Assembly (NCBI GenBank): GCA_913058405.1
Contig: CAJXRC010000010.1
Coordinates: 1-49,166, forward strand
Length of the DNA: 49,166 nucleotides
Direction of reading: 5' to 3'
From: an uncultured Colwellia sp.
GTDB taxonomy: Bacteria > Pseudomonadota > Gammaproteobacteria > Enterobacterales > Alteromonadaceae
Shown here piece after piece: positions 1 through 49,166 of the stretch. The position numbers and the translations under genes were made by a program. Below the pieces are notes generated by a model. That model worked only from the letters and a program-made list of their open reading frames with translations. It did not search any database and was not told where the DNA came from. How positions within the stretch are numbered: position 1 is the stretch's first letter; each line of letters opens with the position of its first letter.

Positions 1-44
1 CACTATCCTCTTCGTCGGCAGCGTCAGATGTGTATAAGAGACAG
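1..44 (+). other. Nextera/P5 adapter (artefact)
   Basis: Non-biological sequence. Bases 1-3 are the end of the P5 oligo, 4-11 (TATCCTCT) match the i5 index S503, 12-25 are the Nextera read-1 stem and 26-44 are the 19-base Tn5 mosaic end AGATGTGTATAAGAGACAG. Genomic sequence begins at base 45. The same structure occurs inverted at the other end of the window. Confidence 0.98.
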
Positions 45-57
45 GAGTTCAGGTTAC
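45..57. repeat. End of a dispersed repeat (GAGTTCAGGTTAC)
   Basis: The first genomic bases after the adapter match the outer end of the terminal inverted repeats of the MITE-like element at 4981-5215 (GAGTTCAGGTTAA at its right end; GCGTTCAGGTTAC as the reverse complement of its left end). The contig therefore probably breaks in, or just inside, another copy of that element. The remaining bases to 187 are AT-rich and presumably carry the promoter of the chemoreceptor; I see no clear -35/-10 pair. Confidence 0.5.
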
Positions 58-187
58 TTAGAAAGCAGCTTTTAAATCATCAACTATTACTGACTTAGTT
101 AAGTTTTTACTAAAATGAAAGAATCTTAAAAAATCAATATAAATGTATTTTTAAGATTAAAATTAATAAAAATTATTGAGGTTTAAT

Positions 188-2173
188 ATGTCATTTCAGT
201 TTTCTGTAGCTTTCAAAACACTTGCTGGATTTGTTTTATTAGCCTTTGTTATTGTTATTGTCGGTGTTGGTGGACTTAACAGTATTAATGAATTAAATCA
301 ACAGGTTCAAAAAATAACCGATAGCGATATGCCCGAGCTGTCTTTACGTTTTAATCAAAGTTTAAGTATCTCTCAAGCAAATGAAGCACTTCTAATTTAT
401 CTACAAGCAGATGAAGTGGAGCAAATGAAGAGTCAGGTAGAGATATTTGAAGATAAGTTCTCTCTTTTTGAGAAAATGATTACTGAATCGAACGCTTTAG
501 TTGAAACGGTTCAAACAAAGGCCATTATTGAAAAAGTAAAAATATCCTCTAACATTTACTATAAACATGCAAAGAAAGTGATATCAAATCACAAGGAAGA
601 GCTTGTTTTTAATTATCAAATAACAGAGCAGTTACAAAAACTGCAGGGCAAACTTGAAACGATCAATAAATTTAGTCAAACAATAAGTCCATTAATCAGT
701 AATAATCCTCCAGCTATTCAGGCATTACGGAAATTGATAACGTCTACCAATCAGATAAGACTTGCATTTCGGCAGTATCAGCTAGATGGTGATATTGTAC
801 GTTTAGAAAGTCAAGGCCATAGATTGAACGGCCAAATTAAAACCGAATTCAAAGAGTTTGAAAACTTAGAAAAGAAAGCCAAATTTTTAAAACAACATAT
901 TGACGGATTACTTGTATTACTAGATCCCAACAAAGGGTTGTTATTTAGCTATGCAACATCTTATCAATTGGAAAAAGACTTAAATATACAAATTATTGGT
1001 GCCAAAGAACAATTGGCAATAGCCCAACGTAATTCCCAAACGCTCGTGGACCAAGCCATCATTACGGCTCAGACAAGTCGTGAAGAAAGTAATCAAGTAT
1101 TCACTACAACACGGACATTAATTTTAGTGCTGATATGTATTTCATTAATTGTTGCAGCAGTGACTGGTTATACCATATATCATACTATTCAAAGGCCATT
1201 GAAGCGTATTAGTAAGTTGCTTAATGATTTTGGAAAAGGAGATATGTCGGTAGTATTTGACGTTCATAACAATGATGAATTTGGTTTGCTGGGTAAAGAT
1301 CTCAATAAATTAGTTAAAAGTTTGCATGATTTGTTACAACAGGTTGTAAATAAATCGACAGAACTAGAAGAAACCGCACACACTAATAGCAATATAAGTC
1401 ATGAGACCACGTCTGCTATGCGTCAACAAAGTGAAAAGTTAGCAGCAACTTCTCAATCAGCGGAACTATTAAAATTGAGTGTTGAAAAGGTTTCTGAACA
1501 AGTTAGCTCAACTTTGCAAGCAGTAACGCACTGCCATTCGTTGACCGTTCAAGCAGACAAAGATGTGAGCCAAACCAGTGATAGCATAATCATTCAAGCG
1601 AAAGAGATAGCTAGCGTAGTTGAGGAATCTCAACAATTAGAAGCAAACAGTAAACAAATAGATGTGATTCTAGTTACTATTAACGCAATAGCCGAACAAA
1701 CTAATTTATTGGCCTTAAATGCAGCCATAGAAGCAGCACGAGCAGGGGAACACGGCCGAGGGTTTGCTGTGGTGGCTGATGAAGTACGTGCACTGGCGAG
1801 TCGTACTCAGAACTCCACCGCTGAAATTCAAGAAACAGTTGAAATGATGAAAAGACAGATAGCCAATGTTTATCGTTCATTACAATCTACCCACACTAAA
1901 GTAAGTAATTGTGTAGAGATGGCCAATGCCTCAGGGAAATCACTTAAGTCATTACAAGAGTCCATGACAACAATACATCAAATGAGTACAGACATTGATG
2001 CTATTACTGAAGAACAATCAGAAACCGTCCTAGAAGTGAATCAACATATTGATGAGATAAATCAAGCCGCCGAACGTACGGCAATTGGTGCTAAAGAGGC
2101 GACACTTAGTAGTGATAAATTATTGGAAATATCACGAGTTCAACATAGTTTGACTAAGCATTTCATTTTTTAA
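188..2173 (+). CDS. Methyl-accepting chemotaxis protein
   Basis: Transmembrane chemoreceptor that relays a ligand signal to CheA/CheW. From the ATG at 188: TM1 about residues 8-30, a helical periplasmic domain of about 280 residues, TM2 about 309-331, a HAMP domain to about 385, then the cytoplasmic coiled-coil signalling domain with the conserved hairpin ([19 protein letters not shown], from about residue 503). The sensor length would fit a double four-helix-bundle (HBM-type) domain, which is inference; the ligand is unknown. An in-frame TTG at 176 exists, but GAGG at 178-181 sits six bases before the ATG at 188, so 188 is preferred. There is no C-terminal CheR-tether pentapeptide; the protein ends HFIF. 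Lone gene with no chemotaxis partners nearby. Confidence 0.93.
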
Positions 2174-2289
2174 CTCTGTAACTGATGTAGTAAGGCAACA
2201 CTTGAATTTATTATCTTTATTGAGTGTTAAATTACAGTAACTATTTTAGGATGAGCGGCGAACTATGTAAGTCATTTTGAGGTTACTCC

Positions 2290-2680
2290 GATAAAGAAGC
2301 TAACTGTGGTTTTCTGATCTTTCCCCGATTAAATATTATTGATGCAATTAGGCTAGGTCATCTATCAGAAACGCTCACAGCACAATATAAAACGGTCAAT
2401 AGCGATTCAATCATGGATTTTTTGAGCAAATCAAAGCGTTTTATGCAGATAAGGACAAAATTAACTTAGTCTTGGATGGTGCGAGATATCATCGCTCTCA
2501 AGACGTTAAAGATAAAGCGGAATATTGGGTATTACGCTTCATTATCTACCGCCTTACAACCACTTTTCCACAATAAAGGAACTCAAGCGAAATATAGATA
2601 AGTTTTTTGCTGTTATTTTGTCAAATGTTGGTGCTAATTGGGATGGTAGGATCAATGACAACTTTCATCTGTTCAACTAA
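2290..2680 (+). pseudogene. Decayed IS630-family transposase (remnant 1)
   Basis: Pieces of an IS630-type DDE transposase lie in shifting frames: RLNIIDAIRLGHLSE near 2327, then KINLVLDGARYHRSQDVKDK near 2457 (the DGAxxH region of the catalytic core), then LHYLPPY near 2540 (expected LPPYSPxLNPIE), and finally WDGRINDNFHLFN ending at a stop at 2680. At least two frameshifts separate the blocks, and the PNLNPIE segment with the last acidic residue is lost, so it is inactive. The N-terminal half and the terminal repeats are not recognisable. This accounts for most of the 2174-2748 gap. Confidence 0.8.
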
Positions 2681-2748
2681 GTACCTCCAGGTTAATTGGG
2701 TATATACCCAAATTTTATAAGGATGTAAATCCTGCAAAGACGAATAAA

Positions 2749-3558
2749 TTAACCCACTTCAGAGCAGGTTAGGATTTGTGCATTTTGTTCAAGGGTTTTC
2801 TTATCTAAACTATACAGGGTGTCTAGAATATGTGTGTGTAAGCTACCTGGGCCTTGCGATTTTTTAACCGCGAGTTCTCCGGCAATGGAATATGCCAGTA
2901 ATGCTTGTACTGTCGCCTCAAACGGGTGGGGATTAACGGCAATAAAAGCGGCAACTAAAGCCGTTGCAGCACACCCCATCGCTGTAACGCGAGTTTGCAT
3001 CGAATGTCCGTTAGCAATCATCAACGCTTGATTACCATCTGTAATAATATCGGACTCTCCTGTCTGGGCAACAATAGCGCCTGTCTGTTGTGCTAACAGC
3101 CAGGGGGCATCGGGCGTATTTTGCCCAACTAGTGCTTTAATTTCAGCAGCATTACCACGAATAACTGTTGGGTTATATTCAAGTAATGTACGAGCATATT
3201 GACAACGGGTTTTTGAAATATGCACCGAAACAGGATCAAACACCCATGGATGATGATAATACAGTGCAGTTTCAATAGTGGGTTCAATCACGGTTTTTCG
3301 AGCAATATCGAGCGTACCGATATTGACACTGAGGCTATCACATTTAGCGACAAACTCTTGAATTTCGCCTTTCCCTAACGTCAAAGAAACACGCGCCCCG
3401 ACAGCCAACAACACATCAGAACTGAAATCCATAGCGACGCTATTGGTAATACACTGAACACGTGGCTGGTTATGTGCTATAGCTTCTAGCATAGCCGCAC
3501 ACGAATTAGCATAATCAATATTACAAGCAGATTTAATATCAAATGTAATGGACATCAT
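2749..3558 (-). CDS. thiM: Hydroxyethylthiazole kinase (ThiM-like)
   Basis: Ribokinase-like kinase that phosphorylates 4-methyl-5-(2-hydroxyethyl)thiazole in thiamine salvage. Recognisable blocks are QCITNSVAMDF (about 35-45), VNIGTLD (78-84), DPVSV (108-112), VIRGNAAEIKAL (132-143) and the catalytic-loop MGCAATA (194-200) with Cys196 where the family has its cysteine. Two usually conserved blocks are altered: the GAxPxM segment reads GARVSLT and the DPVGVGAT segment reads DPVSVHIS, so substrate preference may differ. The gene starts with two consecutive ATGs; AGGAG at 3564-3568 is better spaced for the second (3555). It follows a DUF6506-like gene in the same direction; no other thiamine gene is in the window. 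Confidence 0.85.
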   Translation of the reverse strand: MMSITFDIKSACNIDYANSCAAMLEAIAHNQPRVQCITNSVAMDFSSDVLLAVGARVSLTLGKGEIQEFVAKCDSLSVNIGTLDIARKTVIEPTIETALYYHHPWVFDPVSVHISKTRCQYARTLLEYNPTVIRGNAAEIKALVGQNTPDAPWLLAQQTGAIVAQTGESDIITDGNQALMIANGHSMQTRVTAMGCAATALVAAFIAVNPHPFEATVQALLAYSIAGELAVKKSQGPGSLHTHILDTLYSLDKKTLEQNAQILTCSEVG

Positions 3559-3668
3559 TTTACTCCTAAAAACTCAATCAACCTTGGATCAGCTGAGCTC
3601 TAAAATTTCAACTTGAGGTAAAACAGGTATAGACCCATCAAACTCACATTTTGAGATAACACGGGGTT

Positions 3669-3968
3669 TTAGCTTAACTCACGCTGTAAACGCTTACGTT
3701 CGTCATCCGTATATTGCACATAACCCACCGGGATATGGTCATTAATTGCATCACGAATACGCTGAGCATCTTCAGCAGAAAAACCACCACACAGTTCAAT
3801 TAACTGAATACCTTTAGTAATCATTTCCTGAGCAACCAACTCAGCCTGAGCGACATCTTGAACGCCAGAAATAGACATATCAAAGTTTTCGCTTGCCAGA
3901 CGAGAGTGATGCTTAAACATTTCTAGGTCAGCACTTTTTACAATAAAACCATATCTCTGTAATGCCAT
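3669..3968 (-). CDS. Small DUF6506-like protein
   Basis: A 99-residue soluble protein without signal peptide or membrane segment. The sequence pattern (an opening RYGFIVKS strand, a central VQDVAQAELVAQEMITKGIQ helix, IELCGGFSAEDAQRI, then IPVGYVQY) resembles the small DUF6506 family as I remember it; the function of that family is unknown. The single Cys in ELCGGF is its most conserved-looking site. It lies 110 bases upstream of thiM on the same strand and could be co-transcribed with it. Family assignment is from memory and moderately certain; that it is a real gene is likely from its coding character and compact fold pattern. Confidence 0.65.
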   Translation of the reverse strand: MALQRYGFIVKSADLEMFKHHSRLASENFDMSISGVQDVAQAELVAQEMITKGIQLIELCGGFSAEDAQRIRDAINDHIPVGYVQYTDDERKRLQRELS

Positions 3969-4246
3969 AATTAGCTCCCACTATTGAGTTGTTATTACTT
4001 TTATGAATCATATTAAAAACTGATTAGCATTACTAAATTAGAACCAAAAGACTTTCTAATGTAGTTCCAATGCTGTTTCTAAAGCTTGCAGATGGTGCCT
4101 ATCCTTAACATTTCTAGGCATGTTGTTTTAAATAAGGTCAATGTTTGATTTCAAGATGAAGCTAGGTATGGGCAACAAAGTACAACAATAAGAGTGTGAG
4201 ATACAAAAGGAACAAGAGCACGGGTAGTTTTACCAAGTCCATAAAG

Positions 4247-4345
4247 TTATTTCCCACTCAGCCAGAATTAAAAGGCTTAGAAGCAAGGCATTGATTGAAG
4301 AGAACAGTTGTTCTATTGTCAAAATCAATAACGATGTATGTAAGC
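4247..4345 (+). repeat. Dispersed repeat, copy A
   Basis: Bases 4247-4313 match the reverse complement of 22781-22847 with about six mismatches over 67 bases. A second short block (4315-4338, TCAAAATCAATAACGATGTA) matches 22709-22730 inverted (TCAAAATCAATAGCGCTGTA), so copy A lacks about 50 bases present in copy B. The conserved phrase is TTATTTCCCACTCAG followed by GAATTAAAAGGCTT. The upstream bases 4230-4246 (TTACCAAGTCCATAAAG) also resemble the ATACCAAT-type ends found near copy B. Probably the end of an old insertion sequence. Confidence 0.75.
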
Positions 4346-4559
4346 CTTGTAAATTCGCCTTTGGGAGCTTGTCAGAAAAGCAATAACTGCACAATTTTGT
4401 TAGATATAGAATGACTATACCCGTTACTATTCAAAGAGCAGTATTTCAGTGGGAATTAAAATGACTTTAGGCAAGGCAAATAATTTAAGCATAGTTATTC
4501 TATGGTTTGATTATTTAACGCCGTATAAAGTGATTTAAAACCCATCGAAGCAGCGCTTG

Positions 4560-4945
4560 AGCAACATCACTTTATCATTGCTGTTCCTTTAGCCATAGTG
4601 AAGCCATGGTTGAACATATGACTCCCACACCAAAAGAACGATGACTGGTCGCAATGCAGTTGTCATTATGGATGGTGCAGACTGTCATCAAAAACACACA
4701 ACAGCGGTGCTTGATAATGTATCAAACATTAAGCCTCCACTTTATTCACCAGAGTTGAATAAAGTGGAGCAAGTGTGGTAATGGACGAGGCAAAACGAGT
4801 TAACTAATAACTGTTTAATGGTTTAATGGTTTAATGGTTAGGATGATATTGTTGAGCAATGCAGCCGTATTTGGAATAATTTTAGAGGGATAAATTAAGA
4901 GTTAAAAATTTATGGATTAAGGATTGGACTGAACTGTTCAATTAA
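4560..4945 (+). pseudogene. Decayed IS630-family transposase (remnant 2)
   Basis: A second, different IS630-type remnant. One frame reads RNAVVIMDGADCHQKHTT, then LYSPELNKVEQVW (the PPYSPELNPVEQVW block with the final acidic residue), a stop in place of Gln, then WTRQNELTNN. After a 3 x 8-base tandem repeat the reading shifts frame and continues DDIVEQCSRIWNNFRG. The stop codon and repeat-induced frameshift show it is dead. The N-terminal half is unrecognisable. Bases 3969-4230 and 4346-4559 hold nothing else I can identify. Confidence 0.8.
4813..4836 (+). repeat. Tandem repeat, 3 x 8 bp GTTTAATG
   Basis: Three perfect head-to-tail copies of GTTTAATG inside transposase remnant 2. Because 8 is not a multiple of 3, the expansion shifts the frame exactly where the transposase homology changes frame, which points to replication slippage as one inactivating event. 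Confidence 0.9.
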
Positions 4946-4956
4946 TTAATGTAATT

Positions 4957-4973
4957 GGGGTCTGTTGATCTTT
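4957..4973 (+). repeat. GGGGTCTGTTGATCTTT repeat end, copy 1
   Basis: One of three near-identical motifs in the window in the same orientation (others at 12197 and 22657). At copy 3 the motif is the outer edge of a repeat related to 4247-4345, so it probably marks a terminal end of an insertion-sequence family. Here it sits between transposase remnant 2 and the MITE-like element. Confidence 0.6.
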
Positions 4974-4980
4974 GTGTTAA

Positions 4981-5215
4981 GTAACCTGAACGCTGGATAA
5001 GCAGCACTTGCTCAACATTCCTCTTTATCCAATTATCAGCGTTAAAGCGTCGATAAATAGCCAGCTATTCATAAACGTTTTGCCTTAATAATTGAATAAA
5101 AAGAAACATTGATAAAGCTTATAGCTACTTTAATTGCATTACTTCTTATACGTAACAATCTAAGTTTTTGATTTTACTTAAACATCAAGCACTCATTATC
5201 CAGAGTTCAGGTTAA
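4981..5215. mobile_element. MITE-like element with ~20-bp inverted ends
   Basis: The left end GTAACCTGAACGCTGGATAA (4981-5000) and the reverse complement of the right end (5196-5215, TTAACCTGAACTCTGGATAA) agree at 18 of 20 positions, with weaker similarity extending about ten bases inward. The 195-base interior is AT-rich and contains no plausible gene, as in a non-autonomous miniature element. A further copy of the outer end is at 45-57. I cannot identify a convincing target-site duplication or name the parent insertion sequence. Confidence 0.65.
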
Positions 5216-5243
5216 TTACAATCACGAAGTTACTTTTTGAAAT

Positions 5244-5280
5244 AAAAAAGCAGAATAACGGTTAAGTTATTCTGCTTATT
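5244..5280 (-). terminator. Rho-independent terminator of the phosphatase gene
   Basis: On the minus strand, GCAGAATAAC and GTTATTCTGC form a perfect 10-bp stem (5250-5259 with 5266-5275) around a 6-base loop, followed by TTTTTTATT. It lies about 60 bases past the stop of the phosphatase gene that ends at 5338. Confidence 0.85.
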
Positions 5281-5337
5281 CAATGGATATACTTTATTAG
5301 CCCTTACTAGAGCTATGTTTGTTGGTAAGCTTTAGTA

Positions 5338-7053
5338 TTAATCTGAATCAAGTACCTTTTTAAGTATTTTACCTTGAGCTCCTGAAGGCGCTTTAATACC
5401 AAGAACTGCCGATAGCGTTACGGCAATGTCGGTAGTACTCACACGGTCATAAACTTTATCGTCATCAATAGTAAAGCCTGCAAAAATTAGCGGTACAAAA
5501 GTATCATAGCCCCAAGGTGAACCATGAGTTGCAGCCACAGTTAACCCTTCCATATCGGCAACAAAACGATGAGCTTCAAGTACAACATATACATCACCAG
5601 AGCGATTCTGGCTGTGATTATTAACGACTAATGTATGTAAGTAATCTTGTGGGGTATTACCCGATTCGATATCTGAGCTAGTTACTGCAAGCGCAACACC
5701 ATCAAATTTTGAAACTTCCATAGCAACAGCTTTTTGAACTTGTTCAAGGGATAATTTACGTTCAGCAATTAAGTCTCGGTCAAGGTATATGTAAGGATGA
5801 AAGTAACTTTTAATAAGCGCAGTATCAAAACCAAACTGCTTCTTAAGGGCTTTCATACTTGGCGCTTTGTCCCATTCTTTTGGAGCAACCACATCAGTTT
5901 TCATACCTAATGACGATAAATAAGCCGGTACTTCAGCGGCACCGTGATCGGCAGATAACACAATAAGGGTATTTTCTAATCCTACTTTTTTATCAATAAA
6001 GGTAATTAGCTTGGCTAACGTACGGTCTAATCTCAGCATATTATCTTCAGCTTCTAAACTTGAAGGTCCAAAAATATGGCTAACATAATCTGTTGATGAG
6101 AAACTTACTGATAAATAGTCAGTAATATCGTCCTGCCCCAGTTGTTCGTTATTAACCACGGCTTTAGCAAAATCTAACGTTAGCTCATCTCCTGCAGGGC
6201 TTAAGGTTAGAAAAGTATTAAAATAGGCATTTGTCATATCGCCGTATTGATGCGGAAAAGTTCGGCCAAAACCTGGGAATTTAGTTTCCCAGGCTTGATC
6301 ATCTTGTTTTGCAAAAACGTACTTAGCTTGAGGTTGGCTTAGCTGCCATGGCTTTTGATGGTATTTTTTAGTGGGCTTTGCGGCATTCCAATTTGATACC
6401 CACTCAGGGTATTTATCATAATAATATTCACTGGTAACAAACTCCCCTGATTTTTTTGAAAACCAAAAAGCTTTGCCCATATGACCAGCCATAGAAATGG
6501 CGCCTCGGTCTTTTACTGAGACACCAAAAACTTTAGCTTTACCGTTAGAAGCAATGTTTAATTCATCACTGAATGTAGACACTTGGATATTATTGGGAGA
6601 ACGGCCAGAAGACTTTGCAGTGCGCTGCGTGGGATCAATTTCTGTTTTTTGATTCACTCCCGCATCTGCTGATAACAAAGGGTAATTCGCATCTTCAACG
6701 TTATAGACTAAACGTTGCAACTTATCATCAAACCACACATTACCTATCATGCCATGAACAGCTGGCAAAGCACCTGTAGCAAGCGTCGCATGCCCAACGA
6801 TTGTTTCAGTGTTAGCATGATTATGATGTGCATCCTTATACACCAATCCCTCATTTAACAGGTATCTAAAACCACCTTTACCCATTTTGTCTAAATAGGC
6901 AGTTGGCATATCTCCGCGTAATTGATCAACGGTAATTTGTAAGATGAGTTTTGGCTTATCCGCTTGCGCTAATGCAACGTTACTGCTTAAAAGCGCTGTT
7001 GTGGATAATACTAATCCAAGGTAACTTTTGTTTTTTGTTTTCACTGTCATCAT
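5338..7053 (-). CDS. PafA-like alkaline phosphatase/phosphodiesterase, periplasmic
   Basis: Alkaline-phosphatase-superfamily hydrolase of the PafA/type I phosphodiesterase group, expected to release phosphate from monoesters in the periplasm using two zinc ions and a Thr nucleophile. A signal peptide (hydrophobic 11-28, ALA before QADKP) precedes the metal site DQLRGD (43-48) and the nucleophile loop TETIVGHAT with Thr84. Further metal-ligand motifs are STDYVSHIFGP, SADHGAAE and, near the C-terminus, ATHGSPWGYD. At 571 residues it is normal for the family. It shares a superfamily fold with the two sulfatases nearby, so a promiscuous sulfatase or diesterase activity cannot be excluded. It has its own terminator and a 373-base upstream region. 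The first two codons are both ATG; either could start. Confidence 0.88.
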   Translation of the reverse strand: MMTVKTKNKSYLGLVLSTTALLSSNVALAQADKPKLILQITVDQLRGDMPTAYLDKMGKGGFRYLLNEGLVYKDAHHNHANTETIVGHATLATGALPAVHGMIGNVWFDDKLQRLVYNVEDANYPLLSADAGVNQKTEIDPTQRTAKSSGRSPNNIQVSTFSDELNIASNGKAKVFGVSVKDRGAISMAGHMGKAFWFSKKSGEFVTSEYYYDKYPEWVSNWNAAKPTKKYHQKPWQLSQPQAKYVFAKQDDQAWETKFPGFGRTFPHQYGDMTNAYFNTFLTLSPAGDELTLDFAKAVVNNEQLGQDDITDYLSVSFSSTDYVSHIFGPSSLEAEDNMLRLDRTLAKLITFIDKKVGLENTLIVLSADHGAAEVPAYLSSLGMKTDVVAPKEWDKAPSMKALKKQFGFDTALIKSYFHPYIYLDRDLIAERKLSLEQVQKAVAMEVSKFDGVALAVTSSDIESGNTPQDYLHTLVVNNHSQNRSGDVYVVLEAHRFVADMEGLTVAATHGSPWGYDTFVPLIFAGFTIDDDKVYDRVSTTDIAVTLSAVLGIKAPSGAQGKILKKVLDSD

Positions 7054-7426
7054 TTTTAATAATCCTTTATTACCTGTTAGTTAACAATTTAAAAAATATG
7101 AGAATACTAATATACCCGGTTAAATACAGTTAAATAGTTACAAACTTACTTTACCAAGCTCTACCCGAATAGAAAGAGACGTCATCATTAGTTTTTTGGG
7201 CAATGATATGCATATTAAAATGTGCATCATCAGAGCAAAATAATTTTTAATAAATTATCATGTTACCTTGTTGAATAATATGCACTTTCCGTAAGATACT
7301 AAATTAACCAAAGTAACGGGATATGCATTGTTATATTTCAAGAAGCTTACACTATGGGGTATTCACAACAAATTATCTGCACGATTTAACACATAACAAT
7401 TAACCCACTAATTTTTCTGATGAGTT
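7054..7426 (-). promoter_or_regulatory. Phosphatase upstream region with ATATGCA motifs
   Basis: Non-coding upstream region of the phosphatase gene. It contains an imperfect dyad (7204-7230, ATGATATGCATATT ... GTGCATCAT) and further ATATGCA copies at 7278-7284 and 7321-7327. Repeats of this sort can be regulator sites, and the adjacent AraC-type regulator is a candidate, but nothing ties them together directly. No Pho-box was recognised. Confidence 0.3.
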
Positions 7427-8485
7427 TTACTCGTTAAGTTTCTTAAGGGTTGCAGAAGGTAGTTCTTTAAAAAGTTGACGGTATTCACGTGCAAATCGAC
7501 CTAACTCGATAAACCCCCAATTAAGTGCTACGTCAACAACTTTGTTTTTATCACTCCGATTTATTAACAAGTCACGCCTGACCCCATTTAAGCGCAACAA
7601 CCTTAAATAACGTATAGGTGTTACCCCTAAGTACTCTTTAAAGCCATATTGTAGATTTCGTTCACTTAGTTTGGCAATTTTACAAAGCTCAGGAATTGTT
7701 GGAACACTTTCTCCATAACTGTGCAAATAGTCCATGACTTGACGCACGCCTTCACAACGCTTCGATTGGTTTACTCGCTTTTCAGTACAAGGAGTTGTTA
7801 CTTTAAGCGCGTTAAATGCCAGTCTTAAAATTGTATCATTTATCATGCGTAATGAATTTTCGGTTTTTATAACTTCAGGTTTCGCTTGTATGACATTAAT
7901 AATATTATTTACTCCCCTCGCAAATTGAGCTAATGCAAGAGGCTCTGTCAGGCAGGCTTTACTAATTAGCCAGTAATTTGGGATTTCTTCGCCTGTGAGC
8001 AGGTGAATATCATGGGCAAATGTCTCTCTATCAAAAACGGCGGAGATCACGCTTAAATGGTTTTTAAAAGTGACATCCCAATCCCCGCCCGTCGCTTGAA
8101 TAATAGAGTTTTGTTCAATATGTTTACCACAAAAATTTGAATCATCTCTATTCGAAAGTAATGCCGCGAAAGGCACAAAGTTACTCGCGGGCGTCGCTTC
8201 TATTAATGCGCCTACATTAAGGTTCTCCCGGAAAACTTGTAACTTGCCTAAATTTATCTCCAGATAGTCTCCTTGTAATTGCCCTGAATATAACTGGGTG
8301 TAACGGCGGTTCTTATTCTCTTGAAATAGGGCGAGCTCATCAATATCAGAGGTCGATACTCCCCTTATTTTATGATGATTGTGATTTTTACCTTGAAGGT
8401 TCATTAGTGATGCAAAGTCCTTTTCTCGATACCATCCCGTTGATATAACAAAGCAACTATAACAATATCCTTTCGGAAATTGCAT
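7427..8485 (-). CDS. AraC-family transcriptional regulator
   Basis: DNA-binding regulator. The C-terminal ~105 residues form the AraC/XylS double helix-turn-helix: VPTIPELCKIAKLSERNLQYGF is helix-turn-helix 1 and KVVDVALNWGFIELGRFAREY is helix-turn-helix 2. The N-terminal ~240 residues are a divergent effector domain. The start is uncertain: the first ATG (8485) has no visible ribosome site, whereas the internal ATG at 8404 (MNLQGKNHNH) is preceded by AAAGGA and would give a 325-residue protein of more usual length. It is transcribed divergently from the sulfatase at 8764 and upstream of the phosphatase, so control of one or both is a reasonable inference. Confidence 0.87.
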   Translation of the reverse strand: MQFPKGYCYSCFVISTGWYREKDFASLMNLQGKNHNHHKIRGVSTSDIDELALFQENKNRRYTQLYSGQLQGDYLEINLGKLQVFRENLNVGALIEATPASNFVPFAALLSNRDDSNFCGKHIEQNSIIQATGGDWDVTFKNHLSVISAVFDRETFAHDIHLLTGEEIPNYWLISKACLTEPLALAQFARGVNNIINVIQAKPEVIKTENSLRMINDTILRLAFNALKVTTPCTEKRVNQSKRCEGVRQVMDYLHSYGESVPTIPELCKIAKLSERNLQYGFKEYLGVTPIRYLRLLRLNGVRRDLLINRSDKNKVVDVALNWGFIELGRFAREYRQLFKELPSATLKKLNE

Positions 8486-8763
8486 ACTTAAATGTTTGAT
8501 GAATCAATATAATCGAATAATAACAACCACGACATTGCATAATTTAAATGAGTGTCCAATTCAATTAGCACTAATATTTGTATCGTTGAGGTTTAATCTC
8601 AGTCGACAAATGAAGAGCTCTATACTACAAAATAATTTGACTAGGTTAATTCTGAGGCTAAAGTTGAGATTGTACTTAGCAAACTTATAACGGATAAATG
8701 ATATAGCGTTATTGAACTTTTCAATCTCATAATTCAAATTTTATCGTAAATAAAGGAAATACT
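8486..8763 (+). promoter_or_regulatory. Divergent promoter region, araC-like gene / sulfatase 1
   Basis: AT-rich 278-base spacer between the AraC regulator and the first sulfatase. AAGGAAA at 8754-8760 is the ribosome site for the ATG at 8764. A small open frame here (8496-8690) has no ribosome site and no coding signature and is not called. Regulatory role is inferred from the divergent layout. Confidence 0.35.
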
Positions 8764-10332
8764 ATGGAAATGAATACCAGGCTTAAGAAAATCGCATTAG
8801 GAATAGGTTTACTTGCTATTGCCACCAGCGCAGCAGCAACAACTAATAAGGCAAAACCTAATGTATTAGCTATCTGGGGTGATGATATTGGCTATTACAA
8901 TATCAGTGCTTATAACCAAGGTATGATGGGCTATCAAACACCTAACATCGACCGTATTGCTGATGAAGGTGCTTTATTTACTCATCACTATGCCCAACAA
9001 AGTTGTACTGCTGGTCGCGCTTCATTCATTTTAGGTCAAGAACCTTTTAGAACCGGCTTATTAACCATAGGTATGCCTGGTTCAACACATGGTATTCCGG
9101 ATTGGACACCAACCATTGCGGACTTGTTAAAAGAACAAGGTTATATGACAGCGCAATTTGGTAAAAATCATTTGGGTGATCAAGACAAACATTTACCGAC
9201 TAATCATGGTTTTGATGAGTTTTTTGGTAATCTTTATCATTTAAATGCTGAAGAAGAGCCTGAAACCTACTATTACCCTAAAGATAAAGCCTTCCATAAA
9301 AAATATGGCCCACGTGGTGTTATCCATTCATTTGCCGATGGTAAAATTGAAAACACGGGTTCAATGACACGTAAACGTATGGAAACTGCGGATGAAGAAT
9401 TCATAGCAGGTACTCTGAAATTTATTGATAAAGCGCACAAAGCGAAAAAGCCATTCTTTATCTGGCATAGTTCAACCCGTATGCACGTATGGACTCGTTT
9501 ACAAGAAAAATACCGTGGTAAATCAGGTGTAGGATTAACTGCCGATGGTATGCTTGAGCATGATGATCATGTTGGTATATTGCTTGATAAATTAGATGAT
9601 TTAAAAATAGCAGATAACACCATTGTTATTTATTCAACAGATAACGGCGCAGAGAAGTTTACTTGGCCTGATGGTGGTACATCACCATTTGCCGGAGAAA
9701 AAGGGACTACTCGTGAAGGTGGTATGCGTGTACCTCAGCTAGTTCGCTGGCCTGGTACCATTAAAGCAGGCAGTAAATTCAATAACATGATGTCTCATGA
9801 AGATTGGATGCCAACCCTCTTAGCCGCAGCAGGTGAGCCAAACATAGTTAGCAAGCTAAAAAAAGGTTACAAAGCTAACGGTAAAAAATGGAAAATTCAC
9901 CCTGATGGCCATAACTTCAAACCTTTCTTTGAAGGTAAAGAAAAAAATTCACCTAGACTAAGTAAATTATACTTCAGTGCTGCTGGTGATTTAAACGCTG
10001 TTCGCTGGAATGAATGGAAAATTTCTTTTGCTGTTGAAGAAGGCGCTATCAATACGGCTTATCGTAGAACACCTGCATGGCCAGTAATTACCAATTTACA
10101 TGCTGACCCATTTGAAACAGCTTCAACAGAATCTGCGATGTATGTGCGTTGGTATGCCGACAATATGTGGTTATTTGTTCCTATTCAGCAACAAGTATCT
10201 GCATTTATGTCAACTATTGACGGTTACCCTTTCCAAGCTGGTTCTAGTTTAAGTGCTAGCGATATTGGTTATAAGAGTATCAGAACGCAAAAAGCTTTAA
10301 AGCAACTGCAACAACTAAGTCCTAACCGATAA
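8764..10332 (+). CDS. Arylsulfatase-type sulfatase 1 (S1 family)
   Basis: Secreted type I sulfatase. A Sec signal peptide (KKIALGIGLLAIATSAAA) is followed by WGDDIG (38-43; metal Asp pair), the formylglycine motif CTAGR (81-85, matching CxAxR with Cys81 to be converted), GKNHLGD (133-139) and TDNGAE (292-297) for metal and sulfate binding, and GEKGTTREGG near 311-320 with the active-site Lys. All catalytic positions look intact. The substrate cannot be read from sequence; a sulfated marine polysaccharide or small ester is the usual target. It is a tandem paralogue of the next gene, separated from it by a terminator, and is divergent from an AraC regulator. Confidence 0.92.
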   Translation: MEMNTRLKKIALGIGLLAIATSAAATTNKAKPNVLAIWGDDIGYYNISAYNQGMMGYQTPNIDRIADEGALFTHHYAQQSCTAGRASFILGQEPFRTGLLTIGMPGSTHGIPDWTPTIADLLKEQGYMTAQFGKNHLGDQDKHLPTNHGFDEFFGNLYHLNAEEEPETYYYPKDKAFHKKYGPRGVIHSFADGKIENTGSMTRKRMETADEEFIAGTLKFIDKAHKAKKPFFIWHSSTRMHVWTRLQEKYRGKSGVGLTADGMLEHDDHVGILLDKLDDLKIADNTIVIYSTDNGAEKFTWPDGGTSPFAGEKGTTREGGMRVPQLVRWPGTIKAGSKFNNMMSHEDWMPTLLAAAGEPNIVSKLKKGYKANGKKWKIHPDGHNFKPFFEGKEKNSPRLSKLYFSAAGDLNAVRWNEWKISFAVEEGAINTAYRRTPAWPVITNLHADPFETASTESAMYVRWYADNMWLFVPIQQQVSAFMSTIDGYPFQAGSSLSASDIGYKSIRTQKALKQLQQLSPNR

Positions 10333-10354
10333 GTTTTTGCATTAAAAATATCTT

Positions 10355-10402
10355 AAAAGGGTAATAAAGTTCATTCTCATTGAACTTTTTATTACCCTTT
10401 TT
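10355..10402 (+). terminator. Rho-independent terminator after sulfatase 1
   Basis: Long hairpin: AAAAGGGTAATAAAGTTCA (10355-10373) pairs with TGAACTTTTTATTACCCTTTT (from 10381) across a 7-base loop, ending in a T-run. It should separate transcription of the two sulfatase genes. Confidence 0.9.
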
Positions 10403-10447
10403 CGTATTTCAATAATGCTAGATTTATCAAGTAAATAATGTAATATC

Positions 10448-10466
10448 GTTAATGATAATAATTATC
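10448..10466 (+). promoter_or_regulatory. Putative Fur box upstream of sulfatase 2
   Basis: GTTAATGATAATAATTATC agrees with the 19-base Fur consensus GATAATGATAATCATTATC at 17 positions. It ends 57 bases before the ATG of sulfatase 2, a normal place for a promoter operator. This suggests iron-dependent repression of the sulfatase, and possibly of the downstream genes. AT-rich context raises the chance level, so binding is inference. Confidence 0.55.
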
Positions 10467-10523
10467 ATATTGTTAAGTTTATGCATCAAACAATATACTC
10501 ATCCATAGTGATAAGGAAAACCC

Positions 10524-12032
10524 ATGGTAACTAAAAACAAGTTGAAAAAGCTGGTTTTAGGTTTAAGTTTAATTGCTGCATCCAGTGCAGCAATAGCAAC
10601 AACCGACACCGCAAAACCTAATATTCTGGCAATCTGGGGCGATGATATCGGTCCATTTAACATCAGCGCTTATAACCGCGGCATTATGGGTTATAAAACC
10701 CCTAATATTGATCGGATTGCTAATGAAGGGATTATCTTCACTGATTCATACGGCGACCAAAGTTGTACCGCAGGTCGCGCTGGCTTCATTACTGGTCAAC
10801 ATCCAATTCGAACTGGCTTGACTAAAGTTGGGCTACCGGGTGCTAAAGAAGGATTAAATAAAAAAGATCCTACCATTGCTGAGTTATTGAAACCTCTTGG
10901 TTATATGACTGGCCAATTTGGTAAAAACCACTTGGGTGATCAAGATGAACATTTACCGACTAACCATGGTTTTGATGAGTTTTTTGGTAACCTTTACCAC
11001 TTGAATGCTGAGGACGAGCCAGAGCATCCTGATTATCCTAAAGATCCTGCCTTTAAAAAACGTTTCGGACCTCGTGGTGCTATCCATTCATTTGCCGACG
11101 GTAAAATCACTGATACCGGTCCTGTCACTAAAAAGCGTATGGAAACTGTAGATGAAGAGTTTTTAGGGGCGGCTCTAAAATTTATTGATAAAGCTCATGC
11201 GGCTAAAAAACCTTTCTTTGTTTGGTTTAACTCAACTCGCATGCATGTATGGACACGGTTAAAACCTGAGTCTGAGGGTGTAACTGGCCAAGGTTTGTAT
11301 GCTGACGGTATGGTTGAACATGATGGCCATGTAGGTCAATTGCTCGACAAAATTGATAAACTGGGCATTGCTGATAACACTATAATTATGTATACCACTG
11401 ATAATGGTGCAGAATTAGCACTTTGGCCTGATGGTGGTTACACACCATTTAGAGGCGAGAAAAACACTAACTGGGAAGGCGGTTACCGTGTTCCTATGAT
11501 GGTGAAGTGGCCAGGTAAAATTAAGCCTAACCAAGTATCTAATGAAATGATTTCACTAATTGATTGGATGCCGACTATTTTAGCTGCTGCTGGCGATAGT
11601 AAAATCAAAAGTAAGCTTAAAAAAGGTACCAACATTGGTAGTACTAAATTTAAAGTGCACCTTGATGGTTATAACTTTTTACCGCACTTCTTAGATACGT
11701 CTAAACCAGGTCCACGTAAAGAGTTTATTTACTCTTCTGATACTGGTGACATTGTTGCAATTCGCGATGGTGATTACAAAATGGTATTTAAAGAACAACG
11801 TGCACACGGTCTAAAAGTATGGCAAGACCCTTGGGTTTCTCTTCGAGCTCCTAAAATATTTAACTTAAGAATGGACCCATATGAACGTATGGACCACGAT
11901 TCAGCTGCTTATGGCACTTGGTGGGCTGAGCATATGTTCTTAATGGCGCCTTCAATGGTGAAGGTAGGTCAATTTAAGGCAACCTTTAAGGAATTTCCTC
12001 AGCGTCAAAAACCAGGAAGTTTCGTACCTTAA
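10524..12032 (+). CDS. Arylsulfatase-type sulfatase 2 (S1 family)
   Basis: Secreted paralogue of sulfatase 1, collinear over its whole length and with the same motif positions: signal peptide to about residue 26, WGDDIG (38-43), CTAGR (81-85), GKNHLGDQDEHLPTNHGF from 133, TDNGAE near 292 and GEKNTNWEGG in place of GEKGTTREGG. The segments around the active site are almost identical between the two, while the C-terminal parts diverge, which suggests related but distinct substrates. A ribosome site (AAGGAAA) precedes the ATG. The Fur-box match lies upstream and a stem-loop downstream, so it is probably its own transcription unit. Confidence 0.92.
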   Translation: MVTKNKLKKLVLGLSLIAASSAAIATTDTAKPNILAIWGDDIGPFNISAYNRGIMGYKTPNIDRIANEGIIFTDSYGDQSCTAGRAGFITGQHPIRTGLTKVGLPGAKEGLNKKDPTIAELLKPLGYMTGQFGKNHLGDQDEHLPTNHGFDEFFGNLYHLNAEDEPEHPDYPKDPAFKKRFGPRGAIHSFADGKITDTGPVTKKRMETVDEEFLGAALKFIDKAHAAKKPFFVWFNSTRMHVWTRLKPESEGVTGQGLYADGMVEHDGHVGQLLDKIDKLGIADNTIIMYTTDNGAELALWPDGGYTPFRGEKNTNWEGGYRVPMMVKWPGKIKPNQVSNEMISLIDWMPTILAAAGDSKIKSKLKKGTNIGSTKFKVHLDGYNFLPHFLDTSKPGPRKEFIYSSDTGDIVAIRDGDYKMVFKEQRAHGLKVWQDPWVSLRAPKIFNLRMDPYERMDHDSAAYGTWWAEHMFLMAPSMVKVGQFKATFKEFPQRQKPGSFVP

Positions 12033-12069
12033 GCTAAGTACTTACTGAGTATTGCTTTAGTAAATAATA

Positions 12070-12098
12070 TGATCGCTATCTGCTTTTGATAGCGATCA
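12070..12098 (+). terminator. Stem-loop after sulfatase 2
   Basis: TGATCGCTATC and GATAGCGATCA form an 11-bp perfect stem with a 7-base loop, 38 bases after the sulfatase stop. The following bases (CTCTTACTTTTC) are only moderately T-rich, so this is a likely but not ideal terminator. Confidence 0.65.
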
Positions 12099-12196
12099 CT
12101 CTTACTTTTCAATCACTAACCATTACAATTAGTTTTATTACCTTATCACTGTTAATTAATAATCATAAGCTAATAGAATTTATCTACAGTTTACTA

Positions 12197-12480
12197 GGGT
12201 CTGTTGATCTTTCATTTTAGTCTCTGCTATAGGCTAATTTTTAAGTTAACAAGGCGAAAAGAGTGCTATGTAGTTACTCTACTTTAATGATTTTCAACGC
12301 TGTTAGGTTGAAAATTAGCCATAGCCCTTTGGGTTGCCTTGATAAAGCGTCACTCTTTGTTGCTTCATTCGCATTTGGGACAACCAATATATTGAATGAA
12401 GCGCCTGGATTGTCACCTTTTTCAAGTGCAACAGAGTTACAAACTGTAAAGGTCAGAAAGCCCTAAATAATTTTCTTTTA
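12197..12480 (+). repeat. Repeat-derived segment starting GGGTCTGTTGATCTTT
   Basis: Begins with the second copy of the CTGTTGATCTTT motif. The rest contains an open frame (12263-12466) with no start-site support; read on the opposite strand the segment gives ASFNILVVPNANEATKSD and KGLWLIFNLTALKIIK fragments, which look like an insertion-sequence flank, not a host gene. Bases 12481-12522 lead into the next gene. This accounts for the gap 12033-12522 after the stem-loop. Confidence 0.5.
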
Positions 12481-12522
12481 ATAAGTATTTCATAAACAAT
12501 TACAATAAGAATCCACACTGTT

Positions 12523-13410
12523 ATGTATAAAACCTTTCGACTTTATCCCTCTTCATTGCAAACAATAGTAAATCTGACACTTGCCGTAAGCTTTTTATCT
12601 ATCAGTCTTAACAGTTTTGCAAAAACAGAAGATGCATTAGTACAATCTTCAACAACTCAAGTAGAAAGCACAACAAAAATAAATGAACGGATATTTAGCT
12701 TACCAAAAGCAATGCATGATGAATTAATGAAGAATATGATTCTCGTTGAAGCTGGTAGCTTTACTATGGGATCTGACTCTTCATTAGCAAGAAAAAGAGA
12801 GCAACCAGCCCATCAAGTTAGTCTTGATAGTTTTTATATTAGCCGATATGAATTAACACAAGATATTTTTGAACAAATAATGGGTTGGAATAATAGCTAC
12901 TTTGCCTGTGATAAATGCGCAGTAAACAATATCAGTTGGTTTAACATGCAGCTTTTTATCGAACGATTGAACAAGGCAACGGGAAAAGAGTTTAGTCTTC
13001 CTACTGAAGCACAATGGGCCTTCGCAGCCAAAGGGGGCAATAAATCGAAAGGTTATCAATACAGTGGTTCGAATGATATTGGTGATATTGCTTGGTTTGC
13101 CGACAATGCCAATAATAAAAGCCACCCTGTAGGGCTTAAAAAACCAAATGAACTAGGCTTATACGATATGACAGGTAACTTGTGGGAATTTTGCCTCGAC
13201 GATATGAGCCGAAAGGCCTATAGCAGAACACAGAGCCACAATCCTTTTCAAGGAGATAAAAAAAATCTAGAACGAAAAGCAATGAAAGTTATTCGTGGTG
13301 GTGGCTATGAATTTTCTGCCACTGAAAATCTAGTATTTATGCGAGATGGCGCAACTAATAATGTCCGTATGGCTGATATTGGCTTCAGATTAGCATTGAG
13401 TAAGAAATAA
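12523..13410 (+). CDS. FGE/SUMF1-domain protein lacking catalytic cysteines
   Basis: Exported protein with a C-terminal formylglycine-generating-enzyme fold: MILVEAGSFTMGSD (72-85), ISRYELTQDIFE, CDKCAVNNISWFN (129-141), FSLPTEAQWAFAAKGG (157-172), LGLYDMTGNLWEF (211-223), KVIRGGGYEF (255-264), IGFRLAL. An N-terminal hydrophobic stretch (about 16-33) acts as signal or anchor. True aerobic FGEs carry two copper-binding cysteines just after RGG (RGGSxxCxxxxC); here those positions are Phe264 and Asn269, so oxidase activity is unlikely. It may be a structural or binding member of the superfamily. Its stop codon abuts the next gene's start, so it is co-expressed with the cytochrome. Confidence 0.85.
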   Translation: MYKTFRLYPSSLQTIVNLTLAVSFLSISLNSFAKTEDALVQSSTTQVESTTKINERIFSLPKAMHDELMKNMILVEAGSFTMGSDSSLARKREQPAHQVSLDSFYISRYELTQDIFEQIMGWNNSYFACDKCAVNNISWFNMQLFIERLNKATGKEFSLPTEAQWAFAAKGGNKSKGYQYSGSNDIGDIAWFADNANNKSHPVGLKKPNELGLYDMTGNLWEFCLDDMSRKAYSRTQSHNPFQGDKKNLERKAMKVIRGGGYEFSATENLVFMRDGATNNVRMADIGFRLALSKK

Positions 13411-15777
13411 ATGTATTCACTTTTCCCCAAAAAAGACAAAATCTATAAAATGAAATTAGTTTCTAAATTCAGCACACTTTTATTATTACTAACCCTAAAT
13501 ATATCGACTAGTGCAGTTGTTATGGCTACTGATTTTGTTGGCTCAAAAACCTGTGTAAATTGTCACGAACAAGCTTATCAATATTGGCAAGGTTCACATC
13601 ATGACATGTCGATGAAACACGCAACAAAAGAAAGCGTATTAGGCGATTTCAATAACGCTACATTGGCTGTAGATGACAACAAATTAAACTCAGAAACAAA
13701 AGTACAAAGCACCTTCTTTAAAAAAGCCAATCAATATTGGGTCAATATCAAAGGCAGTGATGGTAAGTTTCATGACTATCAAATTAAATATACTTTTGGC
13801 TATACACCACTACAGCAATATATGGTTGAGTTTGATGATGGCAGAGTACAACTCATCCCTTTTGCCTGGGACTCTCGTGCTGAAAAAGAAGGCGGTCAAC
13901 GTTGGTTTAACCTCTACCCTGATATGACAACAAAACATCAAGAATTCTTTTGGACAAACACAGGACAAAATTGGAATTACATGTGTGCCGATTGTCATTC
14001 CACTAATGTTGATAAAAACTTTGATGTCTCCACCAATACTTACAACACAACGTTTAGTGAAATAAATGTCGCATGTGAAAGTTGTCACGGTGCGGCCAGT
14101 GATCATTTAACTTGGGCACAACAGCAAGACGGATTATCTAAAAACGATAAAAGTATAAAACCTAATGATGGCGATATTGGTTTTACACGTGACCTATCAA
14201 AATCAGTAAAGCAGTGGCAAGCAAACACAGATAAAAACAAAAAAACGTTACAGCCAAAAAGTATTGAACATAGTCAACAAGTCTTGGTTTGTGCACAATG
14301 CCATAGCAGGCGAACTCAAATAAGTGATAATGACTTTGTCAAAGGTAATGCCTTTGGCGAACGCTATTTACTTGATTTAGTTTCTAGTACTAACTATCAC
14401 CCTGACGGCCAAGTTTACAACGAAGATTTTGTATATGGCTCATTCTTACAATCGAAAATGTACAAAAAAGGTGTTGTTTGCAGCAATTGTCATAATCCTC
14501 ATACAGCTGAGTTAAAACTTCCCATTGAAACGCTTTGTTTGCAGTGTCATCAAGCTGATAACTATGCTTCAACAAAACATCATAAACATCCAGAAAACTC
14601 AAGCGGTGCGCAATGTGTTAACTGTCACATGCCTGAAACCACTTATATGGAAATAGATGCTAGACGTGATCATGGTTTTCATATTCCAACACCCAACTTA
14701 GCGAAAAAACTTGGAACGCCAGATACTTGTTTAACATGCCATGAAGATAAAAACAGTCAATGGAGTGCGAGTAAAGTTAACGATTGGTATCCTAACTCGC
14801 AGGTTAAAGATGAAAAAGATTTCGTACCTGTTTTTGCAGCCATCAACTTAGCATTAAATGAACAACAACTTCAGGGCGTTTCTGCCGAATTATCTCGCAT
14901 TTCTCAAACTATTTCTTATGCTGGTATTATTCGCGCATCCGCATTAACCAAAATGGCGAGTGTTTCAAATACTAATACCATTATTGCCATTGCCAGAGCA
15001 GCAAAAAGTGCTGATGAAAATATACGTTTAGGTGCAATTGAAGGTGCGCAGAGTATGCAAGCGGCTGAGAAATGGCGAGTATTATCCCCTTTATTGAATG
15101 ATAAAGTATTAGCTGTACGCATTAATGCTGCTTTTGCTTTAACCAGCTTATGGCAAAACCTATCGCAGTCACAACAAGCTCAATTAACACCTGCGCTTAA
15201 TGAGTATATTGAAAGTCAGCGTTTTAATGCAGATCGTAGTTTTGCGCATTCAAACATGGGGATTATTGCCGCTTACCAAGGAAATACAGAACAGGCAATA
15301 AAAGCGTTTAAGCAAGGTATATCAATTGAGCAAAGCTTCGCTCAAACTTACCTGAATTTAAGTCAAGTCTATTATCAGCGTGGTGAAAACCAACAAAGTA
15401 TTAGCACATTGCAACAAGGCAAAAAAGCGAACCCAGATAATGCAAGCCTCTCGTATAACCTTGGTCTTGCCTTCATACGGACAAAAGATAAAATCAATGC
15501 TGCTAAAGAATTAGCCATAGCTACGCAGCTGGCGCCTCAAAATAGTCATTATTTTTATGTCTATGGTTTAAGCCTTGAGCAAGTTAAGCCAAGTGCCGCT
15601 TATGAAGCACTTTATCAAGCTTTTCAACTCAGCAATAATCCGCAGCACCTATATGCTCTTTGTGAAATGAAAATTCGTCACAAAAACCCATTGGCACAAC
15701 AATGCTTAACTCAATTACAACCCATAGTACCACCAGCAGTGATGCAAAGGCTTACTCAACAACTAAGTAATAATTAA
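13411..15777 (+). CDS. Octahaem c-type cytochrome with C-terminal TPR repeats
   Basis: Periplasmic multihaem protein with eight CXXCH motifs at residues 48, 192, 222, 294, 357, 376, 402 and 440 (CVNCH, CADCH, CESCH, CAQCH, CSNCH, CLQCH, CVNCH, CLTCH). A helical HEAT-like stretch follows (about 470-620), then at least three TPR-type repeats (about 625-750; AHSNMGIIAAYQGNTEQA, YLNLSQVYYQRGENQQS, SYNLGLAFIRTKDKINA). The best signal peptide starts at Met14 (MKLVSKFSTLLLLLTLN), so the true start may be 13450. Haem number and TPRs suggest an electron-transfer or redox-enzyme subunit that docks partners. It starts directly at the stop codon of the FGE-like gene and precedes the MoxR operon by 92 bases. 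The substrate is not evident. Confidence 0.88.
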   Translation: MYSLFPKKDKIYKMKLVSKFSTLLLLLTLNISTSAVVMATDFVGSKTCVNCHEQAYQYWQGSHHDMSMKHATKESVLGDFNNATLAVDDNKLNSETKVQSTFFKKANQYWVNIKGSDGKFHDYQIKYTFGYTPLQQYMVEFDDGRVQLIPFAWDSRAEKEGGQRWFNLYPDMTTKHQEFFWTNTGQNWNYMCADCHSTNVDKNFDVSTNTYNTTFSEINVACESCHGAASDHLTWAQQQDGLSKNDKSIKPNDGDIGFTRDLSKSVKQWQANTDKNKKTLQPKSIEHSQQVLVCAQCHSRRTQISDNDFVKGNAFGERYLLDLVSSTNYHPDGQVYNEDFVYGSFLQSKMYKKGVVCSNCHNPHTAELKLPIETLCLQCHQADNYASTKHHKHPENSSGAQCVNCHMPETTYMEIDARRDHGFHIPTPNLAKKLGTPDTCLTCHEDKNSQWSASKVNDWYPNSQVKDEKDFVPVFAAINLALNEQQLQGVSAELSRISQTISYAGIIRASALTKMASVSNTNTIIAIARAAKSADENIRLGAIEGAQSMQAAEKWRVLSPLLNDKVLAVRINAAFALTSLWQNLSQSQQAQLTPALNEYIESQRFNADRSFAHSNMGIIAAYQGNTEQAIKAFKQGISIEQSFAQTYLNLSQVYYQRGENQQSISTLQQGKKANPDNASLSYNLGLAFIRTKDKINAAKELAIATQLAPQNSHYFYVYGLSLEQVKPSAAYEALYQAFQLSNNPQHLYALCEMKIRHKNPLAQQCLTQLQPIVPPAVMQRLTQQLSNN

Positions 15778-15794
15778 TCGCTAAGCACTAACTA

Positions 15795-15839
15795 GTCGAT
15801 AACTAAGTAGTCGATAACTAAGTAGTCGATAATTAAGTA
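15795..15839 (+). repeat. Tandem repeat, 3 x 15 bp before moxR
   Basis: Three head-to-tail copies of GTCGATAACTAAGTA, the third with one change, in the short spacer between the cytochrome gene and the MoxR gene. They could be slippage products or spaced binding sites. Confidence 0.9.
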
Positions 15840-15869
15840 ATAATTTAACGGATAGAAAGGGATAGTCTA

Positions 15870-16856
15870 ATGACAGAAAACACGCAAGTACCATCGAACG
15901 CTTTAGCACAGTTGTCATTGCTAAAAGCACAAATTGAACAATCAGTTATTGGTCAATCACATGTTGTTGACTCATTACTTATCGCTTTATTAACTAATGG
16001 TAATATCTTACTTGAAGGTCTGCCCGGTACCGCTAAAACGCGTTCAATCAAAACATTAGCGCGTTCTCTCGCCGTAGATCTTGGACGCGTTCAATTTACG
16101 CCTGATTTATTACCTTCAGATGTAACGGGTACCGAGGTTTATCAAGAAGTTAACGGTAAACCTGTCTTAACTTTTCAACAAGGTCCTATTTTTAATAATT
16201 TGCTTCTTGCAGATGAAATCAATCGTTCTCCAGCAAAAGTACAAGCGGCATTGTTAGAGGCTATGGAAGAAAGACAAATCACCGTAGCAGGTAAAACATA
16301 TAAGCTGCCTGAGTTATTTATGGTATTGGCGACACAAAACCCCATCGAGCAAGAAGGCACCTACCCTTTGCCTGAAGCACAGATGGATAGGTTTATCATG
16401 AAAATCAATCTTGATTATCCCGATGATGCCGCAGAAGCAGAAATAATTAAGTTAGTACGCAGCGAGGAAAAACACGTACAGGAAGTAGAACACATTAATC
16501 CTGAGCATATATTCACTGCACGTGACGAAATTCATAACATTCATTGTAGCCAAGCTATCATTGATTATATTGTTGCTATTGTCATGGCGACAAGAAAGCC
16601 CGAACGCTATCAAGATTCTACTTTAGAAGAATGGCTGACCGTTGGTTCAAGCCCAAGAGCCAGTATCGCAATTGATAAATGTGCTCGTGCTCAAGCGTGG
16701 TTAAAAGGTAAAGACTTCGTTGACCCTGAAGATGTTCGCTCAGTTGTTCACTCTGTATTACGCCACCGACTAGTATTAAGTTATGACGCATTAGCTGACG
16801 GCATTACAGCAGATGATGTCATTGATGAAATACTTAAACAGGTGGCAGTTGCCTAA
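15870..16856 (+). CDS. MoxR-family AAA+ ATPase
   Basis: Cytoplasmic AAA+ ATPase of the MoxR group, which act with von Willebrand A proteins to mature or activate protein complexes, often redox enzymes. Walker A is GLPGTAKT (50-57), Walker B LLLADE (111-116) followed by INRSPAKVQAALLEAMEE, sensor 1 near LATQNPIEQEGTYPLPEAQ, and the C-terminal lid contains SPRASIAIDKCARAQA. Length (328 residues) is typical. The ribosome site AAAGGGA precedes the ATG. First gene of a seven-gene run (MoxR, DUF58, DUF4381, two vWA, TPR, BatD) of the standard bacterial order. Confidence 0.94.
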   Translation: MTENTQVPSNALAQLSLLKAQIEQSVIGQSHVVDSLLIALLTNGNILLEGLPGTAKTRSIKTLARSLAVDLGRVQFTPDLLPSDVTGTEVYQEVNGKPVLTFQQGPIFNNLLLADEINRSPAKVQAALLEAMEERQITVAGKTYKLPELFMVLATQNPIEQEGTYPLPEAQMDRFIMKINLDYPDDAAEAEIIKLVRSEEKHVQEVEHINPEHIFTARDEIHNIHCSQAIIDYIVAIVMATRKPERYQDSTLEEWLTVGSSPRASIAIDKCARAQAWLKGKDFVDPEDVRSVVHSVLRHRLVLSYDALADGITADDVIDEILKQVAVA

Positions 16857-16865
16857 GGCGTTCCT

Positions 16866-17897
16866 ATGAGCACCAGCAGTCTTCTTAATAAAACTAACGC
16901 TAATGCTAGAAAAAAGCATACCGGTGATTCTAAAGATACCACTAAAGATACGTCAGCGATTTATGCTGATTTAAATGAGTTGCGCCGACTTAAGTATTTA
17001 GCGAAAGGTTTTTCATTTACCCCCAATCAGCCAGCAAATAGCGCTTTAAGTGGTAAAAATGTCTCTAAACTTCGAGGGCGCGGACTTAATTTTGAAGAGT
17101 TACGTCACTATAGACCTGGCGATGATATTCGTTCTATGGATTGGAAAGTGACACAAAGAACTGGCAAGCCGCATATTAAAGTGTTTACTGAAGAGCGCGA
17201 ACGGAATGTCTTTTTAGCAATCGATCAACGTATGACGATGTTCTTTGGCAGTTCAAATAAAATGAAATCAGTGATTGCCGCAGAGCTCGCTGCGCTTATC
17301 GCTTGGCAAATAAGTGATAGTGGCGATCGCATTGGTGCTGTTATTTATAACGATCAGCAAACAAAAGTCATTCCTGCCAAACGTGGCAAACAACATGTGG
17401 TAAACCTACTATCAGAGGTATTAAAGAAAAACCACGAATTATCACTTGAAAATAGTGCTCAACTACAAAATGATGATAGTGATTCTTATAACAAGATGTT
17501 AGCAACGTTGAATAAAGTCTCCAGTCATAATGGTTTGATTATCTTGATCGGTGACGGTCATGGTTTTAACGACAAAAGTACCGATTTCATTAAACAATTG
17601 CGACAGCATAATGAAGTCATTGCTTGCCATATCTTTGACCCGTTAGAATTAAAATTACCAAAGATGTCACAAATGATTGTCAGTGACGGTGTACAACAAA
17701 TTCAATTTTCTTCTGAAAAGAAAAATTTCCAAAAAAACTATGAAGCTGAAATTGCCCGACAGTTAGAGAGCTATGTCAAAGCAGCGAAAAAATATCGTAT
17801 TCCATTAATTGAGATAGACACCATATCGCCGGTTGAACAACAATTACGTAAAGCCCTTGGTCACAGCACAGGTAGTAAAGGTGGAACTAAAATATGA
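16866..17897 (+). CDS. DUF58 protein of the MoxR operon
   Basis: DUF58-family protein with a von-Willebrand-like fold, the usual partner of MoxR ATPases. The hallmark is FEELRHYRPGDDIRSMDWKV (about residues 76-95), followed by a Rossmann-like core (NVFLAIDQRMTMFFG; GLIILIGDGHGF). There are no membrane segments. It lies nine bases after the MoxR stop, and its stop overlaps the next start by four bases (ATGA), indicating translational coupling. Probably links the ATPase to the membrane vWA subunits; this role is inferred from the family. Confidence 0.9.
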   Translation: MSTSSLLNKTNANARKKHTGDSKDTTKDTSAIYADLNELRRLKYLAKGFSFTPNQPANSALSGKNVSKLRGRGLNFEELRHYRPGDDIRSMDWKVTQRTGKPHIKVFTEERERNVFLAIDQRMTMFFGSSNKMKSVIAAELAALIAWQISDSGDRIGAVIYNDQQTKVIPAKRGKQHVVNLLSEVLKKNHELSLENSAQLQNDDSDSYNKMLATLNKVSSHNGLIILIGDGHGFNDKSTDFIKQLRQHNEVIACHIFDPLELKLPKMSQMIVSDGVQQIQFSSEKKNFQKNYEAEIARQLESYVKAAKKYRIPLIEIDTISPVEQQLRKALGHSTGSKGGTKI

Positions 17898-18511
17898 GTT
17901 TTGAAAAACCATGGGGTAACTACCTCCTTGAAGCAATTGTAGAAACTACCGCTCCGCAAAATATTAGTTTTTGGCCTCAAACGATCGCTTGGCAGTTAAT
18001 ATTTATTTTACTTACCATAATTATTATCAAAAAAATCTATCAAACATGGCAAGATTATCAAGCGAATGCTTATCGTCGTGAAGCCCTTGCTTGGCTGGCA
18101 CAGTGTTCATTAAGTAGTGAAGACGATATTAGACAATTACCCGCGTTATTAAGAAAAACTGCACTGCTCGCCCATGAAGTTAATCAACATGATACACGCA
18201 AGCCGTTAGGCTCATCCTCTGTAAGTAAACGTCGCCAAGAAATCACAGGATTATCAGGCCAATCTTGGGCTGTTTGGTTAGATATGCATTGTAAGCACAG
18301 CGAATTTAGCAAAGAAATACGGCCAGCTTCAGGTGCTTCTCTTTCAAATGAAGCATTATTAACACAACTCGCCTACATCCCTAACCTGGATTTGACTGAT
18401 AGCGAATTCAATAATTCCTTAAATAACCTATGCCAGCAAATCAAATTATGGATTCAACATCATCAGTTACTTGACGACAATATTCCACATGATTTAGGGG
18501 AAAAAACATGA
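17894..18511 (+). CDS. DUF4381 membrane protein
   Basis: Small membrane protein with one clear transmembrane helix (about 32-50, WQLIFILLTIIIIKKIY) and a cytoplasmic helical domain containing YRREALAWLAQ and LPALLRKTALLAHEV, the pattern of DUF4381 proteins found in MoxR/vWA operons. Function unknown; likely a membrane-anchored adaptor. Overlaps both neighbours by ATGA. Confidence 0.85.
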   Translation: MSFEKPWGNYLLEAIVETTAPQNISFWPQTIAWQLIFILLTIIIIKKIYQTWQDYQANAYRREALAWLAQCSLSSEDDIRQLPALLRKTALLAHEVNQHDTRKPLGSSSVSKRRQEITGLSGQSWAVWLDMHCKHSEFSKEIRPASGASLSNEALLTQLAYIPNLDLTDSEFNNSLNNLCQQIKLWIQHHQLLDDNIPHDLGEKT

Positions 18512-19590
18512 TTGAATTTGTTTACCCTTGGGCATTTGTGTTATTGCTCGCGCCAGTTTTAGTAACCCTCTTTGCACCTGCGTATAAAGAACGTAAGTCC
18601 TCGATAAAAGTGCCCTACTTTGCTCGTTTGGTTGATGTAACGGGTGAAACACCGCAAAGTGGTGCTGTATTACTTAACCGTAATAATATACAGCGCATTA
18701 TTGTTGCTTTTTCATGGCTTTGCATTGTAACGGCTATCGCTAAACCCGAAATGATAGGTGCTCCCATAAACCAAGAAAAATCAGCAAGAGATTTAATGGT
18801 GGCGGTAGATTTATCTGGTTCTATGTCAGTAGAAGACTTCACTTTACCTAAGACGAAAAACACCACTAAAATAGCGGATAAAGTCAATCGGCTGGTGGCA
18901 GTTAAAGATGTGCTTAATACCTTTGTCAAAAGTCGAGAGCATGACAGGTTAGGTCTAATTCTGTTTGGTGATGCTCCTTACCTGCAAGCGCCATTTACTG
19001 ATGATATTCCAACGTGGCAAGCATTGCTCAATGAAAGTGAAATTGGAATGGCGGGACAAAGCACAGCCTTTGGCGATGCTATAGGCTTAGCTATTAGTGT
19101 CTTTGAGCAATCTGATACCCAAAACCGTGTACTCATTGTTTTAACTGATGGCAATGACACCGCCTCTAAAGTGCCGCCTGTTGAAGCTGCTAAAGTCGCA
19201 GCAGCCCATGATATCAAGATATACACCATAGCGATTGGTGATCCAAGCGCGGTAGGCGAAGAAAAAGTAGATCTTGAAGTCTTGAAAGAGATGGCTGACA
19301 TTACCCAAGGCAAAAGCTTTCAAGCCTTAAACAGTGATGAACTTTTACAAGTCTATGCAGAGATAGATGAATTAGAGCCTCAACAGTTTGACTCGCTGTC
19401 CTTCAGACCCAGGGTAAGTGTGCATCACTATCCTATTATACTATTTGTTAGTATTTATCTAATTGCCTTATTTATCGTGAATATTCGCATTCGCTTGCTG
19501 CTAAACAAACAAAAGCGCGCATTAGTGAATAGTGAGAAAAACGAACAGCATAGTAAAGTAAATGCCGACAATGAGGTGATCCATGATTGA
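18508..19590 (+). CDS. vWA membrane protein (BatA-like)
   Basis: Membrane-anchored von Willebrand factor A protein. Two hydrophobic helices (about 5-24 and 61-79) flank a short linker; the vWA domain follows with a canonical MIDAS motif DLSGS (101-105), a Thr-containing second site (QSTAFGDAIG) and LTDGNDT; a C-terminal helix (about 305-330) re-enters the membrane. Bat-type proteins bind partners through the metal site in the periplasm and work with MoxR ATPases. The coding region overlaps the next one by eight bases. Confidence 0.9.
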   Translation: MIEFVYPWAFVLLLAPVLVTLFAPAYKERKSSIKVPYFARLVDVTGETPQSGAVLLNRNNIQRIIVAFSWLCIVTAIAKPEMIGAPINQEKSARDLMVAVDLSGSMSVEDFTLPKTKNTTKIADKVNRLVAVKDVLNTFVKSREHDRLGLILFGDAPYLQAPFTDDIPTWQALLNESEIGMAGQSTAFGDAIGLAISVFEQSDTQNRVLIVLTDGNDTASKVPPVEAAKVAAAHDIKIYTIAIGDPSAVGEEKVDLEVLKEMADITQGKSFQALNSDELLQVYAEIDELEPQQFDSLSFRPRVSVHHYPIILFVSIYLIALFIVNIRIRLLLNKQKRALVNSEKNEQHSKVNADNEVIHD

Positions 19591-20581
19591 TCAACTAGGC
19601 TTCTTTTTCGATAGTATGCAACACTTCCACTTTTTACGGCCATATTGGCTGCTAGCGTTTGTCATTATTTACTACATCATTCGCGCCTTCTCATTAAGGG
19701 ACGATAGCCTTGCTCAATGGCGAAGCTTAATGTCCAAGCAAGTACTAACGCATTTAACGGTGAGCGGGAATAATAATCATTGGCTATCTCCTCAAAAAAT
19801 GTCGTTAATTTTGGCGCTTCCTTTGTGTATCGTATTGATGGGACCCACATGGCATCAACAACCATCACCTTTTAGTGAAAATAATGCGCCATTGGTTATC
19901 GCCCTTGATGTATCAAAAACTATGGAACAAGGTGACGTTCAACCTTCAAGGTTATTACGTGCTAAGCAAAAAGTCATCGAATTACTTGAACTCAGAGGCG
20001 ATAGTAAAACAGCATTAATCGCGTTTTCCGGAAGTGCCCATGTGGTTATGCCGATAACGAATGACAGAGAAATGATCCGCCACTTTCTTGATGCTCTCAG
20101 TGAAAAGATCATGCCGGTATCTGGCAAGTTACCCGAAACTATACTGCCCTTAGCCGATAATTTACTCGCTAGTTCAGCAGTTCCTGGCACTGTTTTATTA
20201 ATTGGTGATGGTGCGACTAACAACACAGTAACCGCCTTTAAAGAGTTTTTTGCCACACAATCTGCGCAACTTATCGTTTGGGGTATTGGTCAAAGCACAA
20301 CTGCTGAGCAAAGTATTATTGCTCAGGATGAGCTCGTTACGGATGTTATTCCAATGCAGCTTGAGCAATTAAAAGCACTTAGCAGCGAAAGTGATGGTCG
20401 CCTGGTCTTAATGAGTAATGATAATAGTGATGTAAAGCGCGTTAATAATTACATTAAACACAACCTTGTTATTGTTGATGATAACTCAAGGCCATGGCAC
20501 GACTCAGGTTATCCGCTGGTTTTTGTTGTCGCTTTCATCTTCTTATTTTGGTTTAGAAAAGGGTGGACATTACAATGGTAA
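19583..20581 (+). CDS. vWA membrane protein (BatB-like)
   Basis: Second vWA protein, with hydrophobic helices at about 21-35 and 74-87, a vWA domain and a C-terminal helix (LVFVVAFIFLFWF). The MIDAS reads DVSKT (109-113), i.e. Thr where DxSxS usually has the second Ser; Thr is conservative, so metal binding may be kept. A second block is LLIGDGATNN. It is followed with overlap by the TPR gene. It probably pairs with the preceding vWA protein in one complex. Confidence 0.88.
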   Translation: MIDQLGFFFDSMQHFHFLRPYWLLAFVIIYYIIRAFSLRDDSLAQWRSLMSKQVLTHLTVSGNNNHWLSPQKMSLILALPLCIVLMGPTWHQQPSPFSENNAPLVIALDVSKTMEQGDVQPSRLLRAKQKVIELLELRGDSKTALIAFSGSAHVVMPITNDREMIRHFLDALSEKIMPVSGKLPETILPLADNLLASSAVPGTVLLIGDGATNNTVTAFKEFFATQSAQLIVWGIGQSTTAEQSIIAQDELVTDVIPMQLEQLKALSSESDGRLVLMSNDNSDVKRVNNYIKHNLVIVDDNSRPWHDSGYPLVFVVAFIFLFWFRKGWTLQW

Positions 20582-21315
20582 CTGTCATTTCAAATCGCTG
20601 GTTCACTTTGTTAAACGCCACTAAACGTAATAAGCGCAGCATCATTGTTATGCTAATTATGATAAGTGCTCTTTTCGCTTATCTTAGACCGCAACAATTT
20701 GCTGATTTATGGCTGACCCGTGATCAACAAGGACAGTTATTATTTACACTTGGTCATTATCAACACGCTAGTAACACCTTTAAAAGTACTCAGTGGCAAG
20801 CCTATAGTAGTTATGGTGCTGAACAATATAAAAATGCTGCAACCTTGTATGGACAATTTAATACCATAAACAGCCAAATAGCGAAAGCGAATGCCCTCGC
20901 TCATGGACGTGAATACATTAAAGCCCGGAACTTATATCAGCAGATCTTAACGTTAGCACCACAAAATACAGCGGCATTGACCAATATAGTCATCGTTCAA
21001 GCCATTATCGATGAAGTTAATCGTTTGTCTGCTAGTCAAGCACCAGAAGATGGTGAGGCAATAAAGGAATTAGGCGATGAGCCACAAACGGGTGATGGAG
21101 CCGAACGTGAAGTAGCGCCTAAAGAACAAGAAATTGAACAATTAAGTGCTGAGCAACTACTGCTCGATCCAAGTTTAAATGCTATGTGGTTGCGTCAAGT
21201 TCAAAAAAATCCAGCACACTTTTTATCACAAAAGTTTTATATGCAACAAGAGATAAAAAACCAGCAACCGCTTAAAGAAAACAATAATGAAAGCCAAGGA
21301 GTCGATGATGAATAA
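20575..21315 (+). CDS. TPR membrane protein (BatC-like)
   Basis: Protein with one N-terminal membrane helix (SIIVMLIMISALFAYL) and TPR-type repeats (about 55-150: GQLLFTLGHYQHASNTF, AEQYKNAATLYGQF, YIKARNLYQQILTLAPQ), then an acidic low-complexity linker. BatC proteins are thought to scaffold the vWA subunits. The ATG at 20575 overlaps the previous stop and has GGGTGG upstream; a GTG at 20563 is an alternative. Confidence 0.82.
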   Translation: MVTVISNRWFTLLNATKRNKRSIIVMLIMISALFAYLRPQQFADLWLTRDQQGQLLFTLGHYQHASNTFKSTQWQAYSSYGAEQYKNAATLYGQFNTINSQIAKANALAHGREYIKARNLYQQILTLAPQNTAALTNIVIVQAIIDEVNRLSASQAPEDGEAIKELGDEPQTGDGAEREVAPKEQEIEQLSAEQLLLDPSLNAMWLRQVQKNPAHFLSQKFYMQQEIKNQQPLKENNNESQGVDDE

Positions 21316-22657
21316 AGCACTTATCAGCCTGTTTATCTGCTTTTATCTGTTCAGCAGTACAAGCTTTGCGATGCAAACTATCGATAACTTGGTTAACCAA
21401 GAGAAATTAACCATTTCGCTAACAGTCAACGAAAGTGAACAACAAATAGTGGGGCAAGCGCTGGTCGTCTCTATTGAAGTTGCAACAGATCGTTGGTTTG
21501 CAACAGGAACCCGTGTACAAAGCTTTACCTTGACTGATGTAGTTATGCAAGCAAGCAACATAGTGACTATCAATGGCAGTAAGCGTATCAAAGGACAATC
21601 CTGGGCGACACAAACCCATGAAATTACTTTGTACCCTACTCTTACTGGCTCTTATCGATTGCCTGAAATTAAAGTTGATGTCTCAGTGAATACTGAGAAT
21701 GATGGCATCATCACAGGCGTGCTAAACACACAAGAAGCAGGCTTTAACATAAGCTTACCAGAAGCACTTATCGACATTGATAATTTTATCGTTTCACCTG
21801 AAGTGACTCTAAACATTGATGGCCAGTTTGACGCCGATAAAAAATACAGCATTGGCGAAGCAATCACGCAAACCATCACTATCACGGCAAGTGATACCCC
21901 GGCAATGATGATCCCTGAAATCAACTTAACCAATATCAGTGAGGTAAGTAAATCAGGCAAAGCAAATACAGAAACCGCAGAGGGTATTAGTATTTACCAT
22001 AAACCGGCGAAAGTTTTTGATAAGTCTAATCGTGGTTCCTTGTCAGGCAGTCGAGTTGAGTCATTTACCTATATATTTGAAAAATCAGGTAACTACATAT
22101 TAGCTGAGCAAGTTATTTACTGGTGGAACAGTCAGTCAAATACACTCGAAACATTACTTATTCCCGCTTCATCTTGGAGCGTTTCTGGCCAAGGATTCAT
22201 AAAACAACAATCAAACTTCGAGCTAAAAAATTTAAATTTTAATATCGCAACGCTACTAATTATCGCCTTAACTTTTTTAGTCTTAACCTTAGCTTATTTA
22301 ATTTATATAAAACGTCAGCAGTTAGTGACTTTTTATAAAAAACTAACCAAACACGAACAACGACAACTTCGTCAGCAGTTTTTAAATCACATAGCTAAAA
22401 AAGAATATCTCATAGCGACTCAAACTCTTTACCAATATTCACTCGCTTTAGGTAAAAGTACTGAAATTAAAAATAACAAATTAACCGAACGATTAAATAA
22501 ACTGGCTTTTCAAGGCGGTACTGATATAGATAGCTCACTAACCTTCTCTATTGACGATGCTAAGGCACTTATTAGACAAATAGCTAGCAAGACAGCTAAA
22601 AATGCCAAAGAGTCTAATTTTACGCATGGTGAGGCGATTAAACTCAATAAACAATAG
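21308..22657 (+). CDS. BatD-like periplasmic/membrane protein
   Basis: BatD ('oxygen tolerance') family protein: signal peptide from MNKALISLFICFYLF, repeated beta-rich domains in the periplasm (VNESEQQIVGQALVVSIEV; YSIGEAITQTITITA; ESFTYIFEKSGNYILAEQVIYWW), one transmembrane helix (about 315-337) and a basic helical tail. AAGGAG at 21296-21301 favours the ATG at 21308 over 21287 or 21305. The stop codon TAG overlaps the first base of a repeat end at 22657, so the original C-terminus may have been longer. Confidence 0.86.
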   Translation: MNKALISLFICFYLFSSTSFAMQTIDNLVNQEKLTISLTVNESEQQIVGQALVVSIEVATDRWFATGTRVQSFTLTDVVMQASNIVTINGSKRIKGQSWATQTHEITLYPTLTGSYRLPEIKVDVSVNTENDGIITGVLNTQEAGFNISLPEALIDIDNFIVSPEVTLNIDGQFDADKKYSIGEAITQTITITASDTPAMMIPEINLTNISEVSKSGKANTETAEGISIYHKPAKVFDKSNRGSLSGSRVESFTYIFEKSGNYILAEQVIYWWNSQSNTLETLLIPASSWSVSGQGFIKQQSNFELKNLNFNIATLLIIALTFLVLTLAYLIYIKRQQLVTFYKKLTKHEQRQLRQQFLNHIAKKEYLIATQTLYQYSLALGKSTEIKNNKLTERLNKLAFQGGTDIDSSLTFSIDDAKALIRQIASKTAKNAKESNFTHGEAIKLNKQ

Positions 22658-22847
22658 GGGCTGTTGATCTTTCGAGATTACTTTTGCAGCAATTTGTTGT
22701 TTTTTTTTACAGCGCTATTGATTTTGATAAGGGCGCTGCATGGATGCAGCTTATTAGAGAATGCAGGAGCATATTCTCCTGAACAACCATTCTCTTCAAT
22801 CAGTGCCTTGCCTTTAAGCCTTTTAATTCTCGCTGAGTGGGAAATAA
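22657..22847 (-). repeat. Dispersed repeat, copy B, with GGGGCTGTTGATCTTT end
   Basis: Begins with copy 3 of the CTGTTGATCTTT motif and ends with the 67-base block (22781-22847) shared, inverted, with 4247-4313. It contains a small GC-rich inverted repeat around 22737-22752. An overlapping open frame on the minus strand (ends 22678) spans this repeat and the next one and is considered spurious. Likely the end of a former insertion sequence. Confidence 0.7.
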
Positions 22848-23028
22848 TACCAATTTCATTAAGTTTGTGATCTTGTTGTGCGTAGGAAAAATAAATCAGG
22901 GCAAGGCGCTCAATTGAGTAATAGCTGGCTATTGGGATTGAGAGCAACGCAGTCGTGAAGTATTTTAACCAGCACAAGTGAGCAATAATTTAATGGAATT
23001 GGTATAACTTAATGGACTTGGTATAACT
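22847..23028. mobile_element. MITE-like element with ATACCAAT ends and duplicated right end
   Basis: ATACCAATTTCATTAA (22847-22862) and the reverse complement of 22990-23005 (ATACCAATTCCATTAA) agree at 15 of 16 positions, framing a 159-base element without a gene. The right end is then repeated: 22991-23009 and 23010-23028 are 19-base tandem copies differing at one base. Elements with ATACCAATT ends are, from memory, common in Alteromonadales and Vibrionales. Confidence 0.65.
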
Positions 23029-23052
23029 TAGGTTTTACTTTCGATAAGGCAT

Positions 23053-23094
23053 AAAAAACCCGCAAAAGCTTATCGCTCATGCGGGTTTGTTTTT
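23053..23094 (-). terminator. Terminator of the pheST-ihfA operon
   Basis: AAACCCGC (23056-23063) pairs with GCGGGTTT (23081-23088). Read on the minus strand the stem is followed by TTTTTTAT, 70 bases after the ihfA stop. The plus-strand reading also ends in a T-run, so it may work in both directions. Confidence 0.88.
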
Positions 23095-23163
23095 TGTATG
23101 CGTCGTAAGAACGTGAAGTTAGGACTAACTAGTAAATTAACTAGTTTACCTAAATAACGTTAA

Positions 23164-23457
23164 TTACTCGCTATTACCGTCTTCAACGCGGCTTTTCAAT
23201 TTTTGACCAGGTCGAAAAGTCACAACCTTACGGGCAGAAATTGGAATATCTTCACCGGTTTTAGGATTACGGCCAGGACGTTCGCTTTTTAGACGCAAGT
23301 CGAAATTACCAAAACCTGAAAGCTTTACTTGATCACCGCTTTCTAAGGTTTCGCGAATTTCTTCAAAAAATATTTCAACCATGTCTTTTGCGTCACGCTT
23401 GCTCAGCCCAACTTTTTCAAATAAATGTTCTGCTACTTCTGCTTTGGTAAGCGCCAT
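23164..23457 (-). CDS. ihfA: Integration host factor subunit alpha
   Basis: DNA-bending nucleoid protein that dimerises with IhfB. The full-length 97-residue sequence starts [20 protein letters not shown] and contains the HU/IHF signature [20 protein letters not shown] (beta-arm with the intercalating Pro) and [11 protein letters not shown]. It lies three bases after pheT, the classic pheS-pheT-ihfA order. GAGG upstream of the ATG lies in the end of pheT. Confidence 0.98.
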
Positions 23458-23460
23458 TGC

Positions 23461-25884
23461 TTAGTCCCTCAGTGATGCATTTAATTCTGTTTTTAATGTT
23501 GCAACAACCCTGTCAATGACATCTGTGATGTCTTTTTCTTCAAGTGTTTTACTTGTATCTTGTAATACTAGGGCGATAGCTAGACTCTTAAAACCGTCAT
23601 CAATGCCTTGTCCTTGGTATACATCAAATAAGTTTAGATCAATTAAATAATTTCCGCCAACCTTTTCAATAAGTTGTAACACTTTTTTTGCATCAACGTC
23701 TTCATTTACCACTATAGCTAAGTCACGACGATTGGCTGGGAAGCGAGATATATCGCTGGCTTCAGGGATTTTTTGTACCAAAACTTCAGACAATAAAAGT
23801 TCGAAAATTAATGTGCGACCGTTTAAGCCTAATTTCCTTTCTAATTCAGGGTGTAATGTTCCAACACAACCGACAAAAACGCCATTCTTAGTTATTTTCG
23901 CTGTTTGACCTGGATGTAAAGCATCAACTTCAGCTTTTGAAAACTCGTAACCTTGTGCATCACAAGTCAACGCTAATAAAGCTTCAACATCACCTTTAAT
24001 ATCGTAATAATCAGTCGCTGCTTTTTCCATGCTCCAATGTTCATCAACGCGTTGACCGCTGATAACACCCGCAATCATGTTTTCTTGACGAACACCGTTT
24101 TCAGCATTTTCGTCTGGAACAAAACGTAGGCCCGTTTCAAATAAGCGAACACGCCCTTGTTGACGGTTTTGATTATAAACCATAGATTGTAACAACCCTG
24201 TCCATAAACTTAAGCGCATCACCGACATTTCAGAAGAAATTGGATGAGGTAACGTCATGACTTCTTGTCCAGGATGCAATAATGCTTGAACTTTTGGGTC
24301 AACAAAACTGTAGGTGATCGCTTCTTGATAATCGCGATTGACCAAAGCTTGCTTTAAATTCGATAAAGAAAGATTAGCTTCTTTTTGTTCACACATTTTC
24401 AACGTTGCTTTTGGCGCAATATTTGGAATGTTGTTATAGCCAAAAATACGAGCAACTTCTTCAATTAAATCAACTTCAATTTTAATATCAAAGCGATACG
24501 CAGGCACAATCACTTGCCATACTTTCGCTACGTCTTCGCCTGTTGTATTAACAGTAAAACCAAGACGTGTAAGAATTTCACTGACTTGTGCATCCGCAAT
24601 ATGATGGCCAATACGACTGTCTAACATCTTGCGACGTAAGCTCACATCTTTTGTTTGCGGAATGTCAGCATCAGATTTTGCTTCGACAACTGGTCCTGCT
24701 TGACCACCAACAATAGCGAGTAATAATTCAGTTGCTCGCTCAATCGCATCATGCTGTAACGTTGGATCAATACCACGTTCGTAACGGTGTGACGCATCAG
24801 TATGTAAACCATATTGACGGGCTTTACCTAAGATAGCTAACGGCGCGAAGAATGCACTTTCTAAAAAGATATCTGTCGTATTACTAGTAACACCTGAATC
24901 AAGGCCACCAAAGATACCTGCCATGGCTAATGCTTTGTTCTCATCCGCAATAACTAAAGTCCCTTCTTTTAGCGTGACTTCGTTTTCATCTAATAATGTT
25001 AATTTTTCGTCTTTATTTGCGAAACGTACATTGATACCGCCGTCTAGTTTGGCTAAATCAAAGGCATGCATTGGATGACCCAATTCAAGTAAGATGTAGT
25101 TAGTAACATCAACAACAGGGTCTATTGAACGTGTTCCACAACGACGAAGTTTTTCTACCATCCAAAGTGGCGTGGTTGCGTTAGGGTTAATACCCTTAAT
25201 AACACGACCTAAATAACGAGGACATGCTTCATTAGCCTCAATATTAATGGTAATAACATCATCAATTGTTGGTACTGCGACCGTAATTGTTGGCTCAGTG
25301 ACTTCTAAAGAATTTAATACGCCTACTTCACGAGCTAAACCTTTAAGGCCTAGACAGTCACCGCGGTTAGCCGTTAAATCGACATCAATAGTGACATCAT
25401 TTAAATCTAAATATTCACGAACACATTGGCCTAAAGGTGCATCACTTGCTAATTCCATGATGCCATCTGAATCATCGGCTAAACCAATTTCAGATTCACT
25501 ACACAACATACCAAAAGATGGCACGCCACGTAATTTTGCTTTCTTAATTTTAAAATCGCCAGGTAATACTGCACCAACAGTTGCCACAGCAACTTTTAAA
25601 CCTAAACGACAGTTTTTAGCACCACATACGATATCAACTAACTCGCCTTTCTCTACGGTAGTAGAGCTGTAATCGCCTAAACTAATTTTTGTTACTTGTA
25701 ACTTATCTGCGTCAGGGTGTGGGCCACATTCGACTACTTCACCAATGACAACACCACTAAACTCGCCTGCTACTGGGTCAACACCGTCGACCTCTAAGCC
25801 AGCCATTGTTATTTGATGCGCTAAATCATCAGAAGAAAGTGCAGGATTAACCCATTCACGTAACCAAGATTCACTAAATTTCAT
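23461..25884 (-). CDS. pheT: Phenylalanyl-tRNA synthetase beta subunit
   Basis: Beta chain of the (alpha-beta)2 synthetase that charges tRNA-Phe. It has the N-terminal tRNA-binding OB-fold (about 40-150: [28 protein letters not shown]), the B3/B4 editing region, B5 ([12 protein letters not shown], then [12 protein letters not shown]), a catalytic-like core and the C-terminal FDX-ACB anticodon-binding domain ([19 protein letters not shown]). At 807 residues it is normal for gammaproteobacteria. It is 12 bases after pheS and read from the same promoter. Confidence 0.98.
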
Positions 25885-25896
25885 TATGAGTTATTC

Positions 25897-27245
<1,349 letters not shown>

Positions 27246-27479
27246 TTATTGTTCTTTGGCTTCACTTTCACGTTTGACTAAAAGAAAAGTTAGATACATT
27301 TTTGTCGGTAAGGAAAATATCAAACCAAAGGCAATGCACATAGCACTAATAATAATACCAGTTACGCCAAGTGACTCCATATAATCACTAAATGAGTGTA
27401 AATAAATCCCGAGTAGAATCAGAGATATTCCGATGCAAATAGAAATTTTCAATAATAGCACTAAGCGTTGCTCTGACAT
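27246..27479 (-). CDS. Small two-helix membrane protein, unknown
   Basis: A 77-residue protein with two hydrophobic helices (about 8-27 and 38-57) and a charged C-terminal tail (VKRESEAKEQ). I do not recognise a family. It stands between pheS and the YdiJ-like gene on the same strand, with non-coding sequence on both sides. The hydrophobic pattern makes a real gene likely; no function can be proposed. Confidence 0.55.
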   Translation of the reverse strand: MSEQRLVLLLKISICIGISLILLGIYLHSFSDYMESLGVTGIIISAMCIAFGLIFSLPTKMYLTFLLVKRESEAKEQ

Positions 27480-27534
27480 AAATCACTCTGTAAAACCAAA
27501 AACAAAATACAAATATATCAAGTTTTACCATTAC

Positions 27535-27572
27535 CACTTATTGAGCAAGATCATGGTCTTGTCCAATAAGTG
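27535..27572. other. 38-bp imperfect palindrome downstream of the YdiJ-like gene
   Basis: CACTTATTG (27535-27543) pairs with CAATAAGTG (27564-27572) and the inner part continues with CAAGA/TCTTG, giving a long hairpin 77 bases past the stop of the YdiJ-like gene. No T-run follows in either direction, so it may be a weak terminator, an mRNA 3'-end stabiliser or a protein-binding site. Confidence 0.6.
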
Positions 27573-27648
27573 CAATCTTATAGCCAAGCTACTTAAATCA
27601 ATCTGGATCTTCAGGTGGTTTGGCTATATTATTTACTTTTTCTGACCT

Positions 27649-30600
27649 TTAACTTAAAGAATCCAATAGTGCTACGACAGGATGTCTGGCTTTTAAATCA
27701 CTGAAACGCTTCACTTGCGAACGACAAGAAAAACCTGTAGCTAAGACTTGTTCACTCGCTAGGGTTTCTAGCTTCGCCTGCCAGCTTAATTCAAATAAAC
27801 CTTTAGAGTTTTCCAGATTAGTTTTTTCATGGCCGTAAGTACCTGCCATGCCGCAACAACCAACACTAACTTTTTCTAAGGTTAAACCAAAGTGCTCAAA
27901 AATCGATTGCCATTCATTTTCACTATTTACTAAGGCCGTTTTCTCGGTGCAATGAGAGAAAAGTTTAAACGCCTTAGTGTTTGAAAGCTCAGATGCAGTT
28001 AATGCTTCTTTAAACGCTGTGTCTTGTTTGATAAAGCTTAATAACCATTCATGAGCAAGTAATACAGAAAAGTCACCACGTTTATCTTGCAAGGTTTTCG
28101 CGTATTCATCGCGATAACATAAAACCATGGAAGCATCCATTCCCAACATAGGTATATCAAGTGCTGCAAGTTGATTTAAGAAGTCACTGCTTGATTTTGC
28201 TGTTTTAGCAAAACGCGCTAAAAACCCTTTAACATGCTGCGCTTTACCATTTGGTTTAAAAGGTAATAAAATCGGTTCTAAACCCAATTTTTTAATTAAA
28301 CTCATCATACTTTCTACCGTAGTGGCATCATAAAATGAGGTGAAGGGGTCTTGCACTATCAATACATAACCTTTGCGCTGTAGTGCGGTTAGCCCTTGTA
28401 ACTTACTTAAATCAAACCCAGAGAAACCCGCTTTTTTCACTTGTTTTTTCAACGTAGGCACTGAAAGCAAAGGCGTATTCACATAACCAATAGTTTTGGC
28501 TGACAATTTGTCATAAAGCTTAGTATTTAGTACCGCATTGACCATTTTAGGGGCTTTGGCCATTAAGGGTGCAAGTAACTCCACATTAGCAACAAGGTGA
28601 TCTTTTAATGGTCTTGCATATCGTGAGTAATATATATTGATAAAACGTGATCTAAAATCAGGTACATCGACTTTAATAGGACATTGGCTTGCACAGGCTT
28701 TACACGCTAAACACCCTTGCATAGCCTCCATCACCTCATGGGAGAAATCACCATTACCATTTTCATCTTGTTGTGGTTTACTAATAAAATTAATACGAAG
28801 TTTATCAGCAGCATTTGTTACGATTTCTTTAATCGACCAAATACTTTTTGATGTGTTTATATTGTCTTCTAGTTTGAGAATATCGACGCCCTGCTTCTCT
28901 AATAAACGTAGCCATTCGCGCATTAAACCAGCTCGCCCTTTAGGAGAATGACGTCTATCTCGAGTAATTTTACTCGACGGACACATTGGGCTATCAGCAT
29001 CATAGTTAAAGCACAAGCCGTTACCGTTACAATCCATAGCAGCGGTAAAAGATTCTTTAACTGTCACAGGGATTTGTCTATCAAAAGAGCCTCGTTTAGT
29101 ATCATCAACGCTCACTAATTTTTCATTGGAATCAAATGGTGTACATATTTTGCCGGGATTCATTCTATTAAGCGGATCAAATACGGCTTTTATTCTTCTT
29201 AGCTCGTTAAATAAGTGCTCACCAAAGAATTCTGGGCCATATTCACTGCGATAGCCCTTACCATGCTCGCCCCACATAAGACCACCGTATTTGGCGGTTA
29301 GTTTGACGACTTCATCGGAAATAATGCGTAATAACTTTTCTTGCTCAGGATCGCACATATCAAGGGCTGGACGTACATGTAACACCCCAGCATCAACATG
29401 ACCAAACATGCCATAATTTAATTCATAACCATCAAGAAGTGCTCGAAACTCAGCAATGAAATCAGCCAAATTTTCTGGCGGTACTGCGGTATCTTCAGCA
29501 AAGGCTAACGGTTTTTGACTGCCTTCAGCTTTACCTAACAGCCCAACTGCTTTTTTACGCATCGCATAAATTTTGTTGATACTGGCAAGATCTGAAGTCA
29601 CCTGATAACCAATGACGCCACGACTTTCTGATGAATTCTCCGAGTTATCTGAGCTATCCGAGCTATCTTTACTTATCAAAGCATCTAGCACTGAAGTAAG
29701 CTCGTTAACTTGCTCTGCTAAGCCTTCAATACTATCGCCGTTATATTCAACAACATTAATACCATCCATGACTTTTCCTGGCACGTCGGTGATTAAATCA
29801 CTAACGCTATGCCAAACGATATCTTGCTTCGCGAGGTTTAATACTCTTGAGTCAATGGTTTCTACCGAGGTAGCTTTGGCTTCAACCAATGCAGGAGAAT
29901 GGCGTAGTGCGGAATCAAAACTATCATATTTGATATTAATAAGTGTTTTAGCAACGCGTATAGGATTAATGTTTAACTTTGCTTCACAAACAAAGGCTAA
30001 TGAACCTTCAGAGCCAGTGATCAAGCGAGATAAATCAACGCCAGTAATATCACCATCATCATTTGTTTTTAATACGTTTTCTAAATCGTATCCTGTTAGA
30101 AAGCGATTTAAGCGTGGAAATGTCTTTAGTACTAATGCGCGATTTTCAATGCATGAGTCAAGTACTTGCGCCATAATCCTTGCATGAGAAGTTGCATGGA
30201 AAGTTGAATCAGAGCTCACATGAGTTTGTGTTTGACTATCGCCAATATTGCTTTGTTGAGCTAAGTCCTGTGCTTGCGCTAACGTCATTGGCTCAGTATT
30301 TAGAACTTCGCCATTCGCAAGTACCGACTCTAGAGCTAAAACGTGATTTGAAGTTTTTCCGTAAACTAACGAGCCTTGCCCAGAAGCATCAGTGTTAATC
30401 ATACCGCCAACAGTCGCTCGGTTCGAAGTAGAGAGATCTGGGGCAAAGAAAAAGCCATGCGGACGTAGAAAATCATTCAGCTGATCTTTAACTACACCCG
30501 CTTGGACTCGTACCCACTTTTCATCCACATTAATCTCTAATACTTCATTCATGTATTTAGATAAATCAACCACAACACCTGGTGTTAAACTTTGCCCATT

Positions 30601-30870
30601 TGTGCCGGTACCGCCTCCACGTGCACTGAATTTTATACTGAGATATTGCACATCACTGGCTGTTTTTGCCAGTAAAACAATATCAGCTTTAGTACGCGGT
30701 TGAATAACCAATTGCGGTAACTGTTGGTAAATGCTGTTATCGGTTGCGACTGAGAGCCTAGCGCTGTAACTGGCATTAATATCACCAGTAAAGTTTTTAT
30801 CTTTTAATGAACTAATAAAATCGTCATATAAAGGAGGGAGATGATTTTGATGACTAATATGGGGAAGCAT
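27649..30870 (-). CDS. ydiJ: YdiJ-like FAD/Fe-S oxidoreductase (D-2-hydroxyglutarate dehydrogenase type)
   Basis: Large flavo-iron-sulfur dehydrogenase resembling E. coli YdiJ, reported to oxidise D-2-hydroxyglutarate. Order: FAD-binding PCMH domain (ARGGGTGTNGQSLTPGVVVD), FAD-oxidase C-terminal domain (FGHVDAGVLHVRPALDM; GGLMWGEHGKGYRSEYGPEF), a cysteine cluster CNGNGLCFNYDADSPMCPSS, a 4Fe-4S motif CLACKACASQCPIKVDVPDF and a C-terminal CCG domain (VSVGCCGMAGTYGHEK). At 1073 residues it is slightly longer than YdiJ, partly from a Ser/Asp-rich insertion (SSDSSDNSENSSES) near residue 410. Monocistronic. The substrate is inferred from similarity to YdiJ. Confidence 0.88.
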   Translation of the reverse strand: MLPHISHQNHLPPLYDDFISSLKDKNFTGDINASYSARLSVATDNSIYQQLPQLVIQPRTKADIVLLAKTASDVQYLSIKFSARGGGTGTNGQSLTPGVVVDLSKYMNEVLEINVDEKWVRVQAGVVKDQLNDFLRPHGFFFAPDLSTSNRATVGGMINTDASGQGSLVYGKTSNHVLALESVLANGEVLNTEPMTLAQAQDLAQQSNIGDSQTQTHVSSDSTFHATSHARIMAQVLDSCIENRALVLKTFPRLNRFLTGYDLENVLKTNDDGDITGVDLSRLITGSEGSLAFVCEAKLNINPIRVAKTLINIKYDSFDSALRHSPALVEAKATSVETIDSRVLNLAKQDIVWHSVSDLITDVPGKVMDGINVVEYNGDSIEGLAEQVNELTSVLDALISKDSSDSSDNSENSSESRGVIGYQVTSDLASINKIYAMRKKAVGLLGKAEGSQKPLAFAEDTAVPPENLADFIAEFRALLDGYELNYGMFGHVDAGVLHVRPALDMCDPEQEKLLRIISDEVVKLTAKYGGLMWGEHGKGYRSEYGPEFFGEHLFNELRRIKAVFDPLNRMNPGKICTPFDSNEKLVSVDDTKRGSFDRQIPVTVKESFTAAMDCNGNGLCFNYDADSPMCPSSKITRDRRHSPKGRAGLMREWLRLLEKQGVDILKLEDNINTSKSIWSIKEIVTNAADKLRINFISKPQQDENGNGDFSHEVMEAMQGCLACKACASQCPIKVDVPDFRSRFINIYYSRYARPLKDHLVANVELLAPLMAKAPKMVNAVLNTKLYDKLSAKTIGYVNTPLLSVPTLKKQVKKAGFSGFDLSKLQGLTALQRKGYVLIVQDPFTSFYDATTVESMMSLIKKLGLEPILLPFKPNGKAQHVKGFLARFAKTAKSSSDFLNQLAALDIPMLGMDASMVLCYRDEYAKTLQDKRGDFSVLLAHEWLLSFIKQDTAFKEALTASELSNTKAFKLFSHCTEKTALVNSENEWQSIFEHFGLTLEKVSVGCCGMAGTYGHEKTNLENSKGLFELSWQAKLETLASEQVLATGFSCRSQVKRFSDLKARHPVVALLDSLS

Positions 30871-31395
30871 AACGACTTAACTTTTCTTTTAAACAGGACA
30901 ATGTATCGAGTATATCATGTTAAAAATGAATTTTTACTCCATTTAGACCCCGATATTCAATAATATTAGTGAAAAATGAATATTTATTTATAAGACTAAA
31001 TCAAGACTTCTTTTTATACAGCAATACTTATAATTCATAAATTATTACACCACACTTTATCTACCAATATAGAAACTGATGTTTTTCAGCATAAGTTTTA
31101 TGGCGCGCCCTGAGCATTTACAACAATTTTTTGTAAAAAATTGATCTTAAAGTAGATATTTTCAGTACAATTTAATGGGTAAGAACAAAATTGTTGATGA
31201 CATGCTTTAGTTAAGTTGATGATTCTCTATTACTAACCTGTGGACTTTTTAACGCTATCAACACGTATTTCTGATTGCCGTATTATTCAATTAATTGAAT
31301 TAATATCACAAAAAATTAAAAAGATTGAAAGAAAAAGACGTAAACGGCTATCTATATGCCCAATCGTTACTATTAAAAATTTAAGAGAATCTAAC
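30871..31395 (+). promoter_or_regulatory. Divergent upstream region of the YdiJ-like and YHS-operon genes
   Basis: 525 bases without a convincing gene; a GTG-initiated in-frame extension of the YHS gene from 31240 is rich in Lys/Arg and lacks a signal peptide, so it is not used. TTGATC (31141) and TACAAT (31166) might be a plus-strand promoter, although the 19-base spacing is long. A short A/T stem (CAATTTTTTG/TAAAAAATTG near 31122) precedes it. AAGAGA at 31383-31388 is the ribosome site for the ATG at 31396. Confidence 0.3.
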
Positions 31396-31854
31396 ATGAA
31401 TATGATCATTAAAAATTTTACCGCTTTCACCCTTATTAGTTGTTTGTTGTTATTTACCACAAGTGCCCATGCTGAATCAGAAATATATACAGAGTATTTC
31501 AGTGATCTTGCCGTTTCAGGTTACGACACTGTCGCTTATTTCGAACAAGGTAAGCCGGTAAAAGGAGATAGCGATTATAGCTTTGAATACAAAAAGGCAA
31601 CTTGGCAATTCAGTTCACAAGCCCATTTAGCACTTTTTAAAGCGAATCCAGAAAAGTATGCGCCACAATACGGTGGTTATTGCGCTTGGGCTGCTGCAGA
31701 TGGCCGTACAGCAAGTGGTGATCCTCTACAATGGACAATTATCAATAATAAACTTTACTTAAACTATAACGCTGCAGTTAAAGCTGACTGGTTAAAAGAT
31801 GCTGAAAAATTCATCATTGAAGCCGACAATAACTGGCCAGCACTTTTAAAATAA
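31396..31854 (+). CDS. Exported YHS-domain protein
   Basis: 152-residue secreted protein. The signal peptide (IIKNFTAFTLISCLLLFTTSAHA) is followed by a YHS domain: SGYDTVAYFEQGKPVKGDSD, then YKKATWQFSSQAHLALFKAN, then PEKYAPQYGGYCAW. YHS domains are short and often metal-associated (copper in transport ATPases); a role in metal or haem handling is possible but not shown. The ATG at 31396 is chosen because it starts a clean signal peptide behind a ribosome site. First gene of a same-strand run extending to 36573; the next gene begins 26 bases later. Confidence 0.85.
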   Translation: MNMIIKNFTAFTLISCLLLFTTSAHAESEIYTEYFSDLAVSGYDTVAYFEQGKPVKGDSDYSFEYKKATWQFSSQAHLALFKANPEKYAPQYGGYCAWAAADGRTASGDPLQWTIINNKLYLNYNAAVKADWLKDAEKFIIEADNNWPALLK

Positions 31855-31880
31855 CCACCTAATAGAGATAGAGAGTAATT

Positions 31881-32384
31881 ATGAAAAATCGTAGTATCAC
31901 CATTTTTAGTTGGGTCGTTGTCCTATGGACTTGTAAGGTATTTTTATCTTCATTGCCTTATAAATTTTCTGGTCACCCTGATACACAGCACATTTTCGGA
32001 ACAATAGGCGTTTGGATGCAAGAAACGATCAATCTAGGTCTTGGACAGTGGTTTGTAGAACAAGGTGCTGTTGCTGTTGGCATATTTGAATTATCTGCAT
32101 CGTTATTACTGTTATCACCTATTGTTTTTTGGGCAGTAAAAAAGCTTAATTTAGTAAAAAATGTACCTTCACGTGCATTAATTCATACGCTTGGCGGCTT
32201 GTTATCCGCTGGTGTTATGGCGGGTGCAATGTTTTTCCACTTAGTTACACCATTAGGTATTGAGGTATTGCACAACGGCGTAAGCGATGGTGGTTCACTG
32301 TTTTATGCAGCAGTATCTATCTTTATTTTAGGACTTATTTCAGCGGCCCTTAATGGCACTATTTTACGTCGACAATACAATTAA
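31881..32384 (+). CDS. DoxX-like/DUF417-like inner-membrane protein
   Basis: 167-residue protein with four hydrophobic helices (about 9-27, 62-84, 104-125, 140-158). A short soluble loop (LPYKFSGHPDTQHIFGTIG) after helix 1 resembles the KFxxHPDT segment of DoxX-type proteins, which are four-helix membrane proteins of mostly unknown role. Behind it, 25 bases downstream, begins the first ATP-grasp-like gene. Family placement is tentative. Confidence 0.65.
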   Translation: MKNRSITIFSWVVVLWTCKVFLSSLPYKFSGHPDTQHIFGTIGVWMQETINLGLGQWFVEQGAVAVGIFELSASLLLLSPIVFWAVKKLNLVKNVPSRALIHTLGGLLSAGVMAGAMFFHLVTPLGIEVLHNGVSDGGSLFYAAVSIFILGLISAALNGTILRRQYN

Positions 32385-32409
32385 CCAATAATTAAGGCTA
32401 TATCAGCAG

Positions 32410-33255
32410 ATGATTATTCGAATATTACTTGTTTTAAGCTATGTCGTGTCATGCATCCGATTGTGCGTTAAACCTTGGTATTACTTTCGATTAAATGCCC
32501 CTTACTTCAATGAAAGTAAGGGATTATTTTCTAAATTAGATATCGATCGTCTTATTCCTGGTCAGTGGCGTTTAGAACAATGGGTTGATGATGGTACACG
32601 TGAGCCAACAGAGTTCCCTGTGTTTATAAAACCCGAATGGGGACAAAATTCACGCGGGATATCTCGTGCTGACAATCTACTGCAGATTCAGCAATCACGC
32701 TTACAACGCAAATCGAATAAGATGCGGTACTTAGTGCAAGAGGCCGCGCGTGGTGCAATTGAATTTGAGATTTTCACTATCGCTAATCATAAAGACTTGA
32801 CCAAACACGCCGTGTTATCGGTGACACAGGTAAAGAATACCAGTACAGATAAATTCCCCATCAATGGGATTTACAACAAAACTACGCAATACCATGATAT
32901 TACGCCGACGTTATCGCCCGAGCAACTTGAGAAAATATCTCAACACGCAAGTGAAATCGGACAATTTAAGATTTCTCGTTTAGGTGTCAGAGCTGACTCG
33001 ATAGCAGCATTAGTGGCTGGGCAGTTTGAGGTAATAGAGATTAATTTATTTGTACCTATGCCGCTAGTCTTATTGTGTCAGCATCGCCGGAGCATTGATA
33101 ACATACGTTTCGTTTTTAACGCCATGTACGCACTGGCTAATGTCACTAAACAAATTCCAAAAAATCAGCCTCATAAGGCAATATTTTTCAGAAAATTAGG
33201 GTTGATGCGTCAACATACCATAAAAGAAAATGAGGTTGGCAATGAAAGCCATTAA
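32410..33255 (+). CDS. Divergent ATP-grasp-like protein
   Basis: 281-residue protein with a hydrophobic N-terminus (about 3-20) and then features of an ATP-grasp ligase: FPVFIKPEWGQNSRGI (the Lys-containing strand plus Gly-rich loop) and, in the C-terminal half, FEVIEINLFVPMPL, resembling the metal-binding ExN motif. The usual N-terminal pre-ATP-grasp domain is absent. It is likely a carboxylate-amine ligase or a degenerate partner of the ligase encoded next. The coding region overlaps the following one by 14 bases, so the two are probably made together. Confidence 0.65.
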   Translation: MIIRILLVLSYVVSCIRLCVKPWYYFRLNAPYFNESKGLFSKLDIDRLIPGQWRLEQWVDDGTREPTEFPVFIKPEWGQNSRGISRADNLLQIQQSRLQRKSNKMRYLVQEAARGAIEFEIFTIANHKDLTKHAVLSVTQVKNTSTDKFPINGIYNKTTQYHDITPTLSPEQLEKISQHASEIGQFKISRLGVRADSIAALVAGQFEVIEINLFVPMPLVLLCQHRRSIDNIRFVFNAMYALANVTKQIPKNQPHKAIFFRKLGLMRQHTIKENEVGNESH

Positions 33256-34150
33256 GAAAATTATTTACGCGTGGATCAGTCAAAAATTCATGGGTGGATG
33301 TAGCAGTTACAATTCGTTAGAAACTCGCAAGGGCTGTCGCTCTAAAGAACAGGCGCGTGATGTTTTTTCAAAAGGCAGTATTCCTCACGCTAAGGGTAAA
33401 ATATTCTTTAATCCTTGGGTTGCCTATCAATTTGCTAAAGAACATGGGTTTCCATTGGTTATTAAACCCAATGTAAGTGGGTTTTCGCGCGGCAGTCACT
33501 TTCCTATTACTAGCTATAGAGAATTATACAAGGCCATATTTTTGGCTAAACTGTGGTGGCCAACCACAGTAGTTGAACAATATTTGGAAGGTAAAAACTA
33601 TCGCGTCGTAGTCATTAAAGGTCAGATTATGTCAGTAATTCAGCGCTTTTCTCCTTTTGTAACTGGTGATGGAAAAACGACAATTAATGAACTGATTGAT
33701 CAAGAAAATATTGTACGTGAATCTATGGGAATATTTCCATGCATTTATCCACTGAATAAAAGCGCTACTACGATTAAGTATTTGAAAAAACAAAACTTAA
33801 CCTTAAATGATATTCCCGCAGAACATCAAATTGTTAATTTGTTTTATCGAATCTCTTTGGCGCCGGGTGGTATTGTTCAAACAATTGATAAAACAACTAT
33901 ACCTGAGAAAAATAACGCATTATTTTTAGATATATTGGACATGTTTGATGCCAATATATTAGGTATAGATGTTATTTTTGAACACAATATCACCAAAGAC
34001 TATACCGAACAAAAATGCATATTTTTAGAAGTAAATTCACGTCCCTATTTGAAAATGCATGACAACCCACGTTTTGGCGAAAAAGAAGATTTAACACCTT
34101 ACTTTAAACAACTGGAACAGCTTGATATTAGTCAGGCAGATATCTTTTAA
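33242..34150 (+). CDS. ATP-grasp ligase, cyanophycin-synthetase/GshF-like
   Basis: Carboxylate-amine (peptide-bond-forming) ligase. Seen: YQFAKEHGFPLVIKPNVSGFSRG (shared Lys and Gly-loop), VVEQYLEGKNYRVVVIKGQI, VTGDGKTTINELIDQEN (very like the VxGDGxxTIxELI block of cyanophycin synthetase and bifunctional GshF), and the metal-binding LEVNSRPYLKMHDNPRFG. The substrates are unknown. ATG 33242 has GAGG at 33232-33235; an upstream ATG at 33230 is less well placed. Its stop overlaps the start of the MFS exporter gene, as expected if a peptide-like product is exported. Confidence 0.8.
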   Translation: MKAIKKIIYAWISQKFMGGCSSYNSLETRKGCRSKEQARDVFSKGSIPHAKGKIFFNPWVAYQFAKEHGFPLVIKPNVSGFSRGSHFPITSYRELYKAIFLAKLWWPTTVVEQYLEGKNYRVVVIKGQIMSVIQRFSPFVTGDGKTTINELIDQENIVRESMGIFPCIYPLNKSATTIKYLKKQNLTLNDIPAEHQIVNLFYRISLAPGGIVQTIDKTTIPEKNNALFLDILDMFDANILGIDVIFEHNITKDYTEQKCIFLEVNSRPYLKMHDNPRFGEKEDLTPYFKQLEQLDISQADIF

Positions 34151-35349
34151 TGACGGAGGTTGCTCGCCTATTTTATCGTTTTGCCGGCATTCATTCACTA
34201 TTGATAGGTTTATTGCCCTTTTTTATTCCTGTTTTATTATGGCAACAAGGTTATCAATTAACTGAAATTAGTGCCTTTATTGCTCTAACAGCTGTTGGTT
34301 TTATGGTTGCCCTTATGGGTTGGAAAGCTCTTTATGACCGAAAGCATTGGCGTGCTATTTTACTTGGTTCTTTTGTCGCTGAAATAGCCCTAGTTGCTAG
34401 TTTAATCCTAATAACTTTTGTCATAGAGTCTAGCGTTTCAGTATTTGTATTAACTGCTTTACTTAACGGTGTTTACAGTTGTTTTTATTGGATCACCCAA
34501 CGTACTCTATTTAGTGCAATGACTCAGTCTCAAACAGGTGAGCAAACAGAAAATAAAACAGGAAAACAATTCGGTAATTTTCAAATTGTTATCGTTGTAT
34601 TTTTAAAAATTGGCATTTTGATGGGTGGGTATTTTCTCGCACAGCAACAAACACTGTGGTTGTTGGCTATTAGTACTTTACTCTCTATTGCGGCATATTT
34701 TGGTTTATGTCGACGAGTTAGTTATAACGAGAGTCAGCTAACACCAATAGACAAAGCAGCCATAATTGATTGGCGACAAAAAGTAGTCTTTACCATCGAT
34801 GGAGTGTTTCTGTTTTGTGAGAGTTATTTTTGGGTATTAACGCTATTTTTCATCACAGATAACAATGTAATGGATCTCGGCTTGTTAGTCGTAGGATTAA
34901 CGATAACGTTAAGCATTATTTTTTGGGGAATTAAAAACACCATAGATAAGTTAAATCAACGTTATGTATTTTACTCAGCCATAGTGTTATATGCCCTCTC
35001 ATGGGTTATAAGAGGCAGCGTCAACAGCAATACCGATCATTACATTTTGTTGGCGAGCATTATTGTTATTGCCTTTTTAACCACTTTTTTTAGGCTAAGT
35101 TTTAACAAACAATTTTTTGATGACGCTAATGCACAGCAACCGTTAGCTTTTATCATAATGAAAAGTTATTTATCTCAAAGAGGGCTTGTTGTGTTTTTTA
35201 CCCTGTTGTCATTAGGATTAATGATGATGGGTGAATCGGATAATACCTTAGCTTTATTTTATTGGTGTTTAGCGCCAATAGCAGTGTTGTATGGGATGTA
35301 CCCATTACGACATCAAACACATTTGCAGTCGGAATTGAATAATGAATAA
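34150..35349 (+). CDS. MFS-type transporter
   Basis: 399-residue integral membrane protein with about twelve hydrophobic helices and the MFS-like GWKALYDRKHWR loop between helices 2 and 3. No substrate motif is recognisable. The ATG overlaps the stop of the ATP-grasp ligase by one base and its own end overlaps the DinB-like gene by eight, so it is tightly co-expressed. Export of the ATP-grasp product is an inference from context; import is equally possible in principle. Confidence 0.8.
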   Translation: MTEVARLFYRFAGIHSLLIGLLPFFIPVLLWQQGYQLTEISAFIALTAVGFMVALMGWKALYDRKHWRAILLGSFVAEIALVASLILITFVIESSVSVFVLTALLNGVYSCFYWITQRTLFSAMTQSQTGEQTENKTGKQFGNFQIVIVVFLKIGILMGGYFLAQQQTLWLLAISTLLSIAAYFGLCRRVSYNESQLTPIDKAAIIDWRQKVVFTIDGVFLFCESYFWVLTLFFITDNNVMDLGLLVVGLTITLSIIFWGIKNTIDKLNQRYVFYSAIVLYALSWVIRGSVNSNTDHYILLASIIVIAFLTTFFRLSFNKQFFDDANAQQPLAFIIMKSYLSQRGLVVFFTLLSLGLMMMGESDNTLALFYWCLAPIAVLYGMYPLRHQTHLQSELNNE

Positions 35350-35878
35350 AATAATTAGCGGTAGCATCGAATCATTAGAACAAATGATAGATTTTATCAC
35401 AGGCCTTAGTGATGAAGCCTATATGATGGCGCCTAAGCCATTATTTAATAGCTCAATTGGCCAACATTTACGTCATATTCTCGACGTATATATGGCTATT
35501 ATGAACAGTGATAACCGTAAAGAGATTAATTACGATATCCGCCGCAGAGGACTGGCGCTAGAAACAGTGCGCAGTGAAGGCCTCATTGAATTAAACGTGA
35601 TACACCAGTGGCTTGTGACATTTGATGCAGACTTACTCACCTTGACAACGACAGTTCAAAGTGAAGTATCTGTGTGTAGTGAACAGTCCGCACAAATGGC
35701 GTCTTCACTGGGACGAGAATTATGCTTTGCTTCGAGTCATTTAACGCACCATTTAGCACTCATGGCAGCCATTGCGAAGTTTTTAGGGCATGAAGTTAAC
35801 GATGAACTTGGCGTGGCACCAACCACAGCGACGTTTTTGCGAAGCCAACAGCAAAAGAGTGACACATGTGCACCGTAA
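35342..35878 (+). CDS. DinB-superfamily protein
   Basis: 178-residue four-helix-bundle protein of the DinB/YfiT type. Possible metal ligands are His42/His45 (SIGQHLRHILD) and His133/His136/His137 (SSHLTHHLALM). Members of this superfamily include metal-dependent, thiol-using transferases (for mycothiol or bacillithiol) and domains of ergothioneine/ovothiol enzymes. Here it may modify or use the product of the ATP-grasp ligases. Overlaps both neighbours. Confidence 0.75.
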   Translation: MNKIISGSIESLEQMIDFITGLSDEAYMMAPKPLFNSSIGQHLRHILDVYMAIMNSDNRKEINYDIRRRGLALETVRSEGLIELNVIHQWLVTFDADLLTLTTTVQSEVSVCSEQSAQMASSLGRELCFASSHLTHHLALMAAIAKFLGHEVNDELGVAPTTATFLRSQQQKSDTCAP

Positions 35879-36573
35879 GTTGGTTGGTTGATAACAATGC
35901 TTATCATGTATTTTTCAATCGCGACGAACAACGCAGTCGTAGCATGGCATTATCACCTCAGCAATTCACTATTAATAATACTGAAACCTTAATGCCGATT
36001 GATCCAGATGGAAATGGTACTTGGATAAGCACTAATGAGTTTGGCTTGAGTTTATGTTTGTTAAATTACTATCAGGGCATTAAACCTCAAGGACCTTTAA
36101 TAAGCCGTGGGTTATTAGTCAAAGCATTATCAGCGAAGAAGACAATACAAGAAGCGCATCAAGAATTGCTGCAATCAACACTACATGATTATGCTTCATT
36201 TAGTTTATTGGCCTTTGGTTACGATGTTCATGGCCAGTTTGTGCAACAAACCTGGCAATGGAGTGGCGAGCAGTTAACTCAAATACAACTAAACAGTCCT
36301 TTTACTTCATCATCGGTTGAATTTGAACAAGTCAGTACGTCTCGTCTTGCTTTGGCAAATCGAATGCCAATGAAGAACGTGGCTGACTTAGCACGTTATC
36401 ATCAAAGCCATCAACCCGACAAGAGTCACTTGTCTGCTTGTATGCACCGTACTGATGCAAAAAGCGTTAGTTTGAGTCATATTCATGTCGACCAACAGCA
36501 GAGCTTATTTCATTACAAGGGCGCATCTCCCTGCTCTAAAAAGCCATTCGTCACAACTGAACTTGCACGTTAA
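35866..36573 (+). CDS. NRDE/TANGO2-family protein
   Basis: 235-residue protein starting MCTVSW and containing FFNRDEQRSR, the signature that names the NRDE family. Cys2, exposed after removal of Met, fits the predicted Ntn-hydrolase-like nucleophile; animal TANGO2 relatives have been linked to haem trafficking. Either an amidase-like or a haem-handling role would be interesting next to peptide-ligase and YHS genes, but neither is shown. It overlaps the DinB-like gene by 13 bases and is the last gene of the operon, followed by a terminator. Confidence 0.85.
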   Translation: MCTVSWLVDNNAYHVFFNRDEQRSRSMALSPQQFTINNTETLMPIDPDGNGTWISTNEFGLSLCLLNYYQGIKPQGPLISRGLLVKALSAKKTIQEAHQELLQSTLHDYASFSLLAFGYDVHGQFVQQTWQWSGEQLTQIQLNSPFTSSSVEFEQVSTSRLALANRMPMKNVADLARYHQSHQPDKSHLSACMHRTDAKSVSLSHIHVDQQQSLFHYKGASPCSKKPFVTTELAR

Positions 36574-36635
36574 AAAACGTTAGGGTGAATGGCCAGTAGA
36601 AAAAATAGATCAATAAACGTCTCCATTAATCTAGA

Positions 36636-36685
36636 GACATAAAAAAACACGTTACCTCCTAAAAGGTTAACGTGTTTTTAATGTC
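36636..36685. terminator. Bidirectional terminator between NRDE gene and ppsA
   Basis: GACATAAAAAAACACGTTACC and GGTTAACGTGTTTTTAATGTC form a long stem with one bulge around TCCTAAAA, with A- and T-runs on either side. The two convergent genes end at 36573 (plus) and 36750 (minus), so it can serve both. Confidence 0.88.
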
Positions 36686-36749
36686 CTAAGAAAGATAATC
36701 ACATCACTGTGTTTACTTCCAAAGGGAGTCTCAGCAAAATAATAGCTTA

Positions 36750-39137
36750 CTAGCTTTTATCCGCTAATTGCTCAGCAAGGTATAACCATGTAGGTAAGAC
36801 TGTATCAGGGTTTAACGAAACACTATCAATACCCTGCTCTACTAACCAAGCAGCAAAGTCTTCGTGATCTGAAGGCCCTTGACCACAAATACCTACGTAT
36901 TTACCACGTGCTTTACAGGCTTTTATCGCCATCGCTAGTAATATTTTTATCGCTGGGTCACGCTCATCAAATAAATGCGCGATTAAACCTGAGTCTCTAT
37001 CTAAACCAAGCGTTAGCTGAGTTAAATCGTTTGAACCAATAGAGAATCCATCAAAATAATCAAGGAACTGATCAGCTAATAGCGCGTTTGATGGTAATTC
37101 ACACATCATAATGATGCGTAAACCATTCTCGCCACGTTTTAAACCATGCTCAGCTAAGATATCAATAACGGCTGCAGCTTCACCTAACGTACGAACAAAC
37201 GGGATCATTACTTCAACATTAGTTAAATCCATGTCGTTACGAACACGTTTTATCGCTTCACATTCAAGGGCAAAACAATCTCTGAAATCTTTAGAGATAT
37301 AACGCGCAGCACCACGATAACCAATCATAGGGTTTTCTTCATGTGGTTCAAACGCTTCGCCGCCAACAAGGTTAGCATACTCATTTGATTTGAAATCAGA
37401 CATACGCACAATCACTTTCTCTGGTGAGTATGCTGCTGCTAACGTAGAAATACCTTCAGTTAGCTTAGCAATATAAAACTCAACAGGGCTTTCGTAACCC
37501 ACGATAATATCATTAATTTCATCTTGTAATTCAGCAGGCTGAGTATCGAAATTAAGCAGTGCTTTAGGGTGAATACCAATCATTTTATTGATAATAAATT
37601 CTAAGCGCGCTAAACCAATACCAGCATGAGGTAAGCGGGCAAAAGCAAAAGCTCTGTCTGGGTTACCAACATTCATCATGATTTTAAGTGGTAACTCTGG
37701 CATATCATTAATTTCAGACGTTTTCACGTCAAAATCTAGTTTGCCACGGTAAATAAAACCGGTATCACCTTCAGCACACGAAACTGTTATGTTATCGCCA
37801 GCGTTAATAAGCTCAGTCGCATTACCACAACCAACAACCGCAGGAATACCCATTTCACGTGCAATAATAGCAGCATGACAAGTTCTTCCGCCGCGATTAG
37901 TTACAATCGCTGAGGCGCGTTTCATGATAGGTTCCCAATCAGGGTCAGTCATATCCGTAACTAATACATCACCTGGTAAGATTTTGTCCATTTCAGCCAG
38001 TGAGGATAAAACTTTCGCTTCACCGCTACCAATTTTATGACCAATTGAACGCCCTTCACAAACAACTTCTACTTTGTCATCAGTTTTTAATTGGAACTGT
38101 TCCATTACGTTGGCATTTTCACGGCTCTTAACCGTTTCAGGACGTGCTTGAACAATATATAACTTGCCATCTAAGCCATCTTTTGCCCATTCAATATCCA
38201 TTGGATGACCATAATGCTTTTCAATGATAACCGCTTGTTTAGCGAGTTCTTCAACTTCAGCATCGGTTAATGAAAAACGGTTAGAATCAGCTTCATCAAT
38301 ATCAACAATTTCAACTTGCTTAGAATGCTCTTGGCTATCTGAGTACACCATTTTAATAGCTTTACTACCAATATTGCGACGTACAACTGCAGGTTTACCT
38401 TTCGCTAGTGTTGGTTTATGAACATAAAATTCATCCGGGTTTACTGCACCCTGTACAACCATTTCACCTAAGCCAAAGCTTGACGTGATGAAAACGACTT
38501 GGTCAAAACCAGATTCGGTATCAATAGAGAACATAACGCCTGAAGCAGAAATATCACTACGCACCATTTGCTGAATACCAGCAGATAAGGCAACGCCACG
38601 ATGGTCATAGCCCTGATGAACACGGTATGAAATAGCTCGGTCATTAAACAATGAAGCAAAAACATGCTTAATAGCAACCATGACTGAATCAAAACCACGA
38701 ACGTTTAAAAAGGTTTCTTGTTGGCCAGCAAAGGAGGCATCTGGCATGTCCTCTGCTGTAGCAGAAGAACGTACTGCAAAAGAAGCATCTTCAGAGAAGT
38801 CACCGGCAAGTTTTGCGTATGCAGCTTCAATATCATTCTGCATTTGAGGAAGAAATGGTGTATCGATAATCCATTGACGAATAACAGCACCACATTTGGC
38901 TAGTTCATTAACATCATCAACGTCTAAACCATCAAGTAGTTGGTAAATTTTTTCATTAATACCGCTTTGTTCTAAAAATTCATTAAATGCAAATGACGTA
39001 GTCGCAAACCCCGTAGGTACTTGCACGCCAACATTAGCTAAGTTAGAAATCATTTCACCAAGCGATGCATTTTTACCACCTACGCGGTCTACATCGTTCA
39101 TGCCTAAGCTTTGATACCAAAGAACATTTTCTTGCAC
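36750..39137 (-). CDS. ppsA: Phosphoenolpyruvate synthase
   Basis: Converts pyruvate, ATP and water to PEP, AMP and phosphate for gluconeogenesis. It has an N-terminal ATP-grasp-like nucleotide domain ([30 protein letters not shown]), the central swivelling domain with catalytic His in [16 protein letters not shown], and the C-terminal TIM-barrel PEP domain ([37 protein letters not shown] with catalytic Cys). Length 795 residues is normal. Starts at GTG (39137), with GGAG upstream. Divergent from its regulator gene. Confidence 0.98.
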
Positions 39138-39460
39138 GTCACTTCTCCAATTAAAAAATAAATTTGATTATTTGTTTATCTATTTATTTGTCGCTAAATA
39201 CATTCTACACTGCCAGTTGTACAAACTAAAAGACAAAATAAAATATAACTTAAAAGTTTTCATTATACCCATCACCAATCAAGATGTAGGTTGCAGAGTG
39301 CTTGAGCTATTTCCATTCAAAGCACTGTAATGAAATAATGATTATTCCATTGTAAATCACAGCAACAAGGTGATATTGCTTAAATGCGTCATTGATGGAT
39401 ATAAAACGTTTAAAACGACACCAATACTTATAAATAACGATTCGATAAGAAGAACTAATT
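39138..39460. promoter_or_regulatory. ppsA-ppsR divergent promoter region
   Basis: 323-base non-coding spacer between divergent ppsA and ppsR. An AAAACGTTTAAAACG stretch at 39406-39417 contains the AACGTT dyad that may be an operator for a LacI/Cra-type regulator, but the match is short. No gene or clear hairpin was found. Confidence 0.35.
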
Positions 39461-40270
39461 ATGCGATCAGCTTTTTACATTTCAGATGGTACCGCCATAA
39501 CTTCAGAAGTTTTTGGCCACGCACTACTATCACTTTTCCCTACTGAATTCGAGCACCATACCATTTCGTTTATTGAAACTACTGAGAAAGCGCTTGCTGC
39601 AAAAGAGCGAATTAACAAAGCAAGCAGCCGCGCGGGTAAACCAGCGTTAGTGTTTCATACTTTTGTAAATAATGAGAACCGTGAAATTATTGAGAGCTGC
39701 GATGCTGTTCTATATAACTTTCTCGAACCCTTTGTTGCGCCACTTGAAAAAGAGTTAGCTATAAAAGCCAAACCTACAACCCATAGAACCCACAGCATTC
39801 ACGAAAAGAGCTACGATTATCGCATTGAAGCAGTAAATTATGCGTTAACTAATGATGATGGGTCAAACGTCACCAACTATGAAGAAGCGGATGTGATTCT
39901 AGTAGGAGTCTCTCGCTCAGGAAAAACGCCGAGTTCACTCTATTTAGCACTACAATATGGTATCAAAGCGGCAAACTATCCGTTTACTGACGATGATATG
40001 GAAGAACTTAAAATCCCTAGTTTTTTAAAACCTTTTCATAAAAAGCTATTTGGCTTAACCATAGATGCACAACGCTTAATTGATATTAGAGATGGTCGTA
40101 TGGCTAACAGTAAATATTCTTCTGCAAGGCAGTGTCGTATGGAAGTAAGAGAAGTAGAAAAACTCTATAAAAATGAGCAGATCCCTTTCATCAATACCAC
40201 TAAACTTTCAGTCGAAGAGATTACCGCTAAGATACTTGCTGAAACTGGCTTGCAACGTTACAAATATTAA
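39461..40270 (+). CDS. ppsR: PEP synthase regulatory kinase/phosphorylase
   Basis: DUF299-family bifunctional enzyme that inactivates PpsA by ADP-dependent phosphorylation of a Thr near the catalytic His, and reactivates it by phosphate-dependent removal. The P-loop-like VGVSRSGKTPSSLYLALQYG lies in the middle (about residues 150-168), and the N-terminus FYISDGTAITSEVFGHALL and NTTKLSVEEIAK-like C-terminus are typical. 269 residues. The neighbouring divergent ppsA confirms the assignment. Confidence 0.97.
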   Translation: MRSAFYISDGTAITSEVFGHALLSLFPTEFEHHTISFIETTEKALAAKERINKASSRAGKPALVFHTFVNNENREIIESCDAVLYNFLEPFVAPLEKELAIKAKPTTHRTHSIHEKSYDYRIEAVNYALTNDDGSNVTNYEEADVILVGVSRSGKTPSSLYLALQYGIKAANYPFTDDDMEELKIPSFLKPFHKKLFGLTIDAQRLIDIRDGRMANSKYSSARQCRMEVREVEKLYKNEQIPFINTTKLSVEEITAKILAETGLQRYKY

Positions 40271-40323
40271 ATTAAATGACGAATAACAAGCTTATATCAA
40301 TTTATCGGTGGGTTATTCCGTTT

Positions 40324-40346
40324 TTATTGCCTTTTATTAGCAATAA
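40324..40346 (+). terminator. Small stem-loop after ppsR
   Basis: TTATTGC and GCAATAA form a 7-bp stem with a 9-base loop, 54 bases past the ppsR stop. It has no T-run behind it; a weak terminator at best. Confidence 0.35.
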
Positions 40347-40377
40347 CAGTTCACATTAGCCACTAATTTAGCTATGT

Positions 40378-40411
40378 TATCGCGCATAAATTACTTTATG
40401 TATGCGCGATA
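40378..40411 (+). promoter_or_regulatory. Perfect 11-bp hairpin in the aroG leader
   Basis: TATCGCGCATA and TATGCGCGATA form a perfect 11-bp inverted repeat with a 12-base loop, 72 bases before the DAHP synthase start. No T-run follows, so it is more likely an operator or an mRNA leader structure than a terminator. No certain TyrR box was seen. Confidence 0.5.
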
Positions 40412-40483
40412 TACGCGGCCTTCTGTTAACCTTTAAAGAAGCCAAAGTAAACCAAACTTAATCTAAAGATATATTAGAATTTC

Positions 40484-41536
40484 ATGACAATTAAAACCGA
40501 TGAATTACGCACTACGCTAATTGAAAATTTAGCCTCACCTGCGCAGCTTGCTGAGCAAATTCCGTTAAGTACGGCCACTGCAGATTTTATCATGCAAAGT
40601 CGTAAAGAAATTGAAGCGGTTATTAGTGGTGACGACAAACGTTTATTAGTCATTATTGGCCCTTGTTCGATTCATGATACAACCGCTGCTATTGATTACG
40701 CTAAAAAACTCACCGTATTACGTGACAAGTATAAAAATGAATTACTCATTGTAATGCGCGTATATTTTGAAAAACCACGTACCACCGTTGGTTGGAAAGG
40801 TTTAATTAGTGATCCTGATTTAGACAAATCATTTCATGTGGCCAAAGGTTTAAAACTAGCACGTAATTTATTAGTCGAAATTAATGATTTAGGATTGCCA
40901 GCTGGTACTGAGTTTTTAGATATGGTTACCGGTCAGTATATTTCTGATCTAATCAGTTGGGGCGCCATTGGTGCTCGCACAACAGAGAGTCAAGTTCATC
41001 GTGAGTTAGCCTCTGCCCTGTCTTGTCCTGTTGGTTTTAAAAATGGTACTGACGGAAATGTTAAAATTGCCCTTGACGCCATTCAAGCCTCGAGCGTGCC
41101 GCATGTATTGTATTCACCTGACAAAAGTGGCCAAATGTGTATTTACCAAACACATGGGAATCCATTTGCTCACGTAATTTTACGTGGTGGTAAAGTGCCT
41201 AATTACCACGCTGCAGATATTAAAGAAACAAGACAAAAGCTTGAGAAAGCGTCATTACCACAAAGTATTATGGTCGATTGTAGCCATGGTAATAGCTATA
41301 AAGATCACAATAAACAGATTGATGTAGCGCGTTCAATAGCTGATCAAATCAGTCAAGGTGAAGACAGTTTATTTGGTGTTATGATTGAAAGTTTTATCGA
41401 AGAAGGTAATCAATCAGTAAAAGCTGACACGCCGTTAACTTACGGTAAAAGTATCACTGATGCCTGTATTGACTTAACAGTCAGTGAAGAGATATTAGGC
41501 TTGTTAGCCGATTCAGTGAAAACACGTTTCGCGTAA
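40484..41536 (+). CDS. aroG: DAHP synthase, class I (AroF/AroG/AroH type)
   Basis: First enzyme of the shikimate pathway: condenses PEP with erythrose 4-phosphate. Typical blocks are LLVIIGPCSIHDTTAAIDYA, MRVYFEKPRTTVGWKGLISDP (PEP and phosphate binding), GARTTESQVHRELAS, VGFKNGTDGN, MVDCSHGNSYKDH and a metal-site Cys and His. 350 residues. Which aromatic amino acid inhibits it cannot be told with confidence from this reading, so the symbol is provisional. It stands downstream of ppsR and consumes the PEP that PpsA makes. A perfect terminator follows. Confidence 0.93.
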   Translation: MTIKTDELRTTLIENLASPAQLAEQIPLSTATADFIMQSRKEIEAVISGDDKRLLVIIGPCSIHDTTAAIDYAKKLTVLRDKYKNELLIVMRVYFEKPRTTVGWKGLISDPDLDKSFHVAKGLKLARNLLVEINDLGLPAGTEFLDMVTGQYISDLISWGAIGARTTESQVHRELASALSCPVGFKNGTDGNVKIALDAIQASSVPHVLYSPDKSGQMCIYQTHGNPFAHVILRGGKVPNYHAADIKETRQKLEKASLPQSIMVDCSHGNSYKDHNKQIDVARSIADQISQGEDSLFGVMIESFIEEGNQSVKADTPLTYGKSITDACIDLTVSEEILGLLADSVKTRFA

Positions 41537-41554
41537 ATAACATGTCGTAACTCA

Positions 41555-41593
41555 CATAAAAAAACCTTAGCTTTTGACTAAGGTTTTTTTATG
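41555..41593. terminator. Bidirectional terminator, aroG/tyrosine phosphatase
   Basis: CATAAAAAAACCTTAG (41555-41570) and CTAAGGTTTTTTTATG (41578-41593) are a perfect 16-bp inverted repeat with a 7-base loop and A/T runs, located between the convergent genes that end at 41536 and 41625. Confidence 0.95.
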
Positions 41594-41624
41594 AAAAATT
41601 TGTTGCGATGAGTTATTTCATTCT

Positions 41625-42092
41625 TTATATTTTCTCTAATAAACCATCACTTGCTGCTTCCACTAAATCTAGCACATATTCAAAACCTTTAGCGCCGCCA
41701 TAATAGGGATCTGGCACCTGCTCTTCTTCATGTTCAGTCGCAAAATCTAGCATTAAATGTATTTTGTCATGCATCGCTGGTGGCGCTACTTTTTTTAGCT
41801 CTGCAACGTTGTCATAGTCCATTGCCAGGATGAGGTCAAAGTCGGTAAAATCTTGCACGGTAACTTTACGTGCTTTAATACCATCAAAAGAATAACCGCG
41901 TACAACACCTGCTTTTTGAGCGCGATGATCGGGTTTTTGTTTAGCATGTGCACCCACAGTGCCCGCAGAATCAACTTTTAATGCTAAACCTTTTACTTTC
42001 ATTTTATGTCTAAAAACAGCTTCTGCACTAGGTGAGCGACAGATATTGCCCATACATACAAACAATACGCTTTTTATTTCATTAAAATTCAT
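41625..42092 (-). CDS. Low-molecular-weight protein-tyrosine phosphatase
   Basis: Cysteine phosphatase with the P-loop VCMGNICRSPSAEAVF (CX5R, about residues 12-18) and the general-acid aspartate in VPDPYYGGAKGF near the C-terminus. 155 residues. GTG at 42104 would add four residues; the ATG at 42092 gives the more usual N-terminus (MNFNEIKSVLFVCMGN). No exopolysaccharide or tyrosine-kinase genes are nearby, so a stand-alone housekeeping role is more likely than Wzb-type capsule control. Confidence 0.9.
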   Translation of the reverse strand: MNFNEIKSVLFVCMGNICRSPSAEAVFRHKMKVKGLALKVDSAGTVGAHAKQKPDHRAQKAGVVRGYSFDGIKARKVTVQDFTDFDLILAMDYDNVAELKKVAPPAMHDKIHLMLDFATEHEEEQVPDPYYGGAKGFEYVLDLVEAASDGLLEKI

Positions 42093-42340
42093 AAACTTAA
42101 CCACTATTTCCCATGTAATTAGCAGACAATCATTAGTATTTTAAGCACTAATAAATCAATAACTTATGTTTATTTTCCGGAGAGAGAACTAAGGCTATTT
42201 TGAGCTGTTTTGATCAGAAGGTAAAGGATAAATTTAACTAGACAATTGCTTTACATCAAACTGTGGTTATAAAGTAGATCTAGGTACTAAAATATTTATT
42301 CTAATCATTCTGCTGATGCTCACATATACTTATCAGGATG

Positions 42341-43327
42341 TTAAACTTGATTTAAATAAGCTGAAGCGCCCAATAAACCGGGTTGAGGTTCAATGATCAC
42401 ATAGGTTGGCGTTCGCTTAGTAAGCGATGACAAGCGCCCTTTATCTTCAAATCGTCTCCTAAAATTACTGTGCTCAATAAACTCAATAAATCTTGGTGCA
42501 ATACCACCCGCAATATAAACACCTCCTAAACTATTAGCCGTTAATGCCGAATTTCCTGCGAATGAACCTAGTACACCACAAAACACTGACAATCCCTGAT
42601 AACAAACTGGGCAAGTACTAGCTATAGCACGAGCGGTAATTTGTTCTGCAGACAATTTATCAGCTTCTACACTATGGCTATTTTTCCAGCCGTTTAGAGA
42701 GGTTAACGCCTGATATATTTGCTCTAAACCATACCCTGAAAGTAGTTGCTCATATGAAACTCGACCTTTTCTTTCCTGTAAATATTGCAATATTTTTATT
42801 TCTACCTCATCGACAGGTGCAAAGTCAACATGCCCACCTTCACCACTTAGGCAATGCCACTTATTACCCATTGGGACTAATGTAGCAACACCTAATCCTG
42901 TTCCTGGGCCGCAAACAGAAATAGCTTTATCGGCAGTAAACTCACCACTACCAATTTGGACCTTTTGTTCATTGCTAAGAAAAGGAATTGCCATGGCAAT
43001 GGCAGTATAATCATTAATCAAACACAAGCTATTTAAGTCGAGCTGCTGTTTTAATTCATGTTGAGAGAACTTCCATGGCAGGTTAGTCATTGAAATCAAA
43101 TCATTATCAACAGGACAGGCAATGGCCAAACAAGCATCAACTTTTTGCCCTTTCAGCTGCTTTTCTATCATATATTCGGTGATAACTTGATGTAAACTCA
43201 AAAAGTCCGAACATCGATAAGTTTTAACCTCTGATAAACAGTTGTTTTCAGAAGCGATTGCTAATCTGATATTGGTACCACCAATATCAGCAACTAAATT
43301 GATACACCCACTTGATGCTGAACTCAT
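42341..43327 (-). CDS. glk: Glucokinase (Glk family)
   Basis: Phosphorylates glucose to glucose 6-phosphate with ATP. The non-ROK bacterial glucokinase pattern is present: LVADIGGTNIRLAIA (11-25), CPVDNDLISMTNLPW, LINDYTAIAMAIPFL with the catalytic Asp, CGPGTGLGVATLVP, GEGGHVDFAP and LGGVYIAGGIAPRF. 328 residues, normal length. It is the last gene of a same-strand cluster of two SDR-type genes and a D-lactate dehydrogenase; intergenic spaces of 74 and 49 bases suggest one operon. A related hexose specificity is possible. Confidence 0.93.
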   Translation of the reverse strand: MSSASSGCINLVADIGGTNIRLAIASENNCLSEVKTYRCSDFLSLHQVITEYMIEKQLKGQKVDACLAIACPVDNDLISMTNLPWKFSQHELKQQLDLNSLCLINDYTAIAMAIPFLSNEQKVQIGSGEFTADKAISVCGPGTGLGVATLVPMGNKWHCLSGEGGHVDFAPVDEVEIKILQYLQERKGRVSYEQLLSGYGLEQIYQALTSLNGWKNSHSVEADKLSAEQITARAIASTCPVCYQGLSVFCGVLGSFAGNSALTANSLGGVYIAGGIAPRFIEFIEHSNFRRRFEDKGRLSSLTKRTPTYVIIEPQPGLLGASAYLNQV

Positions 43328-43401
43328 AATACTCTTCTACCCTACATAATATCAAACGAAATCACAGCCAGACTTGACCTATTAAAAAGCCTAATAATAA
43401 A

Positions 43402-44334
43402 CTAAATAATTTCTAACAGAGACTCTTGAATCGCTTCTAACGAGCTATATTTAGGCATAAATTCCAGCAATTCTTTTGCTTTGAGGTTACTACAGTTTGT
43501 ACTGTGGCTGACATGTTCAACAGTCGCATTGAAGTCTTGCTCATTTAGATGATGCTTCATTTCCTTAATAGGTAAATATCGTAAATCCGCGGGCTGCGCA
43601 TACCAATCAGCTAAAGATAACGCATAGCCTTTAAGTGTCAGTGCTTGGTCGGATACAGCATGAAAACTTTCTCCTAAAGCATTTTTACGGTGTTTGATAG
43701 CTTGTATAAAAAGGCTTGCTACATCATCAGCATGGACATGATGTAAGGTTTCTAACCCTAAATTTGGTAGCAAAACTTCATGGCCTTGAGATATATCAAT
43801 GAAAAATAGCTCATTAAAGTTGCCCGCAGGGTTTAGAGGTATCCACCCAGGACCGACAATATGGCCAGGATGAATTACCGTTGCAGGAAATTGCTGATAA
43901 ATATATTCTTCATGTAAGTATTCTTCTATTTCTGCTTTGTTTATTCCATATTCGCCTAGAGGACGCTTTATTTGTCCTTCAACCGATGGCACTGCTCTTG
44001 TTTCGCCATGTACCCATATAGTACCGCAGTGAAGAAATTGTTTGATTTTCCCTTTTACGGCCTCAACCAGTTGTTGTGCACTTTGTTTAGTAAAACAAAT
44101 CAAATCAATAACAATGTCCGGCTCTAAATCAGCTATAGCCTGACCAAACTGATTCGATTCTTCTAACTTCACCCTATCTAAAGCGACTGACTTTACACTC
44201 TTCCATGCTGGGTTATCATTATATGGTGTTTGTTGGTGACGACTTACCGCCAATACTTCAAAACCTTGATTGACTAATTTTGGCACTAAATAACTACCGA
44301 TATGTCCTGTCGCTCCAATTACAATAACTCGCAT
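43402..44334 (-). CDS. NAD-dependent epimerase/dehydratase-family protein (extended SDR)
   Basis: Extended short-chain dehydrogenase fold acting on a nucleotide sugar or other carbonyl substrate. NAD(P) motif GATGHIGSYL (8-17), substrate-site Thr in HCGTIWVHG, catalytic Tyr and Lys in EYGINKAEIEEYL and the VIHPGHIVGPG block. The exact reaction is not readable; several uncharacterised members are found in sugar-catabolic loci. Sits between a gluconate-dehydrogenase-like SDR and glucokinase. Confidence 0.82.
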   Translation of the reverse strand: MRVIVIGATGHIGSYLVPKLVNQGFEVLAVSRHQQTPYNDNPAWKSVKSVALDRVKLEESNQFGQAIADLEPDIVIDLICFTKQSAQQLVEAVKGKIKQFLHCGTIWVHGETRAVPSVEGQIKRPLGEYGINKAEIEEYLHEEYIYQQFPATVIHPGHIVGPGWIPLNPAGNFNELFFIDISQGHEVLLPNLGLETLHHVHADDVASLFIQAIKHRKNALGESFHAVSDQALTLKGYALSLADWYAQPADLRYLPIKEMKHHLNEQDFNATVEHVSHSTNCSNLKAKELLEFMPKYSSLEAIQESLLEII

Positions 44335-44383
44335 GGCTCTATTCTCTTTATTTAAACGTTTTAATTAAAGTTTATTTTACTAT

Positions 44384-45163
44384 TTATACTGTTGCCTTCG
44401 TGGCTCCGGTACTAATGCCACCATCAACCAATAGTGTTTGTCCCGTTACATATTCACTTGATTTTGAAGCTAAAAATACAACCGCACCATCAAGATCATG
44501 GGGTTGTCCTGGGCGACCTAATGGAATACGATCACAAATATAGCTTAGCCACTCTTCATTTTCATAGAGCACTTTATTTTGTGCGGTTTCAAACCACCCT
44601 GGCGCTAAGCAATTGACGGTAACGCCTGATTGCCCCCAATCATCAGCCAAGCTCATGGTTAATTGTTTAATGCCACCACGACTAGCACAATACGGAGCTA
44701 AACCCGCAAAGCCAGATACGCTGGTCACTGAACCAATATTTATAATGCGGCCATAATTTTCTTTAACCATATGCTTGGCAACCGCCTGCGCTACAAAAAA
44801 AGCCCCCCTTAAATTAGTATTTACCACTAATTCCCAATCATCCCAGCTAACCTCTAAAGCAGGTTTACGTATATTACAGCCAGCATTATTAACAAGAATG
44901 TCAATTTTTCCATAATAAGCAATAGCCTCATCAACCATGTGATTAATACTGTTTTGATTATTTACATCTAGAGGTAGTGCAAGTACTTGTACACCCAGCT
45001 TTGATATCTCAGCAACAATATCAGTAAGGTCATTAACATTGCGTGCTGTTAGTACTAAATCTGCGCCTGACTTGGCTAAAGCTCGTGCAAAATATTGACC
45101 TAAACCTCTACTGGCACCAGTAATAACCGCAACATTATTTGTTAAATCAAAAAGTGCGTTCAT
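44384..45163 (-). CDS. SDR oxidoreductase, gluconate 5-dehydrogenase-like, Arg in YxxxK
   Basis: Classical short-chain dehydrogenase, 259 residues. NAD(P) motif TGASRGLG (15-22), NNAG (92-95), catalytic Ser in NIGSVTS, and Tyr158. The motif reads YCASR: Arg162 replaces the catalytic Lys. The general sequence (NIRKPALEVSWDDWELVVN, FLASKSSEYVTGQTLLVDGG) resembles gluconate 5-dehydrogenase or KduD-type enzymes, so a sugar-acid substrate is likely. The start overlaps the stop of the D-lactate dehydrogenase gene by ATGA. Confidence 0.85.
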   Translation of the reverse strand: MNALFDLTNNVAVITGASRGLGQYFARALAKSGADLVLTARNVNDLTDIVAEISKLGVQVLALPLDVNNQNSINHMVDEAIAYYGKIDILVNNAGCNIRKPALEVSWDDWELVVNTNLRGAFFVAQAVAKHMVKENYGRIINIGSVTSVSGFAGLAPYCASRGGIKQLTMSLADDWGQSGVTVNCLAPGWFETAQNKVLYENEEWLSYICDRIPLGRPGQPHDLDGAVVFLASKSSEYVTGQTLLVDGGISTGATKATV

Positions 45164-48027
45164 CTAACTATATTCCTTGCTGTTTCCTTGCTATTAGTTA
45201 CCTTATCAACCAAATAAATAATTGATTGATAATCAATGCCTGCGTGCTCTGACAAACCTATTTCACACGTTCGGCTGTTGCTATACCCTTGACTACAACT
45301 GCTTGGCACTTGTTCTTTCAATGACGCTAAAGCATTCGCATTTAGCTCAGGAACGGTAAATCCTTTATCGCCAGCAAAACCACAGCAATAAATATGCTCT
45401 GGAATATTCACTTGTGTTGCACATCGATTAGCTAACGAGATCATTTTATCCGTTAAGCCCATTTTTCGACTAGTACAAGTGACATGTAACATGATGCTTT
45501 CATCGGTAGCATTAAAGGTTAAATGTTTCGCTAATACATCTTCAATAAAACCAACTGGCTCATATATGTTAAGTGAACTATCAGCATTATCGCCTTCATA
45601 TAACATCGATTTGCATGGGCTAGTATCAAATAAAACAGGATACTGGCCATTGTTGCTCAATTTGCTCAACTGGCTTTCTGTTGCTTGACGCTTTTGTTCA
45701 GCTTGCGTAAACATGCCCTTGCTTTTAAACGGCATACCACAACATTGGCCTGTAAAATCTGGACTGATCACCTCAAAGCCAGCTTTATCGAGCAAACGCA
45801 TAGTAACGTCAGTTAACGATTCTTGCTCTTTAGCTGCTGCTGCTGGCCCCATGGTACGACTAGCACAGCTTGGAAAATAAACTACTTTAGGTCGTGATTT
45901 TTCTTTCACTGGTTCTTGAACAGGCTTAATTGTTGTCGGCTGATAATTTGCCCTTGATGGCATATTTTTGTTCCATAGCGGCAAACGATTAAAACTGATC
46001 TTTGTCATCGCTTTACTAACAAAAGACATTACGCTATTGCCGAGTACTTTTTGCGCGATTGCAACACTTGCCAAAGAAAAACGTGTGGTTTTCTCTATTA
46101 AAGAAAACTTATTGGCTAAAGCTTTCGACAGTGATTGATGTTTTTTATTTCGCTCACTGCGAAATTCACGGATTAAATCCCCAGTATTAATACCTACAGG
46201 GCATCGCTGTGCACATAAACCCGTGGCAGCACAAGTATCTATACCTAGATACTTAAAGTCGGCTTCTAATTCAGCAAGTAGACTTGGGTTTTCATTACTC
46301 TTACGTAAACGCTGAATTTCTCTGTAGCTGGTAATTCGCTGTCGAGGGGTAAAACTTAAGCCTGTTGAAGGGCAAACAGGCTCGCAAAAACCACACTCAA
46401 TACACTTATCAATAAGTTCATTCGCAGCAGGTAAGGCTTTAAGTGATTTCAAATGAGCTTTTTCATCATCATTAATAAGCACCCCTGGATTTAAAATATT
46501 ATCGGGATCAAATAAGGCTTTGATCTCTTCCATCAGCTGATAACCTTGCTTGCCCCATTCAAGCTCAATAAAAGGAGCCATATTACGTCCAGTGCCATGT
46601 TCGGCCTTTAAAGAGCCATTAAATTCAACCGCCACTAGCTGACAAACATCATTCATAAAAGCTTCATAACGTTCAATTTCAGTTTGCGATGAAAAGTCTT
46701 GAGTAAAAACAAAATGCAAGTTGCCATCTAGGGCATGGCCAAAAATTATCGCTTCATCATAGTTATGTTGGTCAAATAAACACTGTAAACGTGAAACACC
46801 TTGGGCTAAATCTTCAACAGCAAAAGCGACATCTTCAATGATCACAGTTGTCCCAGTCTCCCGAACAGCTCCCACTGCGGGAAAAGTTTGTTTTCTTATT
46901 GCCCAAAGTTTTGAGTATTCATCAACACTATCGGTAAACTTAATGCTATTAGTCTGTTCAAACCGGGCTAATACCGTAGTTAAGTTGGCTATTTGTTGCT
47001 CAAGTAACGTTTTATTTGCTGCTCGTGTTTCAATTAACAAGGCTGCAACACCTTCAGGCATTTCATGAATAAAGTCAGGCAGCCCTTCCATATCTCGAAC
47101 TGACATTAATGATCGATAATCTAACAATTCAACTGCTGAAACATCTTCAGCAGCTAAGGCACTTACCGCACGACAAGTAATATCGATATTTGGAAATAGT
47201 ACTAAAGAGCTGGCACGATATTTATGCTCAATAACCGTGTTGTAAGTAATCGACGAAATAAAGCCCAATGTTCCTTCAGAGCCAATCATTAAATGCGCTA
47301 AAATATCAATAGGGTCTTCAAAGTCAACCAAGGAATTAATCGCATAACCTGTGGTATTCTTTAATCGGTACTTGTGTCTGATTAATTCACTTAAGGCTTT
47401 ATTTCGTTTAGTCTTAGCTGAAAGTTCAGCTAAGTTTTCAAGTAATGTCTCGTGGCTTTGTTTGAAGTGTGCCCTGCTAGATGTATCGCCGGTATCGAGT
47501 ACTGTTCCGTCATGTAATACCAGCCTTATGCTATCAAGGGTATGATAACTGTTTTGTGATACACCACAGCACATACCACTTGAATTATTTGCTGCAATAC
47601 CTGCAATTTTACAAGTATTAATAGATGCGGGATCTGGGCCTAGCCTACGTCCATAAGGTAGCAGATACTTATTAGCATCCGCCCCAATAACACCTGGACC
47701 TAAAGTGATTTTCAATCCAAGATCATTGATTTTATGGTTGCGCCAACTATTGGTTAACATGATTAAAATCGAGTCTGATTGCGCTTGCCCAGACAAACTC
47801 GTGCCCGCGGCTCTAAAAGTGACAGCAAGCTTGACCGCTTTAGCTTTTTTCATCACCTCAATAAGTTCATTTTCATCATCAACTCTTATCACTATTTGTG
47901 GTATTAACCGATAAAAACTCGCATCAACGCCAAATGCCAACCGTTTGGCATGATCAGTAATAATTCTTTCTGTTGGAATTATCTTAGATAAACTCAGAGC
48001 AAACTCTTGATAAGGGTGAGACAACAT
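45160..48027 (-). CDS. FAD/Fe-S D-lactate dehydrogenase (Dld-II type)
   Basis: Membrane-associated, quinone-linked 2-hydroxyacid dehydrogenase. It has an FAD-binding PCMH domain (TFRAAGTSLSGQAQSDSIL), the FAD-oxidase C-terminal part (FGHALDGNLHFVFTQDF; AEHGTGRNMAPFIELEWG), two 4Fe-4S motifs (CIECGFCEPVCPSTGLSFTP; CAATGLCAQRCPVGINTG) and two CCG domains with GQCCGMPFKSKG and YCCGFAGDKGF. This matches the Shewanella Dld-II type of D-lactate dehydrogenase; glycolate or related acids are alternatives. The ATG at 48027 has AAGGA at a good distance; the 12-residue extension to 48063 has none. Shares an upstream region with the divergent SDR. Confidence 0.87.
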   Translation of the reverse strand: MLSHPYQEFALSLSKIIPTERIITDHAKRLAFGVDASFYRLIPQIVIRVDDENELIEVMKKAKAVKLAVTFRAAGTSLSGQAQSDSILIMLTNSWRNHKINDLGLKITLGPGVIGADANKYLLPYGRRLGPDPASINTCKIAGIAANNSSGMCCGVSQNSYHTLDSIRLVLHDGTVLDTGDTSSRAHFKQSHETLLENLAELSAKTKRNKALSELIRHKYRLKNTTGYAINSLVDFEDPIDILAHLMIGSEGTLGFISSITYNTVIEHKYRASSLVLFPNIDITCRAVSALAAEDVSAVELLDYRSLMSVRDMEGLPDFIHEMPEGVAALLIETRAANKTLLEQQIANLTTVLARFEQTNSIKFTDSVDEYSKLWAIRKQTFPAVGAVRETGTTVIIEDVAFAVEDLAQGVSRLQCLFDQHNYDEAIIFGHALDGNLHFVFTQDFSSQTEIERYEAFMNDVCQLVAVEFNGSLKAEHGTGRNMAPFIELEWGKQGYQLMEEIKALFDPDNILNPGVLINDDEKAHLKSLKALPAANELIDKCIECGFCEPVCPSTGLSFTPRQRITSYREIQRLRKSNENPSLLAELEADFKYLGIDTCAATGLCAQRCPVGINTGDLIREFRSERNKKHQSLSKALANKFSLIEKTTRFSLASVAIAQKVLGNSVMSFVSKAMTKISFNRLPLWNKNMPSRANYQPTTIKPVQEPVKEKSRPKVVYFPSCASRTMGPAAAAKEQESLTDVTMRLLDKAGFEVISPDFTGQCCGMPFKSKGMFTQAEQKRQATESQLSKLSNNGQYPVLFDTSPCKSMLYEGDNADSSLNIYEPVGFIEDVLAKHLTFNATDESIMLHVTCTSRKMGLTDKMISLANRCATQVNIPEHIYCCGFAGDKGFTVPELNANALASLKEQVPSSCSQGYSNSRTCEIGLSEHAGIDYQSIIYLVDKVTNSKETARNIVR

Positions 48028-48367
48028 TAAAAATCCTTCAGCAAATAAATATACACAATACATCTAATATCACTATAGTGGCCGAACGTCTCTTATTGCA
48101 CTACTCAATGGTTGACTATTGAATGGTATTTTTTTAACGTGCATGTCTATCATTGAAAACACCATTTAAAGTAACTTCCCCGCAATGATTCACCTGAATA
48201 ATCAAGCTCTCACCTTCTTTGTGCTAACGAGAAATTAGCGCCGATAACTATCGATGAAAATCAACGGATGTTAATTTAGTATCAGAAAATTCTCATTTAC
48301 GACTTAGCGAAACAAGGGGGACTATCGATATAGTTACTCTATTAAGAAGCCACAATGAGATTTTCCC
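48028..48367. promoter_or_regulatory. Divergent promoter region, Dld-type gene / SDR
   Basis: 340 bases with no gene. It contains short dyads: GGTTGACTATTGAATGG near 48110 and CTATCGAT/ATCGATAG copies at 48249-48256 and 48323-48330 that could be paired operator half-sites. No promoter was identified with confidence. Confidence 0.35.
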
Positions 48368-49124
48368 ATGACAAATACTTTATCTACAACTACTGCACCG
48401 ACAACTGAGAACAAACTCGCTATCGTTACTGGTGGAAGTTCAGGCATTGGACGTGAGCTAGCTATTTGCTTAGCACAAAATGGCTGGAACGTTGCCATCA
48501 ATTATGCAGGTAATGCTGCTGGCGCAGATGATGTTGTTACCGAAATAGAAAAACTGGGTCAGCAAGGTTTTTCCCTTCGATGTGATGTAGGTTTGAGCGA
48601 AGATGTAAATCAATTCATCAGTGCTGTCGAAGATAAATTCAACAAAGCACCAGACTTATTAGTCAATAATGCTGGCTGTCAAACGTGGTCTCCTTTTTTA
48701 GAGTTAGAAGAAGACAGCTGGGATAAAGTTATTCGTACTAATTTAAAAGGTTGCTTTTTATTATCACAATCTGTCGCCAAACTCATGATTAAACATAAAG
48801 TGAAAGGCGCAATTGTTAACATTGGCTCTGGTTGTAATAAAGTACCCTTCCCTAATTTAGTTGACTATACCGCATCAAAAGGCGGCATTGAAATGCTAAC
48901 TCGCTCTACCGCCATTGAGCTTGGTAAATATAACATCCGTGTAAACTGTGTGGCACCTGGTGCCATTGAAATTGAAAGAACCAAAATTGAAGATCCAAAC
49001 TACGCAAAAACCTGGTCTAAAGCGGCTCCTATTAACCGTGTTGGCTACCCAGAAGACATCTACAATGCTGTTGAATTCCTTGGAGGAGAAAAATCAAGCT
49101 TTATCACCGGGCAAACATTATGGG
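48368..49124 (+). CDS. SDR oxidoreductase (sugar/glucose 1-dehydrogenase-like), 3' end missing
   Basis: Short-chain dehydrogenase, 252 codons visible. NAD(P) motif TGGSSGIG (21-28), NNAG, NIGSGCNK with catalytic Ser, and an intact catalytic YTASK. The terminal block FITGQTLW should continue with VDGG, but at 49125 the sequence becomes library adapter, so only the last ~5-10 residues are absent. It resembles glucose 1-dehydrogenase-type SDRs. Divergent from the D-lactate dehydrogenase cluster, likely part of the same sugar-oxidation locus. Confidence 0.85.
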
Positions 49125-49166
49125 CTGTCTCTTATACACATCTGACGCTGCCGACGAAGAGGATAG
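49125..49166 (-). other. Nextera/P5 adapter (artefact)
   Basis: The reverse complement of the adapter seen at the window start: mosaic end at 49125-49143 (CTGTCTCTTATACACATCT), read-1 stem at 49144-49157, then AGAGGATA, the reverse complement of index S503. It is not a biological inverted repeat. Confidence 0.98.

Follow-up and report, generated by a model that had tools for sequence, protein, structure and literature searches.

A locus joining arylsulfatase genes, an octahaem cytochrome-TPR fusion and a MoxR-Bat operon, with a possible role in sulfatase biogenesis

RESULTS

Gene content of the locus

The window, by which we mean the whole stretch of 49,166 nucleotides that was analysed, contains the following features in and around the cluster.

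5338..7053, minus strand: phosphodiesterase of the alkaline phosphatase superfamily (PF01663), a frequent companion
7427..8485, minus strand: AraC-type regulator (PF12833), divergent from sulfA
8764..10332, plus strand: sulfA, S1-type arylsulfatase (PF00884, 163 bits; CTAGR; signal peptide by eye)
10524..12032, plus strand: sulfB, S1-type arylsulfatase (PF00884, 170 bits; CTAGR; signal peptide by eye)
12069..12099, no strand: terminator-like hairpin 3' of sulfB (terminator scan)
12523..13410, plus strand: FGE-fold protein (PF03781, 129 bits; no FGE Cys pair; signal peptide by eye)
13411..15777, plus strand: octahaem cytochrome-TPR fusion (eight CXXCH; Pfam), candidate sulfatase maturase
15870..16856, plus strand: MoxR AAA+ ATPase (PF07726, 205 bits)
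16866..17897, plus strand: DUF58 protein, MoxR partner (PF01882)
17894..18511, plus strand: DUF4381 protein (PF14316)
18508..19590, plus strand: BatA, vWA (PF13519; NF047508 at 159 bits, below the cut-off of 380)
19583..20581, plus strand: BatB, vWA (PF13519)
20563..21315, plus strand: BatC-like TPR protein, GTG start (TPR_2 and TPR_14 below cut-off)
21287..22657, plus strand: BatD (PF13584, 25.9 bits, cut-off 24.1)

Open reading frames and Pfam matches confirm the two sulfatases, the FGE-fold gene, the octahaem TPR cytochrome and the seven-gene MoxR-Bat set that an earlier note had placed here; the FGE-fold stop abuts the cytochrome start and 92 bases separate the cytochrome from MoxR, both as that note had claimed. 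Of the 58 named MoxR loci, 27 have the PF01663 gene in their stretch, and relatives of the AraC-type regulator adjoin the cluster in L071, L077, L079 and L086. With a terminator-like hairpin after sulfB, the sulfatases are possibly off the FGE/cytochrome transcript; the hairpin is weak evidence, because the scan gave fewer sites of its kind (7) than shuffled sequences (12.2 expected). A promoter scan of the locus gave no excess over shuffles.

The sulfatases, the FGE-fold protein and the MoxR-Bat proteins

Both sulfatases combine PF00884, a domain that also matches non-sulfatases, with the [CS]-x-[PA]-x-R motif, here CTAGR. CTAGR is present in 53 of the 54 relatives at 55% identity or more scored as sulfA, and in 126 of 133 sulfatase relatives at 40% or more among the loci fetched to that point (a few counted twice); the rest are five N-terminally cut or shifted sequences and two with STAGR. 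SulfB is at most 66% identical to plasmid-borne proteobacterial arylsulfatases. Its family is mixed: 46 order-sample rows in fetched stretches comprise 30 CTAGR, 14 STAGR and 2 with an unreadable motif, so that "CTAGR sulfatase" would be wrong for them all and we speak of the sulfB family instead.

The product of 12523..13410 has the FGE fold (PF03781). Aligned to a PDB FGE it reads GGGYEFSATEN and lacks the Cys pair near GGS, which we take to be the FGE active-site pattern; its relatives likewise lack the pair, which rules out an ordinary FGE, and the pair is absent from all three FGE-fold hits of the window genome. Its second NCBIfam relative is PvdO, an FGE-fold oxidase, at 65 of 500 bits and far below cut-off. 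Some FGE-fold relatives are putatively OvoA, EgtB, kinase or FN3/CBM proteins.

MoxR carries GLPGTAKT and LLLADEIN, which we assume to be Walker A and Walker B. It is followed by DUF58, the vWA proteins BatA and BatB, and BatD, the content of a MoxR-Bat operon; BatC matches a TPR model at 21.5 bits against a Pfam cut-off of 27. Judged by eye, the DxSxS metal site is present in BatA (DLSGS) and degenerate in BatB (DVSKT).

The octahaem cytochrome

The cytochrome consists of a haem domain (about residues 36-450) and a helical-repeat/TPR domain (450-788), in which HEAT-like repeats were also noted by eye. A variant catalytic haem motif occurs in some HAO, OTR and MccA enzymes; it is absent here, all eight motifs being plain CXXCH. 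The second structure model has a mean pLDDT of 88.9 (the first was poor, at 60.5), and the 50 Foldseek matches shown are all TPR-type structures, while in sequence the haem domain matches 6i5b, 6qvm and cytochrome c554 over parts only. Analysis of conserved His and Met revealed no free haem; since the conserved extra residues suffice to cap every haem, haem geometry lends maturase catalysis no support. Phages gave no match to the cytochrome at E 1e-20.

In a tree of 40 octahaem rows (leaving out L056, whose gene is split, and L060_11, which has no haem) the cytochromes form two groups, with support values of 95/77 and 86/65 that both lie below the starred level. One group, of 13 rows, adjoins MoxR-Bat in 12; in the other, the fetched stretch contains MoxR in 0 of 27 loci and a sulfatase in only 7.

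The MoxR-Bat operon tracks the sulfatase

The earlier note would have abandoned its reading had the cytochrome and MoxR-Bat rarely been adjacent in relatives. Adjacency is common: beyond the 12 of 13 rows, it is found in 58 of 80 named loci (the best 80 of at least 495 matches, some from genomes that duplicate sampled ones). In an order-level sample of 375 genomes, a sulfB-family sulfatase lies within 15 kb of 39 of 48 MoxR genes (at least 60% identity) and the cytochrome within 15 kb of 29. Chance would bring a sulfatase that close to about 0.8 of 48 in genomes of 4.5 Mb, and we reject a chance neighbourhood.

MoxR-Bat tracks the sulfatase more than the cytochrome. Twelve of the 48 loci have MoxR and a sulfatase with no cytochrome within 15 kb, against two with the reverse, and seven operons have neither partner at that distance; the window's own MoxR subclade includes operons without either. 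In the window genome itself, contig C239 (7.4 kb) carries MoxR-Bat by a sulfatase without the cytochrome. The linkage is conserved over classes: Klebsiella and Pantoea have sulfatase-MoxR-Bat clusters with anSME, and Azospirillum, R. rhizogenes and R. tumorigenes have them with a Cys-pair FGE, none with a cytochrome in the stretch read. These operons are plasmid-borne in enterics and rhizobia. Several close sulfatase relatives have no MoxR nearby. Such counts reject a MoxR-Bat machine dedicated to the cytochrome alone and, as far as gene neighbourhood can tell, make the sulfatase the more likely client; the cytochrome seems to be a further tool that works on the sulfatase, not the object of maturation. 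The earlier note's interpretation is thus partly supported, in that dedicated maturation fits and the cytochrome as its object does not fit as well.

Cytochrome, anSME and FGE across genomes

Genome samples were drawn evenly, and at most 8, 13, 18, 17, 4, 2 or 5 candidates were scored per genome, depending on the search, so that the counts are lower bounds. In the window genome the best match to anSME (TIGR03942) scores 61 bits against a cut-off of 349. Among 118 genomes of the family, the same 12 hold the sulfatase family (at least 47%), the MoxR-linked cytochrome group and a close MoxR; none of these 12 has an anSME over cut-off, and the FGE Cys pair is absent from the 22 inspected of their 26 PF03781 hits. 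The cytochrome is present in 25 of 25 family genomes with at least six PF00884 matches and in 9 of the 93 others, a link that weakens at laxer cut-offs (27/30 at five or more, 28/34 at four, 30/42 at three). No anSME exceeds the cut-off in those 25 genomes either; FGE status covers 16 of them (2 of 8 hits in G101 and 1 of 2 in G080, partly at E 1e-20).

Among 136 order-sample sulfatases, the cytochrome lies within 5 kb of 49, anSME of 37, and both of none (Fisher 2e-9, a value inflated because the genomes share ancestry; the cytochrome also served as the anchor for many loci). Sulfatase type and neighbouring gene go together. Motifs were readable in 163 sulfatases: all 17 of the Ser type lie within 5 kb of anSME (2 of them near the cytochrome as well), and 106 of the Cys type have the cytochrome (1 also with anSME); 5 of the Cys type have anSME only and 35 neither, and both genes are near 3 of the 163. 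All five anSME-only cases (L238, L330-L333) come from loci that encode a haem-less protein homologous to the C-terminal half of the cytochrome.

This homologue matches at E 6e-47 or better, the next whole TPR protein at 4e-12. It adjoins anSME in 28 of 28 cases, against 5 of 136 for the octahaem versions; some of the loci, L316 and L317 among them, had been picked around anSME, sulfatase or cytochrome genes, or with the anSME position known, and in the least biased sample, the stretches downstream of MoxR, it stands beside anSME in 16 of 16. Matches of 28-34% beside anSME had been candidates for cytochrome paralogues; they are TPR proteins without haem, in which CXXCH is absent.

In G151 anSME occupies the place that the cytochrome holds in the window. 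A simple replacement of anSME by the cytochrome is nevertheless rejected, since 32 of 66 sulfatase genomes contain both, and in Vibrionaceae the two often share a single 20-kb cluster; one Rhizobium plasmid has the cytochrome together with a Cys-pair FGE. G460 has a sulfatase and, in these searches, neither cytochrome nor anSME. Seven of eight plasmid loci read, picked for variety, have the cytochrome with sulfatases, and the sulfatases it accompanies bear various motifs (CTAGR, CSPTR, CGPSR, CTPGR). AnSME acts in the cytoplasm, whereas the cytochrome looks exported, a difference that weighs against the proposal made below.

DISCUSSION

A proposed role in sulfatase biogenesis

We propose, with confidence evenly balanced, that this is an arylsulfatase-biogenesis locus with MoxR-Bat as the activator of the sulfatase and the cytochrome as a candidate maturase that generates formylglycine. 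The locus would make and activate AtsA-type arylsulfatases that are probably periplasmic, to go by signal peptides judged by eye. MoxR, DUF58, DUF4381, BatA, BatB, BatC and BatD would together make up an ATPase/vWA machine of the inner membrane, with the exported sulfatase as its client. By analogy with the Mxa machine, which presumably acts in this way on methanol dehydrogenase, MoxR-Bat would most likely remodel the sulfatase or load its active-site Ca2+. The TPR half of the cytochrome may hold the sulfatase while the octahaem half withdraws electrons, converting the CTAGR cysteine to formylglycine and handing the electrons on to respiration; it would do so either instead of anSME or FGE or alongside them. 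The stronger claim, that the octahaem-TPR cytochrome constitutes a third, haem-based periplasmic formylglycine system for Cys-type sulfatases and MoxR-Bat a sulfatase activation machine, we advance only tentatively; the match between Ser or Cys motif and neighbouring gene leads us to give the haem-based maturase more weight. What the comparison shows is the linkage of the genes, its persistence across classes, the absence of anSME over cut-off from the sample of the window's family, the Ser/Cys pattern and an exchange of domains; the sulfatase as client, the loading of Ca2+, the oxidation of cysteine by the haem domain and the periplasmic location are inferred.

It is possible, though in our view unlikely, that the genes form a cluster for the breakdown of a sulfated substrate. 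The cytochrome would then act in that pathway as redox enzyme or electron carrier, with no part in sulfatase maturation, and MoxR-Bat would be a general envelope chaperone recruited with it. Cytochrome genes do adjoin TonB receptors and glycosidases, the cytochrome coexists with anSME and FGE, and the 25/25 correlation could arise simply because genomes rich in sulfatases belong to polysaccharide degraders. Such a cluster would, however, predict neither the Ser/Cys match nor the haem-less homologue beside anSME, and the cytochrome accompanies sulfatases of differing motifs.

We regard as improbable that MoxR-Bat matures or docks the cytochrome and that the sulfatases are neighbours from the same pathway. 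The cytochrome is MoxR's immediate neighbour in the window's lineage and lies within 1 kb of 23 of 48 MoxR genes (the sulfatase of 14), and seven loci (L036, L038, L090, L123, L124, L125 and L132, some with short stretches) have cytochrome and MoxR with no sulfatase in the stretch. Against this stand the excess of sulfatase-only over cytochrome-only operons, the enteric and rhizobial clusters, and the whole second cytochrome group with no MoxR in its stretches. Least probable of all is that the FGE-fold protein is itself a periplasmic maturase without the Cys pair and the cytochrome its electron acceptor: its stop-to-start linkage, its place beside Vibrionaceae clusters and its distant PvdO relative fit, but it adjoins anSME in Vibrionaceae, and G012, G038 and G078, genomes with both sulfatase and cytochrome, have no such protein among their PF03781 hits.

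If the haem-based maturase proved true, it would account for sulfatases in those of the sampled marine bacteria in which neither FGE nor anSME was seen, and explain why Ser-type sulfatases keep anSME. MoxR-Bat machines are widespread, and to our knowledge few of them have an assigned client; the proposed sulfatase client, which recurs in both alpha- and gamma-proteobacteria, offers one that can be tested. Formylglycine chemistry also serves protein labelling.

Comparison with known systems

PMC6189696 treats formylglycine formation on Cys-type sulfatases without FGE or anSME as an open question, for which the cytochrome is a concrete candidate. The available portions of that paper and of PMC3895804, PMC8926400, PMC6923384, PMC6315715, PMC12482762, PMC10409515 and PMC5066984 contain no description of a linkage between sulfatase, MoxR-Bat and cytochrome. 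In E. coli, Cys-type sulfatases acquire formylglycine although no enzyme has been assigned to the step, a possible parallel only. Benjdia 2007 reportedly called this a "third sulfatase maturation system".

Klebsiella atsA-atsB is an arylsulfatase operon in which AtsB is the anSME, and its sulfatase belongs to the same AtsA-type family as those of the window. In K. aerogenes NCTC10006 plasmid 4, where the anSME is annotated in two pieces, and in Pantoea dispersa, genes for MoxR, DUF58 or vWA, and BatD come after the sulfatase-anSME pair. These enzymes have STAGR whereas the window has CTAGR; the window has no anSME over cut-off and adds the octahaem cytochrome and a Cys-less FGE-fold gene. The Rhizobium/Azospirillum cluster shares with it a CTAGR sulfatase, MoxR, DUF58, DUF4381, two vWA proteins and BatD, and differs in having a Cys-pair FGE and a HAD hydrolase, with no cytochrome in the stretch.

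The Bacteroides aerotolerance (Bat) operon and RavA-ViaA pair MoxR with vWA proteins, as the window does, and BatA, BatB and BatD domains are present here; the literature searched yielded no sulfatase link for either. In mxaRSACKLD, a MoxR ATPase, DUF58 and vWA proteins serve a periplasmic Ca2+ enzyme, methanol dehydrogenase; the likeness is one of gene content, and that client is a PQQ dehydrogenase, unlike the sulfatase proposed here. The window cytochrome, finally, has eight haem motifs like the HAO, OTR and MccA types and cytochrome c554, and differs in that all its motifs are plain CXXCH and a TPR domain is fused to it.

Results

Gene content of the window

The window makes up all of contig C10 in a genome of about 5 Mb and 422 contigs. 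The genes listed in the earlier note were all confirmed, among them:

8764-10332, + strand: sulfatase (sulfA)
10524-12032, + strand: sulfatase (sulfB)
12523-13410, + strand: FGE-fold gene
13411-15777, + strand: octahaem TPR cytochrome gene
15870-22657, + strand: MoxR-to-BatD operon

Both sulfatases carry the motif CTAGR, and a terminator-like hairpin lies 3' of the second. The cytochrome, whose best named matches come from Colwellia, joins eight CXXCH motifs to a TPR half, and comparison with FGE showed that the FGE-fold protein lacks the defining cysteine pair. Judged by eye, the sulfatases, the FGE-fold protein and the cytochrome all have signal-peptide-like N-termini. A 67-base inverted repeat (91%; 4247-4313 and 22781-22847) brackets the phosphodiesterase-sulfatase-Bat block, and GGGTCTGTTGATCTTTC, present three times with at most one mismatch (4958, 12197 and 22657), brackets and interrupts it.

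Genes around the cytochrome and MoxR

A cytochrome search of 118 family genomes led to 40 strong loci being fetched. The tree divides the octahaem proteins, with moderate group support, into 13 rows including the window and 27 others. The earlier note had proposed MoxR-Bat as a maturation or docking system for the cytochrome, and the adjacency behind that proposal is conserved: MoxR-DUF58-DUF4381-BatA-BatB-(BatC)-BatD adjoins the cytochrome in 12 of the 13 window-group rows (the exception is locus L034). A close sulfatase occurs in 10 of the 13 rows and an adjacent FGE-fold gene in 4, and the genes flanking the cluster vary among several genera. In the second group, MoxR was found in the fetched stretch of none of the 27 rows, and a sulfatase in 7. 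Among the best 80 of at least 495 named cytochrome loci, MoxR is present at 58, and 53 of those have a sulfatase too; such loci come from Colwellia, Vibrio, Photobacterium, Aliivibrio and others. The cytochrome also matched 146 plasmid records; of eight such loci read, seven have a sulfatase-like gene in the stretch (Pseudoalteromonas carrageenovora, P. shioyasakiensis, Vibrio, Rhizobium binae, R. leguminosarum, S. meliloti, as an unannotated ORF, and Methylocystis), and that of Alteromonas 76-1 has none there. The cytochrome's association with sulfatases extends across classes. At one locus, a 201-residue ORF matching the TPR end alone (L252_6) adjoins a full cytochrome gene and is perhaps a decayed duplicate.

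Three elements occur in the same 12 of the 118 family genomes: the sulfatase family (at least 47%), MoxR of at least 64% identity and the cytochrome group linked to MoxR (in genome G048, MoxR is truncated by a contig end); some MoxR match occurs in 117. Across 375 order-level genomes, a sulfB-family sulfatase lies within 15 kb of 39 of 48 MoxR genes of at least 60% identity, against about 0.8 expected by chance, and the cytochrome within 15 kb of 29; 12 have the sulfatase alone, 2 the cytochrome alone and 7 neither. The window genome itself has a second sulfatase-MoxR-Bat set, with no cytochrome, on the 7.4-kb contig C239. Its third MoxR-Bat operon (contig C158, locus L278) has as neighbours two genes, encoding 435 and 802 residues, that fit fadI/fadJ in size and order; relatives show a similar arrangement. 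The MoxR tree puts the window group and the Vibrionaceae group in different clades. Sulfatase-linked members occur in both, and the window group also includes operons with neither sulfatase nor cytochrome in the stretch; deeper joins are uncertain because branches are long.

Plasmids of Rhizobium rhizogenes and R. tumorigenes carry arylsulfatase-MoxR-DUF58-DUF4381-vWA-vWA-BatD, and one of R. johnstonii, in a gene table with gaps, the same arylsulfatase-MoxR-to-BatD order. On an Azospirillum plasmid the Bat genes lie upstream of the sulfatase, and in Sinorhizobium medicae arylsulfatases flank the cluster on either side. Close sulfatases of Ruegeria, Salipiger, Skermanella and Aureibacter have no annotated MoxR in the stretch. 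A HAD-family hydrolase lies beside the cytochrome or at one end of the sulfatase-MoxR-Bat cluster at eight loci (L258, L259, L262, L272, L273, L275, L294 and L297).

Maturases and the sulfatase motif

Excerpts of one paper describe the formylglycine of S1 sulfatases as needed and as the product of FGE or anSME (PMC6189696). The anSME profile cut-off was exceeded in 0 of 20 genomes and 2 of 14 controls. In the 12 family genomes with sulfatase, cytochrome and MoxR, no anSME passed it, and no FGE cysteine pair was found in the 22 of 26 PF03781 proteins inspected. The cytochrome (E <= 1e-50) occurs in 25 of 25 family genomes with at least six PF00884 matches versus 9 of 93 others (Fisher 2e-18, inflated by kinship), and in 27 of 30, 28 of 34 and 30 of 42 at thresholds of five, four and three; anSME passed the cut-off in none of the 25. 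In two of these 25 genomes (G009 and G040), the PF03781 search at E 1e-20 gave no match. Some sulfatase-bearing genomes encode FGE-fold proteins of 524 to 572 residues without the cysteine pair (L151-L154 and L171), whose following modules we take to resemble FN3 and carbohydrate-binding modules.

Cytochrome and anSME occur together in 32 of 66 order-sample sulfatase genomes; 15 have the cytochrome alone, 18 anSME alone and 1 neither (Fisher 0.03). Within 5 kb, 49 of 136 order-sample sulfatases have the cytochrome, 37 anSME and none both (Fisher 2e-9); at 20 kb the number with both is 33, since in Vibrionaceae clusters the two lie at different ends.

Serine is convertible by anSME, and FGE is not known to act on anything but cysteine. 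The motif was read in 163 sulfatases of fetched loci (after removal of 7 duplicates and 7 whose motif could not be read), mostly anchored on the cytochrome, so that totals are not rates. An anSME lies no more than 5 kb from each of the 17 Ser-type sulfatases, and 2 of these have the cytochrome as well; of the Cys-type, 106 have the cytochrome (1 also anSME), 5 anSME only and 35 neither. The match is sharp (106:2 versus 5:15, Fisher 1e-13, inflated by kinship) and is what a cytochrome acting on cysteine only would give. At the two doubly linked loci (L127 and L136), the first sulfatase is Cys-type and adjoins the cytochrome, and the second, with STAGR rather than CTAGR, adjoins anSME (439/459 residues).

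Often adjoining anSME is a protein of 334 to 390 residues with a signal-peptide-like start and no haem motifs. It matches most of the cytochrome C-terminal half, at 3e-74 to 4e-58 for the first six and 6e-47 for the weakest, far more strongly than other whole TPR proteins do (4e-12). An anSME lies within two genes of all 28 found, versus 5 of 136 octahaem proteins (some not distinct), and in the least biased subset, stretches downstream of MoxR, the figure is 16 of 16. Many anSME loci, the Ser-type ones among them, lack this protein (L318-L329, L334-L337 and L237); all five Cys-type loci with anSME only carry it. The same TPR unit at Cys-type sulfatases is thus paired with either a separate radical-SAM maturase or a fused octahaem domain, and mainly because of this domain exchange we see the haem domain as a candidate redox maturase.

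Discussion

We observed linkage, co-occurrence, motif-neighbour matching and domain exchange, and in the genomes examined no known maturase exceeded the cut-off. Under the maturation reading, the cytochrome would oxidise the sulfatase cysteine. MoxR-Bat, for its part, would act on the sulfatase, perhaps loading Ca2+ into it, a role for which the Mxa system would be a parallel. Excerpts of a structural paper place an active-site calcium in an S1 sulfatase (PMC6923384). Alternatively, and just as coherently, the cytochrome may serve the use of sulfated substrates, not maturation.

The individual parts of the cluster are already known. We found neither the sulfatase-MoxR-Bat linkage nor the cytochrome-sulfatase link in searches of open-access papers, and either may be in print elsewhere; passages of those naming both arylsulfatase and MoxR draw no link between them. 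A third sulfatase maturation system, in E. coli, is reportedly, by its title, the subject of Benjdia 2007. The E. coli maturation machinery is termed elusive in excerpts of one paper (PMC6189696). Of the sulfatase-MoxR-Bat clusters on plasmids, those of Klebsiella aerogenes and Pantoea dispersa have anSME between sulfatase and MoxR, and those of Rhizobium and Azospirillum have an FGE with the cysteine pair.
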